From Clytia hemisphaerica (lineage: Eukaryota; Cnidaria; Hydrozoa; Leptothecata; Clytiidae): a stretch of 64,000 nucleotides of DNA. Location: NCBI GenBank assembly GCA_902728285.1, contig CACVBU010000865.1, forward strand, positions 277,044 to 341,043. Reading direction: 5' to 3'. The notes under the pieces are model-generated. The model did not search any database and was not told the DNA's origin. It worked only from the letters and a program-made list of their open reading frames with translations. This document shows positions 1 through 64,000 of this stretch, in pieces (positions within the stretch are counted from its first letter, which is position 1; every line of letters begins with the position of its first letter). A program made the translations under genes and the position numbers.

Positions 1-76
1 TTTTCTCTTCAATTGTATGAGGTAAGCTCAGATAAAGGTTTAAATTCACAAATAAATAACCATATGTTTAAAAAAT

Positions 77-1890
77 CTATTGTTCATTAGCAGGTTCAGT
101 TTCGTATGTCGTTTCTTCACTATTCGATTCGCTTTCATCACTTATATCCAAAAAGTCTGCTGCAATTGCAAAATCAATATCACTCTCTCCCGAATCATCA
201 TCAATCTCCATGGCTTCATCATCTGGCTTGTTTTGACAATTTCCAGTATTGCTATCACAAGCGCAAAGATCAGTGCATTTCAGCCCATGTGACTTGCAAA
301 TACAATGATTAGAATCGCACATGGTTTTTTTGCAGTTGCAATAAATTAAATCAACCAACTCTCCTGGAATGGGGTTGCGAAGCATCCACTGGACTTCTAG
401 TACACCATCTTCCAAGATCCAGCCGTAAACTTTCTCAGGTTTCGGAATATTGGGGAACTGTTACAACGACCGAAGGATGATAGCAGTTACGAAATTTACC
501 CTTTTTAGATGACACAGGACGACGTCACGGGTTGGTGGTAACTTTTGGGGTTCCGGGGTTTTTCTTCTGTCACAGAACTTTAGATACCGAGCTTCATCAG
601 AATTTTCGCAGTTTCGTACTCCGTAAAGCTCGCAAACGAATCGCTCGATGATTGGAAAATGTTTGGAATTTAGGACGAAACGATCTCCGAGTGCAGCGAA
701 GGTGTCCTGGTATTCGTCCGATCGCGAGACGATAGTGTATGCCTTCTTCTTCCCAAGGCCATGAAACGCACTTGTATAATCGTTACCAGTGAAGGCATGG
801 AGTGCTGGGAGACAAGATGACATTTTTTCACCAAGCTCTTGCTGTATGCTACTGATATCCAAAATCCTTCTGTTGTTACAACACATCATTTCAACGTACA
901 TTCGGATGGGGATTTTTGCAGCAAAATGAAGAGCATAGATCGGAATGTCACTGTCAACCGTTTTGATGCATACGGATGATTCCTTCTCTGCTGCGTGGTT
1001 GGCACATAAAAAGACCTTGGTATCCGCCTCTTCCTGATCTGTCGCCAATTCAGGAACTTGCTCACAAAATAGCTCTCCTCCTGAAGCAGAAATCTTATGG
1101 AACTGATTGCCGTGGTTTACGTAGAGAGTAGACGTTTCGAGATACTTCGCGTATTTTTGACCATTTGTTGACCACTCTTTGAAAAGAAACTCAACCAGAT
1201 TGGTCTTGTTTTCACCATCACGTAGGTATTTTGACCATTGTTTCGGGCGAGCCTGATCACGTCTTTCAATGCTGATCTTGACAGTGCCAGACTCCTTTCT
1301 CCTTTCACGCTCGTAGGACTTGATCGAGCCAGGCTTTTACTGATCAGTAACGAAGTAGACTACTCTACTTTGAAGAATACGTTTTAGGATATACTCCGTG
1401 ACATCACCGAACGTTGATAAGAAACGGATGCCATTTCCTGCAGGAGAACCATTCCATCCCAAATTGTGCAGTTAACCACAGGATTTGTCGTTGCTTGCAA
1501 GACATCTTTCTCGATAGCATCTGAATTATAAAAGTAATTTGAGTGAAAAAATTTAAAGCTTTAAATTACAATAAGAAGCTCAGAAGGACCTTTAGCTAAT
1601 CATGAAAGTTGGTTAAAAAGCTGTACAGGTGAGTATTGAGAGTTGTGCAATAATGCTCATCTTAAATTTTTGAATGTTTTACCTCGCAACTTATGTTTAC
1701 AAGTCTTCACAAGGCCACCATCGGGAAGACCAATCGACCAAGGTATGGGGCTGAGTGAGTGAGCCAACACATACTCCAGGGGAAGAGACTCCCTTGATTT
1801 CGCTAGGATTAATAATCTTCCGAAAAGGCTTCTCTCTGCTGCAATGGTGGTGAGCTTGTTGCTGTTCTTAACGGTCTTACGTACAACCAA
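77..1890 (-). pseudogene. Degenerate spliced copy of a multicopy metazoan gene with a cysteine-rich CXC tail
   Basis: Three blocks on the minus strand read as one protein. Exon 1 (about 1890-1683) encodes AERSLFGRLL..HSLSPIPWSIGLPDGGLVKT. It ends at a GT donor (1682), and the intron runs 1682-1521 to an AG acceptor. Exon 2 starts at 1520, joins in phase 1 and runs to about 77. Exon 2 encodes YERERR, RPKQWSKYLRDGENK, EEADTKVFL, HAFTGNDYTSAFHGLGKKK and then a tail of closely spaced Cys (CNCKKTMC, CICKSHGLKC, CAC) resembling Tesmin/TSO1 CXC motifs. Lesions: a frameshift near 1430, TAA near 1338 and an in-frame TAA at 461-463. The 5' part is lost where the LINE begins. From memory this architecture recurs as uncharacterised multicopy genes in cnidarians and other invertebrates. 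Its biochemical role is unknown to me. Confidence 0.6.
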
Positions 1891-2014
1891 AATACAACTT
1901 TTGGCATTTTTTTGGCGCTCTGCTCCCTGACTATAGTACTCTAGGGTCTGAGTGTAATAGAGTGTGCATGATTTTTTAACTAATTTTTAACTTCTGATCC
2001 TGGTCAGGAATCAT

Positions 2015-2554
2015 GTGAAAGCTCAAAAAAAGTTTGGTTTAAATTTTGGGATGTGGTTAGAAATCCATAATGGCGGATTTTTCATTTTTAGATGCGAAAA
2101 TATTTTTTCTGGCTACAAACCCACGCATGCATGGCGTGAGAAGGGTGCAGAAGAAGATGATAAAAGAAAGCGTGCACCAAATGTTATTGTTCATGGTCTA
2201 CCAGAAAAGACCGATGAAGAGGACAAAGCTTGGGCATCGGACTTCATCAAGGATACTCATGCACGAGCTGACATACAGCTTGTTAGAAGGTTGGGAGTAT
2301 CAAAGGAAAATAAGAAGCGTCCCTTGTTAATCTCACTCAATGACGGAACGGAAAAGTGGAGTGTTATTGGAAACTTGACAAGTCTTAAAGGACTTCAAAA
2401 CTACAAAGGAATCAGTGTCACTGAAGACCTGACACCCACACAAAGGAGAAAATATAAAGAACTATCAGATAAAGCAAAGAAACTAAACTCCGAAAAGCAA
2501 TCTCAATCAGAAATTTATCGAGTAAGAGGTGATTCAAAAAACGGTTCGAAGTAA
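2015..2554 (+). CDS. LINE ORF1 protein, RRM-like C-terminal module
   Basis: Open frame of about 179 residues. It contains APNVIVHGLPEKTDEEDKAW, then RRLG, RPLLISL and GISVTEDLTPTQRRKYKEL, ending SEIYRVRGD. The same series of blocks (NIIxHG, RIG, RPxK, SITDDFTxxER, WxVRGSPR) occurs in the ORF1-only elements at 39.9-41.1 kb and 56.0-57.0 kb, so all three are homologous. By analogy with L1-type ORF1 proteins it should bind LINE RNA. No PHD finger is visible upstream here, unlike the other two copies. The true start is uncertain; there is an ATG at 2070 in another frame. Confidence 0.65.
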   Translation: MKAQKKFGLNFGMWLEIHNGGFFIFRCENIFSGYKPTHAWREKGAEEDDKRKRAPNVIVHGLPEKTDEEDKAWASDFIKDTHARADIQLVRRLGVSKENKKRPLLISLNDGTEKWSVIGNLTSLKGLQNYKGISVTEDLTPTQRRKYKELSDKAKKLNSEKQSQSEIYRVRGDSKNGSK

Positions 2555-2639
2555 AGAAGCTGAGAATCACAAAGCAACAATAAAAACAAATCAAACAAAC
2601 AAGCACCGAATATCAACGAAAGAAAACCCACCGTAAGAA

Positions 2640-5540
2640 CAATTCCTGAATTAAGAATCCTATACACCAATGCAGATCAATTTACGCAAGTAAAGAAACG
2701 AGAGTTGAACAGAATACAAACCGATGAAAAGCCGCACTTAATTACAATTTGTGAAGTTAAACCAAAACATGGTAAAGTATGGACAATGCACGAATACGAA
2801 ATGAAAGAATATAAAGTCGTTAGCTCCACTAATATTGATAACAAAAAAGGTCGAGGAATCGTCATACTGGCACACTCAACCATTGACCATCTTGTTGCTG
2901 ACATCAAGAGTCCAGTTGATTTTGAAGAAAATTGTATTATTGAGATTCGTCTGGCAAAACAAGAAAAACTTGTGTTTGCATGTATACAAGAAGTCCTACG
3001 AAACAAGCCGACTCGGATAACAACAATTCTATGTTGAATAGTTTGCTGAAGACATTGAGTCAGGACAAGAGGTACTCTCACAAATGTTTTGTTGGAGATT
3101 TCAACCTACCGACGATAAATTGGGAAAGCTGGACCTCACCCCACATTGAGGATAGTAAAGAAGAAAAATTCCTAGATGCACTACGCGATTCATTTCTTTA
3201 CCAACATGTAAAAGAATCAACAAGATGTAGAGGAATGGACGAGCCGTCTCTAGTGGACCTCATCCTAACCAGCGAATATAACCAAATCAATAACCTCAAA
3301 TACCTCAGTCCACTAGGACTGGGGGGTGACCACAGTGTACTCGTCTTCGACTTCAAATGTCGTGCCGAACAGAAGCCAAGTTGCCAGAAATATGCCTACA
3401 GTTCAGCTGATTTCCAGGAGATGCGATACTTTCTTGAGGCCGAAAAATGGACTCAAAATTTCATCGCAAAATCGAACGATAAGACCGTATGTGAGCTCTG
3501 GGAACATTTCAAAGGGGATCTTACCGATTTGAGAAACAGATTCGTGCCTTTAAAAGAAGTTGGAAATTCTTATTGGAAGTGTAAAGGAATTGTTCCGTTG
3601 GGAGAAGAAATCCGTAAAGAAATCAGAACTAAGAAGCGACTGCATAGGAAGTGGGTCAATTCTTCAGACGCGGAAAAAGTCTTCAATAGAACACAATATG
3701 TCTCATCACGTAACCGAGTCAACAGCATGATCAGGCGAGTGCGTAGAAGTTATGAACGCAACATCAGTAGATCAGCAAAGAATAACGCCCAAAGCGTTTC
3801 TGGTCACACGTTAGAAATCAACTGAAATCAACTAGCCGCGTGGCATCTCTACTGGAGTCCGAAGATGACAAGAAATCGTTGAAGCATGAAGATGTGGAGA
3901 AAGCCAATATTCTGCAGAAGCAATTTTGCAGTGTATTTACACATGAACCTGAGGGAGAACTACCTCCATTTGAGAAGAAAACAGAATCGATGATTAATAT
4001 TCTTGAAGTTTCCCAAGAAACAGTAATAAAACAGATCAAACAGCTAGATGCAAATAAATCGTTCGGACCTGATGAGCTACATCCGTCAATGCTGAAAGAA
4101 CTGATTGACTTTGTAGCAGAACCATTGAAGATCATTATGAACAAGACATTAGAAGAGAGCGTTCTGCCCGAAGACTGGAAGATGGCACATGTCACACCAA
4201 TATACAAAAACAAGGGTGCACACAATCTGGCAATAAACTACAGACCTGTCAGCCTGACATCGATAATATGCAAAATGATGGAGTCAGTATTACGTAAAGT
4301 AATGATTGATCAACTTGTTCGAGAGAATCTTCCTCTCAGACAAGCATATGGCTTCATTGGCAAAAGATCAACAGTTACGCAACTACTATATTATATCGAC
4401 CTTTGCTGCGAATCAATGTCTGAAGGAAAAGTAGTTGACTGTGTCTACTTTGATTTTGCAAAAGCGTTTGATACAGTTCCTCACAGGAGGTTGATAAAGA
4501 AACTAGAATGTTACGGGATCAGCGGAAACCTGTTAAAATGGATTTAATTTTTATCAGACCGCAAGCAACTAGTCAAGGTTAACTCAGCTAAATCAACTAC
4601 TGACCATTCATAAGTGGAATTCCTCAGGGAAGTGTACTTGGGCCGCTGCTCTTTGTTATCTACATAAACGATTTGCCAGAAAAGGTAGTCTCCGATGCAT
4701 TTCTCTTTGCCGACGATACGAATAGTGAAAATAATCAATTCTATTAGAGACTCTCTAGTTGTTCAAAAAGATATCTGTGAATTGGAAAAGTGGTCCCGAG
4801 ATTGGTTACTAAAGTTTCATCCTGACAAATGCCATGTCTTGACTATAGGTAAATTTGCTAATATTAAGCATGCACACAGATACCAACTTGGAGGCAACGA
4901 ACTTGAACACGTTTTTGAAGAAAAAGACCTAGGCATCTTGATTGACTCTGAATTATCTTTTGAGGAACATATCTCTAGACAAGTCAATAAAGCGAATTCT
5001 ATCTTAGGAGTCATCCAAAGAAGCTTCAGTGACCTGAGTCCTTCGGCATTTTGCACATTGTATACGACCTTTGTCAGACCTCATCTAGAATATGCACAAT
5101 CAGTATGGCAGCCGAAATTACGCCGCAGCGTTAATCTGATTGAAGGGGTCCAAAGACGGGCAACAAGACTGATTCCGCAGTATCGTAATCTCCACTATGA
5201 GGAGCGTTTACAAAGACTCAAGCTTCCATCTCTTGAGTTTAGAAGACTTTTCTGCGATATGGTCCAAATGTATAAGCATATCCATTTTTATGATCCAAAA
5301 ACAACTCGGGACAAGCTAGTTAAAAGAACTCGTCCAGCCAGATTTCACGATCACAAATTCGTTCCAAACTTTGCTGCTGATGGTCTTCGAGGAGCGCAAA
5401 CAAAGTCATTCTACTATAGAACAATCCCTACATGGAATGCATTGCCACGATTTGTCGTCGAGTCGACCTCCATTCACTTGTTTAAACAAAACCTTAATGA
5501 AGCGTGGAAAAGACACAAACTTAGATATTTAACAAATTAG
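2640..5540 (+). pseudogene. LINE ORF2: APE endonuclease plus reverse transcriptase, broken
   Basis: Endonuclease: RILYTNADQF, KPHLITICEVKP, GRGIVILAHS, FVGDFNLPTINWESW (the GDFN motif) and GLGGDHSVLVFDF (catalytic DH). Reverse transcriptase: [57 protein letters not shown] and the catalytic FADDT at about 4703-4717. Thumb and C-terminal region: LEKWSRDWLLKFHPDKCHVL to WNALPRFVVE, stop at 5538-5540. Lesions: frameshift at about 3000 in the endonuclease, frameshift/TGA at 3823-3830, in-frame TAA at 4545-4547 just before the fingers/palm region resumes, frameshift near 4612 and another near 4728. All motifs remain in the expected order. Confidence 0.85.
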
Positions 5541-5618
5541 AATTGTAATCAAACCGGTTCGTAGAGGCCCACCTCGGGCCTGTGAACTTGTATACTATAT
5601 AATAATAATAATAAAAAT
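5541..5618 (+). repeat. LINE 3' UTR stem-loop and (TAA)n tail
   Basis: After the ORF2 stop, TTCGTAG is followed by a 6-bp stem (AGGCCC/GGGCCT, loop ACCTC), then TGTGAAC and a TAA-repeat tail. Equivalent stem-loops close the two ORF1-only elements (41058-41071 and 56945-56958). In CR1/L2-type LINEs the 3' end is the recognition site for the reverse transcriptase; that role here is inferred. Confidence 0.7.
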
Positions 5619-6743
5619 GTTATATACCAAACGGTCGGAAAATTTCTCCTGATTAAATTGAGGATATAAAATTGAGTTTGAAAAATTAGCTATCTCAAGA
5701 CATAGATCACTTTCGTTTTCTATTAACTTTACATAATAACTTCGGTTGCTCATATTCAGCATAAGGCTGAATGACGTCACTTATCATGCTGATATGAGCA
5801 AAAATAGAAAATTGCCAATTTTGGCTCCAAAAATTGAAAATCGCAAAATTTTGAGTACAGAACAGAATTAATAGATAAGAATGACCTTTTTCTTTAAATT
5901 ATTCATAAAATTTCTATTTAAATGATATATATATTTGACATTAAAAGGGCAATTACGCAAAAAATGTGTCATATCTTTTTGACACCTGCTTGTCAAAAAT
6001 GTCATCATGCTCAAGGTGTGAATATAATAAGGGGATGAAATGTGTTTTATATTGATGCTATATAAAAGTTAGGAAAACTCACAAAATTTCGTTTAGCTTT
6101 TATATTTCATGAGCTATTACCAAAAGTTTTCGGCTTATAAATTTGGAAATCCTGGAAAATGACTTTCAAAGTAAGCTTGTGCGCAATCATCTTCTAATTG
6201 CATTAACTATTCTCATCATGTGATTACATATTACATATTAAACAAATCGACTATTGATTACTGAAGTCATATCACTATAGTAATGTTTAACTTGAATTAG
6301 GTTTTAATGTCTAAGCAATTTCAGCCTGATATTTCATAATATTGCCTTAACTTTTTGTGGAGGCATGATCTTGCTCTGATATTTTGGTTGCTAAATATAT
6401 TTGGTTCTTACTAAAATTAGAAAAATAAATTCTACTTCTCAAGACTTTATTTAATCTAAATTTTTTAATGATTTGATTTGGAAAAATTGACTAGAAGCAG
6501 TGCATTTATTCAGTAAAAATTCTTTCTAGAGTTTTCTCCTCTTCTTGCATAAATCTTTTTGCATAAATCTTTTAAAATAAGGAAACATGCAAACCAGATT
6601 TTTGAGCATAACTTTGGGCTAAGCCTGTGAGATACAAAGTCTATGCCGGATATATATCTATCATATACATGCCTTACTTTCTAGACTGTCATAGAGACCC
6701 TCGTAATTTTTGAAAATTTAGTACCCCACCTGCACGACCTGAG
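5619..6743. other. Intergenic, no gene seen
   Basis: AT-rich sequence with frequent stops in all frames. I recognise no exon, RNA gene or element boundary. Confidence 0.5.
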
Positions 6744-7160
6744 TACCGTGAGATTGGGTTTAATTAAAATACAAAATTAAATCAAAACAAAAATGGTAGT
6801 ATAGAGCTGCGAGCGGAGCTGCGTAGTTGTATTTTAATGAGCAGCCAGGTCTTTCATTTGAGTGCTTTGCATGTTAGCCTCCACTGATGCAAGTTACCCA
6901 ATCTCACGGTATATCATTGGGTGTATAATAAATGAAGTCGGGTATCTTGCATCAGTGGAGGGAAACTTGCATAGCTATCAAATAACTGACCAATCAAAAG
7001 CAGCAAAATTTCAAAAAAATGAACTACGCAGCTCCGCTTGCAGCTCTACTCTACCATTTTTGTTTTGATTTAACTTTGTATCTTAATGACTAGCCAGGTT
7101 ATTCATTTGAGGGCTATGCATGTTGGCCTCCACTGATGCAAGTTACTCGATCTCACGGTA
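6744..7160. mobile_element. Compound inverted-repeat element (MITE-like), TACCGTGAGAT termini
   Basis: Starts TACCGTGAGATTGGG (6744). An inverted copy of that end occurs at 6897-6911 and a variant (CGATCTCACGGTA) at 7148-7160. A roughly 65-bp block (from AGCCAGGT to CTCACGGTA) is repeated directly at 6842-6911 and 7089-7160, and an inverted arm around GTATCTTGCATCAGTGGAGG lies at 6945-6965. This looks like a short inverted-repeat element with a second partial copy joined to it. No coding capacity. Confidence 0.6.
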
Positions 7161-7369
7161 GCACAGTAGGCAAAAAAAATTAAAATTAGAAGAGACTTTG
7201 TAGATGCTAGAGTCTTATAAAAAGTTTGGTTGTTAGCTAGTGTTATGCTAGGTGGGATTTATCAGTAAAATGAAATATAATCTATTGATATGCTTATTAG
7301 GTATTTATTGCTTCACTCTATCGATGAGCCAGCAGCTAGAGAAATTTTTTTTTGGAGAGAATGGAACAG

Positions 7370-7872
7370 GTTAGCATTAGCTAACAAAGCAAGGCCAAGA
7401 AAATACCAGTCTCACATTCTTCTCAATTCAAATTTCAAGCCATATACAAATGAAGGCTAAAAAGTGTCTACCTACCTTCTTCTTTATAGATTGAAGTTTC
7501 CAAAACTTTTCAAGAATACAAGCCACAGTTACTTGCATACATATTCTACTAACCACTAACCAGCAACAGAACAACAACAAAAAAATGCACGCAATGTTTT
7601 TAACTTCGTCAATTTTACAGACCTATGGCAGCCTATAGTCCACTGCGTAAAGCCGCGTAAAACAAGTGTTATCAGAGCACTTAGCTTACCTAGCCCAGAT
7701 TCTTTTCTTGTAATTTTCTCTACGAGAAAAATTACGAGGGGTCCGGGTTTTCTCGAAAAATTACGAGGGGTCCGGGTTTTCTCGAAAAATTAAGAGGGGT
7801 CCGGGTTTTCATAAAAGTCTGGGGTCCTGGTTTTCTCGGGGTCCAGGGTCCGGTCCGGGTCCGGGTTATGCA
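7370..7872 (-). mobile_element. Interspersed repeat R2, copy a, with a CCGGGTTTTC minisatellite
   Basis: On the minus strand this matches 53874-54320 (+) over its whole length, with small indels. Landmarks are ACTGCATAACCCGGA at one end, GAATCTGGGCTAGG, TTACGCGGCTTTACGCAGTG and GGTAGGTAGACACTTTTTA. The end at 7740-7860 holds four imperfect copies of a roughly 31-bp unit (GGGGTCCGGGTTTTCTCGAA plus AAATTACGA). R2 truncates R1 copy i on its right. Its class is unknown and it encodes no clear protein. Confidence 0.7.
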
Positions 7873-10365
7873 GTGGGCCCTTTTATATTTAGAAATATCG
7901 GATATCTTATCTCCTTTTTCATATTCAGATAAACACACAATATTTCCTCTTGCTGTTTGTTTAGTTGATGAGAAAACCAAAGTTCCTGGCAGCCATAAAC
8001 CAAACTTCTGAAACACAGAGCACTCATTTTCATTGCTGATGACATCAAGCTTACTACACTTGTTTTCAGGTCCAGATCAAATGAAACAATCCTATTGTTG
8101 TAACTAAGTTTCCTGCTTTTCAAAGCCGGCAAGTAGTGATGCAACTTGTTGCAAATTTTTTATAAACCAGACTCCCCTACTCCATACAAAACCATAGCCT
8201 TTTCCAATCAATGATTAATCAAGAGACTTGGGAAATGAGGATAAGAAATACGCTATTCGTCTATTGAAATCTTTCTTTTAAGAACTTTATGAACTCGAGA
8301 CAATAAGTATATGTAATCACATGATAACGAGTGCAAATCGAGAATAATTTCATGAGTGATTTTTTTGTTATTAATTTTCCGAGTCCGAAAGGAAAATTTG
8401 AAACAAAAAAATCACTAGTGCAATTTTCGAATTGTAAGAGTTTAATCTTTAATCGAATTACGAGCTAATCGCACAATTTTTTCACTACTTTTCCCGTCAG
8501 GAAAGTAAATTACACTGAAAGTTTTACATTTTTACATTTTAAAATCAATTTTGTAAACATTAGCGTGTCATATAAGAGTTAGACAGGAACCCGTCTGCGT
8601 ATTTTTTTTAAATCTGATAAATACTTGACGGGTCAGAGCTGTGAGTCCGATTTTGGCCTCAAAAAAATTACAGTGGGAAATTCGAATTTAGCGCTGTCCT
8701 CACTAACTAAAATAAAAACCACATTTCGGAAGTTGCCCTTTCTTTAAGAAAGTGTGACCAGTGAAACAATAACAGGATTTGATTGGCTGTGTTTTCAACC
8801 GTTATTAGGATATGGGAAATTCAAACTGTCAGCCCATACCATGCTATATATTTCGCCATCAGTATATAGAATAAGAAATCATAGCATGGATCTCCAGGCT
8901 ATTGAAGAGTGTGATTAACGATTAATTGTTCTCTGCAGGGTGCAATTAACGATCCATTGCTCTCTTTGAAGGCGCGCCAAAGGAGAAGAAATAACTCATT
9001 GTGCGATTAAGCATAAAATAATCCCACAACATTATTGAAAAAAATATAAAATAATACAAAAATAGTTATACAAAACAGCTCCATCTAGGGATTTTCCCTG
9101 ATATAATCAAGATATAATGAAATATCTATCTAGCAAATAAAACAGTTCCGCAAATAAAAGTGTATAAGAATTAAAAATAAGAAATATCCTTCTCTGAATA
9201 GAAAACATTTATGCGACTCTTTTAATTTGTAATTGCTGTCAAAAATGGTTTGAATTTTTACTAAAAAAAGATTAAACCCATAAGGGTTTTTCTATAATTC
9301 ACCTTCAATTATAACACCTGGGAAAATAAAGAAGTATTGCAGATAAGAGATGTAAGAGATACATGAAAAAAATCATTATCACTCATGATATCGAGGACTT
9401 GACTTGAAATAAAATTGAGAAGACTATAAAAAAGACCAAAACCTCCCAACTGATTTTTAACTTTTAGCCCCCTTAGTACATTGATTCAGATGTTATAACT
9501 TGAAAGCAGGACTAAAAAAATTAGTATTGCTCCATAGAGCACTAAATTCAATAGATGTGTAACTCATTGCTTAAAAATTGAATGCATTAAAATTTGGTAA
9601 GAATATTGAAAAAATAATATCAGGCTGTGCTAAGAAAAACTTGTGATATAGCTAGTGAAAATATGTGTTTAAGTAAGATTGTAGAAATTAAATAGAAGCA
9701 TTTTTGGGGTCTCCTGGTTTTTTCACATTTGGTAATTTTGGCCCACATGTTTCTTTGCTCTGATGACTTGTTTGGACCATCTTTCCAGGGACAACCTGGA
9801 TACAAAACAAACATCCAAATAAATACAGATTCAAAAAATATTCTCCAGACTGAGCAAATTTACATAATGCGTATTTGGAAATCCACTTTTTCCAGAGAAC
9901 ATTTTCCAAGTATATATCAAATTTCAAAGGATATGTAGGCGGTGCTCAACCAGGTTCAACTGTTCATATCCACGGTTGTCCTGAAAACCTTTACAAAATA
10001 TCAACATCCACTGCATAGATTTATTATTCCATTCTGTTTTGGTCAATCTTTTAGCAGACTTTCCCCTTATACCTTAACGTGACAATCAAAATGCCAAAAG
10101 GTTGAGTCATCCTGAATCAATATTTGCTTCATTGCACCAGTGTGTGAATTGCCAATACTTAACTTTCTGTGGGATAGTTTTTCTGGGTAGTGTTGTTATA
10201 AACAGTAATTCATAGAGGAAATGAAGATAACTAGCCGCAAAATATATAAAATGAAAATCTATTGGAAAACTAGGGCTTTTCTGTAAGCAATCTGTATGAA
10301 TTACCCTAACACAGACTGTAAAGTCCACCGATTAAATTATGTTTTGGCCGCAAAAGTGTTAAAGC
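7873..10365 (-). mobile_element. Interspersed repeat R1, copy i (carries the empty site for element A)
   Basis: In reverse complement this aligns with 14690-15236 joined to 32066-34300 on the plus strand, at about 85-90% by eye. Both copies include a short open stretch (HHYLPALKSRKLxYN, IVSFDLDLK), but it is not a recognisable gene. The key value is at 9860-9885. Here R1 reads straight through (minus strand GGATTTCCAAATACGCATTA), whereas copy ii is split at this point by element A. Copies differ by indels, including a 331-bp segment at 8571-8901 present only in copy i. Class unknown. Confidence 0.75.
8571..8901. repeat. 331-bp insertion within R1 copy i
   Basis: R1 copy ii reads GACACGCC directly next to CTTCAAT (33503-33514), while copy i has 331 extra bases between the same flanks. 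The insert begins TATAAGAGTTAGACAGG and ends GGATCTCCAGGCTA. I see no inverted termini, poly-A or tRNA-like boxes. It could be a SINE or a small DNA element; class not assignable. Confidence 0.5.
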
Positions 10366-10488
10366 CTTGTGGTGTCTATTTTGCATGTGGTATATTTATT
10401 GATAATAACTGGGTTTACATCGATTATTTAAATCCTGAAATTTTTTTATTAAAACATTAATGAAACAAAGGAGGGTGGTTTTATCGAT

Positions 10489-10724
10489 GTTGCAGTCGTT
10501 TTAAGCGTCGATTAGAAATTGAATCAAGTACAGGGGTATTTACATGCCAATGCGGAAGAGAATACCTTACCGAAGAAACGAATTCAACTGAAGAATGGAA
10601 GAATGTGGTTGCCACAATCGAATTTTTAAATAAAGACAATTTATCACTTCCAGCTTATTTCATTAAAGACACCCTGATACTGTTATTTCCTGACTTTACT
10701 TTCGACAATGTTGTGGCCCTATAA
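10489..10724 (+). CDS. Possible orphan exon, C-x-C motif, unrecognised
   Basis: A frame of about 78 codons without a start Met stays open from a plausible acceptor (ATCGATGTTGCAG) to TAA at 10722-10724. It reads RRLEIESSTGVFTCQCGREY, then EEWKNVVATIEFLNK, LPAYFIKDTLILLFPDFTF. Composition is protein-like and richer than the surroundings. It lies just outside the R1 repeat. I do not recognise a family; it may be a relic exon of a transposase or chance. Confidence 0.3.
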
Positions 10725-10893
10725 CAACAGTTATTGACACTCAAGAAAATTGATTTAAGCCTGCATTCTGATTTGCTAAAGCAGATGAATAAAATACCAA
10801 ATTTGATACCATTTTTTATAATGTTTTTATTCATTTAGAAGTGTTGTCTTAGTTGTGTACTATATCTTTTGTGCTGAACTTAAAAAAAAAAAA

Positions 10894-11569
10894 TACTTTA
10901 ATGGGATAAAATTTCGCGGATTTCGCGAATTTGGATGTCACCCGCGAAAATTAGGGGTTGATACTTATTCTAAAGGCTGTGGGGTGGGTTTAAAGGCCTA
11001 ACCAAGCAAAATGACTCACCGCGTTTGGCTTGGCAGGCTAAACGCGGAAATTGAAAGCCAAAATTAGGGGTTGATACTTGTTCTAAAGGCTGTGGGGTTG
11101 GTTTAAAGGCCTAACCAAGCAAAATGACTCTATTATATTAAATATTAAATCTTTCTTCGATCCGCTAAACTTTTAAATTTCTATCGTCGTTTTTTCGACC
11201 AACAAATTTCTTGCATACTCTTATGAGTTTTGATTCTCCCTTTTCGCTAGGTTACTTCTCATATTCTAACGAAAAAATATTTAGCCACTAAAGGTTTGTG
11301 ATTCAAACTACTCAAACCCCGCTTTGAAGAAAGTCTTTTCTTTATTTTTCGAATTCTCGCACACTACCATATCAAAATTTTGAGAGAAGTCCTGTTTGCA
11401 AAATTTGGAATCACTTTAGAAAAATTACACTTAATGCTGATCCGCGAGATTACGCTAAAAAGCAGGGAACTCCTCATCCGCGAAATTAAGTCCCCGCAAA
11501 AATTTTGAATTTCGAGGATTGGTTCGACCGCGAAAATTAATCGCTGCGAAAGTTTATCCCATTAAAGTA
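10894..11569. mobile_element. MITE, TACTTTAATGGGATAAA termini, TA duplication
   Basis: Inverted ends TACTTTAATGGGATAAA (10894) and TTTATCCCATTAAAGTA (to 11569), followed internally by TTTCGC-rich sequence on both sides. The dinucleotide TA at each end fits a Tc1/mariner-like target duplication. Inside is a direct repeat of about 70 bp (10948-11017 and 11061-11130, starting AAAATTAGGGGTTGATACTT). Non-coding. Confidence 0.75.
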
Positions 11570-11945
11570 AATAGTTGCGTTAAAAGTTAAACTTTTTTCT
11601 TTCACTTTTGTATGCACGAAATTTGAAGGGTGTGTACACTTTAATTTAGGCGATTTAATTTGTTGTTCTATGGGCGCGACCGACCCAGCATTTGCTGCAA
11701 ACGATAAAATAATAACATTGAACTTCCTATGCCACAAATTTCTAATACTAGTTTACTAATAGTCATTTAAAAAATGATCCTAACCTTCCTTGATTAATGA
11801 AAGTCTTATTTTTATTTTACCGACCGACCGACTCATATTTTGCCAACGATCTGCCCGTAGAACAACAAATTAAATTGGTCTCGGTTTAACTAAACTTTAT
11901 TTTTTAAACAAAGAGAAATTATGTCAAAAAACCTTTAAAATTACG

Positions 11946-12871
11946 GTAAGTGTAAACTGCAGGTTACAGGTTGCAGGTTACAGGTCACAGGTCAGTGTTG
12001 ACAGGTCAGCTTCAATTACTGTAAAACGCAACGAAAATGTTTGAAAAACAGGTATTTTATTGATTTAGAACTATTTAAAGCTAAAGATCTACCCAAGTGC
12101 TTACCATGTGGTTTTGCGTTATACGCCGTGTATAACACGGACCTGTAATCTTGTATTATATATTACATCCATATCACACATGTAAAAAATTATCTTTTCA
12201 ATGTTATACGCATGTTACGTATGTTATATACAAAGAATAAAGAAATATTCGGATATCGATCTCACCTTTGATTTAAACAGCCCCCTAACAGGAAAATAGC
12301 TTTTTCACAATCACTATGTCATATCTCATTTTATCTCCTGTATCACCTTGAGTATGATAACAAGAATTGATGAAAATAGCGTCAACGGGATTATATTTTA
12401 TAAATGTTTCAATATTTTTATCCCCTGCTTTGTATTTTTGATAAAATGACATCACCTTTTTCATATCTCTAAAACAGTTACCTTGGAATATTTATTGTTT
12501 TCAAAACCTGTCAATCTATCTCAACTTGCAGCGTCAGCATCCTATTATGCATGAAGAATATTTTATTGTTAATTGGCGTACAAAACATCATACTTTGAGA
12601 TAACATCATTATTTACATTATTTAAGTGTCAATATTTGTCAATATTTGGGGTTGATGAATTGTCGTTTAAGTCTTCTAAATAACATCATTAACATATTTT
12701 GATATTACATTTCCATTACATATAATATTTTCAGGAACTTATGTTATGAGTTGTATGTTATGAGTTGTATGTTACGAGTGCGTTACAGTTTTCCGGTCTG
12801 TGTTTTGTTAACCTGTAACCTGTAACCTGTAACCTGTGACCTTCAACATGTAACCTGCGGTTTACACTTAC
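11946..12871. mobile_element. MITE with minisatellite-like termini (GTAAGTGTAAAC / CAGGTTACAGGT)
   Basis: Left end GTAAGTGTAAACTGCAGG followed by tandem GTTACAGGTTGCAGGTTACA-type units. The right end is the inverse, ACCTGTAACC repeats and then GGTTTACACTTAC. The 0.8-kb core is non-coding and AT-rich. The plan (inverted ends built from short tandem units containing GTTAC/GTAAC) resembles the larger element at 21331-24607, though the sequences differ. Target duplication not resolved. Confidence 0.65.
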
Positions 12872-14689
12872 TGTTTAAATTACGTCTAAAAAATCTTTCG
12901 CGAGGATTATATTTCGCAAATTCAAAGGTATTTAAAACTTTCACGAATTTACGGAAAAACTTGCCTAACTCGCTAAATTAAATTCCCGCTAAAATTAATC
13001 CCCTTAAGGCCAAGTTCGTGAGTAAAATTGATCGATCTCTAAATTAACATCGCAGTGTCATGTTAATAAATGTTATTGCCAGTTTATTTAATTTCTGTTG
13101 CGGTGGCACTTTAACGGCAGTTATGGCTAGTTGTAAAACAATGATTTAGCTGGTTAGTGAAAGTCAGTGAAAACTCTTTGTAGTCCCGCTGGAGATCGAA
13201 AAACGTTTCCTTTCGTAGCACAACTCTTAGATATAAGAAAAATATATGGAAACTTACAGATCGAGGTATGTATATTTTGAATCCCAAGACTTTCCACCTT
13301 GAAAACCCGCAATTATCTCGTAATTTAATGCCAAAGTTGAGAATTTTTAATGCGATCGAGTTGTTTTAAATTTGAAAATGTCGGCTAAGTCTATTTTAAG
13401 GAACGCTAGAAATAAGACAGATTTTCTTTTACAGAAGTGCTCCAAATTTTAAAGATAGAGTTGTAAATAAATATGGTAGATAGAGTAATGAAACTTATGG
13501 CTAAATCTTCTAGTACAGGCTAAAAATCTCCTGCCTTTAAAACGGCGGTATGGGGCGGTAATGGTGTCTTTTGGTCATCGTTCTTTGAGCGGGAAATACA
13601 GCACGAGGTAATCGTGCAGGAGGCTCTAAAAGATCAATTTGTTATGGTACAATGGATGCAGCTGGAACTTATAAATCTGTACCATTTAAAAAGGAACATG
13701 TATGTTTTTGATGATATATTCTTTGAGTCTTTTAACCGATAAACCAATCGATAGATTGGATATCAATTAATTCTGATAATCGATAGAGAATTGATAATTA
13801 CAGGATTTTAAGGGAGGGTCAATTGTTCATCGATTGACCTTAAGATGGCCGATTTTTATTCTCGATTATCGAAATCAATCGATATCCAATCAATCAGTTG
13901 ATTATGGATTAATCAGAGATTTGGGAAAAGAGGATAAGAAACGGTGCTGCCGCTTTTTTCCCATTCTTTCCCTTTGAATTCGGCACCCTTTGAAGAAGCA
14001 AAGCTGTAGAATAGTTGAGCAGGAAGGAAGGCCGAAAAGAAATGGCGTTACATACAGGTATACCCAATGTTCAAGAAAGAAGTCCTTGAATAAAGCTTTC
14101 CAGTGAGTTCTTTGTGAAAAAGAGACTGGGAAATGAAAGTTTGACCTTTTGGGAGTTTCCCCTGAGAAAATCGAGGAAAATCATTCTATATTCTGGGAGT
14201 AAAGATGGCGGACATGAGGCATGCTTGAAATTTCGAAAAATTGGAACCAGTTTCTTTCTGGCCTGTATTGCTCTGAATGAATTGTTTGTGTTGCAAACAT
14301 AATTTTTTATTGGTAGTAGGAAGGTTGATTGTGACCACATATGTCTTAGTTTTCCATGGCACTCCCTAAAACTTCTTAGCGTTTTGATTTAAGATGGGCA
14401 ATATCGATTGATGATTTTGTTGTTTTTTTCAACTTTTAGATGAAAAAATAGTCTAATCTTAGAAAAACTTCCTCAATGGTAATGGAATTGAGATTCAGTA
14501 AGTATACTTGATTTCCTCTGTGGTACTTTTAGCTGTATCTAGGGAAACCATTGACTTTTGGGTTGGAAATTTCGAGTTTCGGCAACAAAACATTGCAAAA
14601 AGTTCAAATAACTTTGACATGTGATATTTTTAAAGCCTTACTATTGACGGGCCATGGTTTTGGCCGGTCAGTAGATTGACTCACATGGC
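12872..14689. other. Intergenic with an imperfect TATCGAT palindrome
   Basis: No gene recognised. At about 13745-13790 and 13862-13908 there are inverted arms around ATTGGATATC and GATAATCGA, with a short spacer: probably a small inverted-repeat element. A segment near 14200 contains AAAGATGGCGGACATGAG, with no supporting open frame of convincing length. Confidence 0.4.
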
Positions 14690-15236
14690 TTTGACACTTT
14701 TGCGGCCAAAACATAATTTAATCGGTGGACTTTACAGTCTGTGTTAGGGTAATTCATACAGATTGCTTACTAAATACCCCTAGTTTTACAGTAGATTTTC
14801 ATTTTATATATTTTGAGGCTAGTTATCGTCATTTCCTCTATGAATTACTGTTTATAACAACACTACCCAGAAAACTATCCCACAGAAAGTTAAGTATTGC
14901 CAATACAAGCACTGGTGCAATGAAGCAAAGATTGATTTAGGATGACTCAACATTTTGGCACTTTGACTGTCACGTTCAACGTTAAGGTATAAGGAGAAAG
15001 TCTGCTAAAAGATTAAATGAAACCTGCAGAAACTAGGTATATTATTACTCGCATTATTTAGCTTGACCAAAACAGAATGGAATAATAAATCTATGCAGTG
15101 GATGTTGATATTTTATAAATGTTTTCTGGACAAACGTGGATATGATCAGTTGAACCTGGTTGAGCACCACCTACATATCCTTTGAAATTTGATATATACT
15201 TGGAAAATGTTCTCTGGAAAAAGTGGATTTCCATAT
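14690..15236 (+). mobile_element. R1 copy ii, left part
   Basis: Plus-strand copy of R1, homologous in reverse complement to 9877-10365. It stops abruptly at GGATTTCC plus ATAT (15233-15236), where element A begins. The rest of R1 resumes at 32066 with ATATACGCAATATG. Confidence 0.8.
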
Positions 15237-15445
15237 GTGTCATCACAAGCGATTTGGATAACATAGTTTTGGATCGGTCCGATAAAATGATCGGTGCAGA
15301 CCGACCCGGACCGGCCCGGACCGGTGCCGACCGTTCTCGAGTGATACATTTATTTTCTCCGATCTTGTTTGTTTTGATAAGTCGATAGCTTGAATCTATC
15401 GTTCCCGTCCGGTCCGGACCGTCCCGGACCGGACCGTACAGAACG
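15237..15445. promoter_or_regulatory. Left TIR and subterminal CCGGTCCGGACCG array of element A
   Basis: After the 28-bp TIR come clustered palindromic units: GATCGGTCCGAT, GACCGACCCGGACCGGCCC, CCGTCCGGTCCGGACCG and CCCGGACCGGACCG (15270-15440). Matching clusters lie at the other end. Such subterminal arrays are often transposase-binding sites; that function is inferred. Confidence 0.6.
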
Positions 15446-16596
15446 GGCCTTGGTCATAACTCTCGGCTGCCGGCAAAACTTTTGCACGTTTAAAAAAGGT
15501 AAACAGTACAACAGTCTGGAAAGTGATGTTCTCATTTCTGATAAATTGGTGCCTTGTAGTTGTTGTCTATTGGATTATTTTGACACCAATTGTTTGGAAC
15601 AAATACTTATTTGATACTGACATAATTTAACTTGCTCCAAAGTGATGAGTGTATATGTAGAATAAGAAGGCAACAAAAACAAGATATTGATGGATTTCCT
15701 AAGCTGCATGCAAAAGCAAGATGATTTGTCTATAATTATATATATATCAAAAATCTTTTAACAAAGTCTATAGCTACTGTTTCTCTAAAACATAGATGAA
15801 TTAAAAGTTCTGAAAAGCTGAGTTATTGTCCCAATTGTCCCAATTTTTTTTTGACTTTTTTACTTTTGTGTTGCAAGTTTTTTCAAGCAAGGATATTGAA
15901 AACTTCTTTTGTTGCCGTAAAAGAATAAAGGGTGCAAGAAAGTTTTGGTGATATAAAAGGCATGCAGGCGATATAAAAAGGCTGTGTTATGTTCGCTTCT
16001 TTGAAGCTCAGAAATTTCATATGCGGGCAGGTAGGGGTAAACAGAAAAAAATCTGGAAATTATCTCTTCGGGCGGCAATCGAAAATATGTTCCGTTTGTG
16101 TCAAAAATTTTCTTAAAATTGAATTGTCGTTTGGTTGGTAGTAAATTTAGTCAGGTTTTTGGAAAATGGTTTCAAAGTATATATAGTTTTTAAAATATTT
16201 ATTCTTCGCTCTTGTTTGATGAAAAATTCCAACAATTTTCTGACTTGTCCGACTAGGAATTTTTGTCTACAACTACAAAGTTAGTTGGTCGGCTGACACG
16301 AACAGAACATATTTTCGATGGTCGCCTTATTTCATTTGCGTTCAATATTTTGAAGTTATATATATTATACTAAACCAAGCTTGGTTATTTGACCTGATTT
16401 TTCACATAAAACAACAAAAAAGAAATCCAATGTCATATTGCAACTAGAAAATACAATCATAGAAAATATTTAACTTTGGTTGAATAAAAAATTGTTTTGA
16501 AATAACAAATAGATATTTGATTGAAAAAAATTAGTCACAGTATGATAATATTGAAGGAACTAAAGTTGAGATTTGTTCCCTAGTTAATGTGTATAT
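15446..16596. other. Element A left non-coding arm
   Basis: AT-rich sequence between the subterminal array and the nested MITE. No coding region recognised. Confidence 0.45.
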
Positions 16597-18163
16597 GTGA
16601 CTCCCAAGCGATTTGGAGTACACAAAAGTCCGATCGGTTTAATGACCGTTCCTCTTTGGCCTCTATTGGACCGGTCTTTTTACCGCTAAGGCCGTTCAAC
16701 TATCGAAAGAGGCCGATGCATGGCCGATCATGAAAAGCGGCCATAACGAAGAGGCTTCGAGGCCGCTAAAGGGGCCCGAGCGGTCCAATGCCCGGTACGC
16801 TTCGTCCAGATGGCCGCTATTGATTTCTTTACTTACTTACTTTTACTTAGCCTCGTTTCCGAAAATGTAAACATTGAGTTCGTTTCTTGGAAAACGAGTT
16901 GCCGTGTGTTGTGAAATTGGAAACTGAGATTTTCTTCTTGCAGTTTTAAATCATTTGGATTTTATTTTGATATGGTAGAAATTTTTAACAACGTGGAAAT
17001 TCGTGGACATTTGACATTCCATGGGAAAAGGATCACTTTTGCTCTCAACACTTTATCGATACGATTAAATTATCGATTCTATCGATACACCTATCGATAC
17101 ATAGGCCTATCGATAGACTTTTATCGATAAGAATTTAATGATCCCAAATAAGCGATTAAAAATTAGTGATAGGAGCTTTATCTATAAAAGTTTAACAATA
17201 AATGATCCATGAAAGTTTAGCGATAGAAACTAATCGAAAACGATAACAAAATTAGCAATAGAAAATTAGCGATAAAAATTTATCGATACAACTTAGAAGT
17301 CATTGTAGTGTTTTGGTGTTTTTAAGTGTCCCAGTTTTTACAAACAAAAATGTCTAAAGACATAGTAAGTTGCACAAGTACGTCAACAGACTTTTTAAGA
17401 AACAGAACACCCCTATCTCTTAGCAAGAACTTTTATTGAGCCGATCCATTTGTAACAAAAGCATAGTTGTTTTCTTCATAAATTTCACTAGAGTTTCTTA
17501 TGCATACTTTTACCAACTTGTTTTTCTTCGTATGTTTTAACAAGAATAGTCAACAAATAACTCGTTTTCTACATTGCTTTCACAAGCATCTCTCATGCTT
17601 AGTCTTCTGACTTTGATTTCTTTGTAGCGTTTAAATGCGTCTGTTATGCTTAGTTTTATCAACTCGCTTTCTCCGTAATTTTCACGATCGTCTCTTATGC
17701 TTAGTTTTATCAACTCGCTTTCTTCGTAATTTTCACGAACGTCTCTTCCTTATCGATACAACACAAGATAGATAATTTTACTATCGATACACCTTTTCAA
17801 CATATCTTAATCATATATGGCTCATATCGAAAGATTTTAAAATGCTAAACGTTATTGAAGTTTCCTCAATTCTACTTTTTGAAAAAGATTGTACTTTTGA
17901 GGATTGAGTAGTTTTTTAGAACCGGACTTTTTTAGACCGGACTTTCGACCGCTCCAGACGCCGCTTGGAAGTCTCTTGCTCAAAAAGGGCCGCTAAAAGA
18001 GCGGCCTCAAGCGGACCTTTCAAAAATTCTCTCGCCCGCTTGGAGGCCGATCTTCACGAACAATGGGCCGCTAAAGATTTTACTTCGGCCGCTTTAAGAC
18101 CGGTATTTTACCCGCTTTGGGCCGATCGGTCTTTTGTGTACTCCAAATCGCTTGAGGAGTCAC
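16597..18163. mobile_element. Nested 1.57-kb non-autonomous element, GTGACTCC termini, ATAT duplication
   Basis: Inverted ends GTGACTCCCAAGCGATTTGG (left) and GTGACTCCTCAAGCGATTTGG-type (right, one extra base), continuing AGTACACAAAAG and then CCGATCGGT. Flanked by ATAT at 16593-16596 and 18164-18167. The termini share CAAGCGATTTGGA, the GTG start and ATAT duplication with element A, so it is probably a non-autonomous relative. The core has no gene. It carries GGCCGCT-rich subterminal sequence, TATCGATA-rich sequence (17050-17290) and 3-4 direct repeats of roughly 64 bp around CTTATGCTTAGTTTTATCAA (17570-17745). Confidence 0.8.
17460..17745. repeat. Tandem repeat, ~64-bp unit
   Basis: Repeated segments containing TCTCTTATGCTTAGTTTTAT, CAACTCGCTTTCTTCG and TAATTTTCACGA recur with a period of roughly 60-66 bp. 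The last two units are almost identical; earlier ones are decayed. Non-coding. Confidence 0.6.
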
Positions 18164-18423
18164 ATATACCCTAATTTGAAAAACTTTTTACCATCAACCG
18201 GAGCTACTTGTGATATTCCAGTCAAACAAGGAATTCATAGGAAATTTGTTTTCAGAAAAGGAGAACCAATAGTTGGTAGTCTCATGTTTGACTGGAGGAT
18301 CCCAAGTAGCCCCTGTTGACAATACTATGCAAATACTTATCAAATTGATGAGTATGTCATAATTTATTTCAACGTGCACCACAAAAATAATGATTTAATT
18401 TGCTTATTGTAGAGAAAAGACGG

Positions 18424-18769
18424 TACCGTATTTCCTCCAATAAGCACCGCACCAAAAGATTTTTTTTTCAAAATAAGCGCCACCCTCTTTTTAAGTTCTT
18501 TCTCTAATAATAGAGTTGCACCTAGAATCCAATGCAAAGCGGCGCTTATTAGAAAATCAAGAAAAATAAAGCTGCGCTTATTAAAACATAAAGACTTATA
18601 TCATATGGTTTGTGATTCTCCTTGAATTTTGATTGAGATGAAATAAATAAAAAGCTTCTCGTTAAACAAAACGCATTCAATTTTTCTACTGAACCCAGAA
18701 TTTAAAATCAAAAAACAAAAGTTTGCAATTTCGATATAAGCCGCAGCGCTTATTTGAGGAAATACGGTA
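18424..18769. mobile_element. MITE, TACCGTATTTCCTC termini
   Basis: Inverted ends TACCGTATTTCCTCCAATAA and (reverse) TACCGTATTTCCTCAAATAA with TA at both borders, 346 bp, rich in AATAAGCGC-type motifs. It lies just downstream of the element A transposase stop codon. Non-coding. Confidence 0.75.
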
Positions 18770-19401
18770 ATGGAGTTTGCTTTTTTTAAATCACTGAACA
18801 TTAACAATTATTTTTTTCATTTTCAGAATGACTAATAGAAAGAATACTAAGAAACTAATTAATAATGATCTGGATCCGGTGCAGTTATGTTTTTCGTTTC
18901 TTCCGTGCAAAATTCTCTTATATCTGTGTAAAGATATTCCTTCCGTTGTCTTGAAAATCCTTTCGGTTCCACAACAGATGGCAAATCATGAGAGACTTTA
19001 CGAAAATCCTCAACAATACATATTTTGGTTGGTAAATCATCAAATGTTTTTGAGCAATACACAAAACCAGGTTCATCAGACGACATTCGAAAGTGATGGT
19101 ACTCAAGGAGATTTTCGATTGGTTTAAACTTTTTCTGTATGAAATGTTCCGTCCAATCATATGTGGGGACATGAATCTTTTGATCGTGTGTCCCAACAAG
19201 CACGGAAATGTTGCACTTGGTGCTGTCACAAACTTTGGCAACATCATACAGTGATGATACATGTGTTTTGCGGAAACTCTTTTTGAAGGCACCAAAGCAT
19301 CTAATAATGAAAAGTAAATTACTGTAGATACTGGCCTGGTAGATTTGAAGGGAAGTTAAATGATTTTAGAAATACCTTAAATTCAGAATTATAATTTTTC
19401 A

Positions 19402-19647
19402 TATACCTTAAAGGAAGAAATTTTGGCGCATTTGGCCGAAATCTGCCAAATTAAGTTCCGCTAAAATTTCTTTTTTCCTCCATCCGCCAAATTTAATTTT
19501 TTCAATGTTTTTGCATTTTTTTCTGTTTTTACGCCATATTTAAGGTTAAATCTTTCAGCAACCACCAAATTAAATTCCTGCCAAATTTAGTTTTTTCGTC
19601 CATCCACCAAATTAAATTCTCGCCAAAATTTCTTCCTTTAAGGTATA
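19402..19647. mobile_element. MITE in transposase intron 2, TATACCTTAAAGG termini
   Basis: Inverted ends TATACCTTAAAGGAAGAAAT and ATTTCTTCCTTTAAGGTATA, 246 bp, with TA at each border. Non-coding. Sits in intron 2 of the element A transposase. Confidence 0.75.
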
Positions 19648-19945
19648 CCATTTTATATTGTAGTAATTAAGGCCAACATTAAGAAAATTACCACATTTGC
19701 AAAATTAAAACCTTGAAAACTTCTTCCCATAAAATAATTAACTGTTAACTGCTTTGAGGCCAATGCTGTAAAAGTTTAGTATTTTAGTATGATAGATTTT
19801 TATCAGGGTTTAAACTTTTCATTCTGTATTATAAATTTATTAATTTATTCTGTATTTTTATTGTTATAAAACAGAAAGCGCAAAAATTAGTTCCTGCTAA
19901 GATTTGTACCCTCAAGTTAATAAAGATAAGTCTAGTAAAATAACC

Positions 19946-20040
19946 TACCTTATTGGTAGAAATTCTGGTGGATACTAAATTTATTGGTTTTGGCAGTTAA
20001 GCCAAATTTAGCACCCACCAAAAATTCTACCAATAAGGTA
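19946..20040. mobile_element. 95-bp MITE, TACCTTATTGGTAGAA termini
   Basis: Inverted ends TACCTTATTGGTAGAAATTC and the reverse complement at 20021-20040, with TA borders. A related element with TACCTTATTGGAACTAATTT ends lies at 28884-29110. Confidence 0.75.
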
Positions 20041-21504
20041 TTTACCTGTCGCAGCTGAATTTAGTGTGACCAGCAATCATGAATGATATTCAATTTTTTG
20101 ATGGAAGCCATTGATTATTCTCCACATCAGATAATGCAGGAAAGCATTATTCTTATTCTGGCCTAAGTTTGAAAAAAGTGAAAAACAATTATATAACTGG
20201 TTTGCTTAATAATCTGATATAAATGATAATTTAATTCTTATATTTATGTTTATTTTCAATTGTCATAAATTTTTGAAATTATTGGAAAAGTTGTTTTAAA
20301 AGTAGCAATTTTCTCGTTTAAGATAAAATTATGGGCTGTTCCAGGAAATGCTTTTGACCCCTTTATAATTAAGCCTGATAAATTTTACATTCACAAAATA
20401 CATAATCGTGTACATGATTTTCTTTTTATAAGCATAACATACTTATAAGCATATTGAGACCCAGATTTTAATCCTTTAAAGCAATAGATCTATTGTTTAA
20501 GAAATATTTTTTTCAATATATAATGAGGCCAAATAAGCTTATAAGCGTTATGCTTATAAAAAAACATGTATTGATACCTGAACAGTTATCAGCGTGTAAA
20601 TGAGAATCAGTTTCTCCAAGATTGAAATTTTCAAGAAAATGGTGAACGTAGCTGATGGTGGTATTCGCTCCTTTTCCGGTAGAATTGATTTCATCGATCA
20701 GGTAGCTGTACTGCATATTGACTCCATCATTACAAATACCAAAAATGCTGCACTTTCGAGGCATTTTAAAAAAGATTGGGCCCGGTTGAAGTGGGTTATA
20801 CGGGTAGTGGACTTGTTGAGCGAAGTCCCAACTAAAATGAGCCATACCCTTAAATGAGCACTTAGGCTTTGGCGAAAAGAGGTCGAACTTCTCCGAACTA
20901 ACAATAAGCTCCTTTGCATTTTCTTTGGCCTTATCACATTGGGCTCGGTAATAGCGCTGCTCTTCGGTAGCCCGGACGATGTGTTTTTTATGTTCTTCCA
21001 AGACTTGGTCATAATCGTCATCTTCGTCCTCGAAATTTTTGGCCCGCGCGCGAATTAGTTTTGTATTTCCCTCTTGGCAAACCCAATATAAATCGCTCAT
21101 CGTTTTTGCGATCACGATGTGGGGCAATCTGGCTCTCCAAAATTCCGAAAATGTACTTAGACCCATAATGGGTAGATCGACAATATCACTAGCCTCCCGA
21201 TACTTTTCATAAATTGTTTTCCGGGTTTCGTGCGACGGTAGCAGTTGTAGCCTGGCCTCTTCGTCACGATAATGCGGTACTCTGCCCGGTAGTAACAGAG
21301 CATTCTGCTCAGCAAAGTTGACGAGAAAGGCGTTGTTACTAAAAGTGGTAACACAGGGTAACACATGGTAACAGGGGGTAACTCTAGGGTAACAGGGGGT
21401 AACACATGGGTAACACATGGGTAACAGGGGTAACAGGGTAACAGTTTGAAAATGGTGGCTCTGAGGGGTCGGAAATTTGAAAATAGACTTAACCAATGTT
21501 GTTG

Positions 21505-22263
21505 GTGAATACAATGATAGAATGAATGATGCTGGTCAATGCAATGATGGAATCGATGTTGCTGGTGAATGCAATGATGGTGTTACTGGTGAATGCAATG
21601 ATGGAATCAATGGTGCTGGTGAATGCAATGGTGGAATCAATGGTCCTGCTGAATTCAATGTTGGAATCAATGGTGCAGGTGACTGAAATGATGGAATCGA
21701 TGTTACTGGTGAATGCAATGATGGTGTTACTGGTGAATGCAATGATGGAATCAATGGTGCTGGTGAATGCAATGGTGGAATCAATGGTGCAGGTGACTGA
21801 AATGATGGAATCGATGTTACTGGTGAATGCAATGATGGTGTTACTGGTGAATGCAATGATGGAATCAATGGTGCTGGTGAATGTAATGCTGGAATCAATG
21901 GTGCTGGTGAATTCAATGTTGGAATCAATGGTGCAGGTGACTGAAATGATGGAATCGATGTTGCTGGTGAATGCAATGATGGTGTTACTGGTGAATGCAA
22001 TGATGGAATCAATGGTGCTGGTGAATGTAATGCTGGAATCAATGGTGCTGGTGAATTCAATGTTGGAATCAATGGTGCAGGTGACTGAAATGATAGAATC
22101 GATGTTGCTGGTGAATGCAATGATGGTGTTACTGGTGAATGCAATGATGGAATCAATGGTGCTGGTGAATGCAATGGTGGAATCAATGGTGCAGGTGACT
22201 GAAATGATGGAATCGATGTTACTGGTGAATGCAATGATGGTGTTACTGGTGAATGCAATGCAA
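21505..22263. repeat. Minisatellite, left arm (24/30-bp units)
   Basis: Alternating units built on GCTGGTGAATGCAATGATGG and AATCAATGGT (30 bp), and GGTGTTACTGGTGAATGC plus AATGAT (24 bp). Unit lengths are multiples of three and lack stops in several frames, so long open frames appear on both strands; these are not genes. Confidence 0.9.
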
Positions 22264-23035
22264 CTACCAACGTTTTACCTACTCTACCTATGTACGATAG
22301 ATTACGGCCTCTAAAACAGTAAAAGTTTTTATGTTTAAACGATACTATATTTTTAGAACGTTTTATCTTATGTTTGTATGATAAATTACTGTCCTTTAAC
22401 ACAGTACTTAAAAGTTTTTAAGTTTGAGTGGTTTATCAAGCGACACTATATTTTAGGAAGCTTTATCTCATGTTTGAATTTTCTTATGGTTATTGCTGCG
22501 GCTAGGATAGTGCATGTTACTTTCGTTTCGTGTTTCGCGTTTCACCTCACTGCTCTCAAATTTCGTCATCTTTCGATACTGACCATTTCATTTTCCATAT
22601 CTCCTAAGATCCTAAAAGCCAAATTTAATGGTATAAGAAGAAAGAAATATTTGGGTGATTTTTATTAACTCCGGTTATAATTTCTTAATATTTTTACTTT
22701 GTAAATAGTTAGCAAAAAAGAGAGAAAAGTAATAACTTGTGTTCCTTTAAAACAAAGATTAAATTTCCTTGTCTTATACATAAGTTGGTCATTCTTATTC
22801 TAAACAATCGTGTGCCCCCTTAAAAGTTTATATTTTGACTAACTCGGATTAAGCTGCATTCCACTGCATCGCCAAATTTATCAAAAAAAATCGAAGTGTC
22901 CAGGGGTAGATCTTTTCAAAAATTAATTGATTTTTCATATCCCGTAGAACAATTTCTTATTAAAATAGCCTAAATTATAGAATTATCATTTTCCTTGTTC
23001 TGAAAGTTTTAAACTATTGAGACATATTTTTGATA
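22264..23035. other. Non-repeat core of the giant-TIR element
   Basis: About 770 bp of AT-rich sequence between the two minisatellite arms. No convincing coding region. It is the only single-copy part of the element's centre. Confidence 0.5.
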
Positions 23036-24420
23036 ATCACCTGCACCATTGATTCCACCATTGCATTCACCAGCACCATTGATTCCATCATTTAAGTCAC
23101 CTGCACCATTGATTCCACCATTGCATTCACCAGCACCATTGATTCTATCATTGCATTCACCAGTAACACCATCATTGCATTCACCAGCAACATCGATTCC
23201 ATCATTTCAGTCACCTGCACCATTGATTCCAACATTGAATTCACCAGCACCATTGATTCCAACATTGAATTCACCAGCACCATTGATTCCAGCATTACAT
23301 TCACCAGCACCATTGATTCCATCATTGCATTCACCAGTAACACCATCATTGCATTCACCAGCAACATCGATTCCAACATTGAATTCACCAGCACCATTGA
23401 TTCCAGCATTACATTCACCAGCACCATTGATTCCATCATTGCATTCACCAGTAACACCATCATTGCATTCACCAGTAACATCGATTCAATCATTTCAGTC
23501 ACCTGCACCATTGATTCCACCATTGCATTCACCAGCACCATTGATTCCATCATTGCATTCACCAGTAACACCATCGTTGCATTCACCAGCAACATCGATT
23601 CCATCATTTCAGTCACCTGCACCATTGATTCCAACATTGAATTCACCAGCACCATTAATTCCAGCATTACATTCACCAGTACCATTGATTCCATCATTGC
23701 ATTCACCAGTAACACCGTCATTGCATTCACCAGTAACATCGATTCCATCATTTCAGTCACCTGCACCATTGATTCCAACATTGAATTCACCAGCACCATT
23801 GATTCCAGCATTACATTTACCAGCACCATTGATTCCATCATTGCATTCACCAGTAACACCATCATTGCATTCACCAGCAACATCGATTCCATCATTTCAG
23901 TCACCTGCACCATTGATTCCAACATTGAATTCACCAGCACCATTGATTCCAGCATTACATTCACCAGCACCATTGATTCCATCATTGCATTCACCAGTAA
24001 CACCATCATTGCATTCACCAGTAACATCGATTCCATCATTTCAGTCACCTGCACCATTGATTCCACCATTGCATTCACCAGCACCATTGATTCCATCATT
24101 GCATTCACCAGTAACACCATCATTGCATTCACCAGCAACATCGATTCCATCATTTCAGTCACCTGCACCATTGATTCCACCATTGCATTCACCAGCACCA
24201 TTGATTCCATCATTGCATTCACCAGTAACACCATCATTGCATTCACCAGCAGCATCGATTCCATCATTTCAGTCACCTGCACCATTGATTCCAACATTGA
24301 ATTCACCAGCATCATTGATTCCAGCATTGCATTCACCAGTAACACCATCATTGCATTCACCAGTAACATCGATTCCATCATTGCATTGACCAGCATCATT
24401 CATTCTATCATTGTATTCAC
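23036..24420. repeat. Minisatellite, right arm (inverted copy of the left arm)
   Basis: Reverse complement of the 24/30-bp array in the left arm (ATTCACCAGCACCATTGATT and related units), nearly twice as long (about 1.39 kb versus 0.76 kb). The junction with the single-copy block (ACATTGGTTAAGTCAATTTT) is inverted-identical to the left arm. Long open frames on both strands are by-products of the unit length. Confidence 0.9.
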
Positions 24421-25034
24421 CAACAACATTGGTTAAGTCAATTTTTCAAATTTCCGACCCCTCAGAGCCACCATTTTCAAACTGTTACCATGTGTTACCC
24501 CTGTTACCCTAGTGTTACCCCCTGTTACCCATGTGTTACCCCCTGTTACCCTAGTGTTACCCCCTGTTACCATGTGTTACCCTGTGTTACCACTTTTAGT
24601 AACAACGCGAGAAAGGTTTCCGCATGTTGTCGTGTTTCGATTGGAAGAGAATTATGTGGTGATTTTCTCTTATTTCCATGTTCACGAGGAACAAGGCCGT
24701 TTGTTTGGAAATGTTTGCACAAAGTAGCATAGAGCTTTAGTGACAAGGCGAAACAAAATAAAAACGTAGTGCGACAAACACGTTGACCATACAAAAAAAA
24801 GTTTGATTTATCACCATTATTTGCTTTATTAGCCATAAGAAAACCCATTACGAGCATGTCTCTCTCTTTATTGTCCAACTCAAAAACGTCATCTCGAAAC
24901 TTAGAAACTTGGTCCTTGGTGAATAATTGAAAACATTGCGATTTTTCAGGTCCAATTTTACAACCACAACCATCTCTAAAAAATTTGTCAACTTTTTCCT
25001 CCTCTACAGTATCAAGTGCTCGTTTCTCAGACAT

Positions 25035-25512
25035 GGTAAAATATAACGATCAAAATAACAAAATGCACTTGGAGACCTCAACTAAAAGAATCAAAGATCA
25101 AAAGTTTATCTGGGGGTATTTATAAGAAACGAAACACATTATTTTCGAACGTTTGTTTATCTTTTCTTTTAAACAAATTACATAACATTACATAACATTA
25201 TCCTTTTTTATGAGCATTCAGTTTTGTAGTTATCAACTCATAATTACACAACTTATAAGAACGTCAACAGACTGTGTTTTGACGCTACATAATACTACAT
25301 CTAAGTGACGTTTTCTTAAGATTCGAATCGAACATTGGAGAATGTCGTTAATTAACGAACTATCAAATGTGACGTAATAAAATGTTGCGAATTATTCGAA
25401 ATGTTTCCGATTTACAATTGATCTCACTATAAAAGAGTTCGAATTTTCGATTTATTCACTTGTCTCAAAGCTTTTACAAAGTGATATTAAGAGATTTACG
25501 ATATTATTCATC
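25035..25512. promoter_or_regulatory. Divergent promoter region of element A with two TATA boxes
   Basis: For the transposase (-), TATAAATA lies at 25124-25117, about 85-90 bp upstream of the ATG at 25034. For the companion (+), TATAAAAG lies at 25428-25435, 85 bp upstream of the ATG at 25513. The two boxes sit almost symmetrically around a roughly 300-bp centre. This arrangement supports real, once-active genes. Regulation beyond core promoters cannot be read. Confidence 0.6.
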
Positions 25513-28500
25513 ATGCCTAGTACACGTGTTAGAACTGTGGAGGATAAATTACCTCAATTTACTTTGATTTTTTTTGCAATTGATGGTACCACCGTAATTA
25601 AAAGTACGGACCAATTGAAATGGGTAATCAGAGGAGAGACCTGCCGTATCAGGATCAACACCAAAGAAGTTTTGGATGGAAAGGTTCTAGCAATGAGAGG
25701 TAGGCACAAAACAATTCCAGTTCTTGTTGAACGATGCTAGATTTTTTATTAGCAACATTTCGATTGGGACAGGCTACGTCTGTCCTAAACGTAAAATACT
25801 CTTTTTCATACTTTATGCGTACAAACTTTCACGATTGCCGCGAAAGTGAATGTCATTAAAAATTCTAGGATGGGCCATTCGCGAAAATTTATGCTCCCGA
25901 AAAATTCTTGACAAAATAGAAAGTCTTTAAAACTTCAAACTTTAATTAAAATTTAACTTTTTTGGCATTTTTAGCCTGCTAAAAGACTAATAAGTTAAAG
26001 GACGTCCCTATCTAAGCAATTTTTTCATGTGAAAATTCTCAATTTTACGTCTTGATTCGCGAAAGTTTATGCTCGCGAAAAATATTTTTTCATTAAATTT
26101 GCGAAGGTAACTGTCGTGAATTTCGCTATTTTTCGTCCTCGCGAAAGTTTGTACGCCTAAAGTATAAGAACAACGAGGCTCAAAATGGCCTAAAAACGTT
26201 TGTGACTAAGCAAGACTAGAGTCTACTTTTGGCAGGACTGCCATCCAGTCTATAAAAAAACCATTAAGTGGACCCCGGGCTATGACAAAGCTAATAGTTT
26301 CCTTATAGGACCCTGACTTGAAAATTTCATGCTCAAAAAGTATTTTTCCCACTAAAAATAGGTCTATTTTTTACATTTTAGATACCAAGGAGGAACTCAA
26401 TGATTTCGAGTTGGAGTGGGAGAAAACTCAAAACAAAGAGGTGGTCTCATCAGATACGGACACAGAACCAGAGGAAGAAGAAACAACTAAAGCGAAAGCG
26501 GTATGTAGTTTTTATTTCTTCAGCCATGCGGATTCAGCTTCATCTCCGGTAGTATTTTGCTCTCGATTTGCGTTCGACCTGGAAAAAATATAGAATATAT
26601 TATCTTCGTAATGACCAATGGTATCAGAAACAATGAAGTATAAGTCCGGAGGGCTAGAAGTCAATCTCCTTGGTAGGATTTGAGACAACAAATCCTACCA
26701 AAGTTGGGCGGCCTTGAGCGGCTCGCCTGGTTTTTACACAAATGACAGATTGAAACTAAAATCTACCGCTAAATTTCGAAAAAAATATCAATCGTAAACA
26801 AAGGAATTGTTAGATTCAATCTGTCGTCAAAAATGCGACGCATTTTTTAAAGCTTCACTTTTTCTTGCCTGAGAAAGGTTAGAGATTGAACTCTAGCCCT
26901 GTATCAGAAAGGGATGATTTGGCGGGAAAAGAAATACATTTTTTTATAAGAACTTTTTTGCCTCTCTGTACTACCATCCATACGATACAAATTTTTTTGA
27001 AAAGACATTTATCCCTTTTCTTTTCTTTTTTGCAGAAATCCAAAACACCAAAGACGAAAACACCAAAGAAGGCAAAGATTGTCAAAACAAAGGCAAATAA
27101 AAAGGAACAAAAGAAGTCAGGAAAAGAAAAGAAGGTATCTATAAACTTACCTTAGAGATTTATGTAAACTTCTGGGATTTGATGGATCTAAAAGGAGATA
27201 ACATACTTCTTAAGTTGATTTTTTCTAGGCTGTCACAAAATAAAGATACTTTTATGGCAAAATTTCTTATTTGTATCAGATTTTGGGCAATTTGATTAAA
27301 AAGAGGGGCGATTTTGGGTAAAGGCAATGGATATTAATTTTGACAAACCACCATTTTTTCAATTTTGACCAGTACTTATCTAGTATTGGGTTATTCCATT
27401 TTTAGTCCCTACAGGGGTATTGAGGAACTTTTCAGGGGTCTTTCAACCCTTTTTTCCAAGGTTTTTTTTTTGTATTTTCAAAAAATTTCTAAGGGGCTTT
27501 ATGAAGATTTCCAGAGGTCAATAAAACTTTACAGGTTTTTTCCAACCTCTTGTTTCAGAAAATCAACAAAAAAAGAATTTTCCAGGGGGTGAAAACTCAA
27601 TATCTAAGGGGTAAGCTGATGTTGAAAATTTCCAGGGGGTTTTGTAAAAAAAGTTTGTCAATAACTCTGTATGGTTTTTTAATATATAGATTATTTTAAT
27701 CATAGAAATTTTAGCAAGACTAATTTTAGCGAATCACAATTTCAAAAAATTTCACGTGGATAAATTTTAGCAAATTGCCATTTCCAAAAAACTTTTTGAG
27801 ATGTATGTATTTTGGTGAAAGTATAAGAGAGAGATAATATATATATATATAGAGATAAGCGTGTGTTTTACATTTTCTTACAGAACTCTAGGGACCGACA
27901 AAAATAAATATCTTTATTAATTTTCGCAAAAAATCATTAAAAAAGGAGACTTGGACTGGATTTAATTAAACTAATAGTAGGGGGAAATTTGTAAAAACGC
28001 TCGATTTTTTTAGTCAAAGCACTTGTTATACATTTTTGGAAAGCTAAGGGGTAGGGGAATTAAAATAACTTAGGTGCCAATTTTGTTTCGGACACTTTGG
28101 TGTGATTTTCGGAGAAATACGACAGTCTCGGGCAAAAATCATAGGGTGAAAAATTAGTGAAAATTTTAACTTGAGAAAACGGAGACCTGTTGTATATTTT
28201 TGGAAAGCTCTCAAAAAATTAAGATTATTGATATATTGCGAGTATAGGTGATTTCAGTACCTAACTCGAGATATCGAGCTTCCAAAAGCGCTAAAACTGG
28301 ACAAAAAAGCTGTTTCTGGCTGAAAAACACTGAAAAACACTGTTTTTAAGGATTAAAATCTCGAGTTAGGTAAAGAAATCACCTATACTCGCAATATATC
28401 ACTAATCTTAATTTTTTGAGAGCTTTCCAAAAATATATAACAGGTCTCAGTTTTCTCTAGCTGAAATTTTCATTATTTTTTCACCCTATGATTTTTGACT

Positions 28501-30859
28501 GAGACCGTCGTATTTGTCCGAAAATCATACCAAAGTGTCCGAAGCAAAATTGGCACCCAAGTTATTTCGATTCCCCTACCCCTTAGCTTTCCAAAAATGT
28601 ACAACAAGTGCTTTGACTAAAAAAATCGAGCGACCTCAAAAAAACGAACAAATTTCCCCCTAAAATAATTGCATTTTGAAAAATTTAGCGCGTATAAATT
28701 TTAGCGATCTGTCGATTCGGCATGTTTTAGTGAAAACAGGGAAAACTCGCTAAAATTTCTACGATTAAAGTAGCCGATTATTGACTTTAAAAGCAACACA
28801 AGTTTCTAGAGCTTATTTTCAAACATTCAGGAATATAAAATATAATTCAGGAATAGTGAAAATCAAATGAAATCAGGTATACCTACCTTATTGGAACTAA
28901 TTTTCGTGGTCGAAAAAAATATCCGAAAAATTGCATTTCACGGGTTCTAATTTTGGCGGTTTTTTACATTCTGGAATTTTTGCAGGTTTTAATTTTTGCG
29001 GTTTTGCCCTTTTTTGGACAAATTTCTTTCATTTTCCTAGGGATTTTTCAAGATTTTTTTTGCCGAAAAAGCTAAAATTAAAACCTGCAAAAATTAGTTC
29101 CAATAAGGTACTAAAGTCATAATTAAAAAATAATTCTTATTGATTTAATGTATTATCCTTCTATCTATATTAGGTTGAAAAGGCAAAACGAAAATCGAAA
29201 TTGGAGAAGGCACGAGAAGCTGATGCAAACCGGGTTGCATGCAAACAAGTTCAACAGGTAAGCTAAGTTCCAGTGTTCAGTTTTAATTTCAGACTTTTTT
29301 TATTAAGCCTAGATAGCCATGAAATTTTAAGCCAAGCCAATTTCAATTATTTATTAAAGTTTTCTGACCAAGAAAAAAGATTGTCCCATAGCAACAATAT
29401 CAAAGAAGTTTCTTAAAATCCTCATCACAAAAAATTCATATCTTATCTATTCCTATTTCAGCCACAATCAAGTATGCTTCAAGGCGAAAAGACGAGGGAG
29501 GTAAATGGTTTTGCTTTTGATCGGATGACAATGGTGACCACCACAAAAAATAAAGACTCACCGCAATTTTCAATTGTTTCAAGTATGCCAAGATCGAAAC
29601 CTGCTACTGTCCATTCCTTGTCAGCCACTTTGTCATCGACCGTCAATCATTCCTTGTCAGCAAGTTCAACTGTCTCGACCGTCCATCTTTCCTCGTCAGC
29701 AAGTTCGATCGTCTCGTCACCAACAGTCCATTTCTCCATCGCGTCGACTGTCCACTCCTCCATCACGTCAACTGTCTTGACCGTACAGTCCTCCATTGCG
29801 CCAACTGTCTCGACTGTCCAAGCCTCCATCGCATCAACTGTCTCGACTGTCCAGTCCTCCATTGTTTCAACCGTCTCGACTGTCCAGTCCTCCATTGTTT
29901 CAACTGTCTCGACTGTCCAGTCCTCCATTGTGCCGACTGTCTCGACTGTCAAGTCATCGTCAGCTAGCTCCACCGTTCATTCCTCGTCAGCAGCTAGCTC
30001 CACCGTTCATTCCTCGTCAGCAGCTAGCTCCACCGTTCATTCCTCGTCGCCAGCTAGCTCCACCGTTCATTCCTCGTCAGCAGCTAGCTCCACCGTTCAT
30101 TCTGTGTCAGCAAGTTCGATCATTCAAGTCAATTCCTCATCCTTAATGTCGACTGTCCATTCTACGTCTAGCCTATATCAGCCCATCCGACCAACTGCTT
30201 CTCCTTTGTTGACATCAACTCCAGGCTCAATCAATTACGGTGAAGTGGTTGATGATTCGTCAACTTCTTTTGAAATTCCAAATGCGTTGACAGACCACGC
30301 CATGGAACCATTGACCACAAAACCATTGATGTATCTATCTGGACAAATTTTGTTAGAGCTGAGACAGCTACGCCAAGAAGTTTTTAAGTGGCAGGAGGCA
30401 ACAATAAACTTGACCGGAATGATGGTTTCATTGCAGCAGCAGCAGCAGCAGCATGTTCAACAACCAATCACCAATCAGCAACCACCACCAGAACAACCAC
30501 AGTCATCTCAGGAAGTAGATTTGAATTTGGATTTGGTGGATGAGCTGTTAGGAAATACAAAGGGAAATCTTTCAGTTTATGAAATAAAACTTGTTGCGAA
30601 GGATGGGTTTGATTACATGAAAACGGTTTTTTCATCTCATCAGATGCTTCATTACACAATTTCTGGGTTGAGAGGTTATTTAAAATTCACGGAGGATGAC
30701 ATGGACAAAGTTTACCGTTATTTAACCAACAAATATAATTTAACAAAACCATATGTAAGCAATGCAATCATGCCAATTGTGTCTGATAAACTAAGAAAAT
30801 ATCGCAATAGTCATAGAAGCTCAACCAATTTTTTTCAGATATTTCTTGAACGGTTTTAA
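25513..30859 (+). CDS. Element A companion protein, 5 exons, BEN-like C-terminus
   Basis: Exons 25513-25699, 26382-26500, 27036-27134, 29174-29257 and 29462-30859, all with GT..AG borders and compatible phases, give an uninterrupted 628-codon frame. Order: an N-terminal 60-residue module (LPQFTLIFFAIDGT..VLDGKVLAMRG) and an acidic segment (DTDTEPEEEE). A Lys-rich segment (KTPKTKTPKKAK, RKSKLEKAREAD) follows, then about 190 residues of Ser/Thr/Val repeats (TVSTVQSSI, SSTVHSSSA) and a leucine-rich coiled coil (LSGQILLELRQLRQEVFKWQ) with poly-Q. A C-terminal region (DELLGN..FDYMKTVFSSHQMLH..DKVYRYL..SDKLRKYR) has the spacing of a BEN domain, a DNA/protein-binding fold. The domain call is by eye. 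Nuclear, DNA-associated function with the transposase is inferred. Element B carries a homologue in the same position. Confidence 0.65.
25809..26164. mobile_element. MITE, TACTTTAGGCGTACAAACTTTC termini, in companion intron 1
   Basis: Inverted ends TACTTTATGCGTACAAACTT and (reverse) TACTTTAGGCGTACAAACTT with TA borders, 356 bp, full of GCGAAA/TTTCGC motifs. The motif style matches the MITE at 10894-11569. Non-coding. Confidence 0.75.
27410..27671. mobile_element. MITE, TACAGGGGTATTGA termini, copy 1
   Basis: Ends TACAGGGGTATTGAGGAAC and (reverse) TACAGAGTTATTGACAAAC, with internal CCAGGGGG motifs near the right end. A second copy with the same ends is at 43902-44124. Lies in companion intron 3. 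Confidence 0.65.
27977..28662. mobile_element. Foldback element, ~340-bp inverted arms, copy 1
   Basis: Starts TAGGGGGAAATTTGT and ends ACAAATTTCCCCCTA. The arms pair almost throughout (GGACACTTTGGTGTGATTTT with the reverse of CATACCAAAGTGTCC, and GTATAGGTGATTTC with GAAATCACCTATAC) around a short centre near 28320. Essentially a long hairpin. A shorter, diverged copy is at 47550-48026. Non-coding. Confidence 0.8.
28884..29110. mobile_element. MITE, TACCTTATTGGAACTAATTT termini
   Basis: Inverted ends TACCTTATTGGAACTAATTT (28884) and its reverse at 29091-29110, with TA borders, 227 bp. Ends 64 bp before companion exon 4. Related to the 95-bp element at 19946-20040. Confidence 0.75.
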
Positions 30860-32065
30860 GTGTTGTCGTCGTTTTTTTTTTTGCAGAACTTAATTTTCTT
30901 GATTCACTTGACACTGTAAAAAAAATAGTCAAGCCTTTTTAAAGTATTGTGATATTTCCTAGCTATACGTCAATCAGAGACAATCAGCATGATTGCTTGC
31001 CTGTTTATAGTCGGCAGTATTTTGAAAAATTGACTTGACGCAATAATTTCTTTGGTCTTTTTTAATTAAAATTTTGTCCTTTTGCAGCCTATTATTTTCT
31101 CAAATTCTCTTGATGCTAGAAAAAAGTCTTATCGTGTAAGAGTTATGATTTTTTTGTCAATGGTAACCTTTCCACAATTTTAGTTTTTCATCACATTTTA
31201 AACTATGAGATCAACTACTACATTTAGGTATTTACTTAACAAATTTGGGATGTAGTTTTTAGATTATAATCCATATTTTCATTGTAATACTAAAATAATT
31301 TCTCATTTCCAAGAGCTTTTTTTGAAAGATTTCAAACTTAAAGTTTCATTCTCCCTTTCCTGTGTTTCAAAATAGATTAAAAACTCAACATACAAAATAC
31401 CTTACTTATTGTTAGAAATACAATGTACTTACCACAAATCTGGTTTCATGTTTCATAAGAGCAATAACATTAAAAAGGTTTTCGAGATATTTCGTGCAGA
31501 GCACTGCTTCATTCAGTCACATGTGTGGAAAGGGTAATCTCAGTCTGTCAGCAGCGTTTTGGATCAAATTTACACACGTGATAAGTGTAAAATGCAGAAC
31601 AATTTAGAAAAAAGAAATCTTATCTTTATATAATTATAGAATGTAAAAAATACAATTGTGATCACAGAATTAGAAAAACTACATTGATTTGTCAAATATG
31701 ATTAATAATATCTCCTAAAAGATAGTTTAAAACGAAGATAATAAGGTAAATTTACGTTCTGTATTTTAACTCGATCGGCCATTTTGGTTTATTTTTCTCG
31801 TATGCCGTAAAACAAAAGGTTGGTCCGGAACGGTCCAGAACTAAAAAAAGGAACAGTCCGGCCCGGACCGGACCGGCCCATAACGGTCCGGTAGCGTTTT
31901 GTTTTGATTTTGTTTGTTATGTTTTTCATGGAACTATCTGAATGTCGATGGACAATTACGGATCGGACAGGACCGATAGAGACCGATAGAGACCGATAGA
32001 GACCGATAAAGACCGTTACAGTACGGTCCGAATTTTAATGTTATCCAAATCGCTTGTGATGACAC
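30860..32065. other. Element A right arm: 3' flank of companion gene, subterminal array and right TIR
   Basis: 30860-31800 is AT-rich without a gene. At 31815-31905 and 31960-32035 there are clustered GGTCCGGA, CCGGACCGGACCGG and four GACCGATAGA-type repeats, mirroring the left end. The right TIR occupies 32038-32065. Confidence 0.6.
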
Positions 32066-34300
32066 ATATACGCAATATGTAAATTTGCTCATTCTAGAGA
32101 ATATTTTTCGAATCTGTATTTATTTGGATGTTTGTTTTGTATCCATGTTGTCCCTGGAAAGATGGTCCAAACACAAGTCATCAGAGCAAGGAAACATGTG
32201 GGCCAAAATTACCAAATGTAAACAAACCAGGAGACCCCAAAAATGCTTCTTTTTAAATTCTACAATCCAACTTACACACATATTTTCACTAGCTATATAA
32301 CAAGTTTTTCTTAGCACAGCCTGATATTATTTTTTCAATTTTCTTACCAAATTTTAATGTATTCAATTTTTAAGCAATGAGTTACACATGTATTGAATTT
32401 AGTGCTCTGAGGAGCAATACTAATTTTTTTAGTCCAGCTTTCAAGTTAATCTGATTGGTTGGTCCAAGCGATTCAGAGATCTGGATGGTGGCGCGCGTAT
32501 AAGAAATTATGCGAGCCGACTGGAAGTGTTCGCCTAAATATTTAGGTGGACCGCGCGGGCGATCAGTAAGGCGCATACGCTGCTTTGCAAATCTCCCTGA
32601 CTTTTCTTCTTCGAAGCAAATAACAACAGAATATCTAATTATCTCCCTTGGGTGTTTGACCACGCATCCAAATAAAAATAACGATAATGGTAGGGAAGAA
32701 GTGTGAAGATCAAAACATGGGAATTTTTAGATGTTCTGGTTGTTTTCTTTTCAATTACTTGCTTAGATATTCTTGTTTTAATCTTCTTAATGACTTGGTT
32801 GCATCGTGTAAAGAACTAAAAAGGTATATCTTTATTTTGCTTCAATTCTTCTTTTCTGTTTGCCAATTTTGTATTGCTGTTTTGGGTTGGATTTTGAAAA
32901 AAAAACTCTCCAAAATTCACTTTGCACTTTTTGTCTAAACAGACTTTCCACCACACACTGTCTATATTTTATGGTCAAGGCTGCCATTCTAAATTGATTT
33001 ATCATTGCTGGGGTACCATCTTGAAATTATGCATGTCATTATGTGCATATATTTATTTGCAGCCATGGGATTCATGCAGGAAAATCTGTCAACAGGGGTT
33101 CACCTGATTGTTAGGTGCACCAAGCTCTATAATTTTAGAAACTTTGTCTGGCTGAGGTAAAACTTATTTTTTCTAAAATTTTGAGCTTGGATATCCAGGC
33201 TAAAATGTTTTCTATTCAGAGAAGGATATTTCATATTTTTAATTCTTATACACTTTTATTTGCGGAACTGTTTTATTTGCTAGATATGTATTTCATTATA
33301 TCTTGATTATATCAGGGAAAATCCCTAGATGGAGCTGTTTTGTATAACTATTGTATTTTTTTCGATAATGTTGTTGGATTATTTTATGCTTAATCGCACA
33401 ATGAGTTATTTTCTTCTTCTTTGGCGCGCCTTCAAAGAGAGCAATGGATCGTTAATTGCACCCTGTAGAGAACAATTAAACGTTAATCACACTCTTCAAT
33501 GACACGCCAATGTTTACAAATTGATTTTAATGTTTTTTCTGTTATTGTTTTATCGAACGTTTTAATTGCATTTGAAATTCATTTTTTGAGAAAGAAAATC
33601 TTTCAGCAAACAATAAAAGAAAAACATAAAGAGAAGAGAAAAATGTAAAACTTTCAGTTTAATTTACTTTCCTGACGGGAAAAGTAGTGAAAAATTGTGC
33701 GATTACCTCGTAATCACATAACAACTCTTACAATTCGAAAATTGCATTCATGATTTTTTTGTTTCAAATTTTGCTCGTCCTTTCGGACTCGGAAAATTAA
33801 TAACAAAAAAATCACTCATGAAATTATTCTCGAATTGCACTTGTTATCATGTGATTACATATACTTATTGTCTCGAGTTCATAAAGTTCTTAAAAGAAAG
33901 GTTTCAATAGATGAATAGCGTATTTCTTATCCTCTTTTCCCAAGTCTCTGGATTAATCATCGATTGGAAAAGGCTATGGCTTTGTATGGAGTAGGGGAGT
34001 CTTGTTTATACAAAAATATGCAACAAGTTGCATCACTACTTGCCGGCTTTGAAGAGCAGGAAACTTGGTTACAACAGTAGGATTGTTTCATTTGACCTGG
34101 ACCTGAAAAACAAGTGTAGTAACTGCTTGATGTCAGCAATGAAAATGAGTGATCTGTGTGTCAGAAGTTTGGTTTATGGCTGTCAGGTACTTTGGCTTTC
34201 TCATCAACTAAACAAACAGCAAGAGGAAATATTGTGTGTTTATCTGAATATGAAAAAAGAGATAAGATATCCGATATTTTTAAGTATAAAAGTATGTCAA
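32066..34300 (+). mobile_element. R1 copy ii, right part
   Basis: Resumes R1 after the ATAT duplication. Homologous in reverse complement to 7873-9872. Differs from copy i by a replacement at about 32452-33205 and small indels. Contains an open stretch around 33962-34320 (VGESCLYKN, HHYLPALKSRKLGYN) with stops, which I cannot assign to a family. Confidence 0.75.
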
Positions 34301-36387
34301 CAAGGAAACTTTTATTGCTAATGCTTCTCAAGATAACCATGGGTCCCATTGGTTTTTTTTGTTGTTGATATGAACAGCAAATGTGGTCTTTATGGAGATT
34401 CTCTTGGCTGGATTTAGCATTAATACTATGCACACCAACAAGGCAACCATTCTTCAACAAAGACTAGATGCGGCAAAAACTACATCCGTTATCCACTTCA
34501 AACGTGTGAAAATATGTTGGAATTATATCTATTGTTATTGCAACAATATACTGCCTCAGTCTTGATTATATCAAGCAGATCACAGAAAGAACAACCAAAG
34601 CCGAAATTTTCTGATAAAACCAAGTTTCTACAACAATTATTTGAGACGAGTTGTTATTGCATGGATCACAACAAAGCATATTGATATTCACAATATGTCC
34701 AGATGCAACTACGGATGTCATCTCTTCCGATTCAGAGAATATAATGTCCGGGGGGTAGTAAAAATCTACAAAATTTGTCTTGTCCGGGGGGGGTAAACTT
34801 GCTCTGGGGTGATTTTGCTCTGTTTGAGGATAATTTTGAATGTCCAGGGGTCCAACTAATGTTTGTCCGTGGGTTTAGACCTGCTGTCCGGGGGACAGGG
34901 GGCGCCAAAATTTTGTTGATGTTTATAGCGCCTTCTATGAGCACAATGTTAATTTTTTTCACCTGCGGCGCATTATTTTACCCTCTTGCATCCTTTCTCT
35001 TTAATTTTTTTCGAAACTTCTATCAATATTAAATCAGAAGTAAGAGAAGTGTTGTGTATCCACCAGGGGTTAAAGAGAATGTGTCGCCCTTATGAATCGG
35101 GCGTATGAGAGTGCTCTTCCGCGGCCCGCTAGAAATGTTTGTTTGAAGGATACAAAAGTCAGTTTGGATGGAAATCCAAGATGGCGGCTGTTGTTTCATT
35201 CGACATCCAAGTTTTGTTGCAAGAAGAGAAATTTAACATTATTTAGCAAACTCGATTCGACTCAAATTTATTGCTCACTTTCCCCTAGTTACAAATGCTC
35301 ACCCCCAAAATGAGAGATTGCCAAAATGATCATAACTTGTTGATTCTCGCTGTGGTTTTTGTGGTCTTATACTGACTAACTTTCTCCGTTTTAGAAGATC
35401 ATTTAAGCTGTTTGACCTTTCTTACACCAAAATGTTTTGCCTGCCACGCCAAAATTAGAACGATCCCTTTTACCCAACTTCTGAATTTTTGGGGCCTCTT
35501 TCAGCCATGATCTTTAATGGAGAGTAAAGTAAGACCAGTGGCGCAAAAGTTTAAAGATTATCAGGTAATTTTTCTGTTAAGAGTTTTAGAAAGCAAAAAT
35601 ATAGACTAAATCGACTTACTAGGTATATAATTTCCATTTCAAAGATTAGGGGCGTTACTTTCAACCAGTCACTGCTCTTACAGTTTAATATTTTCACTTA
35701 ATGATGGAGGGCGCAAATAAGGACAAAAATACCAGGGGCGCTAATTTCATAGTTTGCACCACCAAGAAAATTAAGCCAGGCCGCTACTGCTGAATGCACT
35801 AAAACTCCTTTCGATGTTGAAGCTGGCCTAAAAAGACGATCAATTAAAAAAAGAAATCCCTACAAAGTTTGACTCTAACCCTCCCCAGATGTCTTATCTT
35901 TTAAACATATTTGGATCATGTACTGTCCTCTTGTGACATAATTTGACATAAGTTATCAGAAAGAGTATCGTTTACTGTACCAGTGTCGACTCTACAGGGC
36001 AGTTATTTTTCTCGCTTCGCTCGCGTTAAATATGCCGTCCAGTTGAAATGACAATTCTTCATGAAAAAATGGGAAGATCACAAAGAATAGTATAACTCTT
36101 TGTTTTTATCAGATCGAAAAAAATAAGACAATTCTAAGTTGCTTTTTGAAACTCTTGTCATAACTTTTCGAATTTAAACATAAAAAATGACGTACACAAT
36201 TGTTAACAGTATCAACGACTTGAATGTTTTTATAGGAAGAAAGAGGTGAAGTAATTTTTTCTTATGCTTTATATCGCCCTTTGAAGGCTCTCCGACAAAC
36301 TTTTTGATTTTTATGTTTTGATTTACATTTGAAATTTTCTTTTCTATGAAATGAAATTGTTTTGTTTTAAAAAGAATTCGAATGGCG
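34301..36387. other. No intact gene; short TGTCCGGGGG-type repeats
   Basis: 34740-34915 contains several copies of TGTCCGGGGG or TGTCCAGGGG separated by 20-60 bp, probably a decayed minisatellite or part of an unknown element. The rest shows frequent stops and no recognised family. Confidence 0.4.
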
Positions 36388-36391
36388 TTAA

Positions 36392-38955
36392 GGTATGTGT
36401 ACACCTTTTTTCCGATTTTTTGTCAAAAAAAATTTTTCACTCAAAGTGGAAGAAAAGTTACTGGATTTCATTTTGGTAAAATCGCGATCTTAAAATCTTT
36501 TTTTGATCCAGAGTTATAACCATTTAAATTTCAAAACAAAGTTCGTCTTATTAGCCACATTCCGTAAAAGGGCCTGGTAACTAGCTGTAGGGACTTTTTC
36601 GATGATATGCGCCATCTTGCGAAAATACCAAACCAAAACAAGCCAAGATTGAGAGGAAAAGTTAGAGAAGACTGAAATTTTTAGCAGATTGGAGTTGTTT
36701 TCACAATCCACAATGAAAAGTAACTGCAGTTCCAGCTTGTGTTTTTGTGAAAGACTCTAATGGTAACCCTATTAAATTCCATCGTTTGCCAAAGGATCCT
36801 GAATTGTGAAAACAGTACAAAAAACTTTTCAAAACAGAAGGATTTGGAAATTTGGTGTCATATGTTGGTGTCATTGGAGTTTGTTTCAGATCATCTTCTA
36901 ATGATTTACCAGATGTTATAGTTCCTGAATCCCAATACAAACTGATCAAGAAAATTAGGTATGAACGAGTAAAGAAGCGTTGGGTTTTTTATCTGGAATT
37001 CTATCAGTTTCAAGAACAATGCTATGGAGAAAATGAGCAAGCAGTACATAATCGAAACTCCAACAACAACCAGGAGGTTGACCATCAGCAGATTTCTTTT
37101 GATAGTTGCTCACTTAGCTTTGTCTTGGTTTTGGTCTTGGCTTTGTTGAACACTTTACTGACAGCTCGATGTTTAATAGCAAATAGGATACACGAAGGGT
37201 ACAAACACATCAAAGCACAAAGGTCATGCTTCAAGGATGAGGTTGCAGAAGACATTATTTATGTGCTGGCTTGAAAATTAATGCCAATAATGGATGTTTT
37301 TATAGAACTGAATTCTGAAGTTCATAAAAAAATTACATATACAAACAATATGAGGGTCCTCGAGATTATTGCAGTCAATCAGTCAATCACGGTATGAATT
37401 CTCCACCCCTAGTTTTGAATTCAGGATGTGTATTATATTATTTTCATTTGCGTAGTCGTAAAACTTTGTATACAATTCTATCCCACTGTGGACTGAGACA
37501 GCGAGATTTAGCCTATGGACACTGATCAAATTACAACATGGGATTTACCGTTAAATGACATTTTTTGTATGGAACTCTTGGAATTCAAGATTGCAAAATA
37601 AATTTCAAAACAGACAAAATATTTTTTTGTATCAACAAGAATTTCTATTTGGTGGGATTGTTTGTAATATATTTGTAGGTATATATGTAATATCTTTAAA
37701 ATGTAATTTATGGAAAATATTTTATGACTTCAAATATTTAAAAAAAAAATTTGAAAGAAGATCTTTCTCACTCTATACTGCGCTCTTTACACACTTTTCT
37801 TGTTATACAAAGTACAGTAATAGATAAAACTCTCAATTTTTTTTTGCTCTTTTGCTGTTTGCTTTTCATTAAATATTTATATGGTTTCTCTTTTATTTGG
37901 TCTTGTTATTATTATACAGAGAAAAAAACTTTGTTTAAATTACTGTACTGAAAATTAATGGTTTTTATGAGAGAAAGCAAAGGACACACTTTTCATACTA
38001 ATTCCGACTAAAATTTTAATGTAAACCTGATAAAAAGGTTTAGTTTTTGCATGGTACCCTCAAAATCCTAGATCCGCCCCTGATTCCTCAGCTTCTTCTT
38101 TGCTAAATCTGTTTATTTTTCTTATAGTGCTCAGATTTGCTCAGATCCATAAGCCGCCTAACTGAAAACGAAAGTGAAATCTACCATTTTGAAAAATTTA
38201 TCCCTTCACGGCAATTCGACCGCGTCCGCGGAATGTCGCTAATGGCGGATTATTTACTCAAATAATTGTCTCTTTCGGAAACAACAAAGACAAAAGAGAG
38301 AATTCAGCTGATGTTTATTCTCACCTCTATTGAATAGTAATATTTTTGACACATTTCATTGATTACTCAAATAGACAGCAATCATCTCGTTAAAAATTTC
38401 AAATTGATGTAGAAAAAAACGAAATTTTACCACACCATACTACTTTTAACGAAGTTAAAGTCACCCATAGCATTTAGATATCGACTTCATTCTTTTTTAT
38501 GAGATTCCCAAAAGATCAAACTCAAAAAGTGTCTTAGGATTTTATTTCTAACCGAGTTGTTTTTCCTCAATTTACAGATAACTGAAAAAATCACATTTAA
38601 ATTTACTTTTTTATCGATATTTTTACAGAATTTAGGATTTAAAGAGTTAAAGTCAATTCCAAAAAAAATCCCAAGACACTTTTTTAGTTCCATCTATTGG
38701 GAACATAGTATCGAAATTATTTTTTCAAAATTCAAAAGCTATGGGTGAGTTTACCTTCTTTAAAGTAGGTAAGGTTAAAATTCTTATAATTTTAATTATT
38801 TCCTGCCCAGTTTTTTAAATTCAGCTGAAACTTTTACCATTAGAAAGAGAATATTATTGGCTTTCAGAAAATATATACTTTTGATATATAAAAATTTGTT
38901 GTTCTAAAGATATGATCAATTAAAGAGAATGTGTCAAGAAAGGTGAACACATACC
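36392..38955 (+). mobile_element. TTAA-flanked DNA transposon with THAP-like remnant (Kolobok-type candidate)
   Basis: Inverted ends GGTATGTGTACACCTTTTTT and (reverse) GGTATGTGTTCACCTTTCTT are flanked by TTAA at 36388-36391 and 38956-38959. Length 2564 bp. It contains a THAP-like coding remnant at about 36720-37274. TTAA duplications plus THAP-containing proteins are characteristic of Kolobok transposons (piggyBac also uses TTAA but lacks THAP). The assignment is inference from these two features; no intact transposase is present. Confidence 0.6.
36738..37274 (+). pseudogene. THAP-like ORF remnant with one in-frame TGA
   Basis: The frame reads VKDSNGNPIKFHRLPKDPEL, then TGA at about 36816 where a Trp would fit, then KQYKKLFKTEGFG..VSYVGVIGVCF..LPDVIVPESQY, ending at 37272-37274. 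The FHRLPKDPEL segment matches the conserved centre of THAP fingers; the N-terminal Cys pair is not in frame. A hydrophobic stretch (FVLVLVLALLNTLL) lies near the C-terminus. Function lost; low certainty of family. Confidence 0.4.
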
Positions 38956-38959
38956 TTAA

Positions 38960-39917
38960 TTAAATACATTCGAAAACATTTAAAACAAAAGAAGAGAGAA
39001 AAGGCAAGTCTGAGCAGAAATTAAAATTACTAAATGTAGATGAGCCTTAAATTTCAAAACAAAGGCTGAATAAAGTCTAAACCAAGCTCTATCCTACCTG
39101 TCAATCAAAACAAACTTATCGAGAACAAAAAAATTGCTTGCAAAAACGAAAGTGACACACAAACAGAAAACAGACATACAGACTACGGCTATTAATATGT
39201 AGATGAACATGTTCGACTTGTCCATCCGACAGATTTTTGAAATACTGAAATTTGAGAGGAAAGGTATTTGATTTTTTTAAAGTAGTAAATTAAATAAATA
39301 GTATTAGTTATAAATTAAATAATTTAAATCTCTATCGAATTTGAGATCGTCTTAACAAATAAAAACCGGTGCAGAAGATATAACCTGCACCATTTATTTA
39401 CAAATTGCATCTTAAATCTTGTCCGCCCGACAGAAATATAGTCCTAAAACTTCAATTCAAATATAGCTGTCACTCTCTTTGTTAAATTACGACACGCTGC
39501 TGAGTTTTTGTTTGAGTCAATACCTCAGTGCACTGTATCATGAAGCTAGAACAGCTAAAGATTTATCGTAATCCTTAGAGTTGTTGTATTTTAGAAAAGG
39601 TCCACTAGTTTCAATTTGTTAAGAAAATAACGTCAAAAGTTTTTTTTATAGATTTTTTCAGCTTTATGTTTGCGCTTAAACTTGCAGCTCTTTTGATGGA
39701 AAATGCAGTGTAATGTCTTCTTTTAAAAATGAAGCTGTTACAATGCAAACAACGGCTTTGAATTAATTCCAATTGGGATCTAAAGGAGTCACGACGTGAA
39801 TTTAAATTTTCAACGTAAAAATGGTCTTTTCTGATGATAAAGATAGGATAAGCAGTGATAAAGAGTGATTACGAGGAGAAAGGATGGAATGCATACTGCA
39901 TATAGAAAGAGCACCCA
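38960..39917. other. Intergenic, no gene seen
   Basis: AT-rich with no recognisable exon. May include the 5' part of the ORF1-only element that follows. Confidence 0.4.
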
Positions 39918-41038
39918 ATGAAAAAATGGAATCGAACATCAGTCTACGGACTTCTTGAAAAGTATAAACTGAACGAAAAAACCGACAAAAAGCAAGAAAA
40001 ACAACCATTTGAAGAAGCTAAACAAAACCAAACATGCACTCCCACCTCCTGCTCAGATGACGATGACCAAAACCGTCTAAAATGCCGAAAATGCCACCGC
40101 ATGGTACACTACGAGTGCACACAGTTACCGCTTTATCAGCTGCAAATTTTTGCCAACACTTATAACGAACAATATCTATGTCAGAATTGCGTGCGGATAA
40201 CACGATCTCTAATGAGTAAAATAGGTGAGAAGTCGTATCATATGATGCAGAGGGAGATTGAGAAGAAGGACGACGTCATTAAAAAGCTCAAAAACCAGCT
40301 AGCCAAGAACCGCAGCCTTAAGAACGATATCGAAAACATCTTAACCAATAAGATGGCTGACTTTGAAATAAAAACCAAGCAGGTTATAAAAGAAGAAATA
40401 AAGCAAACGACGAATTACATAGAGAAAACATCAGAAAAAACATACGCTGAAATAACTAAGAAACACAAGGATAATTTCAAATCAGCAGTGAGAGAACACC
40501 AACAAGAAACAAGAATGAAGAAAGAGACATCGAATCAAGAAAACGAAATATTATTATACATGGAATGGTGGAATTAGAGGTAGACAACAAAGAGGAACAA
40601 CAGGAACAGGACAAAATAGATATTGAAGGTATACTAGGTAACATTGGCGTTCAAGATATCAAACCGTCCCACCATCATCGCATTGGACAAAACCAAAAAG
40701 GGCTACATTTGCGTCCAATCAAGTTGATCTTAAAAAGTATAGAGGAAAAAGAACGGATAATGCAAAATCTGCATAAGCTGAAACGATTCAATGAAATTGG
40801 TGGATTTAGCATCACAGACGACTTCACCATCAACGAAAGAAAAATCATTAAAGATATGTGCCAAAAGGCGAAAAAAATGAATTCAAAAAATGACGATTTC
40901 GTTTGGCATGTAAGAGGAAGCCCTAGAACAAACCTTCGCCTAGTTCGAAAATCTAGGACAAAGACCAAAACAACGTCTTCTCTTCTGTCCATATCTTCTG
41001 GCGACTGGACGACAGATGAAGAATTAGACAATTTATAA
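39918..41038 (+). pseudogene. PHD-finger/coiled-coil/RRM-like ORF1 protein, one frameshift
   Basis: First part (39918-40577): PHD-type finger at residues about 35-95 (CTPTSC, CRKCHRMVHYEC, LPLYQLQ, CQNC), then a Lys/Glu-rich coiled coil. Second part (to stop 41036-41038): RNIIIHGMVELEV, HRIGQ, GFSITDDFTINERKI, FVWHVRGSPR. The two parts are in different frames; the shift falls in the A-rich run near 40530. Homologous to the LINE ORF1 at 2015-2554, which lacks the PHD part. Probable role: RNA/chromatin binding for retrotransposition (inferred). Confidence 0.7.
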
Positions 41039-41115
41039 ATCTAAAATTATTTCGTAGAGGTCGATAGACCTGTGAAATATAATTCTATGAATAAATAAAA
41101 AAAAAAAAAGAATAA
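39918..41115 (+). mobile_element. ORF1-only LINE relative (half-LINE), copy 1
   Basis: ORF1 is followed only 18 bp after its stop by the LINE-type 3' stem-loop (41058-41071) and an A-rich tail; no endonuclease or reverse transcriptase intervenes. The end TTCGTAGAGG-loop-CCTGTGAA matches the complete LINE at 5558-5586. It would depend on LINE ORF2 supplied in trans, comparable in layout to mammalian HAL1 elements. The 5' boundary is uncertain. Confidence 0.65.
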
Positions 41116-42407
41116 CACTGTGAACAGCCAGCCAGGTTCTGGTTGCACTAGGGCTGTTTCGACAGAGGAAAATAGGGGGGATACCTTTTTCACTTTTTCA
41201 AAATTCTCATTTTTAAGGGCATGGTCACAAAGTTTAGCTCAAACGAGGCTAAAAATTTGGGGCAGACTGGAGACCTCAAAAATGGTTGGATTTGGCTGAA
41301 ATTTTGCTCACCTAATGCTCGGGTAAATACGTGGGAATGTTTTTTTCATTTTTTAAAAATTTTTGGGGCCATATTTATGTATAAAAGTTGCGAAGCGATC
41401 CAGACCCTCTCGATTTGCAAGTTGTTGCAATAATAGATAATAGTTGCAATATAGTTGTTGCAATAGAACGGCTGTGTCTCCATAATAAATCATGGAGATT
41501 GGTAACGTCCAGCCACACATCAGATTCGATCTGACAGCTCACACTGTACCATTATTAGAAAAATTGAAGCTATTGACCAGACAACTCTATTTGAAAGATT
41601 TTAAGCAAAGGTCAGGACACTACCCTTGAACAACATACAAGTTTAAATCTCAAATTATCCAAAATGATAGATACAATTATCAAAAAGTGTTTAACAAAAG
41701 GGTTTTTTTTACTTTATACTTGAAAAGAATTGAGAAAAAAACTAGAAAGAATTAATCAAAAATAACACAAGTTGAATTGTACGAGAGATGCTATTTGAAA
41801 ATAAATTATTGGAGAAAATGTACAAAATTAATCAAATGAAATAATAATAAAATTAATTATAATTAAAAATGGGTTTTGAGCCCTTCTGAAATATTAATTG
41901 AATGTTTTTTTGTGTTTTTTTTTGTTCTCGTTTTTGTTCTTCTTTTTGTCTTTTTTCTTCTTATCCTTCGACACCCACACATACCCATCTTTATCTTTCC
42001 CACCTTCTTTCTTCCACACTTCAAACGCCTTTGCACTCTTGCTGCCAGGGTTCTTTTCTCTATATAAATAGAAAGCTGCAGCGCTTAGATCAGCCTTTTT
42101 TTTAATTATTTTTAATTGTTTTTTTTTACTGAAGAGAAAAAACAATGCAAATTTGAAAAAGGATAACTTGCATAGTATGTCACTTTCATCACCTCCAAAT
42201 CACAAAACTGTCTGGTCTTCATTTGTAAATTGACCAGGTCAAGAAGTCAAAAACAAAACAAACAAGCTAAATTATGAACCAATTATAAATGAATGACTAG
42301 GCATTTCTGTGATTTGGAAACATTAGAGACCCGGGAGTAAACCTTGGCTTTTAGTTCATACTTGCAACATTTGTAGATAAAATCTGATTAATGGTGAAAG
42401 TATTTAA
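41116..42407. other. No clear gene; Lys-rich minus-strand stretch
   Basis: On the minus strand 42100-41894 reads LSAAAFYLYREKNPGSKSAK, AFEVWKKEGG, GYVWVSKDKKKKDK. It could be a relic exon, but the second half is simple A-rich/K-rich sequence. Nothing else is recognised. Confidence 0.3.
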
Positions 42408-42837
42408 CAGAGTACACCACGTGAAGGTGAGCCATAGGAAGGGGTAGATCACAAGAATTGTCAAAAATTGAAAAGTTTATTCAAAAAAGAGAGTAATCTT
42501 AGGGATTGGCCATAAAGTATCTACTAGAGGGGGGTGGAGGATTTTTCTAAAATCACAAAAAAATTTTCGAACCAACCCTCTTTGACGGTACCCCACAGTA
42601 CACGAAAAATTGCAATGAAGAGTTGCTAATGCTATCAAATTAGCAATTTATTTATATTATAAATTCAACCGAAAATTCATGGTAAACGCCAAGATAAAAA
42701 GAGTAAAAAATGTAAACAAACAGCAAAAAAAACACCCTAAAATTCTCCACCCCACTCTAGTAGATACTTTATGACCGCTCCCTTAATAGTTATTTTATAG
42801 TTTTTTGTGATCTACCCCTCAGTTTTTCGTACTCTGC
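42408..42837. mobile_element. Two nested inverted-repeat elements
   Basis: Inner element about 42499-42783: ends around GGCCATAAAGTATCTACTAG and (reverse) GGTCATAAAGTATCTACTAG, followed by GGGGTGGAG/CTCCACCCC. Outer arms: AGAGTAC..GGGGTAGATCACA at 42409-42450, and the reverse at 42806-42837 (TGTGATCTACCCC..GTACTCTG). The inner element appears to have inserted in the outer one. Non-coding. Confidence 0.6.
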
Positions 42838-43084
42838 CCTAAAAAAGAAAAAACATATTGATTAGGGCTGACTGTAATAGTCAAAATGACAAAGCAGCAG
42901 CGAAGGGTAAATACTCATCACAATGATAAAGTATATTTTTCTCTTAATTTGAAATAAATTTAGAGAATATTCATAGCAATTCACATTGAATGCTTTAACA
43001 CAACTATTCACAATGAATTGATGTGACACCTCCATTGTGCTGATTTATCATTTTAATAAAAACCTCACGTTCGTGAAAAAGAAG

Positions 43085-45568
43085 TTAATATGTAGCTGGA
43101 TCAGGTGCAGTGAGATTTTTGGTATTGTCAGTACAGAATTCCCGTATATCAGTGAAAAGATAGTCTCTCCTTTTCTGAGGGAATTCTTTAGGGTGGATAA
43201 TATCAGGCAAATCTCTGGTATTGGTGACACTCTCAAGAGGGACTTTTCCAATGATAGACACCTTTACAGACTCATCACCTAGTCTTTTTGAGCAATATAC
43301 TATACCCTTTTCTTCTGAAGACATACTAAAGTGATGATACTCAAGAAGGTCTTTGATGTCTACAAATTGGTACTTTTTATCAAAATACTCTGTCCACTCA
43401 TATGTTATTAACCTGCTTGTCATGAGTCCCAGCCAAAACACCAACATTAACCTTAGTATCATTGCAAACATCCATTACATCATATAATGACGAGACTTGT
43501 GTACGCCGCAGCTTTGTTTTGAATGCACCGAAACATCTGAAAATTGGAAAAAATTCATCCTCTAGAGAAAAACCTTTTCAGTCAACAATTTACCCATTTT
43601 TATCATTATATTTTATTGAAGATAATATTTAATATCTTTATGTTTGGCCTTCTGGGCCTTCAACATATACCCTGAGTCGGGAGGAAATTAAAAAAGTTTA
43701 GATGAAGGCTGGCTGATCATTACCTGTCACAGCTAAACTTTGTGTGACCAGCAATCATAAATGAATATTCAATCTTTTCATGAAGTCCATTGATTATTCT
43801 CCACATGAGATAATTCAGAAAGGCATTATTCTTGTTCTGGCCTAGAGTTACAAATGTTATTAGAAAATTTAACAAGCTTGTTGACTATTCCAAAAAAAAT
43901 ATACAGGGGTATTGACAATATTGACGAACCTTTTTTGCAAACCCCTGGAAAATTTAAATGCTAGAGGTAGTTCCTATTAAATGGATTAAACCCTCTGGAA
44001 AGTGAAGTTTTGCAATTGTGTGAGTGTTGTCTTTAAAAAAGGGTCTGTAAATAACTATTAAAGAATATACCAAAAGCCCTTCTAATTTTGAAACCCCCTG
44101 GAAAAGTTCGTCAATACCCCTGTATGGTTTAAATCATAATGAATGTGAAGGGAATTTGGAAAAATTGAAACCACTTTCGATTTGCAAGTCGCATAATTTT
44201 AAAGTTCATTTTCCTACTCCCTGCATAAATTTGTATAAATTAACGGAATTGTAATAAGAAGAATAGAAATTATCGTATTTTGCATTTTTGTCGACTTTGC
44301 AGAAAAACGTAAACAAAGCCTAAATTCTGGAATTTTGAAAAGATTTTGAAATAATGAAAAGTGTAAAAAAATGTCAAAAGTACACATACCCGAACAATTA
44401 TCAGCATGTAGATAAGCTTCTGTCTCACCAAAACTGTAATTTTCTAAATAGTGGTGCACATAGCTGATGGTAGCATTAGCACCCTTCCCTGTATTAACAA
44501 TCTCATCAATGAGATAACAGTATTGAAGACCTATACCATCATTGCACAGACCAAAGATTGAATTTTTACGAGGCGTCTTAAAAAAAATAGGCCCTGGCTG
44601 GAGAGGGTGATAAGGGTAATGAGTTTGTTGGGCATAGTCCCACGAGTAGTGGGACATTCCTTTAAAAGAACAAGGAGGCTTTTTAGAAAACGCATTGAAA
44701 TTTTCCATTCCTTCTAATTGTAAAAACTTCCGAGCATCATGCTTCGCCCTTTTAACTTGAGCTCTGTAATAGCGGATTTCCTCAGCAGCCCGAATTATAT
44801 GTCCTCCTGTGATTTTAAAGCCTCTTCATAATCATCATTCCCCCCAGAATCATCACCCTCCTTATGTTTAGCACGAGCTCTAATCAATAAATTATTGCCC
44901 TGCTGACAAGTCCAGCACAAATCAGCCATAAGTTTTAGCAACTACAATGTTTGGCAATGCTTTTTTCCAGAGGTCACGAAAAGCAAAAACCCATTGCAGG
45001 CAAACCTTCTTTTAACATGCACTGTGATAACTTTCATGAATTGATTTCTTAGTGTGGGTGAGAGTTTATAAACCCTAGTACCCTTTTTCATCCCTACAAT
45101 AGGGAATCTACCGGTAGGTACGATGCATTAATTCGGCAAAGTTTTTGAGAAGGTAATAGCGTGTTCATTAGTCTTCATTGAAAAGGTATTATGAGGTAAA
45201 CGTCCTTTATTCCCATGCTCACGAGCTACTGGGCCCTTTTCTTTAAAATGTTTACACAATGTTTGGTAAACAGAAAGACTCATTGTCAAGCAAAACAAAA
45301 ATGTCTCACGACAAACACGCTTACCATGAATAATATAAGTAGTCTCACAATTTCTGGTTTATTTGCCAAAATAAAACCTAATAACAAAAAGTCTTTTTCG
45401 CTGCTGGTCAATTCCAAAATCGAATCCCTGCGATCTATAATCTCATCTTTGGTAAAAAGGAGCTAACATTGTCCTTTTTCAGGTCCAATTTTACAACCAC
45501 AACCTTCCCTATAAAATTTATCAACTTTTTTCGTCTTCTTCAGTATCAAGAGGTCTCTTTTCAGCCAT
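43085..45568 (-). pseudogene. Element B transposase, same family, multiple frameshifts
   Basis: Same three-exon structure as copy A: exon 1 45568-44390, exon 2 43841-43724 (118 nt, intact) and exon 3 43536-43085. ATG at 45568 (MAEKRPLDTEEDEK). Recognisable blocks: CGCKIGPEKGQC, PVAREHGNKGRLPHN, DLCWTCQQGNN, FSWDYAQQ-type SWDYAQQTHYPYHPLQPGP, TPRKNSIFGLCNDG, LHADNCSG, NAFLNYLMWRIINGLHEKIE, AGHTKFSCDR, TYEWTEYF. Lesions: frameshift soon after the start, a TAG after GQC, several shifts between 45480 and 44850, and a shift in exon 3 before TYEW. Intron 1 contains the MITE at 43902-44124. Divergent from the companion gene starting at 46135. Confidence 0.75.
43902..44124. mobile_element. MITE, TACAGGGGTATTGAC termini, copy 2
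   Basis: Ends TACAGGGGTATTGACAATAT and (reverse) TACAGGGGTATTGACGAAC, with CCCCTGG motifs near both ends. Same family as 27410-27671. Lies in intron 1 of the element B transposase. Confidence 0.7.
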
Positions 45569-45766
45569 CTTTCTAGGTTTATTCTGTGATCTTGCTTTCA
45601 ACCAAAGCTACCAGCAAATGAAAACAGAATGCTGATAGTCAAAGGTGCGCGCGCATAAGTAGACATACTTTGAACCTTCGAAAATGTGTTCAAGATCGAA
45701 TGTTTTACTGGTACATGTTTTTACGTCATTAGGATCGTGACAAATTTTGTGAATTTGAGTTTGAAT

Positions 45767-45895
45767 TGGAATAGGGCCCTAATATTACTACGTGACCCAA
45801 TGGCAACATGGTGACATGTATTGGGAATAGGGCCCTAATTACTACGTGACCAGCATGATGACACGTTTGGAATAAAGGCCCTATACTACGTGAGC
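45767..45895. repeat. Three tandem units in the element B divergent promoter region
   Basis: TTGGAATAGGGCCCTAATAT, GGGAATAGGGCCCTAATTAC and GGAATAAAGGCCCTATACTA, each followed by CTACGTGA, recur at spacings of about 55 and 46 bp. They lie between the divergent transposase (45568) and companion (46135) starts. Could be regulatory or a plain minisatellite. TACGTGA also resembles the GTGACGTAA seen in the element A promoter region. Confidence 0.55.
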
Positions 45896-46489
45896 AAGCT
45901 GTAAAACAATAGAAATTTCGAATAACAAAAGTTTGCGATTCCGAAAACAATAACGAGTAACATTCTAATTGGTCCTTTCAACTAGTTCCATTGTTTCTGT
46001 CACCTTATTCAATTGTTTCGGATACCTTCCCCTGTAAAAGAAAACGCTTCAAAAGATCACATTACTTTTCTGCTCACATCAGCTTTGTTCAATTTTAAAT
46101 ATAATTTTTACCGTTGTTTATTTGTTTGTTCAACATGGCTAACCGTCCAATAAGAAAAGTAATTGAAGAAAATCTCCCAAAATATGCCTTGGTATATTTT
46201 GAATCAGATAAGAAGACAGCATCAAAAGGACTGACCAACTTATCTGGAACAGCCAAGACCAGCGTGGAAAATGTTGCAAATATGTTTTTGGCACAAAGAC
46301 ATTGATTGGGCAGATTCTAACTATGAAAGGTAAATAGTTAGTGGGGAACTAATCGAATAGATATTACACGTTTTTTTTTAAGAAACTAGTTTTACCAAGC
46401 AGCCTCAATGTTTCTTAAGAAATCGGCCTTTTGAGCCTTAAATGTTTCTAAACTTTTTGACATTATCAGCCTCATGGAAGGCTGAAATT

Positions 46490-46910
46490 TGACCTCCTAT
46501 GAATTTCTCTAATTCGATATTCTTGCCAAATAAGGATTAATTTCACTTCGCTTGAATTTCTCTAATTCGATTTTATTGCCTTATAAGGATAAATATGGTG
46601 TCAATGGAAATTGTTTTGCCTCCTATAAATTTCTCTAGTCCGATAAGGATAAATATGGCGTCAATAGAAAATTTCACCTCCTTTAAATTTCTCTAATTCG
46701 ATAGTAAAATAAGGATTAATATATCAATATTTCACTTCGTTTCTCTAATTCGATTTTATTGCTTTAAAAGGATAAATATGGCGTCAATGGAAATTATTTG
46801 GCCTCCTATAAATTTCTCTAGTCCGATATTCTTGCAAACTAGGGATTAATATAACGTCAGCGAAATTTGACCTCATATAAATTTCTCTAATTCGATATTG
46901 AACATTATTT
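46490..46910. repeat. Tandem repeat in companion B intron 1, ATTTCTCTAATTCGAT core
   Basis: At least seven degenerate units contain AATTTCTCTAATTCGATATT or CTCTAGTCCGAT, followed by TAAGGATAAATATGGCGTCA. Spacing about 45-75 bp. Non-coding; ends just before the exon at 46917. Confidence 0.7.
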
Positions 46911-47549
46911 CTATAGAGACGGAGAATGAAGTGAACATCTACGAAAATAATGGGAAAAGAATCAGCCCAAGAAACGAAAACAGGCCGAAACCGAGACCGA
47001 AAGTGACGACGAAGAGGAAGAGGAGAACAGAAAAAAGAAGAAGCCGAGACAGGTATGTTATTTTTCATGACAAATTTATTTCAGTGAACGTATCTTCTAT
47101 GATTTCAGTGTAGAAAATCTAAGTTGAAATTTCATTTTCTCTTTAATGAACAAGTCAGATTGTTTTAATAGGCTTATTAATACTGTATTCCAAAAAGTAT
47201 AATTTCGTGATTTTTGGACAAGTAGAAAAAATCTTCATTTTTTTAATTTTCATTTTTCTTCATTTTCTAATTTTTCAAAATCATTAAGCATATTAAAACA
47301 TTCTCTTCAAAATTATCTTTCCAACGGTATATAACTTTTTATTATAGCATAAACAAGTGCTGAGAAAATGTTAAAAAAGTAAAGTGTCAACATAATTTTG
47401 AGACAGACTTTAATTCTATGCTAGGGAAGGGTTTACTAACTTTAAAGGAATGGTATACTGACAAAGAAATTTTTCAAAATGTCTTACTGGATACTCCTTT
47501 TCCAAAAAAAAAAAAGTAAAATTGTAATCAGCTTCATTTTGAGCAATAG

Positions 47550-48026
47550 TAGGGGGAATTTTGTTCGATTTTTTGGAATCGCTTGACTGTTTTGTTAGAA
47601 GCACTTGTTATACATTTTTGGAAAGCTAAGGGGTAGGGGAATCGAAATTACTATGTTTCCAATTTTTTTTTCGGACACTTTGGTGTGATTTTCTCAAAAA
47701 ATTAAGATTAGAGATATATTGCAAGTATAGGTGATTTCTGTACCTAACTCGAGATATTAACCCTTGAAAACCGTGCTTTTCAGCCAGAAACAGCTATTTT
47801 GTCCAGTTTTTGCGCTTTTTGAAGCTCAATATCTCGAATTAGGTACTGAAATCACCTATACTTGCAATATATCTCTAATCTTAATTTTTTGAGAAAATCA
47901 CACCAAAGTGTCCGAAAAAAATTGGAAACATAGTAATTTCGATTCCCCTACCCCTTAGCTTTCCAAATATGTATAACAAGTGCTTCTAACAAAACAGTCT
48001 AGCGATTTTACAAAATGCCCTCTACT
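47550..48026. mobile_element. Foldback element, copy 2
   Basis: Starts TAGGGGGAATTTTGT and ends ACAAAATGCCCTCTA. It shares GGAAAGCTAAGGGGTAGGGG, GGACACTTTGGTGTGATTTT and GTATAGGTGATTTC with copy 1 at 27977-28662. Arms are shorter (about 230 bp). It ends only 48 bp upstream of the companion B repeat exon, in the intron that corresponds to the one holding copy 1. Confidence 0.8.
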
Positions 48027-49744
48027 ACAAGTGGTACCAAGTTCTAAAACAATTGTACCTTTATTTTTTTAAGCCAAAACACGACATCATTAATGTGGAA
48101 AAACAGAAGAATGTTAATGGCTTTATTTACGATTCAGTGGTCCTGAAACATAACGTACCTGAGAAAGCCGACGCCCAATTTTCAAAGGTTGTTAAAAGCA
48201 AGCCATTTGATGGTAAATTGAGGACCTTTTCCTCCCTTCAAACCAAAATCGTTTCTCCGTCGTGGTCGTCCGGCGAGATCTTTGCTCCGTCGTCGTCGTC
48301 CGGCGAAATCGTTTCTCCATCGTCGTCGTCCGGCGAAATCGTTGCTCCGCTGTCGTCGTCCGTCGAAATCGTTGCGCCACCGTCGTCCGGCGAAATCGTT
48401 GCTCCACCGTCGTCGTCGTCCGGCAAAATCGTTGCTCCACCGTCGTCGTCGTCCGGCAAAATCGTTGCTCCACCGTCGTCGTCGTCCGGCGAAATCGTTG
48501 CTCCACCGCCGTCGTCCGGCGAAATCGTTGCCCTGTCGTCGTCGTCGTCCGGCGAAATCGTTGTTCCGTCGGCATCATCCGGCGAAATCGTTGTTTCGTC
48601 GTCGTCCGGCAAAATCAACAAAATCGTTGTTCCGTCGGCATCATCAGGCGAAATCGTCGTTTCGTCGTCGTCCGGCAAAATCAACAAAATCGTTGTTCCG
48701 TCGGCATCATCCAGTGAAATCGTCGTTTCGTCGTCGTCCGGCAAAATCAACAAAATCGTTGTTCCGTCGGCATCATCCGGCGAAATCGTCGTTTCGTCGT
48801 CGTCCGGCAAAATCAACAAAATCGTTGTTCCGTCGGCATTATCCGGCGAAATCGTTGTTTCGTCGTCGTCCGGCAAAATCAACTCTCTGTTGTTGTCTGG
48901 CAAAATCGGTGTTCCGCCGTCGTCTGGTTCCTCCAATGTTCCATGGTCTGGTTCCGCCAATGTTCTGCCGTCCGGTTCCTCTAATGTTCTGTTGCCTGGT
49001 TTTGTTGTTCCTTTGTCTGCCAACACTCCAGTTTATTCAACGAACGCTTCAACCCCTCGCCAACAATACACCACACCAAGTAGTTGTTCCTACGCATGTC
49101 TTTCACTCCGGAGTCAACGGATTATGTTGTTTCTTCAAGAAGTGGTGGTCGTTTTCTTCAACAATCCAAAGATCAAAAAAGCACACGTGAGAAGATCGAT
49201 GAACTTTCTTTGGAGTTGATTAGAATGCGTGGGGTGATGGAGCAACAGGCAAAGGACATCAACACAATAATGACCATATTGAAAGAAACTACCAACCGCC
49301 AACCACCAATGCCAATTCTTCATCACGATGAGGTTGAAAATGAGCTGGAAAATATTGAAAAAGTAATTGAGGATACCAGACCAAACCTTTTCTTGCATGG
49401 TGGTTACATGGAGGAGCTCTTGGGGAATGGGACAATCAACAGTTCAAAGTCGGAGGTTTCAACTGAAGAAACAGAGGCAATTACCAAATCCGCCATCGAA
49501 ATGATGAAGAGTAAATTCAGCCCGCAAGAACTCAAATACGGGAACATAAAAGGCATCGCCAAGATGAAGAAACTAAATTAGGCAACAATGAGGAATATTT
49601 ATTGTTCCATTCGAGAAAAATTCAACCTCCGCCCTGATTTTGTGTTCCTGGGACCCATTGAAACTAGAATTGGGATAAAATTGAATGCCCATAGGAAGAA
49701 TATCAAATTATTAACACCGGAAATTCCAAGTCAAAGCGCCAGCT

Positions 49745-50340
49745 CTTAAATCATATGGTGACTCAGTGATTGATCCATTCTCTCAAATTATTCATCAGAT
49801 TTTATTCACTACATAAATTAAAAATAAATTCTCATGGATCAACGCAAAACACCATATGCTTAAGTTCTGAGGCTATTTCTTAGGAATTTTTTATCAATAA
49901 TTTACTGATCATTGTAACCTCATTATTTTTTTAAACTATTTCTTAGGAATTCTTCAAAAAGTTGTGTTTGGTTTCGTTGTCTGCATTTTGCGGTGGTACT
50001 TAGCAAAATATGAACTTTTAAGACAATGTTTTGAATTCATTGTGACAAGGATTCAGAGAATTTAACACAATGCCACAGATTTGAAAAAGATTTTTTCAAA
50101 ATTGTACAATAAAAATACGAGTTAGTCAGTTGGTCGGTAAAAATTTTGTCGCAAAAATTCAAAATTATTTTTTAAACCTAATGTTTTCTTCATTCAATCA
50201 GTTTGACTTTTCGCAAGATCCAAAACGTTAGCTCTTAAATTATATGGTGACTCAAATCATTCAGAATTTTACTCACATTCAGTTCAGCTATTAACAATAA
50301 ATTCTCGTGGATCAACCCACAACACCATATGATTGTAACC
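49745..50340. repeat. Two inverted-repeat units CTTAAATCATATGGTG
   Basis: Unit 1 (49744-49867) starts CTCTTAAATCATATGGTGAC and ends CACCATATGCTTAAG. Unit 2 (50230-50335) starts CTCTTAAATTATATGGTGAC and ends AACACCATATGATT. Both also share TTCTC(A/G)TGGATCAACnCA. Probably two copies of a tiny MITE-like element in the 3' flank of companion B. Confidence 0.6.
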
Positions 50341-52120
50341 TTAGTTTTCTTCATTCAATCAGATTGACTTTTTGCAATATCTAAAACAAAATAATTATCA
50401 AAAATCATGTTATCATCATTAATGACGTTGTCAATAAATTTGTACAATTAATTCTTATGGATCAACCCTCAGCCGATTTTGTCGGCTGACACAAAAATCA
50501 GCGTCATTTTCAGAATCAATCTTGAATGAATTTCAGTATCAAACTTCAATGTAACGTCTTCAAAAAATTGATGTCAGTATTTTTAAACTGTTCACAGGTT
50601 TTGGTCTAACGATTTTTGTGTCAGCTGGCATGTGTAAATCACACTTAAGGATATATATAGCAATTCTTGATCGATTTATGATTGCAACTTCATTTTTTTT
50701 AACCTAATTTATTTTTTCACATATGTTATTACAATATAGGATTTATTGTAAGAGTTTTAGTATTTTTACTTTTTTCACGAAACTTGTGTTCAAGTTAAAA
50801 TAAAGCTGGACTAAAAAAATGTTGGTTTGCCGTCACCCGACCCTAAGTTTTGGAAGACAGTCGGTCGGTAATTTTTTTTATTTTATTGATTTTAAAAATT
50901 TCCAGCACTGATGGACTTTTAAAACAAATGGAACAAAAAGATTCTTCTTTTATAAGGCAGCAATATAATAAAAATTTTTGGGTCGGCAGGTTTTGAATAG
51001 GGTGAAGGCAATTCAACATTTTTTTAAAGTCCAGCCTAACAGTAAAAAAAGGAACAGCCCTGTGAATTCAGGTTGGCATTTGGCATTATCGACCTAAAAT
51101 TACTAAAACCGACCTAGATTCTTCATTTCTGCCAATCTACTAATCTGGATTCACTGGACTGAAAGAACGAGAAAATTAAGCCATATTGTACAAAAATTTG
51201 TAAAATTCATTAGTTTTAGAGTTGTATAATTTAAAACTTTTCCCCTTAAACTGAGTAAAAAGAATTATAACATCATTCTTTTTATCTCAGTCAAATCATG
51301 TGTAGTCTCTATTCTGACTTTCAAGATCAAAAATTTTCTTATTTCACAAGGCAAAAACATAAAATCTTTAAGAACGTAGAATACTTTTTTAATCAAACAG
51401 CTGGGGTTTTACTAATCATGTTATGTTTCCCGTTAAAGGAACTGTACTATACTATAAAGGGCCCTTCTGGATGTGGTGTCAGGGTGGCCTAACCGTAGGT
51501 ATTGCTACCTATCTCAAAGATGCAAGCTAACACAAAAGGAAAAGTCGACTAGATAAGAAACTATTTGTGTTTGGTATGGAAAAATAGCTTTGTCGACTTC
51601 AAAGGAATCCAAATTTTTATGGTTTAAAACAAACTCAAATCATACAAAGGTAAAAATCATCTGATCTGGGTTTCCTAGTACTGTTTTTTAATAAACTTTC
51701 ATCAGTCAACAGAAAAACCAATACAAACTTACTTTAAAGATCAACTCCAGATAAGCCCAGGCTAACTCCAGATAGGAAAAATTTTAAAGAAGGAACCAGC
51801 ACGAGTTTGAAACTTCAAAACCAGATGCGATTATTATCAAAATACCGAACAAGTTCGTTATAGGATGGTTCTCATTATTTTTCATTCGCCAATTTATTAC
51901 AATTATACAATTTCGGCTACCGTAAACCGGTTTGAACCGGTGTTGAAACCGGTGGCGCTCGCTTCTTCCACCAGTGTTCCATGGTTTGTTATGGTGTCAG
52001 TGACATTGTCAGTGACAGTGAAAATTCAACCAGTTAGCACCGGTGGAAGCACCGGTTGGAAGAAGCAAAACACCAGTGTAAACCGGTAGGTAGTTAAATG
52101 AACACCGGTAGGTATTCTGT
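50341..52120. other. Element B right non-coding arm, with a MITE and CCGGT subterminal motifs
   Basis: 50470-50640 has an inverted pair around GGCTGACACAAAAATC. 50804-51036 is a MITE with AGCTGGACTAAAAAAATGTT and (reverse) AGGCTGGACTTTAAAAAAAT ends. 51925-52115 holds clustered ACCGGT motifs (AAACCGGTTTGAACCGGTGT, GCACCGGTGG, ACACCGGTAGGT), analogous to the CCGG-rich ends of element A. No gene seen. Confidence 0.5.
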
Positions 52121-52146
52121 GTGTTTGAAATCGCGTGGCATGACAC
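52120..52146. mobile_element. Candidate right terminus of element B
   Basis: Read inward from 52146, the sequence is GTGTCATGCCACGCGATTTC, close to the element A end GTGTCATCACAAGCGATTTG, and it is followed outward by ATAT (52147-52150). Position fits: it lies beyond the 3' end of the companion gene and the CCGGT cluster, next to Mutator-like sequence. A matching left end was not found. Confidence 0.5.
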
Positions 52147-52377
52147 ATATAAGTACATTCTGTGAAAACTTCAAGTCTCTAGCACTTTCCTAACCGGAAT
52201 TATCTTGATTCCAATTTAGCGGGATCTCAACCGGGATGAGGACGGAATAGAGGGATCTCTCGAAAACGAAAGTTCCCAATAACTGGTGAACAGTTTGATG
52301 TATCAAAAAACTTTTCCTATTTTTACATTGCTATAAAGAGACTTTATATACCAAATTTCATCTCCTTACGAGCTTAT

Positions 52378-53873
52378 GTCCTGATAACGAGTGATGAACA
52401 GGAGCAAACTTTAGATGAAGCGTTCTCCATATTCAAAAGTATCTTGCATGAAAATTCTTTCTATGGTTCCTCTAGTCCTGGTATAATAATGACATTTTTG
52501 ACATAATTGCACCGAGCTAAGAAACTGTCTTCACAGGGCGTGGCCAAAACCAGTTTTGTACTTATGTGCATTCCACATTCTCCAACAAGTTTGGAGATGG
52601 CTATTTGAAAAGTAACATGGTCTAAGTAAAGAACATCGGGTGGCACTCATGAAATCATTTAGATCTATTCTTTATGCATTGACAATTGAAGAGATGAATG
52701 GAAAGTTAGAAGAGTTCGTGGAATTACATGCGATCGAGAGAAATCCTTCTTGTAAAACCTATTTCGAAGATTTATGGAAAATAGATAAGTCATGGGCAAT
52801 ATGTTATCGTAAAGATTCTTTGACACTTGGATCCAATACAAACAACTATGTCGAAGCACAATTTTGTGTCATTAAGGACGAAATACTGCAACATCAACGC
52901 CAGTTTAATGTCAACATGTTATTAGACAAGCTTATTAGTGAATTTGAGCAATATTTCAAAATAAAGTTGTTGCTGATGCGTCTTTTGATGGTATATATAG
53001 TCGTCGATATGGTGGAGGCAAATACGGCTTTTAGATTATACCCCAGAATTTAGAATCGGAAGGCGCTAGATTTCACATAAATATAAGCTTTGACGATGTG
53101 ATAGGTGTTAGCAAACTCAAGGACAGAAGAGAAGAAAAAAATCGTCAAAACCGGAAAACCTGCAATTACTCTATAGACCCTTATTTGCAATGAGATACTA
53201 ACTAAGTGTTTATACAGGTTGTCCATGTAAACATAATACCTTAAGGTTGATCATAGGCAAATATTGTAGACTAATTACCCTTAATGTCTTTTCTTCTCTT
53301 TTTTCAGATGACTACAATTTAACTGAAAATGTTCGTAGGATGGCAGACAAGCTTTACACTGTTGCTAGCAGGCAAAACACTCAAGTAACATATTGTGTCG
53401 ACACATCGATTGTTAGATGTGAATGTCCTAAAGGAATCAACGGTTCAACATGCTGGTATCAGTTTTTACTGTGGGTGGAGTTTAAGGAGACCTCCTTTAA
53501 CTTTCTTCCCATAAATGATCCTGAGGAAAAGAAAAGGCTAACAGAAATTGCCATTGAATTGTCTCTCGATTATTTTTACGAATCTATTCATTGTCAGTCT
53601 ACTGCCAAAATTTCTATCAAAAGAGCGAATACGGAGGGCAGCTCAAATGCTTTCCAAGGAGAAGAAACACTCGCCTCTGATGATGATGGAATCGATAACG
53701 CTTCGGATTCTAATGAAGATCCCGAACTGTTTAAGATAAAAAAAAGATTTGAGCAGTTTTATGACAGTGTGGTCGAAGGTTTACATAAAGGAAATAAAGA
53801 ATTTCAAAAATCCGTTGACAAGTTTCTCACTCGTTACAACAAATTCTCATCAAATCAGCGTAATTCGGCGTAC
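52378..53873 (+). pseudogene. Mutator-like (MULE) transposase, C-terminal half with SWIM-type finger, copy 1
   Basis: Blocks in order: LITSDEQEQTLDEAFSIFKS; FHILQQVWRWLF (shifted frames, 52580-52620); FRSILYALTIEEMNGKLEEF; SWAICYRKDSLTLGSNTNNY, VEAQFCVIKDEILQHQRQFN; GGGKYGF. After an intron the exon from 53308 gives DDYNLTENVRRMADKLYTVA, then CECPKGINGSTCWYQ (SWIM-like, Tyr in place of the usual His) and NFLPINDPEEKKRLTEIAIE. Homologous to copy 2 (57861-60827). Lesions: frameshifts/stops at about 52500, 52510 and 53047. The 5' exons are missing and the 3' end is interrupted by repeat R2 at about 53874. Confidence 0.75.
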
Positions 53874-54320
53874 TGTATAATCCGGATCCGGACTTTTACG
53901 AAAACCCGGACCCCTCATAATTTTTCGAGAAAACCGGGACCCCTCCTAATTTTTCTCATAGAGAAAATTCCAAGGAATGAATCTGGGCTAGGCAAGCTAA
54001 GTGCACTTGTCTTACGCGGCTTTACGCAGTGGACTATATGGTGCTATAAGTCTGCAAAATTGACATAGTAAAAAAACATTTTTTTGACTGCATATGCACA
54101 CGTGCATCTTTTTGTTGTTGTTCTGTTGCTGGTTAGTGGTTAGTAGGGTATGTATCAGATGTATGCAAGGAACTGTGGTTGTATTCTTGAAAAGTTTTGG
54201 AAACTTCAATCTATATAAAGAAGAAGGTAGGTAGACACTTTTTAACTTTCTGTTTATGCCTATAAATTTGAATTGAGAAGAATGTGAGATTAGTTATTTC
54301 TTGGCCTTGCTTTGTTAGCT
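53874..54320 (+). mobile_element. Interspersed repeat R2, copy b
   Basis: Plus-strand match to 7370-7872 in reverse. Starts near ACTGTATAATCCGGATCCGG, with two CCCGGACCCCTCATAATTTT-type units, then GAATCTGGGCTAGG and TTACGCGGCTTTACGCAGTG, to TTTGCTTTGTTAGCT. Inserted in the 3' coding part of the Mutator-like copy 1. Confidence 0.7.
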
Positions 54321-54394
54321 TTTCACAAATATGTTGCCACTGTTTTCTTTCAATCATAGAATAAGAAAAGATTTAAAAATAGATAAAAATAAAA

Positions 54395-54829
54395 ATGGCT
54401 ACTACAACTCCTAAGACAACGGCAATTTCCACACCCGCCCGACCATCAACCCCCACCGCCACCCAACCATCATCCTCCACCATCACCCAACCGTCAACCC
54501 CAAATCACACACCTAATCGCCAACCAAAAAGAAACATTTTGTTCACACCCACACACCTCCAATCGCCTCCACTGAAGAAAATCTTTCAGCAGAGTCCCTC
54601 TGAAGTGGTGGACAGCAAAAGCTCGGAAATACAGGACATTGTTGACCGCATCAACAGAAGACAAAAGGAAAATATGAGAGATTTGGAGCTCTTGGAGAAG
54701 CAAAATCGCCTGCTGAAAGCTCGAAACAACAAGCTAATGTTCCAACTAAACCTAGCCAAAAAAGCCGAAGAAGATAAAAACAAAAAGGAAGAAGAAATTC
54801 TCGTTGACTTGTTTAGCAGTGATTTTTAA
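54395..54829 (+). CDS. Unrecognised 144-aa protein, Ser/Thr/Pro-rich N-terminus and coiled coil
   Basis: Intact frame with a good start context (AAAAATGGCT). Residues 1-50 are Thr/Ser/Pro-rich (TPARPSTPTATQPSSSTITQ), then basic RQPKRNILFTP. Residues 75-135 form a strong Arg/Lys/Glu coiled coil (VDRINRRQKENMRDLELLEK, then LLKARNNKLMFQ). The acidic end is ILVDLFSSDF. No transmembrane or signal segment. I do not recognise the family. It lies between repeat R2 and the USP-like pseudogene and could be part of an unidentified element or a small host protein. Confidence 0.5.
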   Translation: MATTTPKTTAISTPARPSTPTATQPSSSTITQPSTPNHTPNRQPKRNILFTPTHLQSPPLKKIFQQSPSEVVDSKSSEIQDIVDRINRRQKENMRDLELLEKQNRLLKARNNKLMFQLNLAKKAEEDKNKKEEEILVDLFSSDF

Positions 54830-55521
54830 AATTTTTGCTGTCTTGTCAGAAGTTAATATTATGTTAAATATTTTTCCCATCTTGTTTAAACTAGACTTGT
54901 TTCAGTCAAGTTTTAGGTCTATAAGTTTATGATTCAACAGATTTTCAGATTTAACAAAACAGTTAACAATAATAGCAAAAATCATGTCTCAATCAGTGAT
55001 AAATTGGAAAAATAAAATTGGAAAACTTATTCATCAACTTGGATTTGGGAATTGGATTCCCGTGGTCAGTAATATTTATCTAACTTTTTGTAAAGCTTTT
55101 TGCAAAAAAGAAGGCATAAGGATGACAGATTTAAGATAAACCCAGAGGATATTTGTCAGTTTTCTATCAGATTTGCCTTGAGGATGCCACCGCCTGTATT
55201 CAGTTTATTTATCATACATTAATAACTTGTTCTTTTTCCATTTTTCAGGCTCACAGTTGCTGGCTCGTTTTGATTATAGTCTTGGATTTAATAACAGTTT
55301 GCTCACTTGCTTTTGATAACAGTTTGCTGACTTAGTTCTTGGCTTCAGTGTAAGGATAATTGATATGAGTTAAAATCAAGATTATTTTCAGCTTTCTCTT
55401 TTGAAAAGTTTTACATAGTTTTATTTTTTTGGGTGTTTTTTTTCTTCATGACTTGTATGTATATATTTTAATTTCATACATTAAACGAATAATTTTCATT
55501 TTTTTTGTGGTTTATAGTGAC

Positions 55522-56033
55522 ATGGTTACGCCAAGCAAGAAAAGAAAAATCAATAGCTTCAAGTTACACCAACTCACTGATATCAAAAAGAAGCGTTTAA
55601 TATCAAAAGAAATCTGTCACAATCATCAGCAGCCTGTTCAACAACAATCGACAACTGGATAAGAGAGTAGAGTCCCCTGCCACTCATCAATTCCAAATGT
55701 GCCAGTAAAATTGATGAACGAGGGAGCCAATGTTTGTTTTTTCAACGCAATTCTTCAAGGACTTGTGTCGATGAAGGGGTTTCGTGATTACCTGGAGCAA
55801 AGTGTCAATGAAAATCACATCACAAGAACACTAAAAGATTTGGACAACAAGATGAAAACACAAACAATCATCAAAACATATGTGCACATTAGGAGCTTAA
55901 ATCTTGGGAACTACACATTTGGAACTCAGTGTGACATTCCGGAGTGCCTTAATTACCTCTTTCTTCCCGGTACCTAGCATGTTTGATTTCACCATCAAGG
56001 AATCTATTGTATGTGAAAGCAGGCCTGGCAGTT
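55522..56033 (+). pseudogene. USP-type ubiquitin peptidase-like exon, broken
   Basis: From an AG acceptor (TTTATAG, 55511-55517) the frame reads MVTPSKKRKINSFKLHQLTD, an in-frame TAA at 55660-55662, then LMNEGANVCFFNAILQGL, the pattern of the USP Cys box with C as catalytic residue. QCDIPECLNYLF follows, then a frameshift near 55965 and SMFDFTIKESIVCE. The catalytic His box is absent because an ORF1-only LINE relative follows at about 56040. Origin (host gene copy or cargo of an element) is undetermined. Confidence 0.55.
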
Positions 56034-56039
56034 TTCACG

Positions 56040-56921
56040 AATGAAATAATAAAGGATAATGACATGTTACAATGTAGGAAATGCCAGAGATTCGTTCATT
56101 ATGCTTGTTCGGAGCTTCCCGCATACCAAATTCAGCTTTGTCTGCAATACAAAAGCCGACGCTTCGAATGTAAAAAATGTCTTACAGTCACGCCAATACT
56201 TTTGGAAAAAATCAAAACAAGTAAGCAAAGAGTCAGAAGTAACCAAATAACACAAACAATAACGGAAGCAGAATGTCAAGATGGAGGTCAGCAAATCTAG
56301 AGAAGAAAATGGAGGAACTTATAGCTATGAACAAAGAAGACGTCGCTAAAGAACCAAAACGGGCAACATATGCAGATATCACAAAGAGAGGTGAAGAAAC
56401 AGGAGGTTATCATCAAGAAATTTATCAATAATGAAAAAGAAGAAAGAGAAGAAGATCGCTGGAAGAACTTAACTAGATGTAACATCATTTTCCATCATTT
56501 AGGTGAAAATAAAGATGAGAATAAAGAGGAACAGCGGGCCGGTGACAAAGATTACGTGGAGGAAGTTGTAGGAAATCGTATGGGATTAAAGATAAATGTT
56601 GTCACTGCAGAACGAATCGGTGCTCGAAAGGATGATATGTTCAAGACGAAAAGATGGCGGCCATTGAAAGTAACGTTGGCCAATGAAGAAGACAAGAAAA
56701 GAATTATGGCCTCAGTCCATAAACTAAACGAAGATAATTTCAGTGTAACAGATGACTTCTCCAAGAAAGAACGTTAAACCATTAAAGAATGGCATGAAAA
56801 AGCTAAAGAGAAAACGAAGAATGAGAAGGATGAATGCTGTGTATGGAAAGTGAGAGGTAGCCCTCGGGCTAAGCTCTACTTTAAGAAAATATGTAAAACG
56901 ACCGTTATTGATGAACTGTAA
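56040..56921 (+). pseudogene. PHD-finger/RRM-like ORF1 of half-LINE copy 2
   Basis: Finger: MLQCRKCQRFVHYACSELPA, ending FECKKC. After a gap with shifted frames the second part begins in WKNLTRCNIIFHHLGENK, with AERIGARKDD, RPLKVTLANEEDKKRIMAS and FSVTDDFSKKER; TAA at 56775; then ECCVWKVRGSPRAKLYFK to the stop at 56919-56921. The block order is the same as at 39918-41038 and in the LINE ORF1. Two or more lesions. Confidence 0.65.
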
Positions 56922-56995
56922 ATTTGAATTAGATTGTTTCATAGAGGTCAATAGACCTGCGAAATATACTCCTAATAATAATAAATAAAGGAGTC
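56040..56995 (+). mobile_element. ORF1-only LINE relative (half-LINE), copy 2
   Basis: PHD-finger ORF1 followed 23 bp after its stop by the stem-loop AGGTC-AATA-GACCT (56945-56958) and an AATAATAATAAATAAA tail. No reverse transcriptase. Same layout and 3' end as 39918-41115. It truncates the USP-like sequence. Confidence 0.65.
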
Positions 56996-57326
56996 AAACA
57001 AATCCAACCAAAACTTTGGCGAAACCTCGAAGGCATTAAAAAGGACATGGAGGGAGATGGAATCGGAGCTAAGATTAGTAAGTAAATTTCAACCATAACT
57101 TTATTTCAAAAGAACATTAACTACATAACTAAAAAAAATATAACTAAAAACTAAATTCACTAGAAAAAATAAGATAAGATACCACACTACCTCAAACTAC
57201 AGGGCTTACACTTGCCGAAATTTATACAAAGAAATACTGGGAATTATATTTATTATATATTAATATTTATTTTACATACCACAATTATCTTATTTTTTCT
57301 ATAGGACTATAATTCAAGAGCAAAAA

Positions 57327-57629
57327 ATGGAATCAATTTGGACCCTTGTGAAGTTGTTAAAGAGACGGAACGAACACATCAAATCGTGCGGAAAATTGTT
57401 CAAATGTTCTGATTGCAATCAGTCATACAATACAGAAAAGGCACTCAATGGACATAAATCTGCAAAGCACAGCGAAAAGTTTCAATATGAGACATGTAAG
57501 AAATGTTTTGAAAACTTTTCAAAACTTGCAAGACATAATTTGAGGCATGAAAAATCTGTCCCGTGCGATATTTGTGGTAAAACATTTGGAAGAAGAGATA
57601 ACATGCTACAGCAAATGATGATTTTTTAG
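57327..57629 (+). CDS. C2H2 zinc-finger exon (2-3 fingers), incomplete
   Basis: After an acceptor-like TTTTTTCTATAG the frame gives FKCSDCNQSYNTEKALNGHK-SAKH (finger 1), ETCKKCFENFSKLARHNLRH (finger 2) and VPCDICGKTFGRRDN (finger 3 without its His pair, the frame ending soon after). An upstream NEHIKSC looks like the tail of a preceding finger. Likely a DNA-binding exon of an unidentified gene or element. The start Met at 57327 may not be used. The preceding 56996-57326 contains a short open stretch but no clear gene. Confidence 0.5.
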   Translation: MESIWTLVKLLKRRNEHIKSCGKLFKCSDCNQSYNTEKALNGHKSAKHSEKFQYETCKKCFENFSKLARHNLRHEKSVPCDICGKTFGRRDNMLQQMMIF

Positions 57630-57860
57630 GGTTTTAAAGGTGTTATTATTTTCCACTACCCTAAAGTTATTATTTTTCCTGGGTTCTTGGCGTTTTTTTG
57701 GGATATTTTGTATTACTTTTCATAGAGGTACCTGCCTTTTTGGCAGATGGAATATTCGATTCAACAGCATTTGCAAGCTTATGCTTATTCTTTTTAACGT
57801 AATTCTTCGGTTCGGTAATGCTCTGAGTTTGTTATTACTTTGTTTTTTGGTAACTGCCAA

Positions 57861-60827
57861 TTAGCGAGACTCGTCTTGAAACTGCAGTGGGCTGAACTTT
57901 GATTTTTCCTCTGTTTTTACCAACGAAAACTTGTCCGAAGCTTTGAAGTGCGGGATTTCTTTGTTTTGGGAGAATTTACTATAACGGCCAAGAAATTTTT
58001 CCATCGATTTTCGAAATTCTACATCGCCATTTTCGACTACGTTGTGATAAAACAGATCAAATGACTCTAAAACTTTAGACACGTGTGTGGAGCATGGGTT
58101 CGAGTCCAAATCTTCGTCAAAGTTGGCATGTGTATCGCTTTCGCGTTCACCGGGTTCTGTTTTTCTTTCTCCAAAGATATTTACAGCGTTGTCTCTGCTA
58201 AAGCTATTGAACTTTTAACAGGACAATGGATAGAATCGTAAAAATGAGGCTCAAGGGAAGACCCAATTGCTATTTCTGTCAATCTCTTTCTCTCTCCAGG
58301 ATCATTAACCAGTAGAAAATTAAAATACGACTCCTGAAGCTTTGACCATAAGAGAAACTGGTACCAGCATGTTGACCCATTGATTCCTTGAGGACATTCG
58401 CATCGACCGATTGATGTGTCAACGTGATAGATTACATTTGAATCTCGTCTACTTACAACAGTAAAAAGACTGGGAGCGATTTTTCGAACGTTTTCGTCCA
58501 CATTGTAGTCATCTATAAGAAAAGAAAGAAAAAACTTAATATAAAAGTTCATAAGATATTGTTTGAGCCTAAAAAATTGGTTGGTCCCCTGATAGAATAT
58601 CCCAGACTATCCTTGCCATTCAACTGAAATCGAATGTCTCAATAACTCGAACAATTTCTTTTACCCCTAGGCCGTTTGATTTAAGCAGACACTACTATAT
58701 TGTTTTTAGTGGCTGCACAAAAATGACTGGTAAAATAAATTAAACCACAAAGTACGATAGACTGAATTTGGCTCATCAATAGAAAAGTAGTATTTTTAAT
58801 AACCCTGGAATAACGTATTTGCCTCCTTTGTACCGGTTACTGTATGTGCCAGCAAAGGTTCCATCTGCTACTGATAACAGCCGTGTTTTAAAATGTTGTT
58901 CAAAATCACTCATTAGTTTATCGAGTAACATATTTACATTGAACTGGCGTTGTCTTCGCAGAATTCCATCCTTTACGAGTCAAAGCATCTTTGCGGTAGC
59001 ACAAAGCCCAGAACCATTCAAGTTTTGCAAGGTCCTCGAAATATGCGGTACAAGATGCGTTTTGCTCGACTGCTTCTAGTTCCATGAGCTCCTCGAATTT
59101 TTCATCTAGATCTTCTTTTGTTTGAGCATAGACAAGGGATCTAAACAATTTCATAATCGTCACACGATCATCTTTACTGACTCCATGCTCCTTCTCAAAC
59201 AACCATCGCCACACTTGCTGGAGGATGTGAAATGTACATAGGTACAGAACTGCTTTGGCCAGGCCCTTCGAAGACAACTCAAACTCATCACAGTTATCTG
59301 CCATTATCAAATCAGGGCTGGAAGAGCCGTAGAATGAATGTTCGGGTAAGATATTCTTCAACATCGAAAACGCCTCATCCAAGGTGTGCTCTTGCTCATC
59401 ACTTGTAATCAATATACCTGTTGAAGTATAGTTTTAAACATAAATCAATGGCTAAAATCTCTGGAGGGGCCTTTACCTTTTCTAAATTCTTGCCTCAATG
59501 ATTTTCAATTTTATCCCTCCAAAAATTTTGCCTTATTTCCTCCCGGTCGAAAAACTAAATATTATGCTTTTGATCTACTCTTGGGTCCACCAAACCACAG
59601 TCCCACCCAAGAAAATAGTTATAAGATAAACCCTACTCACCTAAAGGCAAAGCTCCAGCCACTGAATGCGTGCAAAGTAGAAAGAAACGCAAATTATGCT
59701 CTTCCAAATTCGAAGTCGAATCGACAAACATCAGTTCCGAAGATTGCCTTACCTGGAGTAAAATGGTAATAACATTAATAGCTAATCCATGTTTGCTTTA
59801 ATGTTCTAAATCGCATAAACTACATATAGCTTGATTTTTTCTTTGGAGGAAAGAATCATGTTCAAACAAATAATAAAAATACTTTCAAGGGGATCAAAGC
59901 CAGTACACATTTTTTAGAGCATAGTGGAAATACTGGAAAGGAATCTAAAACAAAAAAACTGCTCTTTGCTAGTTCATTATTTGTAATATTTCTTCTTACC
60001 ATTTTATGAACTGGAGACATCAATGGTGTAACTATGGCAATAATCAAAGCTGATCCATCTTCTTTATCGTATATTTTATAATCGATACTCATATCCTCAT
60101 CTTCTTCTTTTAATATGCGAATCTTTTCCCCTAACAAAGCAAACATTTCAGTTCCATTTTTACCACCAAACCTTTCAACACAAAACTTAGCATACATGTT
60201 ATTAAAGTCCATTCGTCTAGGACAACAACTCCTGTCAGCTTTTTTGTGGTGAAATTCAGTGTCATGCCAGATTCAAAAAGCACCTTAATAGAATTTTCTG
60301 TTTCCACTGATATTGCTTTAAAACTCAATGCATGGAGAGAATTTACGGAATGGTTGTGCTTATGTTCTAGAACTATGCTACAGCAGAATTGAGATGAATC
60401 TATGACCCGTTGACGCAACATTTTTTAGTATTTTTATTGACATTTGAAATGGACAAAATGTGTTTCTAAATCTTTTGGTCGGTTTTTTCTCTAATATCGA
60501 CTTGGCATCTCTTGTCTTTTCATACCTTGTATCATGATAGCATCTATAAAACACTCTTTCTGTAGAAATACTTTTATATGTGTTCTTTTTTCGTAGCTTG
60601 ATTGATGTTTCACCGGTATATTTTGTATATGTTTTGATGAATCCGTTTAGTTCAGCAAAATTTGAAACATTACACTTGATTTCGATATCTGTTTGATTAT
60701 ACTCATCAGAAGAAAACGAGACTATTTCATGTTTGAATCCAATTTCTTTGAAAATATCAGCGATTAAATCTCTCTCCGTGTTATTTTCAAGTCTGGCTAG
60801 TATTATGTTTTCGTATATTATCTTCAC
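57861..60827 (-). pseudogene. Mutator-like (MULE) transposase, nearly full length, FAR1-like N-terminus and SWIM-type finger, copy 2
   Basis: Exon 1 (60827-60000): FAR1/GCM-like Cys/His region (FYRCYHDTRYEKTR, FCPFQMSIK), LEHKHNHSVNS, then CCPRRMDFNNMYAKF and TPLMSPVHKM. Exon 2 (59752-59641): LMFVDSTSNLEEHNLRFF, THSVAGALPL. Exon 3 (from 59417): ILITSDEQEHTLDEAFSMLK, LIMADNCDEF, LCTFHILQQVWRWLFEKEHG, WFWALCYRKDALTR, then a deletion that removes the TNNYVEAQ block and shifts frame, then KDGILRRQRQFNVNMLLDKL and NRYKGGKYVIPG. Exon 4 (58512-57861): DDYNVDENVRKIAPSL and CECPQGINGSTCWYQ. D in MFVD and D in MADN fit the MULE DDE triad. Frameshifts also at about 60430, 60235 and 58215. Confidence 0.8.
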
Positions 60828-61259
60828 GAAATATAGATAATCGTCACGAAATAAAAAGTATTACAGCTTGGCCGGCAATTCGGTTCGAAAAAATTGTGCT
60901 ACTGATGAACGAATTTCAAAAAGGTCTTCGGCCGTTAACCATATGCTCTAGAGAATGAAAATGGCTAAGTTTTACAGGTCTTCGGCCGTTAAATAAGGTC
61001 TTCGGCCGTTAACCCAGTACGGAAAAATGAAAAAATCAGGTCTTCGGCCGTTACGTCAGGTAACTTACTTGGGAAATCCAAAATCAGGTCTTCAACCGCT
61101 GAATCAGATCTTCGTCCGTTGACGGAAAAAAATCCGCAGCGTCGGGTCCATTTTTCCAGCAGAGCACCCCCTTCGGTCGGCAAGGGTAGTACCCCCCCCA
61201 GGTTTGAATGTCCAAGAGAACAATGAAAAAAGTCATTTCTAACGTATTTCTTTCATCAA
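60828..61259. repeat. Six dispersed copies of AGGTCTTCGGCCGTTAA
   Basis: The 16-17-bp motif occurs at 60922, 60976, 60996 and 61038, with variants at 61086 (TTCAACCGCTGA) and 61106 (TTCGTCCGTTGA), all in one orientation and spaced 20-54 bp. It contains the palindrome CGGCCG. It lies upstream of the CACTA-like fragment, so it could be its subterminal repeat array, which is typical of CACTA ends; that link is inference. Confidence 0.6.
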
Positions 61260-62427
61260 TTAAGGTAACGGTGAAATGTATTATATGTGATGCACCTGCA
61301 AGAGCATTTCTCAAACAAACTATAAACCATACGGGTTACCATTCCTGTGAACGCTATTACATCAAGGGATCTTGGGATGGACGGGTCGTTTTCAACTCAA
61401 TTAAAGAGGAGGTGGCTAGAACAGACAATGACTTTGTAAGAAGAGCTTATAGCAAACACCAAAAAGGCAAAACACCCTTGATAGAGGCCGGAATTAAGTG
61501 CATAAGTCAGTTTCCATTGGATTATATGCAATTAGTTTGCCTCGGGGTTGTTAAGAGGATACTGTTTTTCTTAAAAACTGGACCGTATCGACGCCGACTT
61601 TCAGCTTCACAAGTGCAACGAGTTTCTGAAAGACTTGATAGTCTTAGTGGTAAAATCCCTACGGATTTTGCTCGCCAACCAAGAGGTTTAAAAGAGTTAA
61701 AAAGATGGAAGGCAACAATTTTCGTCAATTTCTATTGTACACAGGGCCTGTCGTACTTTCTGGAATTTTAAATCCAACCAGGTACACTCACTTTTTATCT
61801 CTCAGTGTTGCAGTTTCTATTCTATTGAGTTCGGATTCAAAGAAAGGGAATCATTATCTTTGATATGCTGGAAAGCTATTAAAGTATTTTGTCGCAAACT
61901 GTAAAAAGCTTTATGGGTCAACTTTTACTGTTTATAATGTTCACAATTTGCGGCACATTGCTTATGATGTCAAAAACTACAATTGCAATTTGAATGAAAT
62001 TTCCGCATTTCCTTCCGAAAATTTTCTACAAACTCTGAAGAAAATGATCAGAAATTCAATAAGCCCGCTTATTCAAGTATCGAATAGATTATGTGAATCA
62101 AGAAGCCTATTTCCAAAGAAAACAGCCAATAGAGTAAAATTGTCTGTCAGACGAAAGGATAACTGCTTTGGAACGAAGCGATCGCTTGTTTTCGAAAAAC
62201 ACATCAAGGCAAATAATGACGTTATTTGTAACACTGTGAGGTTTAAATACCTTAAACACTTGTTTTCAAAACCGATTTCTTCTGACAAATTGAATATATG
62301 GTTCATGAAAGGAAACATTAAATTTCAGGAAAAGACGCTCAAAAGAAGTGATTTTATATGTAAATTTCTTTGTTTACCTCATAACAATGGGCATGCGCTA
62401 TTTCCTCTTCTTCATGGAAATGTTTGA
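61260..62427 (+). pseudogene. CACTA/EnSpm-like transposase, C-terminal part
   Basis: VKCIICDAPARAFLK, HTGYHSCERY, RTDNDFVRRA, HQKGKTPL, FPLDYMQLVCLGVVKRILFF, LSASQVQRVSERL, PRGLKELKRWKAT. A 1-bp shift near 61716 leads to LLYTGPVVLSGILNPTRYTH, a stop near 61860, then YAGKLLKYFV, VYNVHNLRHIAYDV, ISAFPSENFLQTLKKMIRNS and a stop at 62425-62427. This series (CDAPARA, FPLDYMH-like, GPVVL, AFPFENFL-like) is the metazoan CACTA-type transposase signature as I know it. The N-terminal half is absent. Converges on transposase copy C, whose stop is 110 bp away. Confidence 0.65.
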
Positions 62428-62536
62428 TTGTTTATTAATTTTATAGAACCAATTCGCAATGAATTGATGAAACACTTTTCTTGCTCGGAACTAAGAAATA
62501 AATAACATATTTCCTTTATTTCCTATCATAGGAATA

Positions 62537-64000
62537 CTAATATGTTCTTGGATCAGGCGCTGTGAGATACTTTGTTTCCTCTGTGCATATTCACGAATAT
62601 CTGTATAAAGGTATTCTTTTCTTTTCGTACTGAAACCTTTTGGATTGACAATTTTTGGCAAATCACTAGTAATTTTTTCAATTGGAACATCTCCAAGGAT
62701 AGATACCTTTACCGGTGCATCACCTAGTTTCTTTGAACAATATACTATGCCTTTCTCTTCCGAGGACATAGTAAAATGGTGATATTCTAACATGTTGTCA
62801 ATCGGTTTAAATTTGTACCCTGTATGGAAATGCTCTGTCCACTCATAGGCTGGAACATTGACTTGCTTATCATGAGTTCCCACTAATTACCTGTATTATT
62901 GTCACAAACATCTCTTAGATCATACAATGATGACACCTGAGTTCGTCGTAATTTCTTTTTGAATGCACCAAAAGCCCTGGAAAATCCAAATTGGCAAAAG
63001 ATTTTTATAACTCAAAGCCTAGTAGAAAAAGCTAGTAGCAAGCAAAAGAGCAAAACGTTAGTAGCTAGAGTCATTTTTCCCCTTACAAGTTAAACCCATC
63101 TAGGTAGGAATTTCGTATAAATGTGTACACAGGGAAACTGAAAAAAGACAAAGAAAGATGTAACATCATGAGTACCTATCGCAGCTGAACTTGGTATGAC
63201 CAGCTACCATAAAAGAATATTCCAATTTCTCATGATATCCATTGATGATTCTCCACATTAGATAATGAATGGAAGCATTGTTCTTGTTTTGGCCTAATAA
63301 GTTGACGAAAACATTTTTTTAATTTTGGTTTTTTAGTAGAAGGTATTTTTTAGTAGGAATTAAAAAAAACCTTGAGCAGTCTATGAAAATCTTCTTCAAT
63401 GAATTTTCTGTTTACATTTTTTGGAAAATGAACATTTAGTCTTTCACTTTATAATTTTATAAAAACAATGCTGCTAAGAATTAGGAGACACAAGCATAAC
63501 ATACCCGAACAGTTATCAGCATGTAGATAAGTTTCAGTTTCACCAAAATTGAAATTCTCCAAAAAGTGGTGGACGTAGCTGATTGTGGCATTTGCACCTT
63601 TCCCAGTGCTGTTTATTTCATCAATGAAATAACAGTACTGGATGCCGATTCCGTCATTGCAAACTCCAAATAGACCACATCTACGCGGAGTTTTGAAAAA
63701 AATTGGCCCAGGTTGTTGTGGGTGATAAGGGTAGTGAACCTGTTGTGCATAATCCCAAGAAAAATGGACAATGCCTCTAAACGAACATTTAGGTTTGCTT
63801 TCTAATGCATTAAAACTTTCTGAGCTTTGAACAAGAATTTTGGCATGTTCCTTTGCCTTTTCTACTTGAGCTCGATAATATCTGATTTCTTCGGCCGATT
63901 GAATAATATGATCCTCGTGTTCACGAAGGACTTCATCATATTCTTCATCTGCTTCAGTGTGATTACCTGCTGCATTTTTAGCACGAGCTCTAATCAATTT
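62537..64000 (-). pseudogene. Element C transposase, partial at window end, frameshifted
   Basis: Third copy of the family in the same orientation: exon 1 from the window edge to 63505, exon 2 63293-63176 (118 nt, intact), exon 3 62976-62537. Blocks: LIRARAKN, SAEEIRYYRAQVEKAKEHAK, HFSWDYAQQVHYPYHPQQPG, TPRRCGLFGVCNDG, FIDEINSTGKGANATISYVH, LHADNCSG|QNKNNASIHYLMWRIINGY, AGHTKFSCDR, GTHDKQVNVPAYEWTEHF. Lesions: a shift near 62888 (NTGN) and a 1-bp deletion near 62585 that destroys the C-terminal EYCTEE-type block. The N-terminus and any divergent companion lie beyond 64000. Confidence 0.75.

Follow-up and report, generated by a model that had tools for sequence, protein, structure and literature searches.

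The DNA analysed here, called the window, is a stretch of 64,000 nucleotides from the 417-Mb Clytia hemisphaerica assembly (contig C594:277044-341043). It contains a 16.8-kb element with two divergent genes, a transposase on the minus strand and a partner on the plus strand. The features are as follows.

9496..10371, no strand: paralogous empty site, an uninterrupted inverted copy of repeat R1, with AAAT at the target
15233..15236, no strand: left target-site duplication ATAT (termini inspection, empty site, other copies)
15237..15264, plus strand: left 28-bp terminal inverted repeat, GTGTCATCACAAGCGATTTGGATAACAT
15265..15636, plus strand: left subterminal stretch with CGGACC / CCGGACCG units (CGGTCC count)
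16597..18163, no strand: nested 1.57-kb relative, flanked by ATAT duplications, its similar ends being GTGACTCC(T)CAAGCGATTTGGAGTACAC (empty site in C508)
18859..19300, minus strand: transposase exon 3 (sequence comparison)
20046..20162, minus strand: transposase exon 2 (QNKNNAF...SCDR), frame disrupted inside
20578..21330, minus strand: downstream part of transposase exon 1, with HADNCSG at its end and catalytic candidates D286 and D365 (P0001 numbering)
21331..24607, no strand: nested 3.28-kb foldback that splits transposase exon 1; duplication CGAGAAAGG (9 bp)
24608..25034, minus strand: upstream part of transposase exon 1, beginning at the start codon; the 9 bases at its low-coordinate edge in the window are the foldback's second duplication copy
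25513..25699, plus strand: partner exon 1, N-terminal domain MPSTRVRTVEDKLPQF...LAMR (homologous copies)
26382..26500, plus strand: partner exon 2 (homologous copies)
27036..27134, plus strand: partner exon 3, Lys-rich, its end set by the 99-nt C386 counterpart
29462..30814, plus strand: partner exon 4, with Ser-rich repeats ahead of the BEN-like C-terminal domain (30503-30814); the frame breaks directly past 30814
31666..32037, minus strand: right subterminal stretch of GACCGATAGA repeats and CCGGTCCG units (repeat inspection and CGGTCC count)
32038..32065, minus strand: right 28-bp terminal inverted repeat, GTGTCATCACAAGCGATTTGGATAACAT
32066..32069, no strand: right target-site duplication ATAT (termini inspection, empty site, other copies)

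Ends, target site and nested insertions

Inspection of the termini agrees with the original prediction: the 28-bp inverted repeats are perfect, lie in opposite orientation at 15237 and 32065, and have ATAT outside both. BLAST of the window against itself places the halves of R1 as the left and right flanks of the element, also as predicted, and the unbroken copy of R1 lies 5 kb away. The window flanks, fused around a single ATAT, align to this copy with no gap. The empty site rules out a repeat boundary in place of an insertion. It also keeps four bases between the flanks, which disfavours a 2-bp duplication. The predicted duplication length of 4 bp therefore holds, but ATAT is not the sole target, with AAAT and ATTT in other copies; the target is A(A/T)(A/T)T.

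CGGTCC, counted on either strand, is found 13 times within the two ends (734 positions together) and 3 times in the 15,624 inner positions. The expected CCGG-rich subterminal arrays are thus present, as CCGG/CGGACC-rich arrays. A search of Rfam at gathering scores gave no match.

The element had been described as complete, with exactly one divergent gene pair inside. The pair is there, but this description leaves out two nested mobile elements. The first (1,567 bp) has its own version of the ends with ATAT on both sides, and its exact empty site, GTGT-ATAT-ACCC, is found in C508. The second is the foldback (3,277 bp), missing from the copies C386, C662, C147 and C853, with C386 giving the empty site. 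These four copies cross the foldback site, and C386 matches the window on both ends; an assembly join within 15-32 kb is thereby ruled out. The foldback has GTTACC-rich ends and long inverted tandem arrays (30/114/144-bp units), and its 9-bp duplications are like those of Mutator-like elements. Furthermore, the frame is broken once within transposase exon 2 and once at the partner C-terminus. With its ends intact but its gene frames broken, the window copy has no intact gene, and the description as complete is not supported in the sense of a working copy.

An inverted repeat with 290-bp arms lies inside the element at 27998-28632. C386, C508 and C147 have sequence that matches it, a relative lies close to copy B (47.6-48.0 kb; see below), and it is perhaps an older nested MITE.

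As for the rest of the window, two more related elements are present. Copy B (43088-52150) is degenerate, with a stop-riddled transposase on the minus strand, partner exons on the plus strand and ATATGTGTCATGCCACGCGATTT as its right end at 52150; its left end was not found within the window. Copy C occupies 62494-64000 and continues past the window edge, with partner exon 1 at about 65.5 kb on the extended contig. One pattern, searched over 17 kb past the window, did not find its end. Endonuclease and reverse-transcriptase fragments (PF14529, PF00078) at 2944-4547 are probably a broken LINE. Two related reading frames on opposite strands, 53202-54068 and 58181-58606, have a Cys/His motif (CECPKGINGSTCWYQF, CECPQGINGSTCWYQF); the first had no Pfam match at E<=1e-3.

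Copies across the genome

A search of the 417 Mb for the 29-base end (the 28 bp and the final base of the duplication) gave 11 occurrences, and its backwards control gave 0. This search is unbiased for the duplication, apart from the final T, which the query fixes. AWWT was found beside all 11 exact ends, and the duplications are identical in the four pairs:

window, 16.8 kb, duplication ATAT
C386, 14.5 kb, duplication AAAT
C508, 12.0 kb, duplication ATTT
C662, 7.3 kb, duplication AAAT

The exact ends left single (n=3) have AAAT, ATAT and ATAT alongside. For C147, C853 and C894, no second end was found in the sequence examined around each.

Allowing up to 3 mismatches, 138 + 131 ends were found in the genome (controls 0). 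Among the matches listed (100 of the 269 ends), 91 of 100 begin with AWWT, and there are 17 pairs at most 25 kb apart, 16 of them with identical duplications. The ATAT share in this search is biased, because the pattern itself contained ATAT. Five of these 17 pairs span 7.3-16.8 kb, one spans 1.2 kb and 11 are MITE-sized (217-664 bp). Three MITEs of 487 bp, all in one orientation and with these same ends, are spaced 1,682 and 1,684 bp apart at C523:303500-308000, in what looks like a tandem triplication with one MITE per unit.

The 11 MITE-sized pairs would fit a reading with transposase genes of the host, in which two MITE ends enclose 16.8 kb of ordinary sequence. This is extremely improbable and already contradicted, because end-paired copies carry both genes. 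The 14.5-, 12.0- and 7.3-kb copies retain them, whole or partial, and a diverged 15.8-kb element of a separate family, C575, holds the same gene pair and the same end core within its ends. The window element is thus a member of a transposon family whose termini do pair elsewhere, and the diverged C575 transposase, with both ends found, does not sit between unrelated termini. A check for other full copies with both genes had also been proposed; those recovered have gene pairs that are whole or partial.

Gene-bearing copies are 7.3-16.8 kb long, nested inserts counted in. When paired family A copies are aligned to the window copy, the larger blocks mostly show 92-99% identity, and over 162 codons of one exon the window has zero synonymous differences from C386 or C147. 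Spread was therefore recent.

The transposase and its partner

The original prediction of a transposase with the motif DNCSGQNKN is borne out, with one exon ending in HADNCSG and the next opening with QNKN. DUF7869 (PF25273) was absent when Pfam scanned the exons separately and emerged with the exons read together. The spliced exons score 53.5 bits in the window copy and 55.9 in copy C, above the Pfam cut-off of 26. The window transposase is 99% identical to a Clytia hemisphaerica database protein, and a protein search revealed DUF7869 relatives in cnidarians and a sponge. The predicted Clytia transposases have 554 and 563 aa; that of C386 has a frame break near its N-terminus.

The transposase is under constraint, and the candidate triad D286, D365 and D407 is present in 61/62, 62/62 and 60/62 sequences. 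In the structure model these residues sit on an RNase-H layout. From the model, the fold is predicted to be RNase-H of the DDE/D type, and the conserved D-D-D triad is the putative catalytic site. A PDB sequence search with the transposase and partner profiles gave nothing significant.

The partner is open through four exons with GT-AG borders in C386, where it encodes 610 aa. Two partner queries located exon 1, upstream and in divergent orientation, at 12 of the 14 other transposase loci, weakly at two of the 12, and did not find it at the remaining two. Matches include C230 (5e-4), C382 (8e-10) and C327 (6e-10), the latter two in the right frame; C731 gave no exon 1 match in this two-query test. 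Together with the separate C575 element, this upholds the proposal of a dedicated partner gene.

No partner homologue was found at E<=1e-3 among 5.8 billion proteins, and the Pfam BEN family had no listing for it at E<=5 or E<=10. The C-terminal domain is nevertheless modelled as a BEN DNA-binding fold, in comparison with the structures of BANP, BEND3, BEND6, Insensitive and Bsg25A. These proteins, which share the predicted fold, are transcription or chromatin factors and are not known as transposon proteins. We call the partner BEN-like by fold rather than a Pfam BEN member because the Pfam sequence match is absent. A BEN-type fold and DNA binding are predicted from the model only. The partner, missed by Pfam, is what is new here.

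Large transposons can carry cargo genes, and the partner may be a host-derived or passenger gene outside the transposition machinery. Its sequence shows lower conservation than that of the transposase, and the two loci without exon 1 would fit this as well. We find it rather improbable: exon 1 keeps its position and orientation next to transposases with as little as about 48-50% identity to P0001, and the partner is also in C575. A role for the partner within the machinery is the reading we follow below.

Place among known transposons and proposed mechanism

In working principle, the element is similar to PIF/Harbinger, with a transposase and a separate DNA-binding partner, and to the TnpA-TnpD system of En/Spm (CACTA), with an accessory protein on subterminal repeats. 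The Harbinger partner is Myb/SANT-like and its duplications are 3 bp, and CACTA elements have CACTA ends and 3-bp duplications, unlike the Clytia element. Kolobok lineages (PMC9587614) combine a DDD/E transposase with a lineage-specific accessory protein such as KolX and have 4-bp duplications. The second protein and the duplication length are alike, but the TTAA targets and the 5'-RR and YY-3' ends of Kolobok differ.

The closest likeness is with Sola, taken from descriptions and not from protein alignment. Sola2 duplications are given as AWWT, including ATAT, AAAT and ATTT, in excerpts of PMC3627910, as in the Clytia element. For Sola in general, excerpts of PMC10741241 give a DDD transposase, duplications of 4 bp, ends that are 11-1124 bp long and a size of 2-9 kb in most elements and above 15 kb in some. 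The putative DDD triad, the 28-bp ends within a variable range and the sizes of 7.3-16.8 kb all fall within this description. Sola2-Fanzor elements also have a second gene, but it is Fanzor1, where that of Clytia is BEN-like (excerpts of PMC3627910 and PMC10741241). One Sola2 transposase, likened by description only, has 888 aa, longer than both predicted Clytia transposases. We conclude that the Clytia element likely belongs to the Sola superfamily. The claim that no named superfamily has this combination is therefore doubtful, since duplications, triad, variable ends and large size fit the Sola2 descriptions.

A distinct, unnamed superfamily with a DUF7869 transposase, its Sola2-like duplications being convergent, is unlikely but deserves weight. 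Sola need not be alone in having AT-rich 4-bp targets and DDD triads, and the Sola likeness comes from descriptions rather than protein comparison. We also found no description, in openly licensed papers, of DUF7869 or a DNC.GQN-type motif, or of a BEN-like partner in a transposon. Against it, AAAT, ATAT and ATTT are the very duplications named for Sola2 (PMC3627910, in part), and triad class and size range fit Sola too (PMC10741241, in part). All in all, the window element is best seen as a degenerate copy of a Clytia cut-and-paste DNA transposon family with two divergent genes, probably Sola (Sola2-type).

In C575 the palindrome GAACGTTC has 20 occurrences in the ends and a single one across 14,601 inner positions. 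The end core is thus common to both families, and the subterminal repeats, different in the window copy and C575, are family-specific. As a possible mechanism, the 28-bp inverted ends, which have the core GTGTCATCACAAGCGATTT in common with the diverged family, would be recognised by the DUF7869 DDD transposase, and this enzyme would carry out cutting and joining at targets of the 4-bp form A(A/T)(A/T)T. The BEN-type partner would bind the family-specific, CpG-containing subterminal repeats, and might assemble or regulate the transposition complex. We infer in this way that the transposase reads the end core and the partner the subterminal repeats, both by putative binding.

In terms of significance, DUF7869, a domain of unknown function, gains a transposon identity, element boundaries and a putative catalytic assignment. 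The results also suggest a second protein with a BEN-like fold, invisible to sequence search. Two questions thereby become testable: the way in which large transposons with two genes define their ends, and a possible link between the BEN proteins of animals and mobile elements. A wider proposal, plausible to us though somewhat short of probable, is an animal transposon lineage with two-part machinery, in which a DUF7869 DDD transposase would act on an inverted end that is conserved, and a BEN protein that evolves fast would act on family-specific CpG-containing subterminal repeats. If true, some animal BEN factors might be domesticated descendants of proteins from such elements.
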